Source of the DNA: Actinoallomurus sp. | Lineage (GTDB): Bacteria > Actinomycetota > Actinomycetes > Streptosporangiales > Streptosporangiaceae | Direction of reading: 5' to 3' | Assembly (NCBI GenBank): GCA_025964625.1 | Contig: JAOPYL010000182.1 | Span: forward strand, 1 to 64,000 | DNA: 64,000 nt | Shown: positions 1 to 64,000 of the stretch, one piece after another | How the letters are laid out: each line of letters starts with the position of its first letter | How positions within the stretch are numbered: the first letter of the stretch is position 1 | The notes under the pieces: model-generated | Told to the model about the DNA's origin: nothing | What the model saw: only the letters and a program-made list of their open reading frames with translations | The model's database searches: none | Made by a program: the position numbers and the translations under genes

Positions 1-137
1 GACTCGGCCAGCGCCGCCAGTACGGCGTACTCACCGGCGCGGCCCTCGGCATACGCACTGAGCGCCTGGTGCACCTCGGCGGCGGCGGTGCCGTCGTCGT
101 CGGGGAACTGGGGCTGCGGGATGCTGCGTCCGGACAC
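1..137 (-). CDS. SseB-family protein, N-terminal fragment (runs off the left edge)
   Basis: The minus strand reads V-S-G-R-S-I-P-Q-P-Q-F-P-D-D-D-G-T-A and continues into a helix-rich stretch (AEVHQALSAYAEGRAGEYAV), open to the window edge. This resembles the start of actinobacterial SseB-family proteins, small proteins of uncertain role named after a Salmonella secretion-system factor; in actinomycetes they are cytosolic and usually sit near translation genes. I chose the GTG at 137 because it opens the conserved IPQPQF segment; there is no clear Shine-Dalgarno sequence. Only about 45 residues are visible, so the family call rests on the N-terminal motif. It reads in the same direction as the amidohydrolase gene upstream of it (190-1341), with a 52-bp gap. 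Confidence 0.55.
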   Translation of the reverse strand, partial: MSGRSIPQPQFPDDDGTAAAEVHQALSAYAEGRAGEYAVLAALAE

Positions 138-189
138 GAAAGACGAGCGTATCCGCACGAGGCGGCCGGCGAACCGGAGCGGCCGGCTG

Positions 190-1341
190 TCAGCCGAGGT
201 CGGCGATGGCGGCGACCGGGCCGCCGCCGGCCGGGCCCTGGTGGACGGCGGCCACGGAGACGAACGCGGCGGGGTCGCCGGTGACCGAGGCGGTGACGCC
301 GCCGACGCACGCCTTGATCTGCCGGTGCCAGTGCACGTCGGAGTCGTCGAGCATGATGTTGCGGCGCCCGCGCACCGACCCGCTCGGGTCGGCCTCGCAC
401 TTGAGGAACACGTTGACGAGGCGGTCGCCCAGGTCGCTGTGGTGCGGTCGCTCGGGAAGGTCGAGGCCCGCGGAGCGGATGGCGGCCCAGATGCCGTCGG
501 CGTCGAGGGCGTCCTTCATGACACCGTGCCCGATGCGGTACCGGCCGCCGATGCCGCGCACATTGCCGACGACGACGATCTGGGCGCGGTCGAGCTCGAC
601 GCCGGAGGAGCACGAGGCCACCGAGGAGTACAGCGACAGGTCCTTGTGGATCTGCTCTGCCGCCGGCATGTCGATCTCACCGAGGGCGACCGCGATGCCG
701 AGCGCCGTCGTGGAGTTGGAGATGTCCATCGACTTCAGCGTGTCGTCGGTCACGACGTCGTGGCCGCGCCGCCTGGCGTCGTTGATGGTGTCCAGGGTGA
801 GCAGCGGCGTCTTGGTCTGCACGTAGTGGACGTCGGCGGGGTCCTGGATCCCGGCGGTCTTCATGGCGTCGCGCACGCCGCCGGCCACCTTCTCCACCAT
901 CGCCGGCCGGCCGATGTCCTCGGGCAGGATGACCTCGCTCATGGCGACGCCGACCGACACCCGCGGCTCGTCGCTCCGCGGCGCGTCCGCCGGATCCACG
1001 GTCGCGAAGATCGTGGCATGCGGGCTGAGCACGCCGTCCGTGCCGCCCGACCAGACGAGCGGCACCTGGGCCGCCTCGTCCGGGGTACGACTGCCCCTGG
1101 CCACGAGCACCTCGCGGAACGCCCGGTCGGCCAGGATGCGGGTGTAGTCGTTGACGCCGCCGTTGCCCTCCGTCTTGCCGATCACCGCGAGGACCCGGTC
1201 GGCCTCGATCACGCCGTCATCGATCAGCCGGGCCAGCCCCGAAGCGTCGGTGACGCTCTCGATGGCGACCTTGCGTACCTCAATCGGGTCCGGCATGTCC
1301 TCACCCTTCGTGTCGGTGGCCGTGCTGGCCTTGTCGCTCAT
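190..1341 (-). CDS. Ring-opening amidohydrolase (barbiturase / cyanuric acid hydrolase family)
   Basis: Known members (AtzD, barbiturase) open a cyclic imide ring by hydrolysing one C-N bond: cyanurate to carboxybiuret, or barbiturate to ureidomalonate. The 383-residue protein shows the three-fold repeat architecture with three Lys/Ser pairs: GKTEGNG (K56) with SGGTDG (S98), VQTKTPLLT (K177) with the Ser cluster around 243-246, and KCEADPSG (K314) with S362. In the third repeat the usual V-S-G-G-x-E-H-Q-G-P reads [10 protein letters not shown], so two glycines and an acidic residue near the active site are changed. The start is the ATG at 1341, which overlaps the carbamate kinase stop (ATGA); M16 is an alternative. 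The coupled kinase and a uracil-type permease elsewhere suggest a pyrimidine-derived substrate, but the exact ring is unproven. Confidence 0.88.
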
Positions 1342-2279
1342 CGCTCGATGACTGTTCCGGCGTTACCGTCCGCGGCGTCGCCGATGAGCGCCAGTGACGT
1401 GATCGCGGCGCGCCTGCCGCCCGCCTCGACGAAACGCACGGCGGCCTCGACCTTGGGCCCCATGCTGCCTCCGCCGAAGTGCCCCGCGGCGGCGTACGCG
1501 CGCAGTTGGGCGACGGTCGTCCGGCCGATGGGCCGCTCACCGGGTGTTCCGTACCCGGCCATGGCGTGCTCGACGTCGGTCGCGATGACGAGCGTGGTCG
1601 CGGCGACGTGACGGGCCAGCAGCTGGGCGGCGAGGTCCTTGTCGATGACGGCCTCGACGCCGCGCAGCCCGCCCTCCTCGCGTACCACCGGCACTCCCCC
1701 GCCGCCGGCCGCCACGACGATGAAACCCGCTGCGAGCAGCGTGTCCACGGCGGCCGCGTCGAGGATCTCCAGCGGCTCCGGCGAGGCGACGACCCGCCGC
1801 CAGCCCTTGGCCCCGAACGACCGCCAGTTCTGGCCGAGGGCACGGAACCGCTCGGCCTCGCGGGCGGAGAAGTATCTCCCGACCGGCTTCACCGGGTCGG
1901 TGAAGCCCGGGTCGCCGCCGTCGACCAGGGTGCGGGTCACGACGACGGCCACCTGGCGTTCGACGCCGCGCGCGGCCATGGCCCGCTGCAGCGCGTTGAG
2001 CAGGAGGACACCGATCGTCGCCTGGGTCTGGGCTCCGCACCAGTCCAGCGGAACCGGCGGCACGACGCGCGCGGCCAGCTGGTTCTTGATCAGCAGGTTG
2101 CCGACCTGTGGGCCGTTGCCGTGGGTGAGCACGACCTCCACGCCGCCCGCGACCAGGTCCGCGACCGGCTCGACCGCCGCCTCGACCGCGTGCCGCTGGG
2201 CGTCCGGCGCGGCGGTGCCGTCCGGCCCGGTCATCGCGTTGCCCCCGAGCGCGATGAGGACCCGCTCGCCCTTCGCCAT
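1338..2279 (-). CDS. arcC: Carbamate kinase
   Basis: Carbamate kinase converts carbamoyl phosphate and ADP to ATP, CO2 and ammonia in catabolic pathways. The protein has the amino-acid-kinase fold signatures: ALGGNAM at the N-terminus, [12 protein letters not shown], the PVKPVGRYF substrate-domain segment, [10 protein letters not shown], an [11 protein letters not shown] nucleotide-binding helix and [10 protein letters not shown] near the end. Length (about 313 aa) fits the family. ATG at 2279 is preferred; an in-frame GTG lies at 2285, and neither has a strong ribosome site. The stop overlaps the start of the ring-opening amidohydrolase, so the two are co-translated. No arginine deiminase or ornithine transcarbamylase gene is nearby, so an arginine-deiminase role is unlikely. 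An AllFGH-like transcarbamylase at 22.7-26.5 kb is a plausible carbamoyl-phosphate source. Confidence 0.93.
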
Positions 2280-2417
2280 GGTCACGAAGGTGAACCTATT
2301 CCGTCCGGCGCCGTCTGCTCATGGGCAGAGTATGCCCAACGAGGGCGTCCCCTTCAGCATGTCTCTCCACTGCCGCGCCGGGCAGGGCCTGGCGGGCGAC
2401 CCACCCGGCTCGTCCGG

Positions 2418-3587
2418 TCACACGGCGATCCGCCCGAGCCTTCTGACCGCGTCGTCGATGACCTCGTCGCGCTTGCAGAAGGCGAACCGGACGTACGGGT
2501 CGCCGGCGTCGGAGTCGTAGAAGACCTGCGCCGGGATGGCGACGATGCCCGCCCGCTCGTGCAGGACCCGGGTGAACTCCCGCCCGTCGGCGAAGCCGAG
2601 CGGCCGGACGTCGGCCTGCACGAAATAGGTCCCCTGGGGTCGGAACGCGATGAGCCCGGCCGCCTCGAGACCGCCGGTCAGCCGATCGCGCTTGGACCGC
2701 AGTGACGTGCGGAGCGTCTCGACCCAGGCGAGTTCCTCGCGCAGTGCGTACGCCACGGCCCGCTGGTACGGCGCGCTCGCGGTGAAGGTCAGGAACTGCT
2801 TCACCGTCTGAACGGCCCGCACGAACTCCGGCGGCGCGGTGATCCAGCCGGTCTTCCAGCCGGTGACCGAGAACGTCTTGCCCGCCGAGGAGATGGCGAC
2901 GGTGCGCTCGCGCATCCCGGGCAGGGTGGCGAGCGGCACGTGCTCGGCGTCGTAGGTCAGGTACTCGTACACCTCGTCGGTGACGGCGATCAGGTCGTGT
3001 TCGCGGCAGAGGTCCGCGATCACCTCCAGCTCGCCGCGGCTGAAGACGGTGCCGGTCGGGTTGTGCGGGGAGTTGAGGAGGATCAGCTTCGTGCGCGGTG
3101 TGACGGCGGCACGCAGTTCGGCCGGGTCGAACGTGAACCGGCCCCCCTCGGGTCGCAGCGTCACCGGCCGCCGTACGGCTCCGGACAGGGCGATGATCGC
3201 CGCGTACGAGTCGTAGTAGGGCTCGAAGACGACGACCTCCTCCCCGGTCTCGACGAGGGCGAGGAGGGTCGCGGCGATCGCCTCGGTGGCGCCGACGGTG
3301 ACCAGCACCTCCGCGGAGGGGTCGTAGTCGAGGCTGTGGCGTTCGGCCCGCTGGGCGGCGACGGCCTCCCGGAGCTCCGGCAGCCCCGGGCCGGGCGGGT
3401 ACTGGTTGGCTCCCCCGCGGATGGCCTCGGCGGCGGTCTCCAGCAGCTTGGCGGGCCCGTCGGTGTCGGGGAACCCCTGGCCCAGGTTGATCGCTCCGGT
3501 GCGGACTGCGAGGGCGGTCATCTCGGCGAACACGGTGGTGCCGAAGCCCTGCATCCGCGCGACGAGCGGATCGATGTTGACGGTCAC
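2418..3587 (-). CDS. PLP-dependent aminotransferase, class I/II (glutamine transaminase K / methionine aminotransferase-like)
   Basis: A fold-type I aminotransferase that moves an amino group between an amino acid and a 2-oxo acid. Visible signatures are NLGQGFPDTDGP near residue 25, NSPHNPTG, TDEVYEYLTYD, and SSAGKTFSVTGWKTGW, where K237 should form the Schiff base with PLP. I chose the GTG at 3587, giving 389 residues, the usual length; an ATG at 3620 would add 11 residues. It is divergent from a nitrilase-superfamily amidase 102 bp away. Glutamine transaminase K-type enzymes and omega-amidase act in sequence on glutamine-derived 2-oxo acids, so the pairing looks functional. Substrate specificity cannot be read from the sequence. 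Confidence 0.88.
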   Translation of the reverse strand: MTVNIDPLVARMQGFGTTVFAEMTALAVRTGAINLGQGFPDTDGPAKLLETAAEAIRGGANQYPPGPGLPELREAVAAQRAERHSLDYDPSAEVLVTVGATEAIAATLLALVETGEEVVVFEPYYDSYAAIIALSGAVRRPVTLRPEGGRFTFDPAELRAAVTPRTKLILLNSPHNPTGTVFSRGELEVIADLCREHDLIAVTDEVYEYLTYDAEHVPLATLPGMRERTVAISSAGKTFSVTGWKTGWITAPPEFVRAVQTVKQFLTFTASAPYQRAVAYALREELAWVETLRTSLRSKRDRLTGGLEAAGLIAFRPQGTYFVQADVRPLGFADGREFTRVLHERAGIVAIPAQVFYDSDAGDPYVRFAFCKRDEVIDDAVRRLGRIAV

Positions 3588-3689
3588 GCGGCTCAGGGTA
3601 ACGAACGCGGCGCGGGGCATCCTGGGGGTGTCAGGGCGCACTCGGAGGGTGTGCCACAGTGGAAGCCGGCCCCCGGAGAGGAGTGCCCG

Positions 3690-4484
3690 ATGCGGGTCGC
3701 GCTGTGTCAGATCACGGTCGGTGACGACCCCAAGGAGAACCTGGAGCGGGCGCGCGAGGTCCTGGCGTCCGCGGGCGACGCCGATCTGGCGGTGTTTCCC
3801 GAGGCGACGCAGGTGCGCTTCGGCGGCGACCTGGCCGCGGCCGCCGAGCCTCTCGACGGGCCATGGGTGACGGCCCTGGCCGAGGCCGCCCGGGAGCACG
3901 GCACCGCCGTGATCGCGGGCGTCTTCGAGCCCGCGGGCGACGGCCGGGTCCACAACACGGCGGTGGCGATCGACGCGTCCGGCGCGCTGGCCGGTTCGTA
4001 CCGGAAGATCCACCTCTTCGACGCCTTCGGCGACCTGGAGTCCGAGAAGGTCGCGCCCGGTGACACGCCGGTGGTGGTCGAGCTCTGCGGGTCCCGCGTC
4101 GGTCTCATCACCTGCTACGACGTGCGCTTCCCCGAGCTGGCGCGGGCGCTCGTGGACCGGGGCGCGGAGCTGCTCGTGGTGATCGCCGCCTGGGCCCAGG
4201 GCCCGTTCAAGGAGGAGCACTGGGTCACCCTGGTTCGCGCCCGCGCGATCGAGAACACCGTCTGGGTGGCCGCGGCCGGGAAGGCTCCGGATCGCACGCC
4301 CCCGCCGGCCGGCAGGCCCGGCGGTGTGGGCCGCAGCCTCCTCGTCGACCCGATGGGCGCGGTCCAGGCCGACCTCGGGCCGTTCCCCGCGGTACGGGTG
4401 GCCGAGGTCGATCTGGGGGTGACCGAGCGCGTCCGGAAGATCCTCCCTGCGCTGTCCCACCGCCGCCCCGACCTGCTGGGCTGA
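3690..4484 (+). CDS. Carbon-nitrogen hydrolase, omega-amidase-like
   Basis: A nitrilase-superfamily amidase of 264 residues with the Glu-Lys-Cys catalytic triad in place: E38 in VFPEATQ, K106 in YRKIHLFDAF, and C142 in TCYDVRFPE. The YRKIHLFD and CYDVRFPE blocks are typical of the Nit2/YafV branch, which hydrolyses the amide of short dicarboxylic mono-amides such as 2-oxoglutaramate and succinamate. The start ATG at 3690 has a strong GGAGAGGAG site at 3675-3683. It is divergent from a glutamine-transaminase-type gene, which supports an omega-amidase role. In the pathway proposed for this island it could also remove the amide of malonamate; that second role is inference. Confidence 0.85.
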   Translation: MRVALCQITVGDDPKENLERAREVLASAGDADLAVFPEATQVRFGGDLAAAAEPLDGPWVTALAEAAREHGTAVIAGVFEPAGDGRVHNTAVAIDASGALAGSYRKIHLFDAFGDLESEKVAPGDTPVVVELCGSRVGLITCYDVRFPELARALVDRGAELLVVIAAWAQGPFKEEHWVTLVRARAIENTVWVAAAGKAPDRTPPPAGRPGGVGRSLLVDPMGAVQADLGPFPAVRVAEVDLGVTERVRKILPALSHRRPDLLG

Positions 4485-4566
4485 GGCGGCCTCAGCGACG
4501 AGCGGCGAACGCATGCCGTGTCGCGTGCGCCGAGCGTCGCGATCGGGGGTTCCCGCGCCGGGCCGC

Positions 4567-5901
4567 TCAGCCAGGCGCGCCGGTCACCGCGCGCCGGCGG
4601 CCGACGAGGAACACGACCACCCCGGCGACGAGCCACACCGCGGCGACGATCTTCGCCAGGGTGGTGGCCGAGACCATGACCCAGACGCACACCGCGGCGC
4701 CCATGGCCGGGATCACCACGTGCGGCACCCACAACCGGCTGCCGTGCCGGATGACGAAGTAACCGACCACCGACAGGTGCAGCAGCGTGAAGGCCGCCAG
4801 GGCGCCCATGTTCACGACCGAGACCAGGACGTCCAGGCCGTCGGCACGGCGGGCCGCCCATACCGAGACCACCAGGCTGATCGCGGCCGTCGTCAGGAGG
4901 GCCGCGCGTGGTACCTGCGACCGGGAGTCCACTGAGGCGAGCACCCGTGGCAATCCCCGGTCGCGGGCCATGCCGTACAGCAACCGGGAGGCGGCGGCCA
5001 CCGCGGCCATGGCGGTGAAGGCCGGCCCGATGCCCTTGACGATGGCGAACGCCCGCTGCAGCCACGGCCCGATCGCGACCTTCGTCATGGTGTAGAACGC
5101 GGTGCCCTGCTCGGCCGGCGCGTGCGCGAGACGCCGCGGGCTCACCGGCATGAGCAGCCCGGCCAGGTAGGTCTGCACCACGAAGAGCACCCCGGCGAGG
5201 GCGAGGCAGAACAGCACGGCGCGCCCCACCTGCCGTTCGTCGCCGGTGTTCTCCTCGGCGAAGGAGGCGATCGCGTCGAAGCCGAGAAAGGAGAGGACCG
5301 CGACCGAGACGGCCCCCATCACGGCGGCCGTCGTGGTCCCGCCCACGCCGAGGACGGGTGACGTCCAGGGGCGGGCCGGGCCGCGGGCGACGAGCACGAC
5401 GATCGCGGCGACCACGAAGACCAGCAGCAGCACGATCTCGACGACGAGCACGACGAACCCGATCCGGGCGGCGAGGTGCACGCCGACGAGGTTCAGCGCG
5501 GTCGTCAGCAGGAAGGCGGTCACCGTGAACGCCCAGGCGGGGACCGAGACGACCAGGGAGTGCAGGGCGATGCCGCAGAACAGGTAACCGACCGCCGGGA
5601 TCAGCAGGTAGTCGAGCATGGCCAGCCACCCCGCGGCGAAGCCGGCGGCCCGGCCGATGCCGATGCTCGCGTAGGCGTACACCGAGCCGGCGTGCGGCAC
5701 CTGCCGCGACATGTGCGCGTAGGACAGCGCGGTGAACGCCATGGCGAGCGTCGCCACCACGTAGACGAGGGCCACCGCCCCGGAGCTCTTGGCGTCCAGG
5801 ACGCCGAACACGCCGACGGGCGCCAGCGGGCCGATGAACAGCAGCCCGTAGACGATGAGATCACCGGACGACAGGCTGCGGCGGAGTAACTGCGGCTCCA
5901 T
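4567..5901 (-). CDS. APC-family amino acid/amine permease
   Basis: An integral membrane transporter of the amino acid-polyamine-organocation superfamily. The 444 residues hold about twelve hydrophobic segments; the first follows a short basic N-terminus and carries the LLFIGPLAPVGVFGVL helix break typical of helix 1. The SFLGFDAIASFAEENTG segment matches the conserved helix-6 region. The closest look is to the putrescine/amino acid importer branch, but the substrate cannot be assigned. It converges on the omega-amidase-like gene with 82 bp between stops, and its start lies 35 bp downstream of the CoA-transferase stop, so it probably shares a transcript with that gene. Confidence 0.85.
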   Translation of the reverse strand: MEPQLLRRSLSSGDLIVYGLLFIGPLAPVGVFGVLDAKSSGAVALVYVVATLAMAFTALSYAHMSRQVPHAGSVYAYASIGIGRAAGFAAGWLAMLDYLLIPAVGYLFCGIALHSLVVSVPAWAFTVTAFLLTTALNLVGVHLAARIGFVVLVVEIVLLLVFVVAAIVVLVARGPARPWTSPVLGVGGTTTAAVMGAVSVAVLSFLGFDAIASFAEENTGDERQVGRAVLFCLALAGVLFVVQTYLAGLLMPVSPRRLAHAPAEQGTAFYTMTKVAIGPWLQRAFAIVKGIGPAFTAMAAVAAASRLLYGMARDRGLPRVLASVDSRSQVPRAALLTTAAISLVVSVWAARRADGLDVLVSVVNMGALAAFTLLHLSVVGYFVIRHGSRLWVPHVVIPAMGAAVCVWVMVSATTLAKIVAAVWLVAGVVVFLVGRRRAVTGAPG

Positions 5902-5935
5902 TGGCGTCCCCCCGGATCTGCACCGTGCCCGCAGG

Positions 5936-7111
5936 TCAGGAATCTACCTCGTCGAGCCAGGCCAGGACGCTGCGGGTGTGCTGACCGAGTTCCGGCGGCG
6001 CGGTGTGCCCGGGTGCGCCGGGGCCGTCGAGACGGAGTGCCGGGCCGGGCAGTTCGATACGGCCGAGCGTGGGATGGTCGACCTCCACGACGAGCCCCTG
6101 TGACCGGGTCTGGTCCCATTCGTACACCTCGTCGAACGAGCGGATCGCCCCGGCGGGGACGCCCAGCTCGCCGAGCCGGGCGAGCCAGTGCTCACGGGTG
6201 CCGTGCGCGAGGGCCTTCTCGATCAGGACGGTCAGCTCCACCCGGTTGCGCGAACGGTCGGGCACGGTCGCGAACCGCGCGTCGCCTGGGTCCACTCCGA
6301 CGACCGGCGCGAACCTCCTCCACAGCCCCTGGTTGGCGACGCCGATCTGGAGCAGGCCGTCGGCGCACCGGAAGGTGCCGTACGGCGCGAGCGACGGATG
6401 CTCATTGCCGATCGCCTGGGGCACCTCGCCCGCGACCGTCCAGCGGGTGCCCTGGTAGGCGTGCGCCCCGATGGCGGAGGCCAGCAACGAGGTCCGCACC
6501 ACCCTGCCGCGCCCGGTGCGGGTCCGCTCGTACAACGCGGCGACGACGCCGTACGCGCCGTTCATCCCGGCGAGGACGTCGCAGATGGACAGTCCCATCT
6601 TGGTCGGCTGGTCCGGCGAGGGCCCGGTGACGCTCATGATGCCCGCCTCACCCTGCACGATCGCGTCGTAGCCGGGCCTGCCGCCCTCGGGGCCGTCGTG
6701 CCCGAACCCGGAGATCGACAGGATCACGAGCGCCGGGTTGATCTCGTGGAGTCTCTCGACGGGAAAGCCCAGGCGGTCGAGGACGCCGGTCCGGAAGTTC
6801 TCGGCGAGCACGTCGGCGTGCCGGATCAGCCGGGTCAGGGTCGCCTTCCCGTCGTCGGACTTCAGATCGAGGGTGATCGACTCCTTGTTGCGGTTACAGG
6901 ACAGGAAGTACGTGCTCACCCCGGAGTCGCCGGCCTCCTGCCCCGGCGCCGTGGCGAACGGAGGGCCCCACTGCCGGGTCTCGTCACCGGTGCCCGGCTG
7001 CTCGACCTTGATCACTCGCGCGCCGAGGTCGCCGAGCATCATCGTCGCGTGCGGTCCGGAGAGGACGCGTGTCAGGTCGAGCACCACGATGCCGTCGAGT
7101 GGACCGCTCAT
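5936..7111 (-). CDS. Family III CoA-transferase (CaiB/BaiF type)
   Basis: Transfers coenzyme A between carboxylic acids through an aspartyl-CoA intermediate. The 391 residues begin MSGPLDGIVVLDLTRVLSGP, the standard opening of the family, followed by LGARVIKVEQPGTGD, NRNKESITLDLK, and GRPGYDAIVQGEAG, where the Asp after GY is the expected nucleophile. The ATG at 7111 was chosen because the family's conserved N-terminus starts there; the open frame further upstream is antisense to the kinase. Formyl-CoA, carnitine and dicarboxylate enzymes all look like this, so the acid is unknown. A short dicarboxylate such as malonate would fit the island, as inference only. Confidence 0.87.
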   Translation of the reverse strand: MSGPLDGIVVLDLTRVLSGPHATMMLGDLGARVIKVEQPGTGDETRQWGPPFATAPGQEAGDSGVSTYFLSCNRNKESITLDLKSDDGKATLTRLIRHADVLAENFRTGVLDRLGFPVERLHEINPALVILSISGFGHDGPEGGRPGYDAIVQGEAGIMSVTGPSPDQPTKMGLSICDVLAGMNGAYGVVAALYERTRTGRGRVVRTSLLASAIGAHAYQGTRWTVAGEVPQAIGNEHPSLAPYGTFRCADGLLQIGVANQGLWRRFAPVVGVDPGDARFATVPDRSRNRVELTVLIEKALAHGTREHWLARLGELGVPAGAIRSFDEVYEWDQTRSQGLVVEVDHPTLGRIELPGPALRLDGPGAPGHTAPPELGQHTRSVLAWLDEVDS

Positions 7112-7150
7112 ACCGATGCCTCCGTGATCAGGTGCATGCCTTCCGGCAGT

Positions 7151-7720
7151 ATGGACGGCATGACCCCGCCCGCCGCCGTGACCTGTATCACGTTGGCCAC
7201 CCGGCTGTGCGCGCTGAACCCGTCGTGCGGACCGGTCCGAGTCGTCGCGGTCGACGGGCCCAGCGGCGCGGGCAAGTCGACGTTCGCCGCCCGCTTGTCG
7301 GCGGCCCTGGACGGTGCCCCCGCCGTGCACTCCGACGACTTCCCCGTTCCGTGGGACGGGGATCCCCTCGCCTGGTGGCCGCCGCTGACCGCGCAGGTCC
7401 TCGAGCCGCTGTGGAGGGGCCGCGCCGGCCGTTTCCGCCGCTACGACTGGCGGTGCGGGGTCTACGCCGAGGAAATCGAGATCCCGGTGGTGCCGGTGCT
7501 GATCATCGAAGGCGTCGGGGCGGCTGTGCGCACGGCACCGGCGGCGTTCCGGGTCTGGGTCGACGCGCCGCAGGACGTACGGCGCCGGCGGGCGATCGGG
7601 CGGGGCGACGACGCGGCGGCGTGGGACCGCTGGGCGGAGGCCGAAGATCGGCAGTTCGCGACCGACCGTACCCGCGACCGCGCCGACCTGCTGGTGGACG
7701 GCACCCGCGTACGTGGGTGA
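7151..7720 (+). CDS. Small P-loop kinase, uridine kinase-like
   Basis: A 189-residue protein with a Walker A motif GPSGAGKST (residues 36-44), an HSDDF segment like the uridine kinase/phosphoribulokinase lid-side Asp motif, and a PVLIIEGVGA strand in the Walker B position. This layout is that of actinobacterial uridine-kinase-like proteins, which phosphorylate a small alcohol, perhaps a nucleoside. The start is uncertain: in-frame ATGs at 7136, 7151 and 7160 all lack a good ribosome site. It is divergent from the CoA-transferase and converges on hyuB. If it is a true uridine kinase it would belong to pyrimidine salvage. Confidence 0.65.
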   Translation: MDGMTPPAAVTCITLATRLCALNPSCGPVRVVAVDGPSGAGKSTFAARLSAALDGAPAVHSDDFPVPWDGDPLAWWPPLTAQVLEPLWRGRAGRFRRYDWRCGVYAEEIEIPVVPVLIIEGVGAAVRTAPAAFRVWVDAPQDVRRRRAIGRGDDAAAWDRWAEAEDRQFATDRTRDRADLLVDGTRVRG

Positions 7721-7741
7721 CTCGTTTCCACGAAGACCTGA

Positions 7742-7757
7742 TCCGGTCACGACCGGA
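7742..7757. terminator. Short inverted repeat between convergent genes
   Basis: The sequence TCCGGTC-AC-GACCGGA is a perfect 7-bp inverted repeat lying between the stops of the kinase and hyuB. Its place between convergent genes suggests a bidirectional transcription end, but there is no U-run, so the call is weak. Confidence 0.3.
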
Positions 7758-7798
7758 CAGAGACTTCGCCGAGGAACGCCTGGATGGGCCCGAATCGG

Positions 7799-9616
7799 CT
7801 AGTCGACGTCGGCGCGATCGCGGCCGGCGAGCCTCGGGTAACCGGGGCCACGGTCGAAGAAGGGCGCCGGGCCGCGTTCGGCGCGCATCCGGGCGCGGAG
7901 CGCGGAGGTCGCCGCCAGGTCGGCCGCCGGCTCCACCGCATGATCCGGTCCACCGGCGGTGAGGACGACGCCGTAGTCGTCTCGCGCACCCTCGGCCGAC
8001 ACCTTGCCGTCTCGTACGTCGGCCGCCACCTTCTCCGGCGGACGGTTCAGCGGATCTCCCCAGCCGCCGCCTCCGGTGGTGCGGATCCGGATGACCTCTC
8101 CGGCGCGTACCGGCTGGTCGTCGATGAGCCCCTCCATCCCACGCCCCTCGATCTCGACGCGGAACGGCTGTCCGGCGCGCCCGCCGTTCACTCCCCAGCA
8201 GGACAGGATCGACCGGTCGGCGATGGACATGTAGTGCGCGTCGCGCAGCATGCGGATGTGCTTGTCGTAGCCAAGGCCGCCGCGGAACTCGCCGGGGCCG
8301 CCGGAGTCCGCGGCGAGGCCGAGGCGTTCCACCCGGAACGGCCAGCGTGCCTCGGCGAACTCGACGGGGATGTTCCTCGAGTCGGGCACGACGTGGATGG
8401 TGTCCTCGCCGTCGGCGTAGTAGCGCCCGCCGGACCCGCCACCGAGCACCTCGCGCATGAGGTACGGCTCCGGGTCGTCGCCGTAGACACCGGTGTAGCG
8501 GATGGTCTCCTGGTCGGCCGGCATGCGGCCGCCGGTGGCCTTGGCCAGCACCCCGGCGAGGACGCCGAGCAGCCGCAGGATGACGAACGTGCGGGCGTTG
8601 GTGGGCGCCGGGAAGATCGGGGTGAGCAGGGTGCCCTTCTCCGGGAACCGCATCTCGATGAGCGGCACGACGCCCTCGTTGACGTCGAGCTCGGCCATCC
8701 GCTCGGGAGTGTCGGCCAGGTTCCGCAGCACGGGCGCCAGCCATTTCTTCAGGAACACCCCGTCGGAGTAGTCGCCCGCGTGGTTGATCGGCCCCTTCGC
8801 CTGCGGAGACGTGCCGGTGAAGTCGATGAGGATCTTGTCCGTGGTCTTGGTGAGAGTGATCCGCTGGGCGTGCAGCCTCGGCGGGTCGACGCCGTCGTGC
8901 TCGGCGTAGTCCTCCCAGACGTGGGTGCCATCGGGGATCTTGGACAGGATCTCCCGGCGGAACGTCTCGGTGGTCTTGTCGATGATGGCGTCGAAGCAGT
9001 CCTCCACCGCCCCGCGCCCGTACCGGGTGAACAACTCGGCGAGACGCCGCGCGCCCATCAGGCAGGCCGAGCATTCGGCGTCGAGGTCCCCGGCGAGCGA
9101 CTCGGGCATCCGCGAGTTCCGGGTCATGATGCGCAGGGCCGCCTCGTTGGGCACCCCCTGGTCCCACAGCTTGATCGGGGGGACCATGAGCCCCTCCTCG
9201 AACGCGCTGCGCGCGTGCGACGGCATGGAGCCGGGCACCGCCCCGCCGATGTCGTCGTGGTGCCCGAACGCCTGCACGAACGCGGCCACCTCGCCGTCGG
9301 CGAACACCGGCACCGTCACGCACAGGTCCGGCAGATGCCCGATGCCGCCCTCGGACAGGTAGACGTCGTTGTGGAAGAAGACGTCGCCGGGCCGCATCGA
9401 CTCCAGCGGGAAGTCCCGGGCCACCGGCTGCACCAGCGCGGAGTACGACCGGCCGGTGAGCTTCCGCAGCCTGCGGTCATGGATGCCGGCCCGGAAGTCG
9501 TGCGCGTCGCGGATCATGGGTGAGCGCGCGGTGCGGGCGATCGCCGTCTCCACCTCCCGCTCGACCGAGCCGAGCGTGCCCTCCACGATCTCCACGAGTA
9601 CGGGGTCGGCCTTCAC
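7799..9616 (-). CDS. hyuB: Hydantoinase B / oxoprolinase family subunit
   Basis: Partner subunit of ATP-dependent cyclic amide hydrolases (N-methylhydantoinase, 5-oxoprolinase) and of related acetone/acetophenone carboxylases. The 605 residues match the HyuB layout: GDVFFHNDVYLSEGGIGHLPD near residue 80, the AFGHHDDIGGAVPGS histidine-rich block, IDFTGTSPQAKGPIN, and a glycine-rich TGGGGWGDP near the C-terminus. The GTG start at 9616 overlaps the hyuA stop (GTGA), so the two subunits are co-translated. A cyclic ureide such as hydantoin or dihydropyrimidine would suit the nitrogen-catabolic island, but the ring is not identifiable from sequence. Confidence 0.9.
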   Translation of the reverse strand: MKADPVLVEIVEGTLGSVEREVETAIARTARSPMIRDAHDFRAGIHDRRLRKLTGRSYSALVQPVARDFPLESMRPGDVFFHNDVYLSEGGIGHLPDLCVTVPVFADGEVAAFVQAFGHHDDIGGAVPGSMPSHARSAFEEGLMVPPIKLWDQGVPNEAALRIMTRNSRMPESLAGDLDAECSACLMGARRLAELFTRYGRGAVEDCFDAIIDKTTETFRREILSKIPDGTHVWEDYAEHDGVDPPRLHAQRITLTKTTDKILIDFTGTSPQAKGPINHAGDYSDGVFLKKWLAPVLRNLADTPERMAELDVNEGVVPLIEMRFPEKGTLLTPIFPAPTNARTFVILRLLGVLAGVLAKATGGRMPADQETIRYTGVYGDDPEPYLMREVLGGGSGGRYYADGEDTIHVVPDSRNIPVEFAEARWPFRVERLGLAADSGGPGEFRGGLGYDKHIRMLRDAHYMSIADRSILSCWGVNGGRAGQPFRVEIEGRGMEGLIDDQPVRAGEVIRIRTTGGGGWGDPLNRPPEKVAADVRDGKVSAEGARDDYGVVLTAGGPDHAVEPAADLAATSALRARMRAERGPAPFFDRGPGYPRLAGRDRADVD

Positions 9617-11640
9617 GCCGTCACCACCAGGTTGCCGTGGCCGTCCATACGGGCGGTGAAGCCCGGATGCAGCGGCAGCGTGGACCCGAACTCCTCGATC
9701 ACGGCGGGGCCCTCCAGGACGTCGCCGGGTTCGAGGCGCTCGCGCGCGTAGATCGGAACGTCGGCCCACGAGTCGAAGAAGACCCGGCGCGTCCCCGTAC
9801 GGGCCCGGGCGGCGTCGCCGTCGCCCGGCGGACGTTCCACCGGCTCCGGCCGGGTGATGGGACCGATGCCGGAGACACGCAGGTTGACCCATTCGACCGG
9901 CTCGTCGCGGTGGCAGTAGCCGTACAGCCGCTCGTGCGCGTCGTGGAAGCGGCCGGCCACCTCGCCGACGTCGACGGCCCCGACCGGGACGCTCACCTCG
10001 AACGCCTGACCGCAGTAGCGCAGGTCGGCCGAGCGCACGTAGCGGTGCTCGGTGAACCCCTGCCGGTCGAGCGCGTACGCGGCCTGCCGTTCCAGCTCCC
10101 CGTACACGTCGCCCAGGGCTGCCGGATCGGGCTCCCGCGTGACGTACGTCCGCACGTAGTCGCTGCGCACATCGACCGTGAGCAGCCCGTACGCGGACAG
10201 GTTCCCCGGGTCACGCGGCACGATCACGGACGGCAGCCCGAGGATGTCGATCAGCCGGCACACCAGCAGCGGCCCCGAGCCGCCGAACGCCACCATCGGG
10301 AAGTCCCGGACGTCGAGCCCGCGCTTGACGGTGATCTGCCGGATCGCGTTGGCCTGGTTCCAGGCGCTGATCTCCAGGATGCCGGTGGCACACGCCTCTG
10401 TCTCCAGGCTCACCTCGGAGGCGAGCTTGGTCAGGCCGTCATGCGCCGCGCGTACGTCGAGGGGGATCTCGCCGCCGAGCAGGTGCGGCGGGATGCGGCC
10501 CAGGTGCGCGTGCGCGTCCGTCACGGTGACATCCGATGCGCCGTGGCCATAGCAGAGCGGCCCGGGGTCGGCGCCCGCCGAGCGCGGCCCGACCTTCATG
10601 GTGCCCTCCGGAGAGATCCAGGCGATCGAGCCGCCGCCAGCGCCGACCGTGACGATGTCGATCATCGGGATCTTGGAGGGATAGCGGCCGACCGTGCCCT
10701 CGGTGGTGAGGGTCGGCTCGCCGTCCAGCACCACCGCGACGTCGGTCGACGTCCCGCCGCCGTCGAGAGTGATCAGATCCCTGTGAGGGTGCCCCCGACC
10801 CGGCTCTGCCGAGGTCGGGGGCACCCTCACAGCGGAACGCGCGACGAAGGCGGCGCCGAGCGCGCCTGCGGCCGGGCCGGACAGCACGGTCGTGATCGGC
10901 TGGTTGACGACCTCGCCGGCCGACAGGACTCCCCCGTTGCTCGTCATCACGTACAGCGGGATCCCGCCGAGCCGTCCGGCGATGCGCGCGATGTACCGGC
11001 CGATCGTGGGCTTGACGGCCGCGTCGACGAGGGTGGTGACCGACCGTTCGTACTCGCGGTACTCGCGGAGCACCTCGTGCGACAGCGACACGACCGCCTC
11101 CGGATGTTCGCGGCGCAGCACCTCGCGCATGGCCAGCTCGTGCGAGGGGTCGGCGTACGCGTGCAGGAAGCAGACGCCGATCGCGTCGACGCGCTGGTCG
11201 CGGAACCAGCGCGCGGCGCGGACCGCGGACTCCTCGTCGAACGGCCGCACCTCGGCGCCCGTGTGGTCGAGCCGGCCGCCGACCGTGCGTACCCGGTGCA
11301 CGGGGACGAGCCGCGGCGGCTTCACCCAGAAGTAGGAGTTGCCGTAGCCGTCCGGGACGCTCTGCCGGGCGATCTCGAGGAGGAACTCGAAGCCCTCGGT
11401 GGTGATGAAGCCCAGGTCGCCGACACGGCCCTCGAGGAGCTGGTTGGTGGCCACCGTCGTGCCGTGGCAGACCGCCGCGATGTCGCCGCCGCCCAGCCGG
11501 GCGATGCCGGCCATGAAGCCCTCGGCCGGGTCGCCCGGCGTGGAGGGCGTCTTGGTCGTGACGATCTCGCCGCTGTCCTCGTCCACCGCGACGACGTCGG
11601 TGAACGTGCCGCCAGTGTCAATGCCGATCCTGATCGTCAT
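9613..11640 (-). CDS. hyuA: Hydantoinase A / oxoprolinase family subunit, with in-frame palindrome insertion
   Basis: ATPase-like subunit of the HyuAB enzyme, 675 residues. The N-terminus IRIGIDTGGTFTDVV carries the phosphate-binding loop of the actin/hexokinase-like fold; HGTTVATNQLLEG, SNGGVLSAGE, TVLSGPAAGALGAA and DGGGTSTDVAV follow, and VAFGGSGP lies in the C-terminal half. Between AAFVARSA and LITLD, where family members have a short turn, this protein carries extra residues (about 270-287) encoded by a 52-bp perfect palindrome at 10781-10832. The insertion keeps the frame and sits just before a catalytic-core strand, so the protein may still work. It is coupled to hyuB. Confidence 0.9.
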   Translation of the reverse strand: MTIRIGIDTGGTFTDVVAVDEDSGEIVTTKTPSTPGDPAEGFMAGIARLGGGDIAAVCHGTTVATNQLLEGRVGDLGFITTEGFEFLLEIARQSVPDGYGNSYFWVKPPRLVPVHRVRTVGGRLDHTGAEVRPFDEESAVRAARWFRDQRVDAIGVCFLHAYADPSHELAMREVLRREHPEAVVSLSHEVLREYREYERSVTTLVDAAVKPTIGRYIARIAGRLGGIPLYVMTSNGGVLSAGEVVNQPITTVLSGPAAGALGAAFVARSAVRVPPTSAEPGRGHPHRDLITLDGGGTSTDVAVVLDGEPTLTTEGTVGRYPSKIPMIDIVTVGAGGGSIAWISPEGTMKVGPRSAGADPGPLCYGHGASDVTVTDAHAHLGRIPPHLLGGEIPLDVRAAHDGLTKLASEVSLETEACATGILEISAWNQANAIRQITVKRGLDVRDFPMVAFGGSGPLLVCRLIDILGLPSVIVPRDPGNLSAYGLLTVDVRSDYVRTYVTREPDPAALGDVYGELERQAAYALDRQGFTEHRYVRSADLRYCGQAFEVSVPVGAVDVGEVAGRFHDAHERLYGYCHRDEPVEWVNLRVSGIGPITRPEPVERPPGDGDAARARTGTRRVFFDSWADVPIYARERLEPGDVLEGPAVIEEFGSTLPLHPGFTARMDGHGNLVVTA
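10781..10832. repeat. 52-bp palindromic element, copy 1 (inside hyuA)
   Basis: Left arm CTGTGAGGGTGCCCCCGACC (10781-10800) and right arm GGTCGGGGGCACCCTCACAG (10813-10832) are perfect 20-bp inverted copies around a 12-base loop that itself holds a 4-bp inverted repeat (CGGC/GCCG). A second 52-bp element with the same ends lies at 17891-17942. It encodes an in-frame peptide insertion in hyuA. No target duplication or transposase is visible. Confidence 0.85.
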
Positions 11641-11716
11641 GGCACTGTGTCTACCCGGCCGGTCGACCCGGGGGAATCGTCGAGTCATGCCAACGGGCCG
11701 GCCGTTTTTCGGCGGA

Positions 11717-12331
11717 CTACACCTGGGCGGCGACCTCGCGCAGCGCGTTCTCGAAGAACTCGGCCGACTGCGCGCCGGACACCGCCCACGTGCCCTCGAA
11801 CACGAAGAACGGCACACCGCTCACGCCGGCCGCCCGCGCCACCTCGAGCTGCGCCGTCACCTCGGCCTCGCCGTCGCCCGCGGCGAGCATCTCCGCCACT
11901 CCGTCCAGTCCGGCCTCCGCGGCCAGCTCGGCGAGGGTCCCGTGGTCGTTGAGGTCCCGCCCTTCGGCGTGGTACGCCCGGAACAGCCGCCCCACCACGG
12001 CGTCCTGCACGCCAGCCTCGCCCGCGAGCGCGATGACCCGATGCGCGTCGCGCGTGTTGACCTGGATGGCCTTCTCCGGCTCGTACGGCAGGCCCTCGGC
12101 GGCCATCAGGCCACGCATCCGCTCATGCATCTCGGCGACGCGCTCGGGCCCGCCGAACTTCTCGGCCATGCTGTCGACGGCCAGGCCGCCGCCGGCCGCC
12201 CCGGGGTCGAGCTGGTACGGCCGCCACGTCACCTCCACGTCGCCGCCGAACGCACCGGAGGCGGCGGCGAACCTGGCCCGCCCCAGGTAGCACCACGGAC
12301 ACACGACGTCGGAGAAGATCTCGATGTTCAC
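11717..12331 (-). CDS. DsbA-family protein, FrnE-like
   Basis: A thioredoxin-fold oxidoreductase of the FrnE/2-hydroxychromene isomerase-like branch. The N-terminus reads VNIEIFSDVVCPWCYLGRARF, with the C-P-W-C redox motif about residue 11, and the conserved cis-proline segment GVSGVPFFVFEG lies near residue 175. There is no signal peptide, so it is cytosolic, as usual for this branch. The GTG at 12331 gives 204 residues and puts the start directly before the first strand; an ATG at 12364 would add 11 residues. It is divergent from the FKBP gene. The substrate or partner is unknown. Confidence 0.83.
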   Translation of the reverse strand: MNIEIFSDVVCPWCYLGRARFAAASGAFGGDVEVTWRPYQLDPGAAGGGLAVDSMAEKFGGPERVAEMHERMRGLMAAEGLPYEPEKAIQVNTRDAHRVIALAGEAGVQDAVVGRLFRAYHAEGRDLNDHGTLAELAAEAGLDGVAEMLAAGDGEAEVTAQLEVARAAGVSGVPFFVFEGTWAVSGAQSAEFFENALREVAAQV

Positions 12332-12442
12332 AACGGAGGCAAACCCGCCGGGCCAGGGCGGCATTCCGCCTCGCGGGGTAATCGTTCTCGGGCATCGCTA
12401 GGCTGGACACGTCCAGACATCGTCCATATCGAAAGACTTCCC

Positions 12443-12817
12443 ATGGCGCTTGAGCGACCCGAGATCGACTTTCCCGAGGGCAACCCGCCCGCCGACCTGG
12501 AGATCACCGACATCACGGTCGGCGACGGCGCCGAGGCCACGCCCGGCTCGAACGTCTCCGTGCACTACGTCGGTGTGGCGCACTCGACCGGGGAGGAGTT
12601 CGACGCGTCGTGGAACCGCGGCGAGCCGCTGAACTTCCCCCTGGGCGGCGGCCGTGTGATCCAGGGCTGGGACCAGGGCGTCGCCGGAATGCGCGTCGGC
12701 GGGCGCCGCAAGCTCGTCATTCCGCCCCACCTGGGCTACGGCAACCGCGGCGCCGGGGGCGCCATCAAGCCGGGCGAGACGCTGATCTTCGTCGTCGACC
12801 TGGTCTCCGTCAACTGA
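12443..12817 (+). CDS. FKBP-type peptidyl-prolyl isomerase
   Basis: A single-domain, cytosolic 124-residue FK506-binding protein that catalyses cis-trans isomerisation of X-Pro bonds. The full FKBP fold is visible: VSVHYVGVAHSTGEEFDASW, the FPLGGGRVIQGWDQG active-site segment with the conserved Trp, and VIPPHLGYGNRGAGGAIKPGETLIFVVDL at the end. The length equals the small actinobacterial FkpA/FkbP type that lacks a signal peptide. The ATG at 12443 precedes a typical MALERPEIDFPEG opening. A strong hairpin follows the stop. Confidence 0.93.
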   Translation: MALERPEIDFPEGNPPADLEITDITVGDGAEATPGSNVSVHYVGVAHSTGEEFDASWNRGEPLNFPLGGGRVIQGWDQGVAGMRVGGRRKLVIPPHLGYGNRGAGGAIKPGETLIFVVDLVSVN

Positions 12818-12834
12818 CGCCCCGGTGTCCCTGA

Positions 12835-12870
12835 GCGGCCTTGGCCCGGCGACCGCCCGGCCAAGGCCGC
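12835..12870. terminator. Hairpin terminator after the FKBP gene
   Basis: GCGGCCTTGGCC (12835-12846) and GGCCAAGGCCGC (12859-12870) form a perfect 12-bp stem with a 12-base loop, directly after the FKBP stop and before the end of the convergent CoxG-like gene. Its position suits a terminator for both genes. The U-tract is poor, as is common at this G+C. Confidence 0.65.
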
Positions 12871-12886
12871 CTCGTTCTGTCGTCGC

Positions 12887-13516
12887 CTATCGCCGCTGCG
12901 CGCGGCGGGCCAGGGCCCAGCCGATCCCCACTCCGGCCAGGGCGACGAAGCCGCCCACGCCGAACGCCGAGGCCATGGCCCACGCGTCCGACGGCGAACG
13001 TGCGGGTACGACCTTCACCGCCCGGTGTTCGGGCTCCCCCTGGGCGGCCGCCGCCGGAACCGGCACCGGAGCCGGCAGAGGTCGCGTGAGAGCCAGCTCG
13101 ACCGCGGCGAAGAACTCTCCGGCCGTCTTCTTGCCGACGCTCGCGAGCATCCGCTGCCCGACGCCGCCGATCATGCCGCCCACGGTGGCGTCGGCGTCAT
13201 AGTCGACGCGCGTGCCGCCGTCGGCCTCGGACAGGCGTACCCGCACGGTGGCGTCGACGGTGCCGGGCACACCCTGACCACGGGCACGCAGCGTGAACGC
13301 GTGCGGCGGCTCCGGATCGGACAGCGCGACCTGGCCGGCGTACGTCCCCTTGATCGACGCCACTCCGGCCCTGATCGTCATCGCGTAGGTGTCGGGGGCC
13401 ACCTCGTCGAGGCTCTCGCAGCCCGGGATCGTACGGGCGAGCACGCGAGGATCCTGCAGGGCCTTCCACACCTCCGGCACGGGCGCGGCGACGCTGACGC
13501 TGCCATTGACCTTCAT
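12887..13516 (-). CDS. CoxG-like SRPBCC protein with C-terminal membrane anchor
   Basis: A START/Bet v 1-like lipid-binding fold (residues 1-150) opening MKVNGSVSVAAPVPEVWKAL with LARTIPGCESL, the signature of CoxG-type carbon monoxide dehydrogenase-associated proteins. A Pro/Ala-rich linker (about 150-175) and one hydrophobic helix followed by ARRAQRR form a membrane tail. CoxG members tether or serve molybdenum hydroxylases at the membrane and have been linked to quinone delivery. The start has a near-perfect AGGAGGT site. The gene lies about 1.9 kb from the Mo-hydroxylase operon with unrelated genes between, so a link to that enzyme is likely but inferred. Confidence 0.82.
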   Translation of the reverse strand: MKVNGSVSVAAPVPEVWKALQDPRVLARTIPGCESLDEVAPDTYAMTIRAGVASIKGTYAGQVALSDPEPPHAFTLRARGQGVPGTVDATVRVRLSEADGGTRVDYDADATVGGMIGGVGQRMLASVGKKTAGEFFAAVELALTRPLPAPVPVPAAAAQGEPEHRAVKVVPARSPSDAWAMASAFGVGGFVALAGVGIGWALARRAQRR

Positions 13517-13833
13517 CGGCCTACCTCCTGTGAGAGCCCGACACTAGAAAACCCCGGGCGCGAGGCGAATGGCAACATCTGCCGAGCACCCCGGCAGCGC
13601 TTTGGCAGCCGGACGCCCGATCTCACCACGCGTCCTGGCAGATACGCGAACGAAGCCCCTGAGCCGTCTGCCCGCCACGCCGTCTGCCTCCCGTCTCCCG
13701 CTCTCCTGTCTCCACGAATGGCACTGCCTGCCGGGTCAAGACATGTCAAAAGTATGAATGAAACCATAGGAAATGCTGGATAGATCCAGACAACCTGGAA
13801 CCTCAGGCAACCCGACCAGGAGAGGCTTACTCG
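13517..13833. other. Intergenic region upstream of the deacetylase (317 bp)
   Basis: This stretch separates two divergent genes. Its right half (about 13735-13790) is clearly richer in A and T than its surroundings and should hold the deacetylase promoter. I see a good ribosome site AGGAGAGG at 13818-13825 but no convincing pair of promoter boxes, no RNA gene and no repeat. Confidence 0.5.
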
Positions 13834-14691
13834 ATGGTGCTTCGTCCGCCGGCCCGGACCGCGACCGCGACCGTTCTGGCGGTGCTCGCCGTGGGAGGCC
13901 TGGCGGCATGCCGCGCGCACAGCGCGGCTCCACGGTCCGCGGGCACCACTCCCCCCGCCGCCGCCGCGGCGCGCCACCGGCCGTCGAACGCTCCCGGAGA
14001 CGCCACGCCCTCGGCGACGGCATCCGCACCGTCCTCATCGCCGTCGGCCCCGCCGAGACCGTCCGTCTCACCACTGCCGACGTCCCAGGCGGCCGGCGCG
14101 CTGCCGCCGGTCATCGGGCGCATCCCGGTCAACGACAAGGTCGTCTTCATCACGATCGACGACGGATGGGAGAAGGACGCCGACTTCGTCCGCCTGGTCC
14201 AGCAGCGCAAGATCCCGCTGACACTCTTCCTCGCGAACATGGCCATCAAGAAGGACTACGCCTACTTCCGCGGGCTTCAGCAGGCCGGGGCGGTCGTGGA
14301 GGACCACACGATGACGCACCCGTACCTCCCCAAGCTGTCCTACGCCCGGCAGAAGCAGGAGATCTGCACGGCGGCCGACATCTACGCCAAGCAGTACGGG
14401 GCGAGGCCGACCCTCTTCCGGGCCCCGTACGGCGCCACGAACCACACCACGCTGCGCGCCGCGAAGGACTGCGGCATCAAGGCCGTGTTCTTCTGGCGTG
14501 AGGTCGTCAGCAACGGCCGGATCGCCTACCAGCTCCCCGGCGGCCTGCACCCGGGCGACATCGTCCTCGTGCACTTCAACCCGAACATGACGGCGGACTT
14601 CAAGCGGATGCTCCACACGATCCAGAAGCAGGGTTTCAGGCCCGCCGCCGTGAAGGACTATCTCCCCGCGACCTATTTCCAGCAGCGATGA
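13834..14691 (+). CDS. Polysaccharide deacetylase lipoprotein (NodB domain)
   Basis: A secreted, membrane-anchored carbohydrate deacetylase of 285 residues. The signal peptide ends in a lipobox LAAC, with C26 the lipidated cysteine. A Ser/Pro/Ala-rich spacer covers residues 30-90, then the NodB domain follows with its metal and catalytic motifs: TIDDGW (D109/D110), H158-T-M-T-H162 and RAPYGA. These are the motifs of peptidoglycan or chitin deacetylases; the domain is short, and the polymer acted on is not certain. The ATG at 13834 has an AGGAGAGG site 8 bases upstream. It stands alone, followed by a decayed SDR gene. Confidence 0.88.
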   Translation: MVLRPPARTATATVLAVLAVGGLAACRAHSAAPRSAGTTPPAAAAARHRPSNAPGDATPSATASAPSSSPSAPPRPSVSPLPTSQAAGALPPVIGRIPVNDKVVFITIDDGWEKDADFVRLVQQRKIPLTLFLANMAIKKDYAYFRGLQQAGAVVEDHTMTHPYLPKLSYARQKQEICTAADIYAKQYGARPTLFRAPYGATNHTTLRAAKDCGIKAVFFWREVVSNGRIAYQLPGGLHPGDIVLVHFNPNMTADFKRMLHTIQKQGFRPAAVKDYLPATYFQQR

Positions 14692-14775
14692 CGCGGCGGA
14701 TACCCGCTTGATCACGGCGCCCGCCGACCTCGCGGAACATCATGCGTCGGGCGTCTCGCCGGTAAGGAGCATTGC

Positions 14776-15403
14776 ATGACGGGGAGCGAGCGGGTCAAGG
14801 CCGTCGCGGCCGACCTGTCGAGCGCCGAGGACGCCCAGGCACTGGTCGACGCGGTCCCGAGCGCCGACATCCTGGTGAACAACGCCGGCATCTTCGAGGC
14901 CACGCCGGTGTTCGAGATCACCGACGCCGACTGGCTGCGGTTCTACGAGGTCAACGTGCTCGCCGGTATCCGGCTCGCCCGCCACTACGTGGCCGGAATG
15001 CGCCGCGGCGGATGGGGCCGGATCGTGTTCATCAGCAGCGAGTCGGCGTTCCTCGTGCCGACCGAGATGGTCCACTACGGCGCCACCAAGACCGCGCAGA
15101 TCGCCGTTGCGCGGCATGGCCCAGGAGCTGGCCCGGACCGGGGTGACCGTCAACTCGGTCCTGCCCGGGCCGACACGCACCTCCGGCGTCGAGGCGTTCG
15201 TCGCCGGCCGGGTGGGAGCGGATCTTCCGTTCGAGGAGGCGGAGCGGCGATTCATCGCCGAGGAGCGGCCGAGCTCTCTGCTCGGCCGGCTGGCCCGCCG
15301 AAGTCGCCAGCCTCGTGCGCTATGTCGTCTCCGAGGACGCCTCGCGACCACCGGCGCCGCCCTGCGCGCCGATGGCGGAGTCATCCCCACCCTCATTCCC
15401 TGA
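14776..15403 (+). pseudogene. Decayed short-chain dehydrogenase/reductase
   Basis: An SDR-type oxidoreductase remnant. The reading starts beyond the NAD(P)-binding TGxxxGxG motif, which is missing, but NNAG, the catalytic Ser region FISSESA and YGATK (Tyr-x-x-x-Lys) are present in frame 1. Near 15105 the homologous reading moves to frame 2 (RGMAQELARTGVTVNSVLPGP), near 15295 to frame 3 (EVASLVRYVVSED), and near 15350 back to frame 2 (TTGAALRADGGV). Three frameshifts plus loss of the N-terminus make it non-functional unless the sequence has errors. Its end overlaps the end of the convergent Mo-hydroxylase large-subunit gene by 11 bases. Confidence 0.85.
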
Positions 15404-17843
15404 CCCCGGCCTCACCGGCCGCTCGTCTGAGCGGCGCGGGGTGGGAGCGGGCGCGGTTGGTGAGTTCGGCCGCGCCGGACTCGGCCTCGAGGCGCAGGTG
15501 GAAGAGCTCGGACGGGGAGATCGGCATCCGGGAGACGCGGATGCCCTCGGCGTCCTCGATCGCGGCGGCGATGACCGCCGAGACGGGGATGACACCGGCC
15601 TCGCCGGCGCCCTTGATGCCCAGCGGGTTCAACGGGGACGGCGTCTCCATGTGGCCGGTCTCGATCGCGGGGACCTCGGTGGCGTACGGCATGAGGAAGT
15701 CCATGAACGACGCGTTCAGCAGCTGCCCCGCCTCGTCGTACACCATCCGCTCGTACAGCGCGCCGCCGACGCCCTGCGCCACTCCCCCGTGGATCTGCCC
15801 TTCGACGATCCGCGGGTTGATGAGCCGGCCGCAGTCGTGCAGCACGGTGTACCGCAGGATGCACACCTCGGCGGTGTCCGGATCGGTCTCGACGATCGCG
15901 GCGTGCATGCCGCACGCGAAGGTGGAGCGCACCGGCGAGTAGTAGTCCTCGCCCTCCAGCCCGGGTTCGCCGGTCAGCGGCGGCGTGTCCGCGGAGCCGC
16001 CCACGGCGAACTGGGTCGCCCGCCGGGTCTCCTCGTCGAAGGCGTACCTGAGCGGGTTGGACAGCACCGCGACCGTGCGCAGCGGGATCGAGGACCCCGC
16101 GTCGCCCTTCACCCGGACCACGCCGTCGACGATCTCGAGGTCCCGCGGGTCGGCCTCGAGCGCCTCTCCCGCGATGCGCAGCGCCTTCTCGCGTACCTTC
16201 CGGCAGGCCAGCGCGATGGCGTTGCCGCTCATCACCGCGGCCCGCGAGGCGAAGGTGCCGACCGCGTAGGCGAACCGCCGCGTGTCGCCGGTCGTCACGG
16301 TCACGTCCTCGATGGGCACGCCCAGCTCGGACGCGGTGATCTGGGCGAAGACGGTCTGATGTCCCTGCCCCTGGGACGTCAGACCGGTGGACACGTGCAC
16401 GCGTCCGCCGGAGTCGATCTCGACATGGCCGCCCTCGTACGGCCCGACGCCGGTGCCCTCGACGTAACAGGCGAGGCCGATGCCGATGCGCCGTCCCTGC
16501 CGCTCGGCCTCGGCGCGGCGGTCGCCGAACTCATCCCAGCCGATCAGTTCCTTCGTGCGCCGCAACATCTCCGGGTAGTCGCCGGAGTCGTAGATCAGCG
16601 GCCGGCCGTCCTGGAAGACGAGCCCCTGGTCGTAGGGGAACTCACCGGGCTGGACGAAGTTGGCCGCACGCACGGCCGTACGGTCGATGCCCAGCTCGTC
16701 GGCGATGCGGTCCATGGTCCGCTCCATGCAGAACACCCCCTGCGGGCGTCCCGCGCCGCGGTACGGCGTGACGATGACCGTGTTGGTGTAGAGGCTGGTG
16801 AACTCCACCCGGTAGGCGCCCGGTTTGTACGGTCCCAGCAACTGCGTGGAGGTGATGATCGGCACGATGATGCCGTACGGGGTATAGGCGCCGTGGTCGT
16901 GCTGGATCCGCACGTCCAGGCCCAGGAGCCTGCCCTCGTCGTCGAACCCGACCCGCACGAAGTGGACCTGCGCCCTCTCGTGGGCGGCCGAGACGAAGTG
17001 CTCGCGCCGGTCCTCGGTCCACTTGATCTCCCGGTCGAGGAGCCGCGCCGCCCAGGGGACCAGGACCTCCTCCGGCCACGGATGCACGATCTTGACGCCG
17101 AAGCCACCGCCGACGTCGGGGGCGATCACCTCGACCTTGACCGGTGGCAGCCCGAGCTTGGCCGCGATCGCCATCCGGACGCTCGTCGAGGTCTGCGTCG
17201 AGGAGTACACCCGCAGCGACTCGTCGTCGGCGTCCCACCGGGCGTAGACCCCGCGCCCTTCGAGCGGCATCGACGCGCTGCGCTCGATGTCGAGCCGGAA
17301 CTCCAGCACGTGCGGCGCCGAGGCGATCGCGCCGGGCGCGTCGCCGACCTCCTGGACCAGGTGCGCGCCGGCGTTGCCGGGCACGTCGTCGTGGACCAGT
17401 CGCTCGGCGCGCGCGGCGTCCTCGATGCCCACGACCGGCGGCAGCGGCTCGTACGTCACGCGGATGCGCTCGGCGGCGTCCTCGGCGAGGTAGCGGTCGC
17501 GGGCGACCACCATGACGACGGGCTCGCCGACGTGCCGTACGACGTCACGGGCCAGCGGATACGCCGTACGCCCGTGGGTGAGCGCGGGATGCGGGATCAG
17601 CAGCGGCAGGGGTTCCCCGACCCGGCCGGGCAGGTCCTCCCACGTGTAGATGGCGACCAGCCCCTCGATCTCCAGGGCGCCGCCGACGTCGATGTCGGTG
17701 ATGCGGGCGTGCGCGTGCGGCGACCGGACGAAGGCGGCCTCGAGCGCACCGCCCCCCAGGTCGTCGAGGTACCGGCCCTGGCCGGTGATGAGCCGGGGGT
17801 CCTCGCGGCGCGCGATCGGCTCGCCGAACAAAGCCGTGCTCAT
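15393..17843 (-). CDS. Molybdenum hydroxylase large subunit (xanthine dehydrogenase/CODH family, form II-type loop)
   Basis: Molybdopterin-cytosine-dinucleotide-binding catalytic subunit, 816 residues, with [13 protein letters not shown] near the N-terminus, [22 protein letters not shown] and the catalytic glutamate E748 in GAGEAG. The active-site loop reads P-Y-R-G-A-G-R (residues 360-366). True Mo-Cu CO dehydrogenase has a Cys-containing AYxCSFR loop instead, so this is a hydroxylase of another substrate. Genes for the iron-sulphur and FAD subunits and a uracil-type permease lie directly upstream, which makes an N-heterocycle such as uracil a good candidate. ATG 17843 fits the family start. 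The spacer to the small subunit carries a repeat element. Confidence 0.88.
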
Positions 17844-17868
17844 CGGGCCGCCCCCCGCGCTCGCCCCT

Positions 17869-17892
17869 GTTCCGCTCTCTGTTCCGCTCTCT
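17869..17892. repeat. Two tandem 12-bp units in the spacer of the Mo-hydroxylase operon
   Basis: GTTCCGCTCTCT occurs twice in direct succession (17869-17880 and 17881-17892), and the second copy runs into the 52-bp palindrome. It lies between the large- and small-subunit genes. No function is evident. Confidence 0.7.
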
Positions 17893-17942
17893 GTGAGGGT
17901 GACCCCCACCGGGCCAGAACACGATGAGGGGCACCCTCACAG
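17891..17942. repeat. 52-bp palindromic element, copy 2 (between small- and large-subunit genes)
   Basis: It is the same length as the element inside hyuA and has the same ends: CTGTGAGGGTG at the left and CACCCTCACAG at the right, with an inner CCCC/GGGG pair offset by one bulged base. The centre differs from copy 1. It fills nearly half of the 115-bp spacer and would form a hairpin in the mRNA between the two genes. Confidence 0.8.
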
Positions 17943-17958
17943 GGTCCGGATGTGGTGC

Positions 17959-18438
<480 letters not shown>

Positions 18439-18450
18439 GACAGTGCCTCC

Positions 18451-18515
18451 CGTTCACTCCGCCCGCTCGGCCGGCACTCACCGCGGCCAGTCCCCGCCGA
18501 CGCCTCACGAACGTC
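18451..18515. repeat. About 65-bp dispersed spacer repeat, copy B
   Basis: On the minus strand this spacer starts GACGTTCGTGAGGCGTCGGC just after the FAD-subunit stop and ends GAGCGGGCGGAGTGAACG 12 bases before the small-subunit start. It aligns along its whole length, with one gap, to the pyrK-pyrD spacer at 56162-56227. Both copies fill the gap between two co-transcribed genes. Confidence 0.75.
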
Positions 18516-18517
18516 GC

Positions 18518-19381
18518 TCACAGAGCCTCCTGGGCGGCCGCCCGCAGGGTCCGTTCGGTGAGGACGCCCGCGAGGTGACGGCGGTAGGCGGCGGTCGCGT
18601 GGATGTCTCCGTCCGGGTCGATGTGGTCGCGCGCGTACCCCGCCGCGGCGGCCCAGTCACAGGTGACCGGGGGTCTTCGGTCCAGGGAGGCGGTCAGGTC
18701 GAGCACGAGCGGGGTGGCAGCGATGCTCAGGTAGGCCACCCGGGCGGAGCACACTCTCTGGTCGTCGTCGAGCGCCACCACGGCGGCCGCGCCGGCCATC
18801 GCATAGTCGCCGTGGCGCCTCGACACCTCGGCGAAGGCGGCGCCGGACCGCTCGGGCAACGCGGGGAAGAACGCCCTGACCGCGAGTTCGCCGCGACGCA
18901 GCGACGACTCCAGGGGCCCGGCGAAGAACTCGGCGGCCGGAACCGTACGGCGTCCGCGGGACGATGCCGCCTCGACGCTGCCGCCCAGCACGGCGAGGAC
19001 GGCGGGCAGTTCGGCGGCGGGGTCGGCGTGGGCGAGGCTGCCGACGACCGTGCCCCGGTTCCGCACCACCGGGTGGGCGACGTGTCGCAGCGCCGCCCTC
19101 AGCAGGGGCTGCACGGCCGCCGCCTCGTCGGACCGTTCCACGCGGGCGTGCCGGGCGAGCGCGCCGGCCCATACGCCCTCCGGCGTGACCTCCACGGTGT
19201 CCAGCTCGGTGACGCGGTTGATGTCGATCAGGTGCCCGGGGGCGGCCAGCCGCATGTTCAGCAGCGGGATGAGGCTCTGCCCGCCGGCCAGGACCTTCCC
19301 GTCGTCTCCGGCCCGTGCGAGCGCGTCGAGGGCCTCGTCCAGGGTCTCCGGTGCGTGGTAGGTGAAAGGCGGAGGCTTCAC
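18518..19381 (-). CDS. Molybdenum hydroxylase FAD-binding (medium) subunit
   Basis: FAD-binding subunit of the three-part Mo-hydroxylase, 287 residues, CoxM/CutM type. The FAD-binding signatures are AGGQSLIPLLNMRL (residues about 32-45) and the RNRGTVVGSLAHADPAAE block near residue 110. The protein receives electrons from the iron-sulphur subunit and passes them to an acceptor. The ATG at 19381 starts 7 bp after the uracil permease stop, so the two are co-transcribed. This tight link to a uracil-type transporter is the strongest local clue to the enzyme's substrate. Confidence 0.92.
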   Translation of the reverse strand: MKPPPFTYHAPETLDEALDALARAGDDGKVLAGGQSLIPLLNMRLAAPGHLIDINRVTELDTVEVTPEGVWAGALARHARVERSDEAAAVQPLLRAALRHVAHPVVRNRGTVVGSLAHADPAAELPAVLAVLGGSVEAASSRGRRTVPAAEFFAGPLESSLRRGELAVRAFFPALPERSGAAFAEVSRRHGDYAMAGAAAVVALDDDQRVCSARVAYLSIAATPLVLDLTASLDRRPPVTCDWAAAAGYARDHIDPDGDIHATAAYRRHLAGVLTERTLRAAAQEAL

Positions 19382-19388
19382 GACGGGC

Positions 19389-20798
19389 TCACTCCGCCTC
19401 CTGGGCCGTGCCGGGGGCGCGTCGGCTCGGCACGTCCGCCACGACCTCCGTCTCGCCCGGCGCGATGACGCCGGCGCCGGCGCCGCGAGGCGTCCGCTGG
19501 GCGGTGTTCAGCGCGTGGTAGCCGACCAGGACCGCGATCGTGCCGAGCGCGATGCCCTGCAGCGGGAAGTCCTTGGTGATCTTCAGGGTGACGTTGCCGA
19601 CGGCGAGGATGATGCCCGCGGCGACCGGGACCAGGTTCACCGGGTCGCCGAAGTCCACCCGGTTCTCGATCCAGATCTTCGCGCCGAGCAGCCCGATCAT
19701 GCCGTACAGCACGACGGTGATGCCGCCGAGCACCCCACCGGGCGTGACGGCCACCAGCGCGCCGAACTTCGGGCACAGGCCGAACAGGATCGCCACGACG
19801 GCCGCCACGTAGTAGGCGGCGGTCGAGTAGATCCGGGTGGCCGCCATGACACCGATGTTCTCGGCGTACGTGGTCGTCGGCGCACCCCCGACCGCGCTCG
19901 CCAGAACGGTGCCGACGCCGTCCGCGGCGATCGCCCGGCCGAGGTAGGGGTCCAGGTCCGTCTCGGTCATCGCGGCGACCGCCTTGACGTGCCCGGTGTT
20001 CTCCGCGATCAGCGCGATGACCGCGGGCAGCGCGACGAGGACGGCCGAGGTCTTGAAGTCGGGCGAGTGCAGGTGCGGGAAGCCGAACCAGTCGGCCGCC
20101 TTGACCTTGCCGAAGTCGACCCGGAAGTGCCTGCTCACCTGGCCGGTGCCGTCCGGTGCGGTGATCCGGCCCGCCGTCCTGTCCAGGATCCAGGACAGCA
20201 GGAAGCCGAAGACCAGGCCGATGAGGATGGCGATCCGGGACCAGAAGCCGCGCAGCAGCACCGCGCACAGCACCACGACGGCGAGTGTGGCGAGGGCGAC
20301 CCACTGGTCCTGCGGCCAGTAGACGTTCGCGACGACCGGCGCGAGGTTGAAGCCGATCAGCATGACCACCGCGCCGGTGACGACAGGCGGAAAGATCCGG
20401 TGCAGGATCCCGGCGCCGAGGACGTGGATGAGCACGCCGGCCGCGGCCAGCACCAGACCCGCCACCAGGATCGCGCCGGTGACGTTGGCGGTCGTACCGC
20501 CCGCCGCCCGGATCGACGCGGCGGCGCCCACGAAGGACGCGCTGGTACCGAGGTAGCTCGGGACCCTGCCTTTGACGATCAGCAGGAACAGGATCGTCGC
20601 GATGCCCGACATCATGATCGCGAGGTTCGGGTCGAGCCCCATCACGACCGGGAAGACGAAGGTCGCGCCGAACATCGCGACGACGTGCTGGGCGCCGATG
20701 CCGGCGGTCCGTCCCCAGGAGAGCCGCTCGTCCGGCCCGACCACCTCGCCCGGCGGGGGAGTACGCCCGTCGCCGTGCAACTTCCAGCCGATCGCCAT
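19389..20798 (-). CDS. uraA: NCS2-family uracil permease, UraA-like
   Basis: A proton-coupled nucleobase importer with 14 expected membrane helices in 469 residues. QHVVAMFGATFVFPVVMGLDP marks helix 1. The substrate-binding segments read AENTGHVKAV and GGAPTTTYAENIGVMAATR; the latter is nearly the E. coli UraA motif (GGVPNTTYGENIGVMA) and differs from xanthine/urate carriers. This supports uracil or a close analogue. ATG 20798 has a GGAGG site and gives the family start; an upstream in-frame start would add 19 unrelated residues. It lies between pucR and the FAD-subunit gene on the same strand. Confidence 0.88.
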   Translation of the reverse strand: MAIGWKLHGDGRTPPPGEVVGPDERLSWGRTAGIGAQHVVAMFGATFVFPVVMGLDPNLAIMMSGIATILFLLIVKGRVPSYLGTSASFVGAAASIRAAGGTTANVTGAILVAGLVLAAAGVLIHVLGAGILHRIFPPVVTGAVVMLIGFNLAPVVANVYWPQDQWVALATLAVVVLCAVLLRGFWSRIAILIGLVFGFLLSWILDRTAGRITAPDGTGQVSRHFRVDFGKVKAADWFGFPHLHSPDFKTSAVLVALPAVIALIAENTGHVKAVAAMTETDLDPYLGRAIAADGVGTVLASAVGGAPTTTYAENIGVMAATRIYSTAAYYVAAVVAILFGLCPKFGALVAVTPGGVLGGITVVLYGMIGLLGAKIWIENRVDFGDPVNLVPVAAGIILAVGNVTLKITKDFPLQGIALGTIAVLVGYHALNTAQRTPRGAGAGVIAPGETEVVADVPSRRAPGTAQEAE

Positions 20799-20895
20799 GG
20801 CGGCCCTCCAGGATGTTGATGCGGGCACGCTAGAACCGCGCCTCCCCGCGGACATCGTCGAGAACTGCCAAACCGCTACAGGTGCGGTTGTGACG

Positions 20896-22509
20896 TTAGA
20901 TACCCCGCATCCGAAGGACGTGAAGCGCGAGCGTGAGGTTGAGGCGAAGGTGGGCGTCCTCGGTGAACGGGCCGAGCAGGCGCTCCAGCTTCCCGATCCG
21001 GTACCGGAGCGTGTTGTAGTGGAAGTGCAGCCGCCGGGCCGTCTCCGCGACGTTCAGGTTGGTCTCCAGCAGCACCTGCAGGGTGCGGCGAAGATCCATG
21101 ACCTCGGGGTCGCCGTCGCCGGCGAGCTCTCCGAGGGTCTCCCGCACGAAGGCGTGCAGCTCGTCGGTGTCGTTGACCAGGCTGAGCAGCCGGAAGACAC
21201 CGAGCTGGTCGAAGTGGGCGACGGCCCCGTCGCCGTGCAGCTGGCGGCCGACGTGCACCGCCTTCACCGCCTGGTCGTAGGCGCCCGGAAGCTCGCCGGG
21301 CCCGGTGGCCGTGCGGCTCACGCCGGCGGAGAAGGTACGGCCCGCGTCGGCGAAGACGGCGGCGGCGTCCTTGGCCAGCGCCGCGAAGTCGCACGCCTCC
21401 GCGGCGAGCACGGCGACCACCTCGTGGGAGAAGCCGGCCACCGCGCCCTTGCGGTCGCGCCGGCGGACCGCCGAGGTCAGCGCCGCGACCAGCCGGTCCT
21501 GCAGGATCCGGTGCTCCGGTCCGCCCAGCGGCCCCTGGTCGAGTTCGGCGACGACCACGGTGACCGGACGGCCGAGATCCCAGCCGAAGCTCGCGCCGTG
21601 GGCGACGACGTGGTCGGCGCCGCCGGATCGCCCGGTGAGCACGTCGCGCAGGAAGTCCGCGCGGTACTTGCTCTCCACCGCGGACACGGCCTGCTGCTTG
21701 GTGATGACGAGCGCCGCGACGGTGGCCGCGCGCTCCAGCATGCCGACATCGGGGGCCGAGTCGCCCACCGCCGTCATCCGGCCGTAGGTGTAACCGCCGG
21801 CCACCACCGGCACGACCGCGCGGCCACCGTGCACGCCGTACTCCGCGGAAGTGTCGCCTCCGGGCGGCACGGTGCGCAGTGCGTCCAGATACCGCTCGTC
21901 GCCGGAGGCCACCAGCTCCCGGCCGTCCCCGTCGATGACTGCCACGGCCGCGCCGAGCAACGCCGCGAGCTCGTCGGTGATCTCCTGCAGGCCGCCGCCG
22001 CAGAGCACGATCTGCACGAGCGCCCGGTGCACCTCCTCCGCACGCGCGAGTATCGCCGCCTGCCGGTTGAGGATGTCGGTGAGCACCTGGTTGAGCACGT
22101 CGTCGAATCCGACGTCGTTGGGCAGCAGGATCAGCGGGAAGCCCAGCCGGTCGGCCTGCTCGATCATCTCGTCCGGCAGGCCGTCCAGATAGCGGCCGAG
22201 TTTGATGGCAAGTGCGGCGAGGCCGCGCTCGTCGAGGTCGGCGACGAGATGCGCGAGCGACTGGGGCGTGTTGCGCAGCGGGTAGCCGGTGGTCAGCAGC
22301 AGCTCGTGCGGCTTGACCCAGGCGAGGATGTCCGGGACCTCCATCACGTTGAGGCGCTGCACCACTCGGTCGAGACCGCTCTCGCCGGCGATCACGCGAG
22401 CACCGGAAAGTGCGGAGACGTCCAGCACCTCGCCGATGGACAGGCCGTACGTCAAGGTGCCCGTGCTGGCGAGACGAAGTGCCGGGGGGCGGGATTCGCT
22501 GAAGGACAT
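20896..22509 (-). CDS. pucR: PucR-family transcriptional regulator
   Basis: A 537-residue regulator with the PucR N-terminal domain (residues about 25-150; VLNVMEVPDI and HELLLTTGY region), a central GGDEF-like CdaR segment, and a C-terminal helix-turn-helix: LLETNLNVAETARRLHFHYNTLRYRIGKLE. PucR proteins control purine and other nitrogen-base catabolic genes in response to pathway intermediates. The ATG at 22509 begins the conserved part. It heads the leftward unit with the permease and Mo-hydroxylase genes (97-bp gap to the permease) and faces the allHFG-like unit across 165 bp, so it probably controls both. Confidence 0.9.
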   Translation of the reverse strand: MSFSESRPPALRLASTGTLTYGLSIGEVLDVSALSGARVIAGESGLDRVVQRLNVMEVPDILAWVKPHELLLTTGYPLRNTPQSLAHLVADLDERGLAALAIKLGRYLDGLPDEMIEQADRLGFPLILLPNDVGFDDVLNQVLTDILNRQAAILARAEEVHRALVQIVLCGGGLQEITDELAALLGAAVAVIDGDGRELVASGDERYLDALRTVPPGGDTSAEYGVHGGRAVVPVVAGGYTYGRMTAVGDSAPDVGMLERAATVAALVITKQQAVSAVESKYRADFLRDVLTGRSGGADHVVAHGASFGWDLGRPVTVVVAELDQGPLGGPEHRILQDRLVAALTSAVRRRDRKGAVAGFSHEVVAVLAAEACDFAALAKDAAAVFADAGRTFSAGVSRTATGPGELPGAYDQAVKAVHVGRQLHGDGAVAHFDQLGVFRLLSLVNDTDELHAFVRETLGELAGDGDPEVMDLRRTLQVLLETNLNVAETARRLHFHYNTLRYRIGKLERLLGPFTEDAHLRLNLTLALHVLRMRGI

Positions 22510-22674
22510 GGGTGCCCGATCTGCCGCAGTTGACCACCTATGCGCGACCAACCATGACAAGAGACACGAACGATGGCAACCATCCTTGGCAGAATCATCC
22601 ATACGGCCGGAACGAGGGCCGGTCTAGGTTCGCCACGAGCGGCCATCACGAGCGGCCATCACGGGGAGGGTCTG
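22510..22674. promoter_or_regulatory. Divergent control region between pucR and the allHFG-like operon
   Basis: This 165-bp spacer must hold promoters for both directions. It has two direct copies of CACGAGCGGCCAT (22634-22646 and 22647-22659) followed by a third partial copy, and a small inverted repeat GATGG-CAA-CCATC at 22572-22584. Either could be a PucR operator. I could not place reliable -35/-10 boxes. Confidence 0.5.
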
Positions 22675-23601
22675 GTGACGGTGTCCACCGCCCGGCGGAG
22701 GTCCGGATCTCACGGGTCTCACGCCGCCGCGGTCACGACCCTGGCGGGTGCGGCCAGCCTGGGCGTCCGCGCCCCGCTCGGCGGCCCGCGACGCCACGGC
22801 CGCGCCATGGCGGTGTTCCCCTCGGCGGTCTACCTGCAGGTCGACGGGCCGGCGGAGCCGGGGGTGATAGCGCTGGTCTCCTCCGACGCCGTGCGTCTGC
22901 CGAACTCGGTCGTCCTCGCCGCCTCCGCCCGGCAGGAGCCGTTCCGGGCCATCCGTGAGGGCGACCATGCCCTCGTCGGCGACGGGTGCACGGAGGTCGG
23001 CGGGCGGCTGCGCGTCCGCGTACGCCGCTGGTGGGACCCGACTCCGGTGCTCGGGCCGCTGTCGCTGGCCCGCCTCTCTCACGGCGAACGCGCTCTCGAC
23101 GGGGTCACCGGGCGCTGGGGTCTGTCCGGGCACACGATGCCGGAGACCCTCGCCGACGCCTGCCTCGCCGGCGATCTCGCGCACGCGGTCGACGCCGCCG
23201 AACGGATCGTCGGTCTCGGCCCGGGACTCACCCCGAGCGGAGACGACGCGCTCGCCGGTCTGCTGCTCGCGCTGCGCCTGCTCGGCGGCGCGGTGCCCGG
23301 CGGCGGGCGCGCGGTATGGCTGGCCGACTGGCTGGGCGCCGCGGTCACCGCCCATGCCCGTGACCGCACCACGTCCCTGGCCGCGACCCTGCTGCACTGC
23401 GCCGCACGCGGCCAGGCGAGCGTCGAGGCGGCGGCGGTGCTTCGCGGCATCGCCGGGCAGGATCCGCTCGTGCCCGCCGCGCGACGCCTCCTCGCCACCG
23501 GGCACACCTCCGGCGCCGATCTCGCCTGGGGCCTGCTCATCGGCTGCCGGGCCGCCCTCGCGCTCAGCTCCCGGCAGGCTCTCCACGGTGGCGACACGTG
23601 A
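22675..23601 (+). CDS. DUF2877 protein, AllH-like (oxamate transcarbamylase component homologue)
   Basis: A 308-residue protein with the DUF2877 core GLGPGLTPSGDDALAGLLLALR (residues about 180-205), the signature of E. coli YlbF/AllH. In E. coli, AllF, AllG and AllH together form the transcarbamylase that phosphorolyses oxalurate to oxamate and carbamoyl phosphate. Here the three homologues are adjacent in the order H-F-G. The GTG at 22675 has a GGGGAGGG site at 22662-22669, better supported than upstream ATGs that would run into the control region. Its stop overlaps the next start (GTGA). No allantoin genes are near, so the carbamoylated substrate is probably different. Confidence 0.83.
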   Translation: MTVSTARRRSGSHGSHAAAVTTLAGAASLGVRAPLGGPRRHGRAMAVFPSAVYLQVDGPAEPGVIALVSSDAVRLPNSVVLAASARQEPFRAIREGDHALVGDGCTEVGGRLRVRVRRWWDPTPVLGPLSLARLSHGERALDGVTGRWGLSGHTMPETLADACLAGDLAHAVDAAERIVGLGPGLTPSGDDALAGLLLALRLLGGAVPGGGRAVWLADWLGAAVTAHARDRTTSLAATLLHCAARGQASVEAAAVLRGIAGQDPLVPAARRLLATGHTSGADLAWGLLIGCRAALALSSRQALHGGDT

Positions 23602-25025
23602 TCGAGCGAAGCGAGGGAACCAGCAAGCACAGCACCGACCTGATCGAGGTGCGGTCCGGCGCCTACCACGACTCTGTCACGCTCATGCGGGCCGGCCGCC
23701 GTCTCGCCGAGCGTCCCGGCGTGACCGGCGCCCTGACCGCGATGGCGACCGCGCTGAACCTCGAGCTCCTCGCCGAGATGGGGTTCACACCGCCGCCCGG
23801 CGCGGGGCCGGACGACCTCCTCGTGGCGATCCGCGCGGACGACGCGGCCGCGCTGGAGGCCGCCCGCGCCGCGGTCGACGAACTGCTCGCCCCGTCCGCG
23901 GAGGCCCGTCCCTTCGGCGCGCCGGCTCCGGCCCGCACCATCGGGTCGGCCGCACGGCGGATCGACGCCACGCTCGCACTGGTGTCGGTGCCGGGGCCGT
24001 ACGCCTTCACCGAGGCCATGGACGCGCTGGACGCCGGGCTGAACGTCATGGTCTTCAGCGACAACGTGCCCGTCGAGCACGAGCTCGTGCTGAAGGAGAC
24101 GGCGGCACGCCGCGGTCTGCTGGTGATGGGACCCGACTGCGGGACCGCCGTCGTCGGCGGCGCGGGGCTCGGCTTCGCCAATGCGGTGCGCCCCGGGAAG
24201 GTAGGCCTGGTCGCCGCCTCCGGAACCGGATCCCAGCAGGTGATGAGCCTGCTCGACGAGGCCGGCGCCGGGGTCAGTCATGCGCTCGGCGTGGGCGGCC
24301 GCGATCTGTCCGCCGAGGTCAGCGGGCGGTCCACCCTACAGGCCCTGCGGGCACTCGACGCGGACCCGGCCACCGAACTGATCATCATGGTGTCGAAGCC
24401 GCCCGCTCCGGAGGTCGGCGACCTGGTCCGCTCCGCCACGCGGCGCCTGTCGACCCCCGTGCTGTTCGCGCTGCTCGGAGAGGGGCTGGACGACCTGACC
24501 ACGGCCGTCGAGAAGGCCCTCGGCACGCTCGGCATGCCGGTGCCCTCCTGGCCGTCCTGGCCCGCGTGCCGGCCGGTCCGGCCGTGCGGGCGTACGGAGC
24601 CGGGCCTGCTTCGCGGGCTGTTCGCCGGTGGCACTCTCTGCGAGGAGGCGGCGATCATCGCCGGGACGATCCCGCACACGATGACCGACTTCGGAGACGA
24701 CCGGTACACGCGGGGACGTGCCCATCCGATGATCGACCCGACGCTTCGCCTCGAACGGCTCGCCGCCGAGACGACCGGCGGCGCGTGCGCGGTCGTGCTG
24801 ATGGACGTGGTGCTCGGATACGGCGCGGAGCCCGACCCGGCGGCGTCTCTGGCCCCCGTGATCGAACAGGCGGAGGTTCCCGTGGTCGTGTCACTGTGCG
24901 GCACCGCCGGGGACCCGCAGGACCGCGACCGGCAGGCGCAGGCCCTGGCGGCGGCGGGCGCCGCGGTGTTCGCCTCCAACGCGGCCGCCGCCCGCCACGC
25001 CGTGTCGCTCGCCGAAGGGTCCTGA
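23598..25025 (+). CDS. FdrA/AllF-like acyl-CoA synthetase-fold protein (transcarbamylase component homologue)
   Basis: A 475-residue FdrA homologue with a duplicated succinyl-CoA-synthetase-alpha-like fold. Visible blocks are MGPDCGTAVVGGAGLGFANAV, GLVAASGTGSQQV, LGVGGRDLSAEVSG and, in the second half, VLMDVVLGYGAEPDP. In E. coli this is AllF, part of oxamate transcarbamylase. A short Pro/Trp/Cys-rich patch (about residues 316-330) replaces the usual linker. The GTG start at 23598 overlaps the DUF2877 stop. The first residues (IERSEGTSKH) are encoded by GAGCGAAGCGAG, a motif resembling the dispersed spacer repeats, so part of the N-terminus may be repeat-derived. Confidence 0.85.
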   Translation: MIERSEGTSKHSTDLIEVRSGAYHDSVTLMRAGRRLAERPGVTGALTAMATALNLELLAEMGFTPPPGAGPDDLLVAIRADDAAALEAARAAVDELLAPSAEARPFGAPAPARTIGSAARRIDATLALVSVPGPYAFTEAMDALDAGLNVMVFSDNVPVEHELVLKETAARRGLLVMGPDCGTAVVGGAGLGFANAVRPGKVGLVAASGTGSQQVMSLLDEAGAGVSHALGVGGRDLSAEVSGRSTLQALRALDADPATELIIMVSKPPAPEVGDLVRSATRRLSTPVLFALLGEGLDDLTTAVEKALGTLGMPVPSWPSWPACRPVRPCGRTEPGLLRGLFAGGTLCEEAAIIAGTIPHTMTDFGDDRYTRGRAHPMIDPTLRLERLAAETTGGACAVVLMDVVLGYGAEPDPAASLAPVIEQAEVPVVVSLCGTAGDPQDRDRQAQALAAAGAAVFASNAAAARHAVSLAEGS

Positions 25026-25027
25026 TC

Positions 25028-26476
25028 GTGCACTCGCCCTCCTCCAGGGATCCTGTTCGCGGCTCCGCCACCGACGGCGGCGGCCCCGGAAACACCGGGC
25101 TCGGCGGCCTGCTCACCCGTGACATCGGAGTCGTCACCGCCGGGACCTCCGTGCTGGCCGACGCCCTCGCCGAGCAGGCCGTGCCGGTGGAGACCGTCGA
25201 CTGGCGGCCGCCGGCCGGCTCCCCCGACGACCTGGCCGTCGTCATGGGCGACCGGCGCCGGACCGCGGCCGACGCCGAAGCCGTGCGGCGGATGCTGAAC
25301 GCCCGCCCCCACCTGGTGGACGTGCGCCCCGCCCGCGAGGTCCTCGGCATCGAACGCGGCACGTTCCTCCACGCCGGACCGCCGCTGGCCTGGGACAGGG
25401 CCTCCGGGCCGATGCGGGGCGCGCTCATCGGCGCGGCGCTGTTCGAAGGCCTGGCCGGTACTCCCGAAGAGGCGGAGCGGGTGCTGCGGACCGCACCGCT
25501 GGACTCCTGTCACCACCACCGGACGGTCGGCCCGATGGCGGGCGTGGTCAGCCCGTCGATGTGGATGTTCGTCGTCGAGGACGCCGAGGGAGGCGGGACG
25601 GCGTTCTGCTCTCTCAACGAGGGACTCGGCAAAGTGCTGCGCTACGGCGCGTACGGCCCCGAGGTGATCGAACGGCTGCGCTGGATGGCCGGCACTCTCG
25701 GCCCCGCCCTGCGGGACGCGGTGCGCGCCCGGGGTCCCGTCGACCTGCGGGCGATCATGGCGCAGGCCCTGCACATGGGCGACGAGCTGCACAACCGCAA
25801 CCGGGCGGCGACGTCCCTGTTCGTCCGGGAGCTGGCGGGCGACCTGGCCGATGCGGGCGCCGCGGACGCGCTGCGGTTCACGAGCGGGAACGACCACTTC
25901 TTTCTCAACCTGGCCATGGCGGCCGGCAAGGTCAGCGCCGACGCCGCCCGCGATGTGCCGGGCTCTTCGCTGGTGGTCGCGATGGCCCGCAACGGCACCG
26001 AGTTCGGCATCCAGGTCTCCGGCACCGGCGACCGCTGGTTCACCGGCCCCGCCGGAGTACCCGACGGCCTCTACCTGGGGGCGTACGGTCCCGCCGACGC
26101 CAACCCGGACATCGGCGACTCGACGATCACGGAGACGACCGGCGTCGGCGGCTTCGCCATGGCCGCGGCCCCCGCGATCGTCAGGTTCATCGGCGGCGAG
26201 GTCCCCGACGCGCTCGCCGCCACGCAGCGGATGTACGAGATCACTCTGGCCGAGCACCCGGCGTTCCAGGTGCCGATCCTGGACTTCCGGGGCACGCCGG
26301 TGGGCATCGACGTCACCAAGGTCGTCCGCACCGGCATCCTGCCGGTCGTCAACACCGGCATCGCCGGCCGGGTCGCCGGCACCGGCCAGGTCGGGGCGGG
26401 TCTCGTCTCCCCGCCCGCCGAAGTGTTCACCCAGGCGCTGCACGCCCTCGCCGAGGGGGCGACAATCACCCCATGA
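25028..26476 (+). CDS. DUF1116 protein, AllG-like (transcarbamylase component homologue)
   Basis: A 482-residue DUF1116 (YlbE/AllG) protein, the largest component of the oxamate transcarbamylase set. Conserved stretches include HHRTVGPMAGVVSPSMWMF, FCSLNEGLGKVLRYGAY, QALHMGDELHNRNRAAT and FTSGNDHFFLNLAMA, covering residues about 160-310. The GTG start at 25028 lies two bases after the allF-like stop. Its own stop overlaps the start of a mutarotase-like gene (ATGA). With its partners it is predicted to release carbamoyl phosphate from an N-carbamoyl amide; ureidomalonate is my favoured substrate by structural likeness to oxalurate. Confidence 0.87.
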   Translation: MHSPSSRDPVRGSATDGGGPGNTGLGGLLTRDIGVVTAGTSVLADALAEQAVPVETVDWRPPAGSPDDLAVVMGDRRRTAADAEAVRRMLNARPHLVDVRPAREVLGIERGTFLHAGPPLAWDRASGPMRGALIGAALFEGLAGTPEEAERVLRTAPLDSCHHHRTVGPMAGVVSPSMWMFVVEDAEGGGTAFCSLNEGLGKVLRYGAYGPEVIERLRWMAGTLGPALRDAVRARGPVDLRAIMAQALHMGDELHNRNRAATSLFVRELAGDLADAGAADALRFTSGNDHFFLNLAMAAGKVSADAARDVPGSSLVVAMARNGTEFGIQVSGTGDRWFTGPAGVPDGLYLGAYGPADANPDIGDSTITETTGVGGFAMAAAPAIVRFIGGEVPDALAATQRMYEITLAEHPAFQVPILDFRGTPVGIDVTKVVRTGILPVVNTGIAGRVAGTGQVGAGLVSPPAEVFTQALHALAEGATITP

Positions 26477-27378
26477 CGCTTTCGGGGAACCAGTACGAGA
26501 TCTTCGCCGGGTCGTACGCGGCCGTCGTCACCGAGCAGGGCGGAGGGCTGCGCGTGCTCTGCCACGACGGGCGCCCGCTCATCCTCTCCTATGATGCGGA
26601 CGAGCTGGTGCCCGCCGCGAGTGGGCAGCTGCTAGCGCCGTGGCCGAACCGGGTCGACCACGGCCGGTACCGCTTCGGCGAGGAGTCCTACCGGCTGCCG
26701 ATCAACGAGGCCGAGCGGGACAACGCGATCCACGGCCTCGTCCGGTGGGACTCGTGGAGCGTCACCGAACACGAGCGGCACCGCGTGCGGCTCGCGCACC
26801 GGCTGCTCGGCCGCGCCGGCTACCCGTTCCGGCTCGACCTCACCGTGGAGTACTCCCTCGACGCCGCCGGCGGGCTGACGGTGCGGCAGTCGGCGCACAA
26901 CACCGGCTCGCGCCCGGCGCCGTACGGGCACGGCGCGCACCCCTACCTGACGCTCGGGCGGCCGCTCGACGAGTGCGAGCTGGCCGTGTCCGCCGACCGG
27001 TACCTCCGGGTGGACGAGCGGGCCATCCCCGAACGGGCGCCGCAGGACGTCACCGGCACGCCGCATGACTTCCGTACGCCCCGGCGGCTCGGTGACACCG
27101 TGATCGACAACCCGTACACCGGGCTGCGCCGCGACGCCGGGGGGCGGGCGTGGGTGCGGCTCCGCGACGGCGAGCGCTCGGTCGCGCTCTGGGCCGACAA
27201 GGCCCACCCATGGCTCGAGCTCTACACCCGCGACGAGGTGCGGGACGGCTCGGCACGCATCGGGCTCGGTGCCGAGCCGATGACCTGCCCGCCCAACGCG
27301 TTCGCCAGCGGCACCGACCTCATCGTGCTGAAGCCCGGTGAAGAGTTCGCCGGCTCCTGGGGGATCGCCGCGGACTGA
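26473..27378 (+). CDS. Aldose 1-epimerase (galactose mutarotase-like) protein
   Basis: A beta-sandwich mutarotase-like protein of 301 residues. The family pattern is present: APWPNRVDHGRYRF, the first catalytic His in NAIHGLVRW, the second in GHGAHPYL, and a C-terminal Glu in LGAEPMTCPPNAF. Such enzymes interconvert sugar anomers. Its ATG overlaps the stop of the AllG-like gene, so it is translated with the transcarbamylase set, which is unexpected for a sugar enzyme. It could be a passenger, or act on a ribose-type product of nucleoside breakdown; neither is shown by the sequence. Confidence 0.85.
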   Translation: MTLSGNQYEIFAGSYAAVVTEQGGGLRVLCHDGRPLILSYDADELVPAASGQLLAPWPNRVDHGRYRFGEESYRLPINEAERDNAIHGLVRWDSWSVTEHERHRVRLAHRLLGRAGYPFRLDLTVEYSLDAAGGLTVRQSAHNTGSRPAPYGHGAHPYLTLGRPLDECELAVSADRYLRVDERAIPERAPQDVTGTPHDFRTPRRLGDTVIDNPYTGLRRDAGGRAWVRLRDGERSVALWADKAHPWLELYTRDEVRDGSARIGLGAEPMTCPPNAFASGTDLIVLKPGEEFAGSWGIAAD

Positions 27379-27459
27379 CGACCGCCCTCCATGATCCCCC
27401 GGCTCACCGCGGCTTCCGCTCGGTAACGTGTGCCGCAGCATCTTTCGGAAGGAACCGCG

Positions 27460-28659
27460 GTGAAGCTGACGCTGTCCTCACTCGACGACCTGAGCGCGCG
27501 CGTCGAGGAGGCGCGTGCCGAGCACGACCGCCGGTTCCCCGGCGATCCGGTGGAACGGCAGCCCGTGCACACGGTGTACGTGCCCGCCGACCGCTTCACC
27601 GCGACCACCTCCACCGACCTGGGCGCGGAGGCGCTGCGGCTGCTCGACGCGCATGCCCCCGACGGCGCCGCGATGGCCGGCGCGTTCGGTGTCGAGGCGT
27701 CGCTGGGCGACACCGTCCGCGAGCGGGTCGCCGCGAAGCTCTCCCGCGAACCGGTCGAGGACCTGCGGGTCGACTTCGAGGACGGCTACGGCCTGCGGGA
27801 CGACGAGGAGGAGGACGGGCACGTCGCGCGGGCCGTCGAGTCGATCGCGGAGGCCTACGAGGCGCGGCGGCTGCCGTACTACTGGGGGCTGCGGGTCAAG
27901 TCCTTCGCCGACGGCGGCCACGAGCGCAGCATGCGCACCCTCGACGGGTTCCTCACCGGGCTGGCGGAACGCCTGGGCAAACTGCCGGGCGGCTTCGTCG
28001 TCACCTTCCCGAAGGTCGTCACGCCCGAACACGTCGCGATATTCGCCGACTTCCTGGCCCGGTTCGAGGAGGAGATCGGCCTTCCCGACGGCATGCTGCG
28101 CTTCGAGGTGCAGGTCGAGACGACGGAGTCGGTCACCCGCCTGCGGGACGTCGTGGACGCCGCCGGGGGCCGGTTGAACGCCGCCCACTTCGGCGTGTAC
28201 GACTACACGGCCGCGTGCGGGCTGCCGCCGTCGGAGCAGCGGCTCGATCATCCCTCCTGTGAGTACGCCCGGCACGTCATGCAGGTCACCCTGGCCGGCA
28301 CCGGGGTGCGCCTGTCGGACGGCTCCACCAACATCGTTCCGGCGAGCGACGACACGAAGGACGTGCACCGGGCGTGGCGCAGGCACGCGGGCCTGGTGCG
28401 CTACTCCCTCCTGCACGGTTTCCACCAGGGGTGGGATCTGCACGCGGCACACCTGCCCAGCCGGTTCGCCGCCGTCTACGCCTTCCACCTGAACGGCCTG
28501 GACGACGCCATGGGCCGGGTCCGCGCGTGGAACGAGAACGGTCAGGCCGCCGGCGGCGTCATGGACGAACCAGCGACGATCAAGGCGCTGAACGCCCGGC
28601 TACGACGGGCCGTCGACTGCGGCGCCATCGACGCCGGCGCGGTCACGCTGCCGGCCTGA
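27460..28659 (+). CDS. DUF6986 protein, CitE/HpcH-like aldolase or lyase
   Basis: A 399-residue protein related to the citrate lyase beta/malyl-CoA lyase TIM-barrel family. RVDFEDGYG holds the acidic metal-binding residues and RFEVQVETTES the second acidic strand; HFGVYDYTAACG follows. Homologues occur beside purine-degradation genes in actinobacteria, but their reaction is not established. The GTG at 27460 has a GGAAGGAA site at 27447-27454. It lies 81 bp after the mutarotase gene on the same strand, so it could belong to the same unit or have its own promoter. A C-C bond reaction on a 2-carbon or 3-carbon breakdown product is possible. Confidence 0.8.
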   Translation: MKLTLSSLDDLSARVEEARAEHDRRFPGDPVERQPVHTVYVPADRFTATTSTDLGAEALRLLDAHAPDGAAMAGAFGVEASLGDTVRERVAAKLSREPVEDLRVDFEDGYGLRDDEEEDGHVARAVESIAEAYEARRLPYYWGLRVKSFADGGHERSMRTLDGFLTGLAERLGKLPGGFVVTFPKVVTPEHVAIFADFLARFEEEIGLPDGMLRFEVQVETTESVTRLRDVVDAAGGRLNAAHFGVYDYTAACGLPPSEQRLDHPSCEYARHVMQVTLAGTGVRLSDGSTNIVPASDDTKDVHRAWRRHAGLVRYSLLHGFHQGWDLHAAHLPSRFAAVYAFHLNGLDDAMGRVRAWNENGQAAGGVMDEPATIKALNARLRRAVDCGAIDAGAVTLPA

Positions 28660-28731
28660 GGTCAGTCCACGACGAGGCGGTCGCCCGGCAGGTCCTCGAC
28701 GCCGCTCAGGCCGCGGATCGCCGGACCGGCG

Positions 28732-29313
28732 TCAGCTGAACCGGCGAAGGTCCTCGGGCGTGTCGATGTCCTCGGGGTCGGCGACGTCGTCGCACGGGAC
28801 GGAGACGACGATGTCGGGGCGGGCGCGCAGGAACTCACGGGCGCCCATGTCGCCCGTGGCGTGCGCGGCCGCCTCCGCGAAGTACTCATGGGCGATCAAC
28901 ACCGGGTTGCGCGGCCGGCCGGCGTAGGCCGCCACCGCCACGCGCGCTCCGGACTCGTAAGCCTCGCGCAGCCTCCGCACGGCCGCCGCCGTCACTTTGG
29001 GCTGGTCGACGAGGGCGATGACCACGGCCGGGCAGTCGGGCGCCAGCGCGGACAGGCCGGCGCGCAGCGACGAGCCCATGCCGGTGCGCCAGTCGGGGTT
29101 GTGCACGACGACGGCGCCCGCCACGTCGACACGCGCCGCGCCGGTGACGACGATGACGGGCGTGCATCCGGCCTCGTGCAGCATGCGCACGCCGCGGTCC
29201 GTCAGCCGCACCCCGCCGATCTCGACGAGCGCCTTGGGCGTGCCGAGCCGCCGTCCCTCACCCGCGGCGAGCAGCAGCCCGGCCGGCGCGCCCGCGTGCC
29301 TGGTCATCCCCAT
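28732..29313 (-). CDS. MobA/MocA-like nucleotidyltransferase (molybdenum cofactor)
   Basis: A 193-residue nucleotidyltransferase with the LLLAAGEGRRLGTPKALVEIGG loop at the N-terminus (residues about 11-32) and a DQPKV metal-site segment around residue 100. In this family MocA adds CMP to molybdopterin to make the cytosine dinucleotide used by xanthine dehydrogenase- and CODH-type enzymes. ATG 29313 or 29307 could start it; neither has a clear ribosome site. It is the last gene of a minus-strand cassette with XdhC, a VWA protein and a MoxR ATPase, which supports work on the Mo-hydroxylase of this island. A general sugar-nucleotide role is less likely. Confidence 0.8.
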   Translation of the reverse strand: MGMTRHAGAPAGLLLAAGEGRRLGTPKALVEIGGVRLTDRGVRMLHEAGCTPVIVVTGAARVDVAGAVVVHNPDWRTGMGSSLRAGLSALAPDCPAVVIALVDQPKVTAAAVRRLREAYESGARVAVAAYAGRPRNPVLIAHEYFAEAAAHATGDMGAREFLRARPDIVVSVPCDDVADPEDIDTPEDLRRFS

Positions 29314-29376
29314 GCTCGGAAAGCGTATCCACAACCGGCGCCGGCAAGCTCCATGACCGGTCCAGGAATGGGCAGG

Positions 29377-30474
29377 TCAGTCGCCATGAATGCGGCCCTC
29401 CGTGTCGGTGAGCGGGTTGCCGCTGCCGCCCCAGCGGAGCTGGATCAGCTCAGCGGCGATCGAGACGGCGGTCTCCTCGGGAGTGCGGGCGCCGAGGTCG
29501 AGGCCGATCGGCGAGCGCAGCCGGGCGATCTCCTCCTCCGTCATGCCCGCCTCGCGCAGCCGTTCCAGCCGGTCGTCGTGCGTGCGGCGGGAGCCCATCG
29601 CCCCGACGTAGGCCGCGGATGTGCGCAGCGCCACCTCCAGCAGCGGAACATCGAACTTGGGGTCGTGGGTGAGCACGCAGATCACCGTCCGCTCGTCCAC
29701 GTCGGCTTCGGCGAGGAACTTGTGCGGCCACTTCACCACGACCTCGTCGGCCTCCGGGAACCGCTTCGCGGTGGCGAAGACGGGCCGGGCGTCGCAGACG
29801 GTCACGTGGTAGCCGAGGAACTTGCCGACCCGGGCCACGGCGGCGGCGAAGTCGATCGCGCCGAACACCAGCATGCGCGGCGGCGGCGCGAAGGAGTGCA
29901 CGAAGACGGCCAGCTCGTCCAGGCGGCGCTCCCCGTGCCGGCCGTAGCGGCGGACGCCCGTCGCTCCCTGGGCGAGCATCCCGCGAGCGTCGTCGTCCAC
30001 GGCCGCGTCCAGCCGGTCGACGCCGAGATGGCCCGCCGACCGGTCCCCCCACACCACGCGCCGCGCGCCGATCTCTCCGGGACCCTCGATGACGGTCGCG
30101 ACCGCGACCGGCTCGTGCCGTTCGATCGACGCCACCACCTCACCGAACACCGGGAAGGAAGCCGGGCCGACCGGCTCCACCAGGATGTCGAGGATGCCGC
30201 CGCACGTCAGCCCGACGGCGAACGCGTCGTCATCGGTGACGCCGTACCGCCGCACGACGGGCCGGCCGGACTCCAGGACCTCCTGGGCCAGCTCGTAGAC
30301 CGCGCCCTCGACGCAGCCGCCGGACACGCTGCCCACGGCCTCGCCCTGACGCGAGACGGCCATGGCGGCGCCCGGCGGGCGGGGCGCGCTGCGGAAGGTG
30401 TTGACGACCGTGGCCAAGCCGAACGTCTCACCCTCGTCGTACCACTTGCCGATGTCGCGCAGGACGTCACGCAT
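29377..30474 (-). CDS. XdhC/CoxI-family molybdenum cofactor maturation protein
   Basis: Cytosolic maturation factor that binds molybdenum cofactor and helps make the sulphurated form needed by xanthine dehydrogenase-type enzymes. The 365 residues show both domains: N-terminal SVSGGCVEGAVYE and GLTCGGILDILVEP with the conserved cysteines, and a C-terminal Rossmann domain with MLVFGAIDFAAAVARVGKFLGY and VGAMGSRRTHDDR. The start at 30474 overlaps the VWA gene's stop by 8 bases. It is one of four linked genes that together look like a CoxD-CoxE-CoxF/I-MobA cassette serving the Mo-hydroxylase at 15-19 kb. Confidence 0.9.
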   Translation of the reverse strand: MRDVLRDIGKWYDEGETFGLATVVNTFRSAPRPPGAAMAVSRQGEAVGSVSGGCVEGAVYELAQEVLESGRPVVRRYGVTDDDAFAVGLTCGGILDILVEPVGPASFPVFGEVVASIERHEPVAVATVIEGPGEIGARRVVWGDRSAGHLGVDRLDAAVDDDARGMLAQGATGVRRYGRHGERRLDELAVFVHSFAPPPRMLVFGAIDFAAAVARVGKFLGYHVTVCDARPVFATAKRFPEADEVVVKWPHKFLAEADVDERTVICVLTHDPKFDVPLLEVALRTSAAYVGAMGSRRTHDDRLERLREAGMTEEEIARLRSPIGLDLGARTPEETAVSIAAELIQLRWGGSGNPLTDTEGRIHGD

Positions 30475-31579
30475 TCCCGATCACTCCTGCCAGTTCCTCG
30501 AGGGCGGCCAGGCTGTGCCCGGCCACGAAGTCGTCGACGTGCGGCAGCGCCGCCAGCATCCCGGCGGTGAGCGGCTCGTATCCGGGCTGCGCCTTGTGCG
30601 GGTTGGACCACACGACGCGATGGGCGAGCCGGTGCAGCCGCGCCATCTGCTCGCCGAGCAGCGCCGCGTCACCGCGTTCCCAGCCGTCGGAGGCGATGAC
30701 GACGACCGCGCCGCGCGCCATGCCGCGCTGACCGAAGCGATCGAGGAACTCCTTCAGCTCCTCGCCGAGCCGGGTGCCGCCGCTCCAGTCCGGGATCGCG
30801 GACGACACCACCGCCATCGCGGTGTCCGGCTCGCGGTGACGCAGTTCCCGGGTCACCCTGGTCAGCCGGGTGCCCGCGCTGAACACCTCGGTCGTTCGCG
30901 GCGCGGAGCGCACGGCCGCGTGGGCGAACCGCAGGAGCACGTCGGCGTACGGGCTCATCGAGCCGCTCACGTCGACGAGCAGGACCACCCGGCGGGGACG
31001 CGTCCGGTGGGCCCGGTGGTACAGGGTCGAGATCTCGCCGCCACGCCGGAGGATCGAGCGCACCGTCCGGTGCGGATCGAGACGCCCCCGGTGGCGGGCC
31101 GTGAACCGGCGCGAGCGACGCTGCGCGGACACGTCGTCGAGGAGCGCGAGCAGGCGGTGCACCTCGGCACGCTCCGCGTCACTGAGCCGGGCGACGTCGC
31201 GCAGCCGCAGTACCTCGATCTCGCTGGCCGTCGCCAGGGTGACGTCGCCGGGCTTCTCCTCGCCGCCCGTACCCGGCGTGGACGCGTGGCGTACGACCGT
31301 CACCGGTGGCGGAGAGGAACGGCGGACCGAGGCGGACGCGCCGGAGAAGTAAGCGCCGAAGCATCTGTCGTAGCGCGGCAGGTCGGCGGGGTCCGCGCAC
31401 AGGGTGAGCCGCCCGGCCCAGTACACGTCCCGTGCGTCCAGCACGTCGAGGTGGCTCACGGCCGCGATCATGGCCTGGACCCGCTCGGGGTCGGCGCCGA
31501 CGCCGGCCGCGCGCAGCGTACGGGCGAAGCCGGTCATCGTGTCGACCACATCGCGCGCGTGCGCCCCGCTCACGGTCAT
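30467..31579 (-). CDS. CoxE-like VWA domain protein
   Basis: A 370-residue von Willebrand factor A protein of the CoxE type. The MIDAS metal site reads DVSGSMS (about residue 192) and a conserved SDGWERGD follows. CoxE works with the MoxR ATPase CoxD in the final assembly of molybdenum hydroxylases, in CODH for the Cu-S centre. The start ATG at 31579 overlaps the ATPase stop (ATGA) and its own end overlaps xdhC. Since the large subunit here lacks the Cu-binding cysteine loop, this pair presumably finishes a different active site. Confidence 0.87.
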   Translation of the reverse strand: MTVSGAHARDVVDTMTGFARTLRAAGVGADPERVQAMIAAVSHLDVLDARDVYWAGRLTLCADPADLPRYDRCFGAYFSGASASVRRSSPPPVTVVRHASTPGTGGEEKPGDVTLATASEIEVLRLRDVARLSDAERAEVHRLLALLDDVSAQRRSRRFTARHRGRLDPHRTVRSILRRGGEISTLYHRAHRTRPRRVVLLVDVSGSMSPYADVLLRFAHAAVRSAPRTTEVFSAGTRLTRVTRELRHREPDTAMAVVSSAIPDWSGGTRLGEELKEFLDRFGQRGMARGAVVVIASDGWERGDAALLGEQMARLHRLAHRVVWSNPHKAQPGYEPLTAGMLAALPHVDDFVAGHSLAALEELAGVIGNA

Positions 31580-32490
31580 GCCCCGTTGAGCAGGGCGGCG
31601 ATGCCGCCCTCGATGACGCGCTCGGTGTCCTCGCGGTATTTGAGCACGGCTCCGAGCGTCACCGCCGCGGTGTCCGGGTCGAGGTCGCGGGCGCCCAGCG
31701 CGATGAGGGCCTCGGCCCAGTCGAGGCTCTCCGCGACTCCTGGGGCCTTCAGCAGGTCCAGCTCCCGCAACCGGCCCGCGGCGCCGGCGACCTGACGGAC
31801 GAGGCGGTCGGCGGCGTCCGGCAGGCGCCGCCGGATGATCGCCACCTCGCGGTCGAACGCCGGATGCTCCAGCCAGTGGTACAGGCAGCGGCGCTTGAGC
31901 GCGTCATGTACCTCGCGGGTGCGGTTCGAGGTGACGACGACGACCGGCGGCCGTTCGGCGCGGATCGTGCCCAGCTCGGGGATGGAAATGGTGAAATCGC
32001 TCAGCACCTCCAGCAGGAACGCCTCGAACTCGTCGTCGGCGCGGTCGATCTCGTCCACGAGCAGGACGCTCGGACGGTCGTGGGAGGAGGTCTCCAGGGC
32101 CTGCAGCAGCGGCCGGGAGACGAGGAAGCGCCGGTCGTAGAGCTCCGACTCGAGGCGCTGCACGTCGGTCACACCGGCGGCCTCGGCGGCCCGCAGGTGC
32201 AGCAGCTGCCGCGGGAAGTCCCAGTCGTACAGCGCCTGCGCGGCGTCCAGCCCCTCGTAGCACTGGAGCCGGATCAGCGGGGCGTCCAGGACGGCGGCGA
32301 GGGTCTTGGCCAGCTCCGTCTTGCCGACCCCCGCCTCACCTTCGAGGAACAGCGGCCTGCGCATGCGCAGGCTCAGGAAACAGGCGGTGGCGAGTCCGTC
32401 GTCGGCGAGGTAGGCGTGCCGCTCAAGGGCCTCAGTGAGGACCGCGGGCGACACGACATCCGATGCCAGAATTGACGTGGTATGCGGCAC
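31576..32490 (-). CDS. MoxR-family AAA+ ATPase, CoxD-like
   Basis: A 304-residue AAA+ chaperone ATPase. Walker A GEAGVGKTE (about residues 50-58), Walker B VLLVDEIDR with the catalytic Glu, sensor-1 VVTSNRTRE, and the C-terminal lid are all present. MoxR ATPases act with VWA partners to remodel or insert metal in client proteins; CoxD with CoxE matures carbon monoxide dehydrogenase. It heads the four-gene minus-strand cassette that ends with the MobA-like gene. ATG at 32490; the 88-bp upstream gap contains an AT-rich patch (about 32519-32540) that may be its promoter. Confidence 0.9.
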   Translation of the reverse strand: MPHTTSILASDVVSPAVLTEALERHAYLADDGLATACFLSLRMRRPLFLEGEAGVGKTELAKTLAAVLDAPLIRLQCYEGLDAAQALYDWDFPRQLLHLRAAEAAGVTDVQRLESELYDRRFLVSRPLLQALETSSHDRPSVLLVDEIDRADDEFEAFLLEVLSDFTISIPELGTIRAERPPVVVVTSNRTREVHDALKRRCLYHWLEHPAFDREVAIIRRRLPDAADRLVRQVAGAAGRLRELDLLKAPGVAESLDWAEALIALGARDLDPDTAAVTLGAVLKYREDTERVIEGGIAALLNGA

Positions 32491-32578
32491 GCCCCAAGGC
32501 TACTTCGCCCACGCATCTGTCAGTAGTTCGTATTCTGATCACTTCGCCGCGCCGGATCACGTCAGCCGCATGCCGGGT

Positions 32579-33007
32579 TCAGGTTTCGCTGGCCTCGCCG
32601 CGTTCGTGGACCATGGCGGCGAGTTCGGCCACGGCACGGCGCGCGCGCTCGCCGTCGGAGGACTGGATGCCCATGGCGGCGATCGTGGAGCCGTCGGCGA
32701 GGTCGAGGGTGGGCCACGGCGCGCCCTCGGGCATGGACACGCCGAGCACCTCGGCCCATTCGTACTCGTGCGTCCGCAGGCCGTTGACGATCGTCAGGCC
32801 GCGGTCGTCGGCGGTCACCCGGCTCCGCGCCAGCATGTGCAGGACGCCGACGACGATCAACCCGATCACCACCAGCCCGATCCGGTCGCCGAGAGCCCAG
32901 TTGGACGGCATCACCACGGCGAGGGCGACCATACCGACCATGACCATCACCGCGAGAACGTACGGGATGATCCGGGCTAGGTGTGGCCGCCACGTCGCCG
33001 GGCTCAT
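32579..33007 (-). CDS. PH domain-containing membrane protein
   Basis: A 142-residue protein with two membrane helices near the N-terminus (about residues 12-32 and 40-60), then a small bacterial PH-like domain starting ARSRVTADDRGLTIVNGLR, with YEWAEVLGVSMPEGAPWPTLDLADG typical of actinobacterial PH-domain proteins found beside hisG. The role is not known. The ATG at 33007 lies one base past the hisG stop, so it is the last gene of the riboflavin-histidine run. ATG 33007 is the natural start; the longer open frame upstream is antisense hisG. Confidence 0.8.
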   Translation of the reverse strand: MSPATWRPHLARIIPYVLAVMVMVGMVALAVVMPSNWALGDRIGLVVIGLIVVGVLHMLARSRVTADDRGLTIVNGLRTHEYEWAEVLGVSMPEGAPWPTLDLADGSTIAAMGIQSSDGERARRAVAELAAMVHERGEASET

Positions 33008-33008
33008 G

Positions 33009-33884
33009 TCAATCGACGATCTTGCTGATCGGGATCTCCAGGATGTCGCGGCCGCCGGCCGCCTTGATCGCCGGGATGAGCATGTTGACGCCGTGCTTGG
33101 CGACGACGCCCTCGACGGCGTGCATCTCACCGCCGGCCAGCGGGGTGACCGTCGGGGACGACAGCGACGGCATGATGTCCAGCACCTCCTGGAGCTCGGC
33201 GTTGGACACGTTGAGCTTCAGCAGGACGTTGCCACGGGCCCGGATCGCGCCCTGCAGCAGCAGCGCGATGTCCTCCATCGCCGCCCTCTTGCCGGGATTG
33301 TCGTACGCCTCACGGTTGGCCACGAGCTCGGTGTAGCTGGTGAGCAGCGTGTCGAGAATGCGCAGGCCGTTCTTGCGCAGCGACGAGCCGGTCTCGGTGA
33401 GGTCGACGATCACGTCGACGATGTCGGGCACCTTCGCCTCCGTGGCGCCGTACGAGGGCACCACCCTGGCCTTGACCCCGTGCTTGGCCAGGTACCGCTC
33501 GGTGAGCGCCGGGAACTCGGTGGAGATCCGCACGCCTTCGGGCAGGTCGGAGACCGACTGCCAGGGCGCGTCGTTCGGCACGGCCATGATGACGCGTACC
33601 GGGTTGGACGTGGCCTTGGAGTACTTCAGCTCGCCGAGCGAGACCACGTCGGCCTCGGTCTCGGTGATCCAGTCGCGGCCGGTGATGCCGAGGTCGAACA
33701 GCCCCTGCTCGAGATAGGTGGGGATCTCCTGCGGGCGCAGGACACGCACCCGGTCGATGCGCGGGTCGTCGATCGAGGCGCGGTAGTCACGCTCGGAGCC
33801 GCGGCGGACGGTCAGATCGGCGGCATCGAACAGGTCGAACGTCGCGCGTTCGAGAGAGCCCTTGGGAAGTACGAGAGACAGCAC
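33009..33884 (-). CDS. hisG: ATP phosphoribosyltransferase (long form)
   Basis: First enzyme of histidine synthesis: ATP plus PRPP to phosphoribosyl-ATP. The 291 residues include the catalytic domains (LPKGSLERATFDLF, DLGITGRDWITE, DIVDVIVDLTETGSSLRKNGL for PRPP) and the C-terminal histidine-binding regulatory domain (about 215-291), so it is the long, self-regulated form that needs no HisZ. The GTG at 33884 has an AGGAAGG site. In most actinobacteria hisE lies between ribH and hisG; here only 46 bp separate them and hisE is absent. Confidence 0.95.
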   Translation of the reverse strand: MLSLVLPKGSLERATFDLFDAADLTVRRGSERDYRASIDDPRIDRVRVLRPQEIPTYLEQGLFDLGITGRDWITETEADVVSLGELKYSKATSNPVRVIMAVPNDAPWQSVSDLPEGVRISTEFPALTERYLAKHGVKARVVPSYGATEAKVPDIVDVIVDLTETGSSLRKNGLRILDTLLTSYTELVANREAYDNPGKRAAMEDIALLLQGAIRARGNVLLKLNVSNAELQEVLDIMPSLSSPTVTPLAGGEMHAVEGVVAKHGVNMLIPAIKAAGGRDILEIPISKIVD

Positions 33885-33930
33885 TGTGGAGACCTTCCTG
33901 GTGAGAGATCGGAAATCGCGGCGGAGAAGC

Positions 33931-34443
33931 TCAGGAGCCCAGATGCTCCGAATGGTGCCGCGCGTGACCGTGATGCCGCAGGCCTCTCAGGGTCAGTGCC
34001 GTATCGAGAGCGGCCACGGTCGCCTCCCATCCCTTGTCTTCGCTGCTGTCATCCAGCCCGCAGCGGTCCAGTGCCTGGTCAAGCGTCTCACAGGTTAGTA
34101 CGCCATTGCCGACCGGGGTGCCCCCGTCCAGGGCGACCCTGGTCAGGCCCGCGGTGACGGAGTCACACACGTAGTCGAAGTGCGGCGTCCCGCCGCGTAC
34201 GACCGCGCCCAGGCAGACGACGGCGTCGGTGTCCCGCGCGAGCTGCTGGGCGACGACCGGGAGCTCGAGCGCACCCGCGACGCGTACGACCACGGGCGCG
34301 GCGACGCGGCACTCCTTGGCGGCGGCCAGGGCGCGTTCCAGCAGCCGGTCGGTGACCTGGCTGTTCCAGCGGGTGCAGACGACACCGAGGCTCAGCCCGG
34401 ACGCGTCGACGGCGGTGTCCTCCGGGCGTCCGACGCCACTCAT
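33931..34443 (-). CDS. ribH: 6,7-dimethyl-8-ribityllumazine synthase
   Basis: Condenses 5-amino-6-ribitylaminouracil with 3,4-dihydroxy-2-butanone 4-phosphate to lumazine, the step before riboflavin. The 170 residues show [46 protein letters not shown] with the catalytic His, and [11 protein letters not shown]. It forms icosahedral or pentameric shells in this family. The start overlaps the ribAB stop by one base (TGATG), placing it in the riboflavin operon. The C-terminal tail is slightly long and His-rich ([17 protein letters not shown]), of no known role. Confidence 0.95.
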
Positions 34444-35648
34444 CAGAGTTCTCCGATCTGGTGACCGAGGCGGTCGCGCTTGGCGGTGAGGTAGCGCCGG
34501 TTGTGCTCGGTGACGACGACCGGGAGGGGGATCCGGCCACGCACCTCCACCCCGAAGCCGTCCAGCCCCTCGACCTTCGCCGGGTTGTTGGTCAGCACCC
34601 GGATGGACTTGACGCCGAGATCGGTGAGCATCTGCGCGGCGTTGACGTACTCACGGGCGTCCACCGGCAGGCCGAGCTCGAGGTTGGCGTCCACGGTGTC
34701 GGCGCCGTTGTCCTGCATCTGGTACGCGCGCAGCTTGGCGAGGAGCCCGATGCCCCGGCCCTCATGCCCGCGCAGGTAGAGCACCACACCGCGCCCCTCG
34801 GCCGCGATCGCGGCCATCGCCGCGTCGAGCTGCGTGCCGCAGTCGCAGCGCTGCGAGGCGAGCACGTCGCCGGTCAGGCATTCCGAATGCGCCCGCACCA
34901 GGACGTCCTCGCCGTCACCGAGATCGCCGAAGACGAGCGCCACGTGCTCGCCGCCGTCGATGGCGCTGGCGTAGCCGAACGCACGCCACATGCCGTGCCG
35001 GTTGGGGATCCGCGTCTCGGCGACCCGCTCGACCATCCGCTCGGTCCGCTTGCGGTACTCCACGAGCTGCTGAATGGAGATCAGCTTGAGATCGTGCTCC
35101 TTCGCGAACACCTCCAGCTGCGGGAGTCTCGCCATCGTGCCGTCGTCGTTGACGACCTCGGCGACCACCCCGGCCGCGGTCAGCCCGGCGAGCCTGGCCA
35201 GGTCGACCGCCGCCTCGGTGTGCCCGCGCCGCCTCAGCACGCCGCCCTCGTGGTAGCGCAGCGGGAAGATGTGACCCGGCCGCACCAGCTCGTACGGCTC
35301 CGTCGCGGAGTCGCACAGCGTGCGGATGGTCTGAGCGCGGTCGGCCGCGGAGATGCCCGTGGTAACGCCGTCACGAGCGTCGACGCTGACGGTGTACGCG
35401 GTCCGCATCCGCTCGCGGTTCTGCGAGGTCATCAGCGGGACCTGCAGCCGGTCGAGGTCGACGCCCTCCATCGGGACGCAGATGACGCCGCTCGTGTAGC
35501 GGATGGTGAAGGTGAGCAGCGCGGGCGTGGCCTTGGCCGCCGCGAAGATGATGTCGCCCTCGTTCTCCCGGTCGGCATCGTCGACCACCACCACGGCCCG
35601 GCCGGCCGCGATGTCCGCGATCGCCTCTTCGACACTGTCGAAACTCAT
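34443..35648 (-). CDS. ribAB: Bifunctional DHBP synthase / GTP cyclohydrolase II
   Basis: Makes both precursors of lumazine. The N-terminal half (about residues 1-205) is 3,4-dihydroxy-2-butanone 4-phosphate synthase, with [15 protein letters not shown], and [15 protein letters not shown]. The C-terminal half is GTP cyclohydrolase II, with the zinc cysteines in [17 protein letters not shown] and the GHEGRGIGL segment. The 401-residue length is normal. ATG 35648 overlaps the ribM stop (ATGA); the longer upstream frame is not needed. Confidence 0.96.
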
Positions 35649-36292
35649 GCCGCCACCGCCTCCAGTTCGGCGCACCGCCGCTGCCGGCGGTACTGCTTCA
35701 GCCAGTTACGCAAACCGGCGATCACCATCACGAAGAACACGACATAGGCCGCGCCGGAGACGTACAGCCCGGACTTGATCGCCAGGGGGACGCCCACCAG
35801 GTCGACGAGGACCCAGACGATCCAGAAGTCCACCAGGGCACGACTCTGCGCGAACGTCGCCACCGCGCTTCCCACGAAGATGTACGCGTTCGCCAGCGGC
35901 GACCAGGTGATCTGCAGCCAGGGGATGCCGGCGAACAGCAGGGCCACGACCGCCGTGCCGCCCACCAGTGCCGCGACGAGCACCGTGCGCTCGCGGCCGG
36001 TCGCGGGGCGCACCGGCAGGTCCCGGGTCTCATGGATGCCGCGCATCCACTTCACCCAGCCGTACGACACCAGCACGAGGAACATCACCTGCTTCAGCGC
36101 GTTGCCCGGGGCGTGCGCGCTGACCGAGGCGGTGAACAGCAGCACCGCGCCGATGAGCTGAACCGGCCAGGTCCAGATGGTGCGCCGCATCGCCAGCCAG
36201 ACCGTGGCGAGGGAGAAGACATTGCCCAGCACATCGGTCCAGAGCAGCTTCTCGCCGAAGACGGTGACGCCCGCCTGGGCCCAGGAGCTCAT
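35645..36292 (-). CDS. ribM: PnuC-family riboflavin transporter
   Basis: A 215-residue membrane protein with about seven helices and the PnuC signatures [12 protein letters not shown] and [19 protein letters not shown] followed by [18 protein letters not shown]. PnuC proteins move nicotinamide riboside, thiamine or riboflavin by facilitated diffusion. Because it lies inside the rib operon, overlaps both neighbours (ATGA on each side) and is downstream of an FMN riboswitch, I assign it as the RibM-type riboflavin importer. Thus synthesis and uptake are under the same switch. Confidence 0.85.
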
Positions 36293-36921
36293 GCCCGCGC
36301 TCCGGTCTGCTCGTCGCCCGGCCGTGGCGCTCCGGGCACGGCGGTGAACCTCTCGACGTACTTGGCGACGACGTCGACCTCGAGGTTGACCGGATCACCG
36401 GTGCCCTTGCGGCCCAGCGTGGTCAGCTCCAGTGTCGTGGGGATCAGGGCGACGGTGAAGGCGTCCTCCCGCGCCTCGACCACGGTCAGGCTGATGCCGT
36501 CGACGGTGATCGAGCCCTTGTCCACGACATAGCGGCTCAGCTCCGCGGGCAGTGCCACGGCGACGACGTCCCAGCGATCGCCCCGCTCCCGGGACACGAT
36601 GTGGCCGACGCCGTCGACGTGGCCCTGGACGAGATGGCCGCCCAGCCGGTCGGACAGGCGCACGGGGCGTTCGAGGTTGACCGGGGATCCGGGTCTCAGC
36701 CCGGCGAGGCTCGACCTGTCGAGCGTCTCCCGCATGACGTCGACGGTGAAGGCGTCGTCCTTGATGTCGGTCACGGTGAGGCAGACACCGTTGACCGCGA
36801 TGGACGCTCCGTGTACGGCGTCGGAGACGACGAGCGGGCCGCGCACGGTGAGCAGGGCGGCGTCTCCCGCCCGCTCGAGCGCGACGACCTCGCCCAGCTC
36901 TTCGACGATTCCGGTGAACAT
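36289..36921 (-). CDS. ribE: Riboflavin synthase, alpha chain
   Basis: Dismutates two lumazine molecules to riboflavin and the ribitylaminouracil precursor. The protein of 210 residues is two tandem lumazine-binding barrels: MFTGIVEELGEV and VNGVCLTVTDI in the first, GHLVQGHVDGVG and VDGISLTVVEA in the second. The MFTGIVEE opening is diagnostic and fixes the start. It overlaps ribM by ATGA and abuts the ribD stop. The short C-terminal extension after VERF is variable in the family. Confidence 0.96.
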   Translation of the reverse strand: MFTGIVEELGEVVALERAGDAALLTVRGPLVVSDAVHGASIAVNGVCLTVTDIKDDAFTVDVMRETLDRSSLAGLRPGSPVNLERPVRLSDRLGGHLVQGHVDGVGHIVSRERGDRWDVVAVALPAELSRYVVDKGSITVDGISLTVVEAREDAFTVALIPTTLELTTLGRKGTGDPVNLEVDVVAKYVERFTAVPGAPRPGDEQTGARA

Positions 36922-38142
36922 TCAGTTCTCCCTTCGGGGCGGTGCCGGCCGGGCGATCACCATGGCGGGTTCGTCTGCCACGGTCGCGTCCCGGCTCGCC
37001 GCCCGGAGGGCTTGCCCGGGGGCGCCCTCCGCTCCGCTCGCCCGGGCGCCCACCGTGGCGGTGATACGCAGGTCCGGCCCAATGGGGGTGATGTCGTCGA
37101 TCTCCAGGCGGTACGCCTGGGCGAGCGTGGTGACACCGGCGTCACCGAGGGCGGCGGCTCCGGCTCCGAGCAGCACGGGCGCCACATAGCCGATGACACG
37201 GTCGACCAGCCCGGCGGCGAGAAAGGATCCGGCGAGGGAGGGACCGCCTTCGAGAAGGGCCGAGACGATCTGCCGCTCGCGCAACTCGGCGAGCAGGGCG
37301 GTCAGATCGAGGCCGCGGCCGGCGCGCGGCAGCCGCACGAGCGCGGCGCGGCCCTCCAGCGCGCGGGGATCGGCGTCTTCGGCCACGGCGACCAACGTCG
37401 GGGCGGCGTCGTCGAGGACGCGGCTCTCGGGCCGGATACGCGCCCGGCCGTCGGCGATGACACGGAGCGGCCGGCGGTGCGTGCGCAGGTGGTCGTGCGG
37501 GTCGAAGCCGCGCACGGTCAGGTGAGGGTCGTCGGCGAGGACGGTGCCGGATCCGGCGATGATCGCATCGCACCGGGCGCGCAGCCGGTGAACGTCGCGC
37601 CGGGCCTCCGGCCCGGTGATCCACTGGCTGGTGCCGTCGGCGGCGGCCGACCGGCCGTCCAAGGTGCCGGCGAACTTCCAGGTGACGTGGGGGCGGTTCA
37701 GCCGGGCGTAGGTCAGCCATTCGGCGTTGACCCGCTCGGCCTCGGCGGCGCGCACGCCGCGCTCGACCTCGATGCCCGCGTCCGCGAGCCGGCACGCTCC
37801 GCCTCCGGCCACGGGGCCGGGGTCGGCGACCGCGTAGACGACCCGCCGGACACCCGCCGCGATGACGGCGCGGCTGCACGGCCCGGTACGGCCCTGGTGG
37901 TCGCAGGGTTCGAGGGTGACGACGAGCGTGCCGCCCTGGGCGCGTTCGCCGGCCTCCCGCAGCGCGACGACCTCGGCGTGCGGGCCACCCGCGAAGGCAT
38001 GGAACCCCTCGCCCGCCACGTCTCCGGCGGAATCGAGCACGACGCAGCCGACGACCGGATTCGGGCTGGTGTCGCCGACGGCACGTGCGGCCAGCGCGAT
38101 CGCGCGGCGCATCGCCGTGTCTTCCGCGGAAGATGCGGTCAC
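36922..38142 (-). CDS. ribD: Bifunctional riboflavin biosynthesis deaminase/reductase
   Basis: Converts the pyrimidine intermediate of riboflavin synthesis by deamination and then side-chain reduction. The N-terminal deaminase (residues about 8-145) has the zinc site GGPHAEVVAL and EPCDHQGRTGPCSRA; the reductase domain follows with WKFAGTLDGRSA and LLEGGPSLAGSF. The GTG at 38142 has a GAGGAGG site; an internal ATG (M11) is possible. After the usual end of the reductase, a tail of about 40 residues (from about 365) is encoded by low-complexity GC repeats with a GAGCGGAGCGGAG core. It is the first gene after the FMN riboswitch. Confidence 0.94.
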   Translation of the reverse strand: MTASSAEDTAMRRAIALAARAVGDTSPNPVVGCVVLDSAGDVAGEGFHAFAGGPHAEVVALREAGERAQGGTLVVTLEPCDHQGRTGPCSRAVIAAGVRRVVYAVADPGPVAGGGACRLADAGIEVERGVRAAEAERVNAEWLTYARLNRPHVTWKFAGTLDGRSAAADGTSQWITGPEARRDVHRLRARCDAIIAGSGTVLADDPHLTVRGFDPHDHLRTHRRPLRVIADGRARIRPESRVLDDAAPTLVAVAEDADPRALEGRAALVRLPRAGRGLDLTALLAELRERQIVSALLEGGPSLAGSFLAAGLVDRVIGYVAPVLLGAGAAALGDAGVTTLAQAYRLEIDDITPIGPDLRITATVGARASGAEGAPGQALRAASRDATVADEPAMVIARPAPPRREN

Positions 38143-38218
38143 CCCGGGCCTCCTCTGTCAGGCTCCGGGGGTGCGGCGGAAGAACGCCACTCAAAGCCGA
38201 GCCCTCACGAGGGCACGG

Positions 38219-38349
38219 CCGCGCGCTGCCTCCCATCCGGACTCTAACCGTCGGTCCCGGAGTTCCACCGGGTCAACCGGCCGATGGTTTCGGCCGGGTC
38301 GCGGACTGTCACCGCCGGCTCGGAATTTCACCGACCCCGGAGCACGCGT
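38219..38349 (-). ncRNA. FMN riboswitch (RFN element)
   Basis: Read on the minus strand, the conserved blocks occur in order: GTGCTCCGGGGTCGGTG, AAATTCCGAGCCGGCGGTGA, CAGTCCGCGACC, a variable CGGCCGAAACCATCGGCCG arm, GGTGGAACTCCGGGACCGAC, GGTTAGAGTCCGGATGGGAG and GCAGCGCGCG. These match the FMN aptamer. It lies in the ribD leader, 77 bases before the start codon, so FMN should repress ribD-ribE-ribM-ribAB-ribH. A small stem (GCCCT/AGGGC, 38201-38214) downstream could be part of the expression platform. Confidence 0.95.
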
Positions 38350-38644
38350 TCAATGACTCGTCAACCAGTGTGCCATGCCGGGCATTCCCGCTCGCTGTGA
38401 GTATGCACACGTCCGCGGTCGACGCCCTTGATCAGATCGGCCTGCGGCGGGTCACAGGCCGGCTGGAGCACGCTCACCTCCCTCGAGGCCGCCCCGCACG
38501 GTGGCGAACGTCCTGAGCGCCCGCCAGGGTTCGGTGGCGGCGCAACGTGGTGAGATTCACCGGTCACAGCCGTAGTGTCCGGGCACGGAGTCCGGTATAG
38601 ATCGAACGTTGTTCTCATACTTGTACGGGGAAAGAGGCGTGCCG

Positions 38645-39664
38645 ATGTCGCAGCGGTCGGAGTGGACCGAGCCTGGAGCGTTCCAGGTGGCGCCCGGAGT
38701 GCACCGGATACCGCTGCCGCTGCCCAGCGACGCTCTGCGCGCGGTCAACGTGTACGCCGTCGAGAACGACCAGGACCTGGTCCTCGTGGACGGCGGCTGG
38801 GCCCTGCAGGAGTCCCGGCGGCAGCTCGAGACGGCGCTGAAGGAGATCGGCCGCGGGCTAGCCGACATCACCCGGTTCCTGGTCACCCACGTGCACCGCG
38901 ACCACTACACGCAGGCGGTCGCGGTCCGGCGCGAGTTCGGCACGCGGATCAGCCTCGGCATCGGCGAGCGCGAGACCCTCGAGGTGCTCACCCGCCCCCG
39001 GCTGCCCGACGAGTCCGCACAGCTCGTTCAGCTGCACGCCTGTGGCGCCGGGCCTCTCATCGAACGCCTGCGGGCGAGCTGGAAGGAGGGCGGCCACGAC
39101 ACCGTCGAGTGGGAGATGCCGGACGACTGGATCGACGGGCGGACGGCGCTGCCGCTCGGCGGCCGCGAGCTCCTCGCGGTACCCACGCCCGGGCACACCC
39201 GGGGTCACCTGGTCTTCGCGGACCTGGCGGGCGGCCTGCTCTTCGCCGGCGACCACGTCCTGCCGCACATCACGCCGTCCATCGGATTCGAGAGCGCGCC
39301 GGCCGCCTCACCGCTCGGTTCGTACCTGCGGTCGCTGAAACTCGTCCGGCAGCTGCCCGACATGCGGCTGCTGCCCGCCCACGGGCCCGTCACCGACAGC
39401 GTGCATGCCCGGGTGGACGCCCTGCTGGAACATCACGCCGACCGCCTGGACGCGTGCGCCGCCGCCGTCGCCGCCGGTTCCGGCACCGCGTACGAGACGG
39501 CCCGCGCGCTCACCTGGACCCGGCGGGGCCGGCACTTCGACGAGCTCGACGTCTTCAACCAGATGCTGGCCACCGCCGAGACCCACGCACACCTGGAGGT
39601 GCTCGTCGCCCAGGGCCGCCTGCGCGGCCACGCAGACAACGGCGTCACGACCTACGCGGAGTAG
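38645..39664 (+). CDS. MBL-fold metallo-hydrolase with C-terminal winged helix
   Basis: A 339-residue metallo-beta-lactamase-fold hydrolase. The zinc motif reads H82-V-H84-R-D86-H87, followed by [19 protein letters not shown] and a late PAHGPV; the C-terminal 60 residues ([22 protein letters not shown]) look like the small helical domain of the LACTB2-like branch. The substrate is unknown; thioester or nucleic-acid hydrolysis are both found in relatives. ATG 38645 follows a GGGAAAGAGG stretch; an upstream ATG at 38609 would add 12 residues. Its end overlaps the convergent rpe stop by 13 bases. Confidence 0.85.
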
Positions 39665-40338
39665 CCGCCACCCGCTCGCCCGGCGGCCGAGGCGGCCCGG
39701 TCTCGCAGGGAGCGTATGGCCTGGGCGGGGTCGTCCGCGGAGTAGACGGCCGAGCCCGCGACGAACACGTCGGCGCCGGCCTCGGCGCAGCGCTCGATGG
39801 TCTCCGCGTTCACGCCGCCGTCGACCTGCAGCCAGACGTCAAGGTCACGGCCCTTGATCAGCTCCCTGGCGCGCCGCACCTTGGGCAGCACGACATCGAG
39901 GAACCGTTGTCCGCCGAAGCCCGGCTCAACGGTCATCACGAGCAGCATGTCGATCTCGCCGAGCAGATCCGCGTAGGGTTCGACCGCCGTGCCGGGGTTG
40001 AGCGCCAGCCCGGCGCGGGCCCCCGCGGTGCGGATCTCGCGCAGCGTCCGGATCGGCGCGCTCGCCGCCTCGACGTGGATGGTGACGCTGGCCGCTCCGG
40101 CCTCGGCGTAGCCGGGCGCCCACCGGTCGGGGTCCTCGATCATCAGGTGACAGTCCACCGGCAGCGACGTCGCCTTGAGCAGTGACTCGACCACCGGAAG
40201 CCCGAGGGTCAGGTTGGGCACGAAGTGGTTGTCCATCACGTCGACGTGGACCCAGTCGGCGTCGGACACCGCGGCGACCTCGTCGGCGAGCCGGGAGAAG
40301 TCGGCGGAAAGGATGCTGGGAGCGATTTGTACGGCCAT
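39652..40338 (-). CDS. rpe: Ribulose-phosphate 3-epimerase
   Basis: Interconverts ribulose 5-phosphate and xylulose 5-phosphate in the pentose phosphate pathway. A TIM-barrel of 228 residues with the family blocks [57 protein letters not shown] and VDGGVN plus AGSAVY near the phosphate site. The metal-ligand His and Asp residues in these blocks are intact. The ATG at 40338 begins the conserved start; the longer reading upstream is not conserved. Neighbours are unrelated in function, and this position between rib genes and rsmB is common in actinobacteria. Confidence 0.96.
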
Positions 40339-40383
40339 GATGCGGTCAAGTGTAGGGACGGCGGGCACCGTGCGCACAGGGTC

Positions 40384-41049
40384 TCAGGCGGGTTTGGCGG
40401 CGGTGAAGTAGGCAAGGGCCCCGCTGAGCGCCACCTCGACGTCCCTCAGGCCGGCGTCGGCCAGCCAGCCTCGCAGCTCGGCGGCGCTCACCGGGGGACC
40501 GAACTCTCCGCTTCTGCGCAGCAGCGCGGCCAGCGCGTCCTGGCGGGCCCCGACGCCGGTCACGAGCGCGGTGCCGCGCAGGACGGCGCCGGCGCGCAGG
40601 ACGCGCGCCATCTCGGCCACCGCGGACGCCGGGTCCGGGAAACAGTGCAGCCCGTTGTAGGTCACACACAGGTCGAACGTGCCGGCCGCGAAGGGCAGAC
40701 CGTCCACGCTCGCCTGCGCGAAGCCGATCCGGAGGCCCCGGCGGGCCGCCTGGGCGCGGGCCCGGCCGAGCATGGCCGGGGACAGGTCGGCGGCGACGTA
40801 GTGAAGGCCGTCGCCGGGTGGGAGGCCGCGGAACGCGACGCCTCCTCCGCACGGCACGTCGAGCACGGCACTGCCCGGCGGCAGCCGCCCCGGCGCGGTG
40901 AAGGCACCGAGCAGGGGACGCACGTCCGCACCCCACATCAGCCGGGCGGCCAGTCGTGCCACGCCCTCGTGTTCGACGGCATGGTCGTACAGCGCCGGGA
41001 TGAGGCGTCCGCGCCTCCAGCGCTCTTCCGTCTCCACATCCGTCTCCAC
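40384..41049 (-). CDS. Class I SAM-dependent methyltransferase
   Basis: A methyltransferase of 221 residues with motif I VLDVPCGGGVAFRGL (about residue 55), an acidic ADLSP motif II and ASVDGLPFAAGTFDLCV motif III/IV, typical of the UbiE/Methyltransf_11 fold. The substrate cannot be predicted. I chose the GTG at 41049 because it has a GGGAGG site with 5-base spacing; the much longer open frame upstream is antisense to the LysR gene. It lies between rpe and the LysR gene on the same strand. Confidence 0.8.
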   Translation of the reverse strand: METDVETEERWRRGRLIPALYDHAVEHEGVARLAARLMWGADVRPLLGAFTAPGRLPPGSAVLDVPCGGGVAFRGLPPGDGLHYVAADLSPAMLGRARAQAARRGLRIGFAQASVDGLPFAAGTFDLCVTYNGLHCFPDPASAVAEMARVLRAGAVLRGTALVTGVGARQDALAALLRRSGEFGPPVSAAELRGWLADAGLRDVEVALSGALAYFTAAKPA

Positions 41050-41183
41050 ACGAACCTCCCGGTGCTCACCCGGCCGCCGCACGGGCCTGCGCGCGACCGC
41101 GGACGGCCACCTCGCCGGGCGTGTTCCCGCGCCGTTCGTCCGGCACGTCCCGGCCCCATCATCGCGCATGTTCCCGGCCGGTT

Positions 41184-42137
41184 TCAGCCGGCGCGCTCCC
41201 GCGCCGGCGCGGAGGCGCCGACGCGGCCCACCGCCCCCACATCGATCTCGGCCACCGCATCCTTCAGCGCCTCCAGGGTGGCCGCGACCGACGGGCGGCG
41301 CACGCTGGCCGTGCGGACGACCGCGTAGACGTACCGCGTCAGCGAACCGGGCAGCTCGCGGGCGGCGATGCCGGGAACGGCGACGGTCAGAGCCAGGCTC
41401 GGGATGGCGGCGATCCCGACGCCGCGGGCGACCAGGCCGAGAATCGTGCCGAGGCCTTCGAACTCCCACGGCATCGGCGGCGCGCCGCCCACGCCGGCGA
41501 GGAGCCGGTCGAACGCCTGGCGGGACGGCTCGCCCGCGGGGGCCGCCAGCCACGGCTCCTCCCGGAGCCGCCGCAGCTCGATCTCGCGGGCCGGATCGGC
41601 GGCCCAGTGGCCGGCCGGCACGACCAGCACGAGCGGATCGCGCAGCAGGAGCGAGAACCGCAGGCTGCCGCCACCACGCGTCGGAAGCCGCCCCGTCCAG
41701 TCGTCGACCAGCGCGATGTCGACCTCGCCCGACCGGACCTGCCGCAGGCCGTCGCCGGGGCGGGTCTGGCGGAGCTGGAAGGTCAGGCCGGCGTGGTGGC
41801 GGAGGCCGTGCGCGAGCGCGGGCGCGAAGGCCACCGCGGCGGTGGGGAACGCCGTGAGCACGATCTGGCCCGTCGGCTCGGCCTCGGACAGGTCGGCCTC
41901 GGCGAACTCGATCATCCGGAGGATACGGTCCGCGTGGTTCGACAGGCGCCTCCCCGCGTCGGTGAGCTCGGCGCTGCGGGCGGTGCGGTCGAGCAGGGCG
42001 GTGCCGACCTCGCGTTCGAGAACGGCGAGCTGCTGGGACACCGCGGACGGAGTGTAACCGAGCGCCTTCGCCGTCGCGGCGATGCTGCCGCGGTCGGCGA
42101 ACTCACGCAGCAGCCGCAGCCGCCGGACATCGAGCAT
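41184..42137 (-). CDS. LysR-family transcriptional regulator
   Basis: A 317-residue LysR regulator: an N-terminal winged helix (residues 1-60, MLDVRRLRLLREFADRGSIAATAKALGYTPSAVSQQLAVLE) joined by a helix to a periplasmic-binding-protein-like effector domain. Such proteins usually control the divergent neighbour, here an aminotransferase 124 bp away, and bind a small amino- or keto-acid as effector. The start ATG at 42137 matches the family. The C-terminus is extended by an Ala/Arg-rich tail. Confidence 0.92.
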   Translation of the reverse strand: MLDVRRLRLLREFADRGSIAATAKALGYTPSAVSQQLAVLEREVGTALLDRTARSAELTDAGRRLSNHADRILRMIEFAEADLSEAEPTGQIVLTAFPTAAVAFAPALAHGLRHHAGLTFQLRQTRPGDGLRQVRSGEVDIALVDDWTGRLPTRGGGSLRFSLLLRDPLVLVVPAGHWAADPAREIELRRLREEPWLAAPAGEPSRQAFDRLLAGVGGAPPMPWEFEGLGTILGLVARGVGIAAIPSLALTVAVPGIAARELPGSLTRYVYAVVRTASVRRPSVAATLEALKDAVAEIDVGAVGRVGASAPARERAG

Positions 42138-42261
42138 AAGTGAATCTTACGCACAGCAGTGGAAAGGCTCGCTTGTGGTGATGGCTCGTTCCAATGGACG
42201 ATGGGACCGTACGGCTCGTACAGCGATTCACCAGCCCGAACAGCTTCATGGGAGTCATCTG

Positions 42262-43530
42262 ATGTCCGTCGCAGTGTCCGCGACTCTTGCCGCCAACGAG
42301 GCCCTCGACCAGCGGCGCCGAGCCGGCCTGCCGGTGCTTCCCCTCGCCTTCGGCGAGGCGGGTCTGCCGGTCCTTCCCGCCCTCGAGGACGAGCTCGCCG
42401 CGGCCGCCGGTCGCGGCGCCTACGGGCCGGTCGCCGGAACCGCCGACCTGCGCACCGCCGCCGCGGGCTACTGGCGCCGTCGCGGCCTGTCCGCCGACCC
42501 TGGGCTGGTCGTCGCCGGCCCCGGCAGCAAGCCGCTGCTGTACGGGCTGCTGCTCGCGATCGGCGGGGGGGTCGTGGTGCCCCGGCCGAGCTGGGTGAGC
42601 TACGCCGCGCAGACACGACTCATGGGCGCCGAGCCGATCTTCGTGCCGACCGCGCCCGGTGAGGGCGGCGTCCCGGACCCCGACGCGCTACTGGAGGCCG
42701 TGACCCTGGCCCGCGCCGCAGGACGGGACGTGCGATGCATCGTGGTCACCCTGCCCGACAACCCCACCGGCACCCTGGCCCGCCCGGACACGGTGCGGCG
42801 GATGTGCGAGGTGGCCCGCGAGCTCGATCTGATCATCATCGCGGACGAGATCTACCGGGATCTCGTCTTCGACCGGGACGTGGACTTCCCATGCCCGACC
42901 CGGTTCGCGCCGGAGCGCACCGTCATCACGACCGCCCTCAGCAAGAGCCTGGCGCTCGGCGGCTGGCGCATCGGCGTGGCGCTGCTGCCCGAAGCCCTGA
43001 GAGGGCTACGGGACCGGCTCGCCGGTGTGGCCAGTGAGATCTGGTCCAGCACCTCGGGCCCGATCCAGCAGGCGGCGGCGTACGCGTTCGCCGAACCGCC
43101 CGAGATCGTCGAGCGCGTCGCCGCGGGCCGGCGGCTGCACGAGGCGGTCCTTCGGGCCATGGCGGCCCGGTTCGCCGCCGCCGGCGCGCGGGTGGCCGAC
43201 CCGGAGGGAGGCTTCTACTGCTATCCGGACTTCGAGGATCTGCGCGAGCCGCTCGGCGTCCGCACGTCCGCCGAGCTCGCGCGGGTCCTCCTCGACCGGT
43301 ATGGCGTCGGTGTCCTTCCCGGCAGCGCGTTCGGCGACCCTGCGGAGGCGCTGCGGCTCCGGGTGGCGACCAGCCTGCTCTACGGCGAGACCGATCAGCA
43401 GCGGTACGCCGCCCTGGCCGCCCCGGACCCGGTCGTCCTCCCGTGGATCGCGACCGCGCTCGACCGCGCGACCGAGGTGCTCACCGGCCTGACCACGGGC
43501 GCCGCCAGGCCCGTGGCCATGTCCGCCTGA
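42262..43530 (+). CDS. PLP-dependent aminotransferase, class I/II
   Basis: A 422-residue aminotransferase of fold type I. Conserved blocks: GAYGPVAGTADLRTAAAGYW, LPDNPTGTLARP, IIADEIYRDLVFD, and TALSKSLALGGWRIG, in which the Lys of SKS binds PLP. It is probably regulated by the divergent LysR protein, suggesting substrate induction, perhaps by an amino acid. The substrate is not evident; it is not close to the aminotransferase at 2.4-3.6 kb. ATG 42262 has GGGAG upstream; earlier in-frame starts lie in the promoter region. Confidence 0.88.
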   Translation: MSVAVSATLAANEALDQRRRAGLPVLPLAFGEAGLPVLPALEDELAAAAGRGAYGPVAGTADLRTAAAGYWRRRGLSADPGLVVAGPGSKPLLYGLLLAIGGGVVVPRPSWVSYAAQTRLMGAEPIFVPTAPGEGGVPDPDALLEAVTLARAAGRDVRCIVVTLPDNPTGTLARPDTVRRMCEVARELDLIIIADEIYRDLVFDRDVDFPCPTRFAPERTVITTALSKSLALGGWRIGVALLPEALRGLRDRLAGVASEIWSSTSGPIQQAAAYAFAEPPEIVERVAAGRRLHEAVLRAMAARFAAAGARVADPEGGFYCYPDFEDLREPLGVRTSAELARVLLDRYGVGVLPGSAFGDPAEALRLRVATSLLYGETDQQRYAALAAPDPVVLPWIATALDRATEVLTGLTTGAARPVAMSA

Positions 43531-43541
43531 GCGACGTCTCC

Positions 43542-44915
43542 TCAGCCGCGCCGGCGGAGCAGCGCGAGGAACATCGCGTCGGTGCCATGCCGGTGCGGCC
43601 AGAACTGCGCGTACGGACCGTCGCCCAGGCCGGGGACGCCCGGCAGACAGGAGCGGGCATCCAGGAGCTCGGCGTCACCGCGGTCGCGGAGCACGTCCTC
43701 GACCACCACCCGGGTCTCGGCGATGTGGGGTGAGCAGGTGACATAGGCGACCACGCCACCCGGCCGCGCGGCGTCCAGGGCCGAGCCGAGCAGCCGCCGC
43801 TGCAGCGGGCCCAGCTCGGCGATGGCCTCCGGGCCACGCCGCCAGCGCGCCTCCGGACGGCGGCGCAGCGCCCCGAGGCCGCTGCACGGCACGTCCGCGA
43901 GCACCCGGTCGAAGGAACCGGGACGCCAGGCGGGCCGGGTGCCGTCCGCGACGGCGACAGAGACCGCCGGCCCGACGCTGCCCTGGACGAGCCGGGCTCG
44001 GTGCGGCTGAAGGTCGCAGGCGAGCAGGTGTGCGCCCCGCTCCCCCGCCAGCCCGGCCAGCAGTGCCGCCTTGCCGCCGGGGCCGGCGCACAGGTCCAGC
44101 CAGCTCCCGTCCGGCCCGTCGAGCTCGGCCCGCGCGAGGGCGAGGGCGACCAGTTGGCTGCCCTCGTCCTGTACCGCGGCGCGGCCCTCGGCCACCGCGG
44201 GAACGGCCGCCGGGTCCCCTTCGGACAGGTAGGCGGCGTACGGGGAATACGCGCCGGGCTCGCCTCCCAGCTCCTCGACGGTCGAGCGGCCGGGCCTGGA
44301 CACCAGCGTGACGCGCGGGCGTTCGTTGTCCGCGGCGAGCAGCGCCTCGATCTCGCCGGCGCCGGCCGCGTCGCGCAACGCATTGACGATCCAGCGAGGA
44401 TGGCTGTACACGACCGCGAGACGGCCGGTCTCGTCGTCGGGCGCCACGATGGCCAGCCACGCGTCGCGGTCACGGGACGCGACCTTGCGCAACACGGCAT
44501 TGGCGAACTTCGCCTGTCCCGGGCCGGCCACCGAGCGGGCCAGGTCGACGGTCGTCCCGACCGCGGCGTGCGGCGGGATGCGGGTGGCGAGCAACTGGTG
44601 CACGCCGAGTCTCAGGATGTTCAGCAGCGGCCCGTCGATCTTGGCGACCGGCCGGTCGCTGCACATGCCGAGCACGGCGTCGTAGGTGCCGCGCCCGCGC
44701 AGCGTGCCATAGGTCAGCTCGGTGGCGAGCGCGGCGTCGCGCCCGCCCAGGCCGCGGTCGCGCAGCAGCGAGGGCAGCAGCAGGTTGGCGTAGGCGTTGC
44801 GGTCGTCGACCGCCTGAACGACGTCGAAGGCGGTGCGCCGGACCGGGTCGCGGGGGCGCTTCGGCTGCCGGTGACCCTGGCGGGTTCCCGTGGGGCGTGC
44901 GGGCCGTGGAGGCAT
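43542..44915 (-). CDS. rsmB: 16S rRNA m5C967 methyltransferase
   Basis: Methylates a cytosine of 16S rRNA with SAM. The 457 residues consist of an N-terminal NusB-like RNA-binding domain (about 25-150: RRTAFDVVQAVDDRNAYANLLLP) and a Rossmann methyltransferase domain with LCAGPGGKAALLAGL, the DVPCSGLG motif, and VTCSPH, where the two cysteines are the catalytic and release residues. The start overlaps the fmt stop (TGATG), the usual fmt-rsmB pairing. The basic N-terminal tail is typical of actinobacterial members. Confidence 0.94.
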   Translation of the reverse strand: MPPRPARPTGTRQGHRQPKRPRDPVRRTAFDVVQAVDDRNAYANLLLPSLLRDRGLGGRDAALATELTYGTLRGRGTYDAVLGMCSDRPVAKIDGPLLNILRLGVHQLLATRIPPHAAVGTTVDLARSVAGPGQAKFANAVLRKVASRDRDAWLAIVAPDDETGRLAVVYSHPRWIVNALRDAAGAGEIEALLAADNERPRVTLVSRPGRSTVEELGGEPGAYSPYAAYLSEGDPAAVPAVAEGRAAVQDEGSQLVALALARAELDGPDGSWLDLCAGPGGKAALLAGLAGERGAHLLACDLQPHRARLVQGSVGPAVSVAVADGTRPAWRPGSFDRVLADVPCSGLGALRRRPEARWRRGPEAIAELGPLQRRLLGSALDAARPGGVVAYVTCSPHIAETRVVVEDVLRDRGDAELLDARSCLPGVPGLGDGPYAQFWPHRHGTDAMFLALLRRRG

Positions 44916-45841
44916 CAGATCAGGGCTTCCTCATCGGCCGGCCGGACCCCGCGCGCCCAGTCCGCCGCGGCCATGCGCTGCTTGCCCTGCGGCTGCACCT
45001 CGCCGAGGGCGACCGGATGCGAACCGGTGCCGGCCAGCGTTTCGCTCTTGGTGGCCCGCAGCTCGCCGGGCGCGAGCGCCGGGCCGTCTGGGACCAGGCG
45101 TACGGCACCGACCTTGAGCCGCTCGCCGCGGAACGTGGTCCAGGCTCCCGGAGCCGGCGTGCAGGCGCGGATGAGCCGGTCGACGTGCTGGGCCGGCCTG
45201 GTCCAGTCGACGTGGGCGTCGTCGGGCGTCAGCTTCGGCGCGTAGGACACGCCGTCGCCCGGCTGAGGACGCGCCTCGAGCTCGCCCTCCTCGACGCCGT
45301 CCAGGGTGGCGACCAGCAGCTGTGCTCCCGTCTCGGCGAGGCGGCCGAGAAGATCGCCGCTGGTGTCGTCCGGCAGGATCTGCTCGGTGACGACGCCGTA
45401 CACCGGCCCGGTGTCGAGGTCCTCCTCGATGTGGAAGGTCGCCGCGCCGGTGATGTCGTCGCCGTGGAGGACGGCGCGCTGCACCGGCGCCGCGCCGCGC
45501 CAGGCGGGCAGCAGCGAGAAGTGCAGGTTGATCCAGCCGTGCCGGGGGATGTCGAGCGCCACGGGGGGAATCAGCGCGCCGTAGGCGACGACGGGACAGC
45601 AGTCGGGGCCGATGGCACGCAGCCGGTCCAGGAAGTCCGGGTCCTTGACCTTGGCCGGCCTGAGGACCTCGATCCCGGCCTCGGCGGCGCGCTGCCCGAC
45701 CGGGCTGGGCATCAGCCTGCGGCCCCGGCCGGCCGGGGCGTCCGGCCGGGTGATGACGGCGACGACCTCGTGCCGGGACTTGAGCAGGGCCTCCAGCGCG
45801 GGCACCGCGGTCTGGGGCGTCCCGGCGAAGACGAGGCGCAC
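44915..45841 (-). CDS. fmt: Methionyl-tRNA formyltransferase
   Basis: Formylates initiator Met-tRNA using 10-formyltetrahydrofolate. The 308 residues show [39 protein letters not shown] with the catalytic Asn/His region (here [11 protein letters not shown]), and [16 protein letters not shown], with the C-terminal tRNA-binding domain at about 210-308. The start is the GTG at 45841. It overlaps rsmB and lies 55 bp from def, the gene for the deformylase that later removes the formyl group; these three genes form the usual cluster. Confidence 0.96.
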
Positions 45842-45896
45842 TAGAGCACACCGCCCGCGCCGCGCGCGCCCGTGCCGCGGGCACTGTCCGGGCGGG

Positions 45897-46442
45897 TCAC
45901 AGCGCCTTCCCGAACATCGGATGCGGGGAGTCCTTGATGACGGGTGCGGAGTCGCCGAACCACTCGGCCTCGCGAATCGCCTTCATCGCGGCCTTGCGCT
46001 GATCGGGGTCGAGCCGGTCGATGAAGATGATGCCGTCGAGGTGGTCGGTCTCGTGCTGGACGCAGCGGGCCAGCAGGTGGGTGCCCTCGAGGACGATCGG
46101 CTCGCCGTACATGTTGAAGCCCCTGGCGACGACGCCGACCGCCCGCTTCGCCGGGAAGACGAGGCCGGGCAGCGAAAGGCAGCCCTCATCGTCCTCCTCC
46201 TGCTCGTCTGACAGGTCGAGGGTGGGGTTGACGACGTGGCCCAGCTGCTCGTCGACGTAGTAGGTGAAGACCCGCAGGCCGACGCCGAGCTGCGGGGCGG
46301 CGAGCCCCACGCCGGGCGCGTCGAGCATGGTCTCCGACAGGTCGTTGACGAGCGTGCGCAGCTCCTTGTCGAAGTCCTTCACCGGATCGGCCGGTGTACG
46401 CAGCACCGGGTCACCGAAGAGGCGGATGGGCTTGACGGCCAC
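45897..46442 (-). CDS. def: Peptide deformylase
   Basis: Removes the N-formyl group from new proteins. The three motifs are intact in 181 residues: [15 protein letters not shown] with the metal-binding Cys, and QHETDHLDG with the two metal-binding His and catalytic Glu. Start GTG at 46442 ([21 protein letters not shown]). The insert [18 protein letters not shown] is usual in actinobacterial type 1/3 enzymes. It follows priA on the same strand by 45 bp. Confidence 0.96.
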
Positions 46443-46487
46443 GTACGGCTCCGTTCACGTCTGGACTGGATCTCACTAGTTTACGGA

Positions 46488-48704
46488 TCAAATCAGCTCC
46501 AGGGGGTCGACGCGCACTCGGACGACCTCGGTGGTCCTGCGCGTGCTGCGTGCGGCCTGGGCCTCCTTGAGGAGCCGGGACAGGGCGGCGCCGCGCGCCC
46601 GGTCCACCCGGATAAGCGCCCGCTCCTGGCCGTCCCCCACCTCGACCGGGCCCAGCACCTCCGCGTCCGGGGGCACTCCGGCGGCCTCGACGAGGTCGCG
46701 GACGGCCTGCGGACTCCCGGTGAGCGAGGCCATCCGGACGGCGGGCGGGAAGCCGAGTTCGCGGCGCTCGGCGAGCTCGCGTTCGGCGTAGGTGACCGGA
46801 TCCCAGCGGATCAGGGCCTGGACCGGGGCCAGCGACCCGTCGGCGAGCACGATCACCGGGCCGCGCGGCCGGACCAGGGCGGCGGCGTTCATCCAGCGGC
46901 GCAGCGCCTCCTCGCCGGCTCTGAGGTCGGCGCGGCCGAGCAGCACCCATCCGTCGAGCAGCAGCGCGGCGGCGTACCCCCCGTCGGGGACGGGCTCGGC
47001 CCCGGGCGTGGCGACGACCAGCGCCGGCTCCGCGCTCACCGTCGCGAGCACGCCGTCCCGCCCGGACGTGCGGACCGGGACGCCGGGAAAGGCGCGGCCC
47101 AGCTCCTCGGCGGTGCGCCGGGCGCCGACGACGACCGCTCGCACCTGCCGCCCGCCGCACTCCGGGCACCGCCACGCACCGGCGATCCGGCCGCACCACC
47201 GGCAGTACGGCGCCGCGTGGGACGACGTGAGCGCCAGCGGTCCCTCGCATTCCGGGCAGCGCGCCGGGTCGCGGCAGCGGGCGCACGCCAGCGCGGGCAC
47301 GTATCCGCGCCGTGGCACCTGCACGAGCACCGGGCCGTTCTCCAGGCCCTGCCGGGCGGCGCGGAACGCCAGATGCGGCAGGCGCGCGCTCCGCGCGGCC
47401 TCGTCGCGGGCCAGATCGGCGTCGTCGCCGGAGGGCCGGATGTAGGCCATGGAGCCGCGCAGGTGCTCCCGGCCGGGGACGAGCGGATGCGCCCAGCCCG
47501 TCCGGACGAGCTCGGTGCCGTCGGCGGTGCGGGTGAAGCCGCCGATGAGCGCGCCCGCTCCGGCTCGGTGGGCGCGCAGCGCCAGCACCTCGCGGGCGTG
47601 CGGGTAGGGCGCGTGCGGCTCGGCGTGCACGTCGTCCCCGTCGTCCCAGAGCACCAGCAGGCCGAGGTCCCGTACCGGCGCGAACATCGCGGCCCGCGTG
47701 CCGACGACGGCCTTCACCCGCCCGCGTCGTACGGCCAGCCAGCGGCGGTACCGCTCGGCCGGCCCCAGCTCCGCGGTGAGCGCGACGTGCCGGTCCGGGC
47801 CGAGCTCGTTCTCCAGGGCCGAGTCGACGCGGGCCACGTCGCGTCCGTCCGCCACCACGATCAGCACGCCGTGCCCGCCCGCCAGCGTGGCCCGTGCCGC
47901 ACGGGCGACCGCGGCGGTCCAGTCGGCGCCGGGCAGCGCACTCCACACCGCACGAGGCGCGCGCCCGGCCGTCAGCGCGGTGAGGAAGGACGGCCCCGCC
48001 GGGTAGGCCTCCCACGGTCCGGGCTCGGCAGGCGGATCCGGCAGCCCCGCACCCGCGCGCCCACCGGCCGCCGGATCCCCCGCCACCGGCTCCGCGTCCA
48101 TCGGTTCCGCCTGCGTCGGCTCAGCGGCAGTCGGCTCCGTGTCGGCGGGTTCGCCGTCGGGCGGGCCGGCGGCCGCGCTCTTGTCCTCCGCCTCGACCCG
48201 GGCGTGCCGGGGCGGGACGGCCAGGCGCAGCACGTCGGCGAGCGTGCCCGCGTAGCGGTCCGCGACCTCTCTGGCGAGCGCCGCGATCTCGGGGGCCAGC
48301 ACCGGCTCCGGCGAGGTGACGCGTTCGATGAAGGCGAGCCTGCCCTCGTGGTCGCTCCTCTCGACACGCTCCAGCAGGAAGCCGTCCATGAGCTGGCCGG
48401 CGAACCGGACCCGGACCCGGCATCCCGGCACGGCCGCCTCGTCCAGCCCATCCGGTACGAGGTAGTCGAACAGCCGGTCCAGATGGGGCAGCGAGATGTC
48501 GACCGCGACGCGTGCCACGGGCAGCGTCTCAGCCGGTTGCCGCGCCCCCTTCTTCGACGTCCGCTTCCGCTTGGCGGTCGTGCCCCTGCGGGCCGCCCCG
48601 GACATCGGGGTCTCCTCCGGAGTCGTACCGCCCGCGGGCGTGACGGTGCCCTCCGGGAGGTCGCCCATCCCCGGAAGCAGCCCCATGTCCGCGCCTTCCG
48701 TCAC
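46488..48704 (-). CDS. priA: PriA-like primosomal protein N', ATPase motif degenerate
   Basis: A 738-residue PriA homologue of the actinobacterial type. The N-terminal DNA-binding domain (LPHLDRLFDYLVPDGL, GCRVRVRFAGQLMDGFLLE) and the zinc-binding cysteines CARCRDPARCPEC and CRWCGRIAGAWRCPEC (about residues 474-520) are present, but the Walker A lysine loop is missing (VLIVVADGRDVAR) and the DEEH box reads DDGDD. It is therefore unlikely to be an active helicase and may act as a DNA-binding scaffold at stalled forks. A linker of EPTAAEPTQAEPMDAEP repeats lies at about residues 180-205. The GTG at 48704 is used. Confidence 0.88.
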   Translation of the reverse strand: MTEGADMGLLPGMGDLPEGTVTPAGGTTPEETPMSGAARRGTTAKRKRTSKKGARQPAETLPVARVAVDISLPHLDRLFDYLVPDGLDEAAVPGCRVRVRFAGQLMDGFLLERVERSDHEGRLAFIERVTSPEPVLAPEIAALAREVADRYAGTLADVLRLAVPPRHARVEAEDKSAAAGPPDGEPADTEPTAAEPTQAEPMDAEPVAGDPAAGGRAGAGLPDPPAEPGPWEAYPAGPSFLTALTAGRAPRAVWSALPGADWTAAVARAARATLAGGHGVLIVVADGRDVARVDSALENELGPDRHVALTAELGPAERYRRWLAVRRGRVKAVVGTRAAMFAPVRDLGLLVLWDDGDDVHAEPHAPYPHAREVLALRAHRAGAGALIGGFTRTADGTELVRTGWAHPLVPGREHLRGSMAYIRPSGDDADLARDEAARSARLPHLAFRAARQGLENGPVLVQVPRRGYVPALACARCRDPARCPECEGPLALTSSHAAPYCRWCGRIAGAWRCPECGGRQVRAVVVGARRTAEELGRAFPGVPVRTSGRDGVLATVSAEPALVVATPGAEPVPDGGYAAALLLDGWVLLGRADLRAGEEALRRWMNAAALVRPRGPVIVLADGSLAPVQALIRWDPVTYAERELAERRELGFPPAVRMASLTGSPQAVRDLVEAAGVPPDAEVLGPVEVGDGQERALIRVDRARGAALSRLLKEAQAARSTRRTTEVVRVRVDPLELI

Positions 48705-48746
48705 GCCCCCCGTCCTACCAGACGGGGAGGGCGGGCCGTTCCGAGC

Positions 48747-49961
48747 TCAGCTCGCGGTGAAGGTGACCGGCAGGTGCTCCGGGCCGCGCAGGCTGGCGAT
48801 GTGCCACTGGAGATCCTCGTACGGCACCGCGAGGGCCAGGTTGGGGAGGCGCCGGAGTACGGTGCCGATCGCGATCTCCCCCTCCAGCCGCGCCAGCGGC
48901 GCCCCGAGGCAGTAGTGGATACCGTGCCCGAACGCGAGATGGGCGTTCTCGGCCCGGGTGACGTCGAGACGGTCGGGATCGGGGAACCGCGCCGGGTCAC
49001 GGTCGGCGATGGCGGTCGCGACCAGCACGGTCGCGCCGCGCGGGATGGTCACGCCGCCGATCTCCACGTCCTCGGTGGGGAACCGGATGATGCCGGGGTT
49101 GATCGGGCCGTCGTACCGCAGGAACTCCTCCACCGCGCCCGGCAGCAGATCCGGGTCGTCGCGCAGGAGCTTGAGCTGATCGCGGTGGGCGAGCAGGGCC
49201 GCCACGCCGCCGCCGATCAGGTTGACCGTGGTGACGTACCCGGCGACCAGCAGCAGGAAGGACATCGCGACCAGTTCGTCCTCGTCCAGGCTGCGCTCCT
49301 CGTCGCGGGCGGTGACGAGCGCGCTGAGCAGGTCGTCGGCGGGCCGCTTCCGTTTGGCCGCGAGCAGCCGTTCCAGGTAGGACCACATCTGCTGCCACGC
49401 GCTGTCCGTCAGCTCCCGGTCCGGCGGGCCCGGCCGCTGGGCGAGCATGATGTCGGTCCACTCCTGGAAGCCCTCACGGTCCTCGCCGGGCACGCCGAGC
49501 AGCTCGCTGATGACCGTGACCGGGAGCGGCAGCGCGAAGTCCTCGACCAGGTCGGCGCGGCCGGCCGGCGTCACGGCGTCGAGCAGCCGGTCGGTGATCC
49601 CCTGGACGCGAGGACGCAGCGCGGCGACGCGGCGGACGGTGAACGCCTTGGACACCAGACGGCGCAGCCGGGTGTGGTCGGGCGGCCCGATCCGGATCAT
49701 GCTGCGCAGGAACGACTCCCGCTCCATCGAGGGCAGCTGGTCCAGCAGCCGGGTGTCGGTGGCGTCCCGGAAGTCGCTGCTCAGCCGCGGGTCCGACAGC
49801 GCCGCGAGCCCGTCCTCATAGCGCGCGATCAGCCACGCCTCCACTCCGCGGGCCGTGACCACCCGGCGTACCGGGCCGCGGCCCCGCAGCGCCTTGTAGA
49901 ACGGAAACGGGTCCGCGGCGAAGGCCGGGTCCTCGTAGGGGAAAACGGTCGGCTCGCCCAT
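48747..49961 (-). CDS. Cytochrome P450 with atypical I-helix
   Basis: A soluble class I bacterial P450 of 404 residues. The haem-binding loop FGHGIHYCLGAPLAR carries C351 and the ExxR motif is EEFLR. In the I-helix the usual A-G-x-D/E-T-T reads A-G-Y-V-T-T (240-245): the acidic residue that helps deliver protons to oxygen is V243. This suggests changed chemistry or a substrate-assisted mechanism. No ferredoxin or reductase gene is adjacent. Its closest sequence style is the CYP107/105-type macrolide and xenobiotic hydroxylases; the substrate is unknown. ATG 49961 is a normal start. Confidence 0.92.
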   Translation of the reverse strand: MGEPTVFPYEDPAFAADPFPFYKALRGRGPVRRVVTARGVEAWLIARYEDGLAALSDPRLSSDFRDATDTRLLDQLPSMERESFLRSMIRIGPPDHTRLRRLVSKAFTVRRVAALRPRVQGITDRLLDAVTPAGRADLVEDFALPLPVTVISELLGVPGEDREGFQEWTDIMLAQRPGPPDRELTDSAWQQMWSYLERLLAAKRKRPADDLLSALVTARDEERSLDEDELVAMSFLLLVAGYVTTVNLIGGGVAALLAHRDQLKLLRDDPDLLPGAVEEFLRYDGPINPGIIRFPTEDVEIGGVTIPRGATVLVATAIADRDPARFPDPDRLDVTRAENAHLAFGHGIHYCLGAPLARLEGEIAIGTVLRRLPNLALAVPYEDLQWHIASLRGPEHLPVTFTAS

Positions 49962-50280
49962 CGGGCACCTCCCACCTCACCGGTGACTCAGTGGGCGGCG
50001 GGGCCGCCGTCCCGGCCCTGTCGATCAGGACCGCCCCCGTCCGCCGGAACGCGGATGCCGATGGCACCGGAGGCGTCCGGCGTGGTCCGCTCATCGGATC
50101 GGCGGCTCCGCGAACGGCGGAGCCGAGATGCCCCCGTGCCGGGCGATGACTCACCGCCCCGGCACTCCTGGATGTGCCCGCCACGATGTGTGTCCAAGCG
50201 CGTACGCCGCCCGCCCGGCCCGCGACGCCGCATGCGCCGGCCGGCGGACGCACCGGCCCGCGCGGTTCGGAGAAGGCGAA
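49962..50280. other. Gene-free stretch between the P450 and the metK terminator
   Basis: About 320 bp that include the upstream region of the P450 gene. I see GC-rich sequence without a recognisable gene, RNA, repeat or promoter box. Longer frames across it are only extensions of shadows of neighbouring genes. Confidence 0.5.
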
Positions 50281-50281
50281 A

Positions 50282-50317
50282 GGCGGCCCGGACACGCCGC
50301 GGCGTGTCCGGGCCGCC
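50282..50317 (-). terminator. Perfect 36-bp palindrome after metK (terminator)
   Basis: GGCGGCCCGGACACGCC followed by GC and then GGCGTGTCCGGGCCGCC is a perfect 36-bp palindrome lying 17 bp past the metK stop and followed on the minus strand by a short T stretch (CTTTCGCC). It is the expected metK transcription end. Confidence 0.75.
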
Positions 50318-50334
50318 CCTTCGTATCAAGCCCG

Positions 50335-51528
50335 TCAGAGGCCGGCGGCCTCACGCAGCGCGTCGGCGCGGTGGGTGGTCTCCCAGGAGAAGTCCGGCTC
50401 CTCGCGGCCGAAGTGACCGTAGGCCGCAGTCTGGGAGTAGATCGGACGGAGCAGGTCGAGGTCGCGGATGATCGCGGCCGGGCGCAGGTCGAAGACCGCG
50501 AGCACGGCCTCCTGGATCTTGGCCACCGGAAGCTTCTCGGTGCCGAAGGTCTCGATGAACAGCCCGACCGGGTGTGCCTTGCCGATGGCGTACGCGACCT
50601 GGGCCTCGCAGCGGTCGGCCAGTCCGGCGGCGACGACGTTCTTGGCGACCCAGCGCATGGCGTAGGCGGCCGAGCGGTCGACCTTGGAGGGGTCCTTGCC
50701 GGAGAACGCACCGCCGCCATGGCGGGCCATGCCGCCGTAGGTGTCAATGATGATCTTGCGACCGGTCAGGCCCGCGTCACCCATGGGTCCGCCGATCTCG
50801 AAGCGGCCCGTCGGGTTGACCAGCAGCCGGTAGCCCTCGGTGTCGAGGTCGAGGTCGGCGACGATCGGGTCGACCACGTGCTCCTTGATGTCCGGCGTCA
50901 GCAGGTCGCTCAGGCTGATGTCGGGGGCGTGCTGAGAGGACACGACGACGGTGTCCAGCCGGACCGGGCGGTCGCCGTCGTACTCGATGGTGACCTGGGT
51001 CTTGCCGTCGGGCCGGAGGTAGGGCACCACGCCGGTGTTGCGCACGGCGGACAGCCGGCGGGCCAGCCGGTGCGCGACGGTGATCGGCAGCGGCATCAGC
51101 TCAGGGGTCTCCCGGCACGCGTAGCCGAACATCAGGCCCTGGTCGCCGGCGCCCTGGCGGTCGAGCTCGTCGATGCCCTCGCCCTCGCGGGTCTCGTACG
51201 CGTCGTCGACGCCCTGCGCGATGTCGGGCGACTGGGCGCCGATCGACACGGAGACGCCGCACGAGTGCCCGTCGAAACCCTTGCTGGAAGAGTCGTAACC
51301 GATGTCCAGGATCTTCTCCCGGATCACACCGGGAATGTCCACGTAGGTCTCGGTGGTCACCTCGCCGGCGACATGCACCTGGCCAGTGGTGATCATGGTC
51401 TCGACTGCGACGCGGCTCTTGGCGTCGTCTTTCAGCATCGCGTCGAGGATCGCGTCACTGATCTGGTCCGCGATCTTGTCCGGGTGACCCTCGGTCACGG
51501 ATTCTGAAGTGAACAGGCGACGGGACAC
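50335..51528 (-). CDS. metK: S-adenosylmethionine synthetase
   Basis: Makes SAM from methionine and ATP. The 397 residues have the three-fold MetK architecture with [32 protein letters not shown], and [19 protein letters not shown], the phosphate-binding loop. The GTG at 51528 has AAGGAG 9 bases upstream. It follows coaBC on the same strand with 120 bp between; no SAM riboswitch is visible there. It provides the methyl donor for the methyltransferase genes of the window and the whole cell. Confidence 0.97.
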
Positions 51529-51648
51529 GTGCGTGTACTCCTTGCAGCGGCTGCTGACTGACGTAGCAGAAACGGACTTACGGACATCGAAGGCGAAGTC
51601 TATCGAGGGCCGATCAAGCCTGAGCGAAGACGTGCGGGTTGGCCGGTC

Positions 51649-52890
51649 TCACTCTAGCCGGGCGGCCACCAGATCCCACACGACGTCGGCCAGGGCCTCT
51701 TTGGAGCCACGCGGCACATCCACCGCCGCCTCGTCCGGGGCCAGGATCACCGCCGCGTTGTCGGGCGCGCCGAAGGTGAGACTCTCCCCCACCTGGTTGA
51801 CGACGAGCAGGTCACAGCCCTTGCGGGCGAGCTTGTCACGGCCGTGCTGAAGCACATCGTGCGTCTCGGCGGCGAACCCCACGATCACCTGGCGGCGTGC
51901 CGGCTCCGCACTGGAGGAGATGCGCGACGAGAGCACGAGCTCGGCGAGGATGTCGGGGTTCTCGACAAGGCGGATGGGGGCCGGCTCCTCGCCGTGAGTT
52001 TTCTTTATCTTCACGTCCTGGTAGCCGGCCGGCCGGAAGTCCGCGACCGCCGCCGCCATGACGACGGCGTCGGCGTCGGCGGCCGCCTTGAGCACCGCGT
52101 CGCGCATCTCGCGCGCGGAGCCGGTGCGCACGACGTCGGCGCCCGCCGGGTCGGGCAGCGCCACGTTGGCCGCGACAAGGGTCACCCGCGCGCCTCGCGC
52201 CAGGGCGGTGCGCGCCAGGGCATACCCCTGCAGGCCGGAGGAGCGGTTGCCGATGAACCGGACCGGGTCGATGGACTCGCGGGTGCCGCCCGCGGAGACG
52301 ACGACGTGGCGGCCGCTCAGGTCGGCGGGGGCGCCACCGCGCACGAGCGTGAGGCGCGCGGCCTCGAACAGCTCCGCCGGGTCGGGCAGCCGCCCACGAC
52401 CCGAGTCGACACCGGTGAGACGGCCCACCGCCGGCTCGATGACCACGCAGCCGCGAGACCGCAGAGTGGCGACGTTGGCCTGGGTGGCGGGGTGCTCCCA
52501 CATCTCGGTGTGCATCGCGGGCGCGAACACGACCGGGCAGCGCGCGGTGAGCAGGGTGTTGGTCAGCAGGTCGTCGGCCATACCGTGTGCGGCCTTGGCC
52601 AGCAGGTCGGCGGTGGCCGGGGCCACGAACACGAGGTCGGCGCCCTGACCGAGACGGACATGCGGCACCTCCGCGACGTCCGACCAGACCTCGGTGGCCA
52701 CCGGCTCGCCGGACAGCGCCGCCCATGTGGGCTCGCCGACGAACCGGAGCGCGTCACGCGTCGGGATGACACGGACCCGGTGGCCCGACTCCGTCAGCCG
52801 CCGCAGCAGCTCGCAGACCTTGTACGCGGCGATGCCGCCGCCGACTCCGAGCAGCACCCGCGGATGCTCACCCGCCGGGCTCGCGGTCAT
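51649..52890 (-). CDS. coaBC: Phosphopantothenoylcysteine decarboxylase / phosphopantothenate-cysteine ligase
   Basis: Bifunctional coenzyme A enzyme. The N-terminal flavoprotein decarboxylase CoaC (about 1-190) shows VGGGIAAYKVCELLRRL, VFVAPATADLLAK and the PAMHTEMWEHPAT motif with the active-site His region. The C-terminal ligase CoaB has VSAGGTRESIDPVRFIGNRSSG and the KIKK stretch. The length of 413 is normal. Start is the ATG at 52890. It is part of the mihF-gmk-rpoZ-coaBC run, with a 101-bp gap to rpoZ. Confidence 0.96.
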   Translation of the reverse strand: MTASPAGEHPRVLLGVGGGIAAYKVCELLRRLTESGHRVRVIPTRDALRFVGEPTWAALSGEPVATEVWSDVAEVPHVRLGQGADLVFVAPATADLLAKAAHGMADDLLTNTLLTARCPVVFAPAMHTEMWEHPATQANVATLRSRGCVVIEPAVGRLTGVDSGRGRLPDPAELFEAARLTLVRGGAPADLSGRHVVVSAGGTRESIDPVRFIGNRSSGLQGYALARTALARGARVTLVAANVALPDPAGADVVRTGSAREMRDAVLKAAADADAVVMAAAVADFRPAGYQDVKIKKTHGEEPAPIRLVENPDILAELVLSSRISSSAEPARRQVIVGFAAETHDVLQHGRDKLARKGCDLLVVNQVGESLTFGAPDNAAVILAPDEAAVDVPRGSKEALADVVWDLVAARLE

Positions 52891-52991
52891 CGGCGGGCTC
52901 GCCCGCGGAGCACGGCGGACCGCTGCCGGGACACCTCTCGGAGCCGGGGCCCGCGAGGACCACCAGGAGACAGAGGACCACCAGAAGACAC

Positions 52992-53258
52992 TTACGCGCC
53001 TTCGATGGCCTCGGAGTTGAGCAGGCCCTCACGGACCTCGCGCAGCGCGATGGAGAGCGGCTTCTCCTGGACCTGCGTCTCCACGAGGGGGCCGACGTAC
53101 TCCAGGAGGCCCTCGCCGAGCTGCGCGTAGTAGGCGTTGATCTGGCGGGCCCGCTTGGACCCGATGATCACGAGGCTGTACTTGCTGTCGACGATCTTGA
53201 GCAGGTCGTCGATCGGCGGGTTGGTGATGCCTTCGGCACCAGGGGCGTTCGAAGCCAC
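52992..53258 (-). CDS. rpoZ: DNA-directed RNA polymerase omega subunit
   Basis: An 88-residue omega subunit that helps assemble RNA polymerase. The [36 protein letters not shown] segment is the conserved core that wraps the beta-prime tail. Position directly after gmk (16-bp gap) and before coaBC is the classical actinobacterial arrangement. The C-terminal [15 protein letters not shown] helix is complete. Confidence 0.96.
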
Positions 53259-53274
53259 TCCTGCGCCTCTCAGT

Positions 53275-53931
53275 TCAGTCGGAATCCGATGGGTGGACAG
53301 CCAGCAAGGCTATCAGCTCACGGCAGACGTCCTTGACGGAAGTGTTCACCAGGGTCACATCGAACTCCTTCTCCGCGGCGAGCTCGGAGCGCGCCGCGGA
53401 GAGGCGGCGTTCGATGACGTCCGGCGGCTCGGTGCCCCGGCCGACAAGACGGCGCACGAGCTCTTCCCAGGACGGCGGCCCCAGGAAGACGAGCTGTGCC
53501 TCCGGCATGGCCGTGCGCACCTGGCGGGCACCCTGCAGGTCGATCTCGAGCAGGGCGGGCACGCCCGCGGCGAGGTGCTCGAGCACCGCGCGCCGCGGCG
53601 TGCCGTAACGATTGCCCGCGAACTCGGCCCACTCGAGCAGTTCCTCCTCCTCGACGAGCCGATCGAACTCAGCGTCATCGACGAAGAAATAGTGCACACC
53701 GTGGATCTCGCCGGGACGCGGCGCACGGGTTGTCACCGAGACCGACAGCCACACCCCGGGGTGGGCACGCCGGATCTCGGCGACGACCGTGCTCTTACCG
53801 ACACCCGACGGCCCGGAGAGGACCGTCAGGCGCCTGGGCGGGATGGAGCCGTCCGCCGCGGATGCGGCGGAGCCGGCCGCGGCGGCCGGGCCGCCGCGCC
53901 CGCCCGGTAGGAGCCCGTCAGCGATTTCCAC
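53275..53931 (-). CDS. gmk: Guanylate kinase
   Basis: Phosphorylates GMP to GDP with ATP. P-loop [11 protein letters not shown] is followed by [19 protein letters not shown] (GMP-binding), [14 protein letters not shown] and DIDLQG-type EIDLQGARQ; all are intact. The start GTG at 53931 overlaps the end of mihF by 14 bases and gives 218 residues; an ATG at 53973 would add 14 residues. A Gly/Ala-rich stretch (about 10-30) precedes the core and is longer than in most homologues. Confidence 0.93.
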
Positions 53932-54244
53932 CGCCGCCGAACTCACGCTCAAGAGCGGCGCGCTGGTTGGCACCGAGACCCCGCACGCGGCGGGACTCGG
54001 CGATACCGAGCCGCTCCATGATCTGCTTGGCGCGGACCTTTCCGACGCCAGGCAGGGATTCCAGCAGAGCCGACACCTTCATCTTTCCGATTACGTCGTC
54101 GGCCTGACCATCCTTCAGAACCTCAGCGAGGGATGTACCTCCGTGCTTGAGGCGGTCTTTGACCTCGGCACGCTCTTTGCGGGCCTTGGCAGCCTTCTGC
54201 AAGGCTGCGGCGCGCTGTTCAGGGGTTAGGGGCGGAAGCGCCAC
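53918..54244 (-). CDS. mihF: Actinobacterial integration host factor (mIHF-type)
   Basis: A small DNA-binding nucleoid protein of 108 residues. It opens [33 protein letters not shown], then has the H2TH fold with [31 protein letters not shown], which binds and bends DNA without sequence specificity. The GTG at 54244 is the start. It is the first gene of mihF-gmk-rpoZ-coaBC, with a promoter candidate about 50 bp upstream. Confidence 0.95.
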
Positions 54245-54290
54245 GCCGGGTCACCTCGTGTTTCCACTCGATTGAGTCGGACGGCTCGGG

Positions 54291-54320
54291 AACCTAGCGA
54301 GTTCAGGGCCCATAAAGCAA
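54291..54320 (-). promoter_or_regulatory. Candidate sigma-70-type promoter of mihF
   Basis: On the minus strand TTGCTT (54320-54315) and TAGGTT (54296-54291) are separated by 18 bases, and the -10 box lies about 47 bases before the mihF start. The surrounding 54300-54420 region is unusually AT-rich for this genome. Confidence 0.5.
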
Positions 54321-54464
54321 CGTGAAAGCCCGTTTAGCCCCTTATTAAATTGCAGATGTCACGCTATGAGCTGTCCTGAACACACAGAGTATCCAATCGG
54401 GGCTGTTCTTACACCCCGAACCGTACGACGGCCTGGCGTTTCTTGCGAGGGGCAAACGGTCCTG

Positions 54465-55169
54465 TCAAGACCGGGCGGCACTCGTCCGCCGCAACGCGGC
54501 GGCGATCCCCGCGGCCGCCGCGCCGGGGTCGGGGGCGGCCGTGATGGGGCGGCCGATCACGAGCAGGTCGGCGCCGGCCGCCAGGGCCTCCTCAGGAGTG
54601 GCGACACGCGCCTGGTCCTGCGCGGCCGAGCCGCGAGGGCGCACGCCTGGAGTGATCAGGGTGACGTCGGGCCCGACCTCCGCGCGTACTGCCGCGGCCT
54701 CCATCGGCGAGCAGACGAGCGCGTGCGCACCCGCCTCGACGGCGAGGGCGGACAGCCGGCGCACCGCGTCGGAGGCGGGCCCGGCGAGGCCCAGACCGGT
54801 CAGGTCGTCGTCCGAGAGCGACGTGAGAACCGTCACAGCGGCGATCTTGGTCTGCGGGGCGGCCTCGACCGCGGCACGGATCATGGCAGGGCCCCCGCCG
54901 GCGTGCACCGTGAGGTAGGCGGGCTTGAGATGGGCCACGGCGTGCGCCGCGCCGGCCACGGTGGCGGGGATGTCGTGCAGCTTGAGGTCGAGGAAGACCT
55001 GGACGCCGCTGGCACCGCGGACGCTGGCGACCACGTCCGGTCCGTATCGCAGGTAGAGTTCCAGACCGACCTTGACCGTGCTGACGTGAGGAGTCACCAA
55101 GGTGGCCCAGCGGGCGGCTGTCTCGAGGTTCGGCGCGTCCAGGGCGACGGCGATGGGGGCGGGATTCAC
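54465..55169 (-). CDS. pyrF: Orotidine 5'-phosphate decarboxylase
   Basis: Last step of UMP synthesis. The 234 residues show IAVALDAPNLETAARWATLV, VKVGLELYL, and the catalytic LDLKLHDIPATV with the Asp-Lys-Asp array, then ITPGVRPRG near the phosphate site. The GTG start at 55169 overlaps the pyrD stop (GTGA). It is the last gene of the pyr operon; a weak hairpin (CGGTC/GACCG at 54457-54473) overlaps its stop. Confidence 0.95.
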   Translation of the reverse strand: MNPAPIAVALDAPNLETAARWATLVTPHVSTVKVGLELYLRYGPDVVASVRGASGVQVFLDLKLHDIPATVAGAAHAVAHLKPAYLTVHAGGGPAMIRAAVEAAPQTKIAAVTVLTSLSDDDLTGLGLAGPASDAVRRLSALAVEAGAHALVCSPMEAAAVRAEVGPDVTLITPGVRPRGSAAQDQARVATPEEALAAGADLLVIGRPITAAPDPGAAAAGIAAALRRTSAARS

Positions 55170-56161
55170 TGCAGGGTCTCCTGTTCGATCGGCTCGTCCA
55201 CGCCGACGTTGGGGTCGATACGCCGGATGAGCGTGCCCGCGGGCTTGTGGGCGAGCCCGACGATGTCGGAGAGCCGGCCGATGCCGCGCTCCCGGAGCGC
55301 CCCGTCGAGTTCGCGCAGGATCCGTACGCACGCGGACGGGTCATGGAAGTTCACCGTGCCCACGGCGACCGCCGAGGCGCCCGCCAGAAGGAGTTCCAGC
55401 GCGTCCAGGCCGGTACGCACGCCGCCCATCCCGATGATCGGGACCTCGGGCAGCGCGGCGTGCACCTGGTAGACGCAGCGGACCGCCACGGGACGGATCG
55501 CCGGGCCCGACAGCCCGCCGGTGACCCCGGCCAGCCGCGGTCGGAGCGTGGCCGTGTCGATGGCCATGCCGTGCAGTGCGTTGATCATCGACAGGCCGTC
55601 CGCGCCGGCGTCGACGCACGCCATCGCGACGCCCACGACATCGGTGACGTCGGCGGAGAGCTTGGCCAGCACGGGCACGCCGCGGCGCGTGTGCGCCCGT
55701 ACCGCCCGGACCACCTCGGCGGCGGCGGAGGGGTGGGCGGCGAACATCAGGCCGCGGTCCTCGACGTTGGGGCAGGAGGTGTTGATCTCCACCGCCGTCA
55801 CGCCGGGCGCGTCGGCGAGACGGCCGGCGACCTCGGCGTACTCCCTGACGCTGTTGCCCGCGATCGACACGATCGTGCGCGCCCCCTGCTCGTTGAGCCA
55901 CGGCAGGTCACGGCTCAGGAACGTCCCGATCCCCGGACCCTGCAGCCCGGTGGCGTTGAGTACGCCGCTCGGCGTCTCGGCCAGTCGCGGCGCCGGCCGC
56001 CCGGCCCGTGCCTCCGACATGATCGACGGGGTGACGACGGCACCGAGCTTCGCGACGTCGAAGAACCGCCCCAGCTCCCTCCCGGCGCCACCGCAGCCGG
56101 CAGCCGTCATGATCGGGTTCGGCAGGCCCACCTGGCCCAGCCGCGTCTCCAGGACGCTCAT
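55166..56161 (-). CDS. pyrD: Dihydroorotate dehydrogenase (class 1B, catalytic subunit)
   Basis: Oxidises dihydroorotate to orotate using FMN. The 331 residues include NPIMTAAGCGGAGREL, the VEINTSCPNVEDRG active-site block with Cys as base (class 1), LSADVTDVVGVAMA and IIGMGGVRTGLDALELLLAGA for phosphate. It pairs with pyrK just upstream, which makes it the NAD-linked class 1B enzyme. The ATG at 56161 was chosen over the longer reading; its ribosome site lies in a repeat that fills the pyrK-pyrD gap. Confidence 0.93.
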   Translation of the reverse strand: MSVLETRLGQVGLPNPIMTAAGCGGAGRELGRFFDVAKLGAVVTPSIMSEARAGRPAPRLAETPSGVLNATGLQGPGIGTFLSRDLPWLNEQGARTIVSIAGNSVREYAEVAGRLADAPGVTAVEINTSCPNVEDRGLMFAAHPSAAAEVVRAVRAHTRRGVPVLAKLSADVTDVVGVAMACVDAGADGLSMINALHGMAIDTATLRPRLAGVTGGLSGPAIRPVAVRCVYQVHAALPEVPIIGMGGVRTGLDALELLLAGASAVAVGTVNFHDPSACVRILRELDGALRERGIGRLSDIVGLAHKPAGTLIRRIDPNVGVDEPIEQETLQ

Positions 56162-56227
56162 CGCTCGCTCCGCTCGCTGGGCCGGTCTCCGCCACCACCG
56201 GATCCTCGCCGATGCCTCGCGAACGTC
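56162..56227. repeat. About 66-bp dispersed spacer repeat, copy A
   Basis: On the minus strand it runs from GACGTTCGCGAGGCATCGGC just past the pyrK stop to GAGCGGAGCGAGCG directly before the pyrD ATG, and matches the spacer at 18451-18515 over its full length with one gap. GGAG inside it, 7 bases before the ATG, appears to act as the pyrD ribosome site. Confidence 0.75.
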
Positions 56228-56234
56228 ACTCGCG

Positions 56235-57106
56235 TCATGGACGCTCTCCGAGACGTACGGCCCGCGGCGCGCCGAGCGCGTCGAAGGGGATGGTGCCGAT
56301 GTCGTCCCAGCGCACGCGTTCGCCGCGGAACACCGGCCCGTCGACGCAGGAACGCAGCATGTGCGTGCTGCCGTCGTCGCCGACGACCGGGAGCACGCAG
56401 GCCATGCACACGCCTGTGCCACACGGCATCGGCTCCTCGACCGCGACCTGGGCGGGGATGCCGTACTCCGCGGCGGTCCTGGTCACCGCCCGCAGCGTCT
56501 CCAGGGGCCCGCAGGCGTACACGACGGCCGCTTCGACATCCTCGACGACACCGGGCAGCAGGCCGGTGACGTGACCGCGGTCGCCGAGCGAACCGTCCTC
56601 CGTCGCGACGGAGACGGAGTCGCCGGCGCGCCGCGCGCCGCGCGCCCCGTACACGTGGTCGGAGTCGGCCCCGCCGAGCACGAAGTGCAGCGGGCACTCG
56701 CGCTGGCGCAGCACGGTGGCGAGCGGGAACAACGGCGCGCTGCCGTGCGCCTCGCCGATGAGCACGCAGGTCACCGGATCGCGCGGCAGCGGGAACGGAC
56801 GGCCCAGCGGCCCGGCGACGTCCAGGATGTCGCGCGGGCGCAGCGCGGCCAGCCATTCGGTGCCCTTCCCGCGCACCGCGAAGACGACCTCGATCGTCCC
56901 GCCGTAGTCGGACGTGACCTCACGGACGGAGAAACACCGGCGCATCAGCATGCCGGTCTGCTCGCCGCCCACGGCGAGCGCGACGAACTGGCCGGGCCGG
57001 AAGCGTTCGGCGACTCCTGGGGCGACGAGCGTCATCGTGTGGTACGCCCCGGTGCGCCGCATCGTCAGAACCGTCCCCGGCACCTGTACCGGCGCGTCCG
57101 CTCCGC

Positions 57107-57110
<4 letters not shown>
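56235..57110 (-). CDS. pyrK: Dihydroorotate dehydrogenase electron-transfer subunit
   Basis: Flavin and iron-sulphur subunit that passes electrons from dihydroorotate dehydrogenase to NAD. The 291 residues have an FAD-binding RRCFSVREV block, a ferredoxin-reductase fold with [13 protein letters not shown], and a [2Fe-2S] site [13 protein letters not shown] with a later Cys in RSCVDGPV. The GTG start at 57110 overlaps the carB stop (GTGA). The combination with pyrD marks the 1B enzyme. Confidence 0.93.
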
Positions 57111-60438
<3,328 letters not shown>

Positions 60439-60439
<1 letters not shown>

Positions 60440-60636
60440 CAGGCTCCCTGTCCGGAGGCGACCGCGGCGGCCACGAGGGCCAGCACGGTCAGGAGGGCGG
60501 CGACGGTGGTGATGAGGAGGGCGCGCGGGCTGGGGGCCTTGGCGCGGACGACCGCGTCATTGGGGTCGACGGGGACGTGGCCGTGCGACCCGTGGTCGGA
60601 CGCATGGTCGGCCTCGTGGCTGGAGACGTCGCTCAT
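60439..60636 (-). CDS. Small His-rich single-pass membrane protein between carA and carB
   Basis: A 65-residue protein. The first half is hydrophilic and His-rich ([18 protein letters not shown], six His in about 18 residues), the second half is a single hydrophobic helix ([22 protein letters not shown]) ending in GQGA. The ATG overlaps the carA stop (ATGA) and its stop overlaps the carB start (TGATG), so it is translated between two subunits of one enzyme. I recognise no family. Metal binding or membrane tethering of the synthase are guesses. Short actinobacterial membrane proteins do occur in pyr operons, usually before carA. Confidence 0.7.
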
Positions 60637-61745
60637 CTGGTCATCAGCTCGCAGAAACGGTCGAAGAGGCCGGTGGCGTCGTGCGGGCCCGGGGCGGCCT
60701 CGGGGTGGTACTGGACGCTGAACGCGGGACGGTCGAGCAGCCGCAGCCCCTCGACCACCCCGTCGTTCAGGTCGACGTGGCTGACCTCGGCGCGGCCGTA
60801 CGGGGTCTCGAACGGCCCGTCGAGGGGCGCCTCGACGGCGAAGCCGTGGTTGTGGCTGGTGATGTGCACCCGCCCGGTGCCGCGGTCCTGCACCGGCTGG
60901 TTGACGCCCCGGTGCCCGAACCGCAGCTTGTACGTGTCGAGGCCGAGCGCCCGGCCCAGCATCTGGTTGCCGAGGCAGATGCCGAAGACGGGAGTGCCGG
61001 CGTCGAGCACGCCCGCCATCGAGGCGACCGCGTAGTCGCAGGCGGCCGGGTCGCCGGGGCCGTTGCTGTAGAACACCCCGTCGGGTCCGAGGGCGAGGAT
61101 GTCCTCGGCCGTGGCCGTCGCGGGCAGAACGTGCACCTCACAACCGCGCTCGGCCATGCGGCGCGGCGTCGTCGCCTTGATGCCGAGGTCCACGGCGGCC
61201 ACCCGGTGGCGTGTCTCGCCGTCGGGACGCACGACGTACGGCTCGGCGGTCGAGACCGCGCGGGCCAGGTCGGCGCCGACCATGTCGGGACTGGCCAGCA
61301 CCCGGCCGAGGAGCGCCGCGGGATCGGTCTCCTCCGTGCTGACGCCGGCCCGCATGGCACCGCGGTCGCGCAGGTGCCGGGTGAGCGCCCGCGTGCCCTG
61401 CGTCGCGATGCCGACGACGCCGTACGCCCGCAGCTCGTCATCCAGTGAGCGCCGCGCCCGCCAGCTGGACGCGACACGGGCGGGCTCCCGCACGACGTAT
61501 CCGGCCACCTGGATCCGCCCGGACTCGGCGTCCTCGTCGTTGACGCCCGTGTTGCCGATGTGCGGCGCGGTCATCGCGACGATCTGCCGGTGGTAGGACG
61601 GGTCGGTCAGCGTCTCCTGGTAGCCGGTCATGCCGGTGTTGAAGACCATCTCGCCGAAGGTCTCGCCTTCGGCGCCGTACGCGGTACCGCGGAACGTTCT
61701 GCCGTCCTCCAGGACGAGCAGCGCGGGCTTCGGGGTGGAGCTCAA
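60633..61745 (-). CDS. carA: Carbamoyl-phosphate synthase small subunit
   Basis: Glutaminase subunit that releases ammonia for CarB. The 370 residues include [23 protein letters not shown] at the N-terminus and a class I glutamine amidotransferase domain with the nucleophile in FGICLGNQ, plus HNHGFAV and [10 protein letters not shown] for the His/Glu pair. The start is TTG at 61745, overlapping the pyrC stop (TTGA); GGGAGG 5-6 bases upstream and alignment of the conserved N-terminus support it, since no ATG or GTG suits. TTG starts are rare here. Confidence 0.95.
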
Positions 61746-63025
61746 GCGAGCCTCCCATCAAGGACGGTCGGGCGGCCGCGCAGGAAGGTGGCGTGCACGC
61801 GCCCCGGCAGCTCGAGACCGGCAAAGGGCGTGTTGCGACTCTTCGACACCGATGCGGCGGGATCGATGAGGGTTCGCGCGGACGGGTCGTACAGCGTGAG
61901 GTTCGCGGGAGCTCCGGCCTCGGGCAGATGGCCCTGGCCGGCGAGCCGGCCGATGCGCGCGGGCCGCACCGACATGCGGTCGGCCACCCCGGCCCAGTCG
62001 AGCAGCCCGGTCTCGACCATGGCCGCCTGGACGACGGACAGGGCCGTCTCCAGCCCGATCATGCCCATCGCCGCCGGGGCCCACTCGGTCTCCTTGGCCT
62101 CGGCCGGATGCGGGGCGTGGTCGGTGGCGACGCAGTCGATGGTGCCGTCCGCGAGGGCCTCGCGCAGCGCCTCGACGTCCGCCTTGGTGCGCAGCGGCGG
62201 GTTCACCTTGTAGATCGGGTCGTACGACTCGGCCAGCTCGTCGGTGAGAAACAGGTGATGCGGCGTCACCTCGGCGGTGACCTGCCAGCCCTTGCTCTTC
62301 GCCCACCTGATGATCTCGATCGACCCGGCGGTGGAGACGTGGCAGACGTGCAGCCGGGAACCGACGTGCGCGGCGAGCAGGCAGTCCCGGGCGATGATCG
62401 CCTCCTCCGCCACGGCGGGCCAGCCGGTCAGGCCGAGCCGCCCCGACATCTCACCCTCGTTCATCTGGGCGTGCTCGGTGAGGCGGGGCTCCTGGGCGTG
62501 CTGCGCGACGACGCCGTCGAAGGCCTTGACGTACTCCAGCGCGCGGCGCATGAGCACCGCGTCGGACACGCAGTGCCCGTCGTCGGAGAACACGCGGACA
62601 CGCGCCGCGGAGTCGGCCATCGCGCCGAGCTCGGCGAGCTGCCTGCCCTCGATGCCGCGGGTGACCGCGCCGACCGGGTGGACGTCGCAGTGGCCGGCCT
62701 CCCGGCCGAGACGCCAGACCTGCTCGACCACACCGGCGGTGTCGGCCACCGGGTCCGTGTTCGCCATGGCGTGCACCGCGGTGAACCCGCCCGCCGCCGC
62801 GGCACGGGTGCCCGTCTCGACGGTCTCGGCGTCCTCGCGGCCGGGCTCCCGCAGATGCGTGTGCAGGTCGACGAGGCCGGGCAGGGCGACAAGCCCGTCG
62901 GCGTCGATGACCTCCGAGTCGGGCGCGTCGAGGCGGCCGCCGGTCTCGGCGATCATGCCGTCGCGGATCAGGATGTCGCCGGGCGCCCCGCCGAGGGGCC
63001 GAGCGCCCTTGATGAGGAAGGTCAT
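61742..63025 (-). CDS. pyrC: Dihydroorotase
   Basis: Cyclises carbamoyl-aspartate to dihydroorotate. The 427-residue class I enzyme has the metal-binding [14 protein letters not shown], the later His in HAMANTDPV region, [20 protein letters not shown] and [15 protein letters not shown] with the catalytic Asp. All expected residues are present. The start overlaps the pyrB stop by ATGA and the stop overlaps the carA TTG, so translation is coupled both ways. Confidence 0.96.
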
Positions 63026-63975
63026 TCGCTGTCCCTTCGTGCACGGGCGGTGCCGATCGCGGGCTCGGAACCGCCCAGGAGGAGATAAAGCACGGCCATC
63101 CGGACGGTCACGCCGTTGGCGACCTGCTCGACGATCGTCGAGCGCGGCGAGTCGGCCACCTCGGCGGCGATCTCGACCCCCCGGTTCATCGGGCCGGGGT
63201 GCATGACGACCGCGTGGTTCGGCAGCATGGCCATGCGGCGCTTGTCCAGGCCGTACCGGCGGCTGTACTCCCGCACCGTGGGGAAGTACGCGGCGTTCAT
63301 GCGCTCCTGCTGCACCCGCAGCATCATCACGACGTCGCTCTTGGGCAGGACGGCGTCGAAGTCATACGCCACCTCGCAGGACCAGCTGTCGACCGCGACG
63401 GGGAAGAGCGTCGGCGGCGCCACCAGGGTGACCTCCGCACCGAGGGTGTTCAGCAGCAGGACGTTCGAGCGCGCCACCCGGCTGTGCAGGATGTCGCCCA
63501 CGATCGTGATCCGGCGGCCGTCGAGGCCACCGAGCCGCTGCCGCATCGTGTAGGCGTCGAGCAGCGCCTGGGTCGGATGCTCGTGCGTGCCGTCGCCGGC
63601 GTTCACGACGCTGCCGTGCACCCAGTTCGCGAGCCGGTGCGGCGCGCCGGAGGCGCTGTGCCGGATCACGACGCCGTCGGCGCCCATCGCCTCGAGAGTC
63701 AGCGCGGTGTCCTTCAGGCTCTCGCCCTTGGACACGCTGGAACCTTTGGCGGAGAAGTTGATGACATCGGCGGACAGCCGCTTGGCCGCCGCCTCGAACG
63801 AGATGCGGGTGCGCGTGGAGTCCTCGTAGAAGAGGTTGACGACCGTGCGCCCGCGCAGCGTGGGCAGCTTCTTGATCGGGCGGTCGGCGATGCGTGCGAG
63901 TTCCTCGGCGGTGTCGAGGATGAGCAGCGCGTCGTCCTTCGTCAGGTCGGCCGCCGAGATGAGATGGCGCTTCAT
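63022..63975 (-). CDS. pyrB: Aspartate carbamoyltransferase catalytic subunit
   Basis: Joins carbamoyl phosphate to aspartate, the first committed step of pyrimidine synthesis. The 317 residues contain the carbamoyl-phosphate loop [32 protein letters not shown] and [11 protein letters not shown]. No regulatory chain gene (pyrI) is present, as usual in actinobacteria. The ATG at 63975 overlaps the stop of the upstream gene (TGATG). It uses the same metabolite that carbamate kinase at the other end of the window consumes. Confidence 0.97.
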
Positions 63976-64000
63976 CAGCTGGCCTCCAGCAGGACCGCGT
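63975..64000 (-). CDS. C-terminal end of the gene upstream of pyrB, probably pyrR (runs off the right edge)
   Basis: The last visible codons read A-V-L-L-E-A-S-stop and the stop overlaps the pyrB start by one base. In actinobacteria the pyrimidine operon regulator pyrR usually precedes pyrB this way. Only seven residues are visible, so the call rests on position. Confidence 0.4.

Follow-up and report, generated by a model that had tools for sequence, protein, structure and literature searches.

An allH-allF-allG-like unit in Actinoallomurus sp. probably belongs to an oxidative pyrimidine pathway with ureidomalonate as the candidate substrate

Which reaction would an oxamate-transcarbamylase-like complex carry out when its genes lie beside those for a nucleobase permease and a molybdenum (Mo) hydroxylase? 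The question is raised by the window, a 64,000-bp stretch of an Actinoallomurus sp. contig, in which the complete oxamate transcarbamylase subunit set (AllF, AllG and AllH) is encoded at one locus (Table 1). The first-pass annotation had supposed that the complex was recruited to another N-carbamoyl substrate, and we hypothesize that this substrate is ureidomalonate. The locus probably serves oxidative pyrimidine catabolism, with the AllFGH-like complex phosphorolysing ureidomalonate. We infer every reaction of these proteins, above all the substrate of the Mo-hydroxylase and the substrate and products of AllFGH, from family models, conserved residues, gene order, co-occurrence and phylogeny. 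Descriptions of the oxidative uracil route, which is regarded as rare, go back to the 1950s, and the third step of the route has been described as a hydrolytic ureidomalonase reaction that yields malonate and urea (PMC3758960). In the literature searched we found neither a gene assigned to uracil dehydrogenase nor a sequence for this third step, and in the open literature no paper naming both barbiturase and carbamate kinase.

The AllH-AllF-AllG genes and the divergent unit

Table 1. Features of the window, with coordinates, strand and basis of assignment.
Feature	Position	Strand	Basis or remark
Barbiturase (AtzD/TrzD cyclic-amide hydrolase family)	190-1341	-	TIGR02714, 553 bits
Carbamate kinase	1338-2285	-	arcC model, 349 bits; 4-bp overlap with barbiturase
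Aminotransferase	2418-3554	-	By inspection; beside barbiturase-carbamate kinase
Carbon-nitrogen hydrolase; possible downstream amidase	3690-4484	+	Identity by inspection; putative role
APC permease, CaiB/BaiF CoA-transferase, HyuB, HyuA	4567-11640	-	Family models; between the two halves
Mo-hydroxylase large subunit (MoL); candidate uracil/thymine dehydrogenase	15393-17831	-	NF040766, 1505 bits
Mo-hydroxylase 2Fe-2S subunit (MoS)	17959-18438	-	Family models
Mo-hydroxylase FAD subunit (MoM)	18518-19381	-	Family models
NCS2 nucleobase permease, RutG-like; candidate uracil importer	19389-20855	-	RutG, 388 bits
PucR-family regulator	20896-22509	-	PucR, 129 bits, and HTH_30
Divergent control region	22510-22674	.	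Between PucR start (22509) and AllH start (22675)
AllH-like subunit	22675-23601	+	PF11392; residues GxGxGLTPxxDD retained
AllF (FdrA)-like subunit	23598-25025	+	PF00549/PF02629; PDB 3dmy match
AllG (DUF1116)-like subunit	25028-26476	+	PF06545, 312 bits; PDB 3clq, 371 bits
Aldose-1-epimerase	26473-27378	+	4-bp ATGA overlap with AllG stop
DUF6986 HpcH/HpaI-like protein	27460-28659	+	Continues run after aldose-1-epimerase
Mo-enzyme maturation genes (MocA-like, XdhC-like, CoxE-like, MoxR-like)	28732-32454	-	MocA/XdhC families; CoxE, MoxR by inspection

The three genes are tightly coupled, as had been noted at first pass: AllH and AllF overlap by 4 bp (GTGA), and a 2-bp gap separates AllF from AllG. 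An in-frame ATG for AllH is also present upstream at 22573, but a conserved operator-like element occupies that region. The Pfam models for AllH and AllG score 87.8 and 312 bits against cut-offs of 25 and 27, respectively, while AllF combines CoA-ligase and CoA-binding domains (Pfam) and scores 376 bits with the FdrA model. Identity to the E. coli proteins is 47% for AllG and 38% for AllF. Alignment of 23 AllF sequences gave 63 invariant residues, including the His in HPM(I/L)D; the 15 invariant columns of the AllH alignment, which takes in characterised and uncharacterised members, are kept, as are those of AllG. Retention of these conserved residues in all three subunits suggests a catalytically competent complex. 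Solved structures already represent the folds of AllG (3clq), AllF (3dmy) and barbiturase (5hwe).

The unit faces genes for PucR, the permease and the Mo-hydroxylase across one control region, and both the family models and the 165-bp gap agree with the earlier description of this layout, which began at the first intergenic base (22510). Within the gap, the element TTGGCAGAATCATCCATACG lies at 22586-22605, and the pattern TTGGC-N11-TACG was found in 44 of 60 homologous regions. The permease belongs to the NCS2 superfamily (ncs2 model score 300 bits over cut-off), with RutG as the nearest member at a score below the RutG equivalog cut-off (388 vs 758.65 bits). The maturation genes are conserved in Actinomadura/Actinoallomurus loci.

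The current automatic name of the Mo large subunit is group 5 CO dehydrogenase. MoL has the motif PYRGAGR in place of AYXCSFR, the active-site motif of form I CO dehydrogenase, and its identity as a form I enzyme was ruled out by this missing motif. With the form II-like CO dehydrogenase-like Mo-hydroxylases of "group 5" (NF040766), the locus shares MoL, MoS and MoM together with Cox-type maturation genes; it differs from aerobic CO dehydrogenase-like enzymes in the motif and in its tie to a barbiturase. For form II CO dehydrogenases, CO has been doubted as the substrate (PMC6794299).

Barbiturase and carbamate kinase at the left edge

The first-pass annotation was correct that the window holds no allantoin genes, but it overlooked two other pathway genes there, a barbiturase and a carbamate kinase ~21 kb from AllH. 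Compared with PDB sequences, the product of 190-1341 scores 613 bits against barbiturase 5hwe and no more than 326 against cyanuric acid hydrolases (CAH). CAH is defined by two arginines and the motif SGGxExQGPxGGGP (PMC9118981, PMC4051656). The protein has Asn209 and Lys in place of CAH Arg194 and Arg324 (Pseudomonas ADP numbering), and a different 14-residue stretch replaces the motif. Residues and motif thus rule out a cyanuric acid hydrolase, despite a score above cut-off with the CAH model NF052395, and because of that score automatic annotation would misname the barbiturase. In most of the window's family the carbamate kinase adjoins the barbiturase, and the aminotransferase and carbon-nitrogen hydrolase recur near it. 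A PucR operator shared with the region upstream of these two genes was sought with a weight matrix trained on the divergent control region and was not convincingly found: the matches were weak, none came near the training scores, and a few exceeded the 95% threshold set by shuffled sequence. A shared operator at this site would be a lead only.

Co-occurrence, gene order and phylogeny

We sampled 150 genomes of the family along with the window's own (n = 151). Barbiturase was found in 94, MoL in 93 (counted at ≥1424 bits, plus one contig-end fragment), high-scoring AllG in 90 and the barbiturase-linked clade of carbamate kinase in 75. Low-scoring AllG paralogues (G101, G117, G084, G082 and others), which occur in other contexts with no adjoining barbiturase, were set apart. 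MoL and barbiturase are both present in 93 genomes and both absent from 57, MoL never occurs alone, and the sole barbiturase genome without MoL is 88% complete. For AllG and barbiturase the corresponding numbers are 89 with both, 1 with AllG alone, 5 with barbiturase alone and 56 with neither; for the carbamate kinase clade and barbiturase they are 74, 1 (kinase alone), 20 (barbiturase alone) and 56. Fisher p values are 3e-41 for MoL/barbiturase and 3e-34 for AllG/barbiturase, with the reservation that related genomes are not independent. Genera g1, g31 and g38 each contain some species with barbiturase, MoL and AllG and others with none of them, and the three thus switch together. G140 has no barbiturase, no group-5 MoL and a truncated AllG match. 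Among 296 genomes sampled independently from the phylum, all 13 that carry barbiturase carry AllG and MoL as well.

Barbiturase without AllFGH was traced to a contig end in G094 and to a recent deletion in G099, where a 100-aa AllF-AllG remnant is left; AllHFG is absent from G068, which belongs to the same genus as G099. G045 and G093 keep barbiturase and MoL and have neither AllFGH nor the carbamate kinase clade. These two look like real AllFGH absences, in which case another route for breaking ureidomalonate must exist. The barbiturase-linked carbamate kinase clade is missing from 18 of the 90 AllG genomes, so this kinase is dispensable or replaced, and carbamoyl phosphate could feed biosynthesis where it is missing.

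The genomes without carbamate kinase beside barbiturase are of the kind expected if the complex were a hydrolytic ureidomalonase, converting ureidomalonate and water to malonate and urea with no carbamoyl phosphate. That reading also draws on the literature pathway (PMC3758960), in which ureidomalonate is what barbiturase is expected to form and ureidomalonase is reported to act next. We nevertheless consider it improbable: in E. coli the homologous complex acts as a transcarbamylase (PMC11326118), and carbamate kinase occurs in 74 of the 94 barbiturase genomes, lies within the AllH-F-G gene run of distant clusters and accompanies AllFGH in unrelated contexts too. Phosphorolysis of ureidomalonate is the reading that we prefer.

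Gene order ties the two halves of the pathway together outside the family. In the window's family, dozens of genera keep PucR-permease-MoM-MoS-MoL diverging from AllH-AllF-AllG, a recurrence far beyond chance. Barbiturase and carbamate kinase in this family are at least 22 kb from AllFGH (median 36 kb when a single contig carries both), so that there their link to AllFGH rests on co-occurrence. In G267 and in f17, a distant family, barbiturase, permease, carbamate kinase, AllFGH and Mo subunits form one cluster. Its order in L115 and L119 is barbiturase-permease-carbamate kinase-AllH-AllF-AllG-MoM-MoS-MoL-CoxG with PucR divergent, and L122 has these genes in a different order. Barbiturase, mostly with carbamate kinase, lies within 10 kb of AllFG in Geodermatophilus, Blastococcus and Modestobacter, and Ornithinimicrobium has barbiturase near AllG and an amidase.

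An amidase also follows CoxG in L115, L117 and L122. Against solved structures, the intact amidase encoded at 10833-12113 in L122 matches malonamidase E2 best (270 bits; next family, 143). Malonamidase E2 hydrolyses malonamate, and the match was found after malonamate had been predicted as a product of the complex. No close malonamidase E2 homologue was found in the window's genome, and the Ornithinimicrobium amidase compared was not malonamidase-like.

The HyuA and HyuB genes, which lie in the window between barbiturase-carbamate kinase and the Mo-hydroxylase, recur beside barbiturase or the Mo-hydroxylase-AllFG unit in several genomes, and in a sister clade of AllG the arrangement is Mo-hydroxylase-HyuA-HyuB-AllF-AllG, with no barbiturase. 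Both observations suit a different ring-opening product as the AllFGH substrate, for example one derived from 5-methylbarbiturate (thymine) or formed by HyuAB from another cyclic ureide. The compact f17 clusters L115, L116 and L122 argue the other way, having barbiturase and no HyuAB in the stretch, and we hold such a substrate to be unlikely in place of ureidomalonate.

An allantoin-pathway cluster was sought in the rest of the contig and none was found. The genome's urate/allantoin cluster (uricase, HIU hydrolase, xanthine dehydrogenase subunits, allantoinase and allantoicase) is on another contig, C131, and a search of the genome for AllD-family ureidoglycolate dehydrogenase gave 0 matches to PF02615. 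As AllD is absent and the allantoin route is of the allantoicase type, the genome lacks the route by which E. coli reaches oxalurate. In the AllG phylogeny, proposed at first pass as a check, barbiturase-linked and allantoin-linked proteins separate. In an unrooted tree the barbiturase/Mo-linked sequences fall into one clade, with 100/98 support and recovery in 100% of bootstrap replicates; E. coli and Enterococcus gilvus AllG, both allantoin-linked, group with each other outside it (100/100), and the wider AllG tree agrees. Neither of the two outcomes named at first pass as refuting was observed, and the suggestion of another substrate is supported; that an allantoin function came first is a polarity which the unrooted tree does not settle. 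We rejected an allantoin function on the absent AllD, the separate phylogeny and the location of the allantoin cluster.

The same evidence bears on the simplest account of the complex, an ordinary oxamate transcarbamylase that phosphorolyses oxalurate from purine/allantoin breakdown with the pyrimidine genes as mere neighbours. The three subunits and conserved residues are those of E. coli AllFGH, and a urate/allantoin cluster is present in the genome; these speak for it. It is nonetheless very improbable, given that the genome has no AllD-family dehydrogenase for making oxalurate and keeps its allantoicase-type route on another contig, that AllG and barbiturase co-occur almost perfectly, that the barbiturase-linked AllG form a separate clade, and that f17 has the genes in a single cluster.

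Proposed pathway and related systems

Ureidomalonate (HOOC-CH2-CO-NH-CO-NH2) is oxalurate (HOOC-CO-NH-CO-NH2) plus one CH2, and its phosphorolysis is proposed by analogy with the E. coli AllFGH reaction on oxalurate, one methylene shorter. In the pathway that we propose, uracil (or thymine) would be imported by the RutG-like permease and uracil oxidised to barbiturate by the three-subunit Mo-hydroxylase with a water-derived oxygen, after which barbiturase would open the ring to ureidomalonate. The AllF-AllG-AllH-like complex is predicted to convert ureidomalonate and phosphate to malonamate and carbamoyl phosphate, from which carbamate kinase would form ATP, CO2 and NH3. Malonate and NH3 may then be released by an amidase, and PucR, encoded between the two divergent units, is the putative regulator.

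Compared with the oxidative pyrimidine pathway (PMC3758960), the locus has the same type of barbiturase (PDB 5hwe) and, next to the gene for a nucleobase permease, genes for an enzyme that is a candidate for uracil oxidation, but its third step is predicted to be a phosphorolysis conserving energy as carbamoyl phosphate rather than a hydrolysis to urea. With the oxamate transcarbamylase of E. coli and Enterococcus, AllFGH with AllK (PMC11326118, PMC9843812), it shares homologous subunits, a carbamate kinase partner, conserved residues and an expected acylurea-type substrate. It differs in its separate AllG clade, its H-F-G gene order, a predicted substrate one CH2 longer and its linkage to Mo-hydroxylase and barbiturase instead of AllC/AllD/AllE.

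A similar module is found on plasmids. Those of hosts including Leclercia, Citrobacter and Klebsiella encode an amidohydrolase with the CAH signature along with a permease, DUF2877, FdrA, DUF1116 and carbamate kinase; FdrA, DUF1116, CAH and carbamate kinase occur on Klebsiella pKqs_SB610_3, which also has an allophanate hydrolase, and on Aminobacter pSR8. These operons (Leclercia, Klebsiella, Aminobacter) resemble the present locus in joining a ring-opening amidohydrolase to AllFGH and carbamate kinase, but differ in the CAH signature, in having no Mo-hydroxylase in the stretches read, in AllG from other clades and in their predicted products, carbamoyl phosphate and allophanate. Phosphorolysis of carboxybiuret would give these two products, and by the same logic an allophanate hydrolase is expected.

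Oxalurate (from allantoin), ureidomalonate (from uracil through barbiturate) and carboxybiuret (from cyanuric acid) all have the form R-CO-NH-CO-NH2. The chances seem to us evenly balanced that AllFGH is a general acylurea phosphorylase family acting on these three compounds, fed in each case by its own ring-opening or oxidising enzymes and drained by carbamate kinase, which would make ATP from nucleobase or triazine nitrogen, and that "CODH group 5" is a uracil/thymine dehydrogenase. The plasmids that pair AllFGH with CAH, one of them with allophanate hydrolase too, support the wider family. One locus offers candidate genes for the first and third steps of the oxidative uracil route, and the module is present in ~60% of the genomes sampled from a large family of actinobacteria, as well as in distant relatives. 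If the proposal is true, two automatic names (cyanuric acid amidohydrolase and CO dehydrogenase) would be corrected, a group of "CO dehydrogenases" would be explained as nucleobase oxidases, and an enzyme family known only from allantoin would become an energy-conserving enzyme of pyrimidine catabolism.

Conserved element and flanking genes in the window

The motif TTGGCA-N2-TTTCTCC-RTACGG, a candidate PucR operator, lies between the divergent genes pucR and allH and is conserved at this position in 44 of 60 loci. Between the barbiturase-carbamate kinase half and the Mo-hydroxylase-permease-PucR/AllH-AllF-AllG half are genes for an APC permease, a CaiB/BaiF CoA-transferase and HyuB-HyuA; similar HyuAB genes adjoin barbiturase in genomes G093 and G063, with or without CaiB. 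Inspection also identified carA, carB and other pyrimidine biosynthesis genes, which some 30–40 kb separate from the genes proposed to degrade pyrimidines.

Coordinates of features in the window and in compared loci
Feature	Sequence	Positions
Conserved element	Window	22586-22605
Permease, CoA-transferase and HyuB-HyuA genes	Window	4567-11640
Pyrimidine biosynthesis genes	Window	54465-63975
AllF-AllG remnant	L104 (G099)	11219-11521
Lone DUF1116 protein and neighbours	L233 (Azospirillum argentinense plasmid)	1421-9227

Loci without a complete AllFGH complex

Genome G099 retains barbiturase, MoL (the Mo-hydroxylase large subunit) and carbamate kinase despite loss of AllFGH, and the 100-aa remnant at its locus L104, in which the start of AllF is fused to the end of AllG, is the mark of a recent deletion of the complex. 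The Mo-hydroxylase at L124 (G330) scores about 1060 bits and belongs to a related clade; it adjoins an amidase and a divergent AtzD-family protein with neither the cyanuric acid hydrolase nor the barbiturase signature, and AllFGH is not present within this stretch. AllG paralogues also occur outside the three-subunit complex, since L233 encodes a lone DUF1116 protein, without FdrA, alongside a Mo-hydroxylase, an SRPBCC protein, an amidase and HpxZ.

AllFGH subunits beside other hydrolases

Three loci (L127, L128 and L129) carry the gene run Mo-hydroxylase-HyuA-HyuB-AllF-AllG and lack barbiturase, and their AllG proteins belong to the clade sister to the barbiturase-linked one. In these runs the ring may be opened by HyuAB in place of barbiturase; alternatively, a different substrate may be used. 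An isochorismatase-like cysteine hydrolase accompanies AllFGH and carbamate kinase in L218 (Peptoclostridium), L219 (an E. coli plasmid), L130, L131 and L050, where the AllFGH substrate is possibly a biuret- or triuret-type compound. Plasmid operons of Klebsiella (pKqs_SB610_3, L235), Aminobacter (pSR8, L216) and Leclercia (pZ96-1_4, L217) combine FdrA, DUF1116 and carbamate kinase with a ring-opening amidohydrolase bearing the cyanuric acid hydrolase signature, the Klebsiella operon also including allophanate hydrolase. These operons represent a possible undescribed route for cyanuric acid via carbamoyl phosphate and allophanate.
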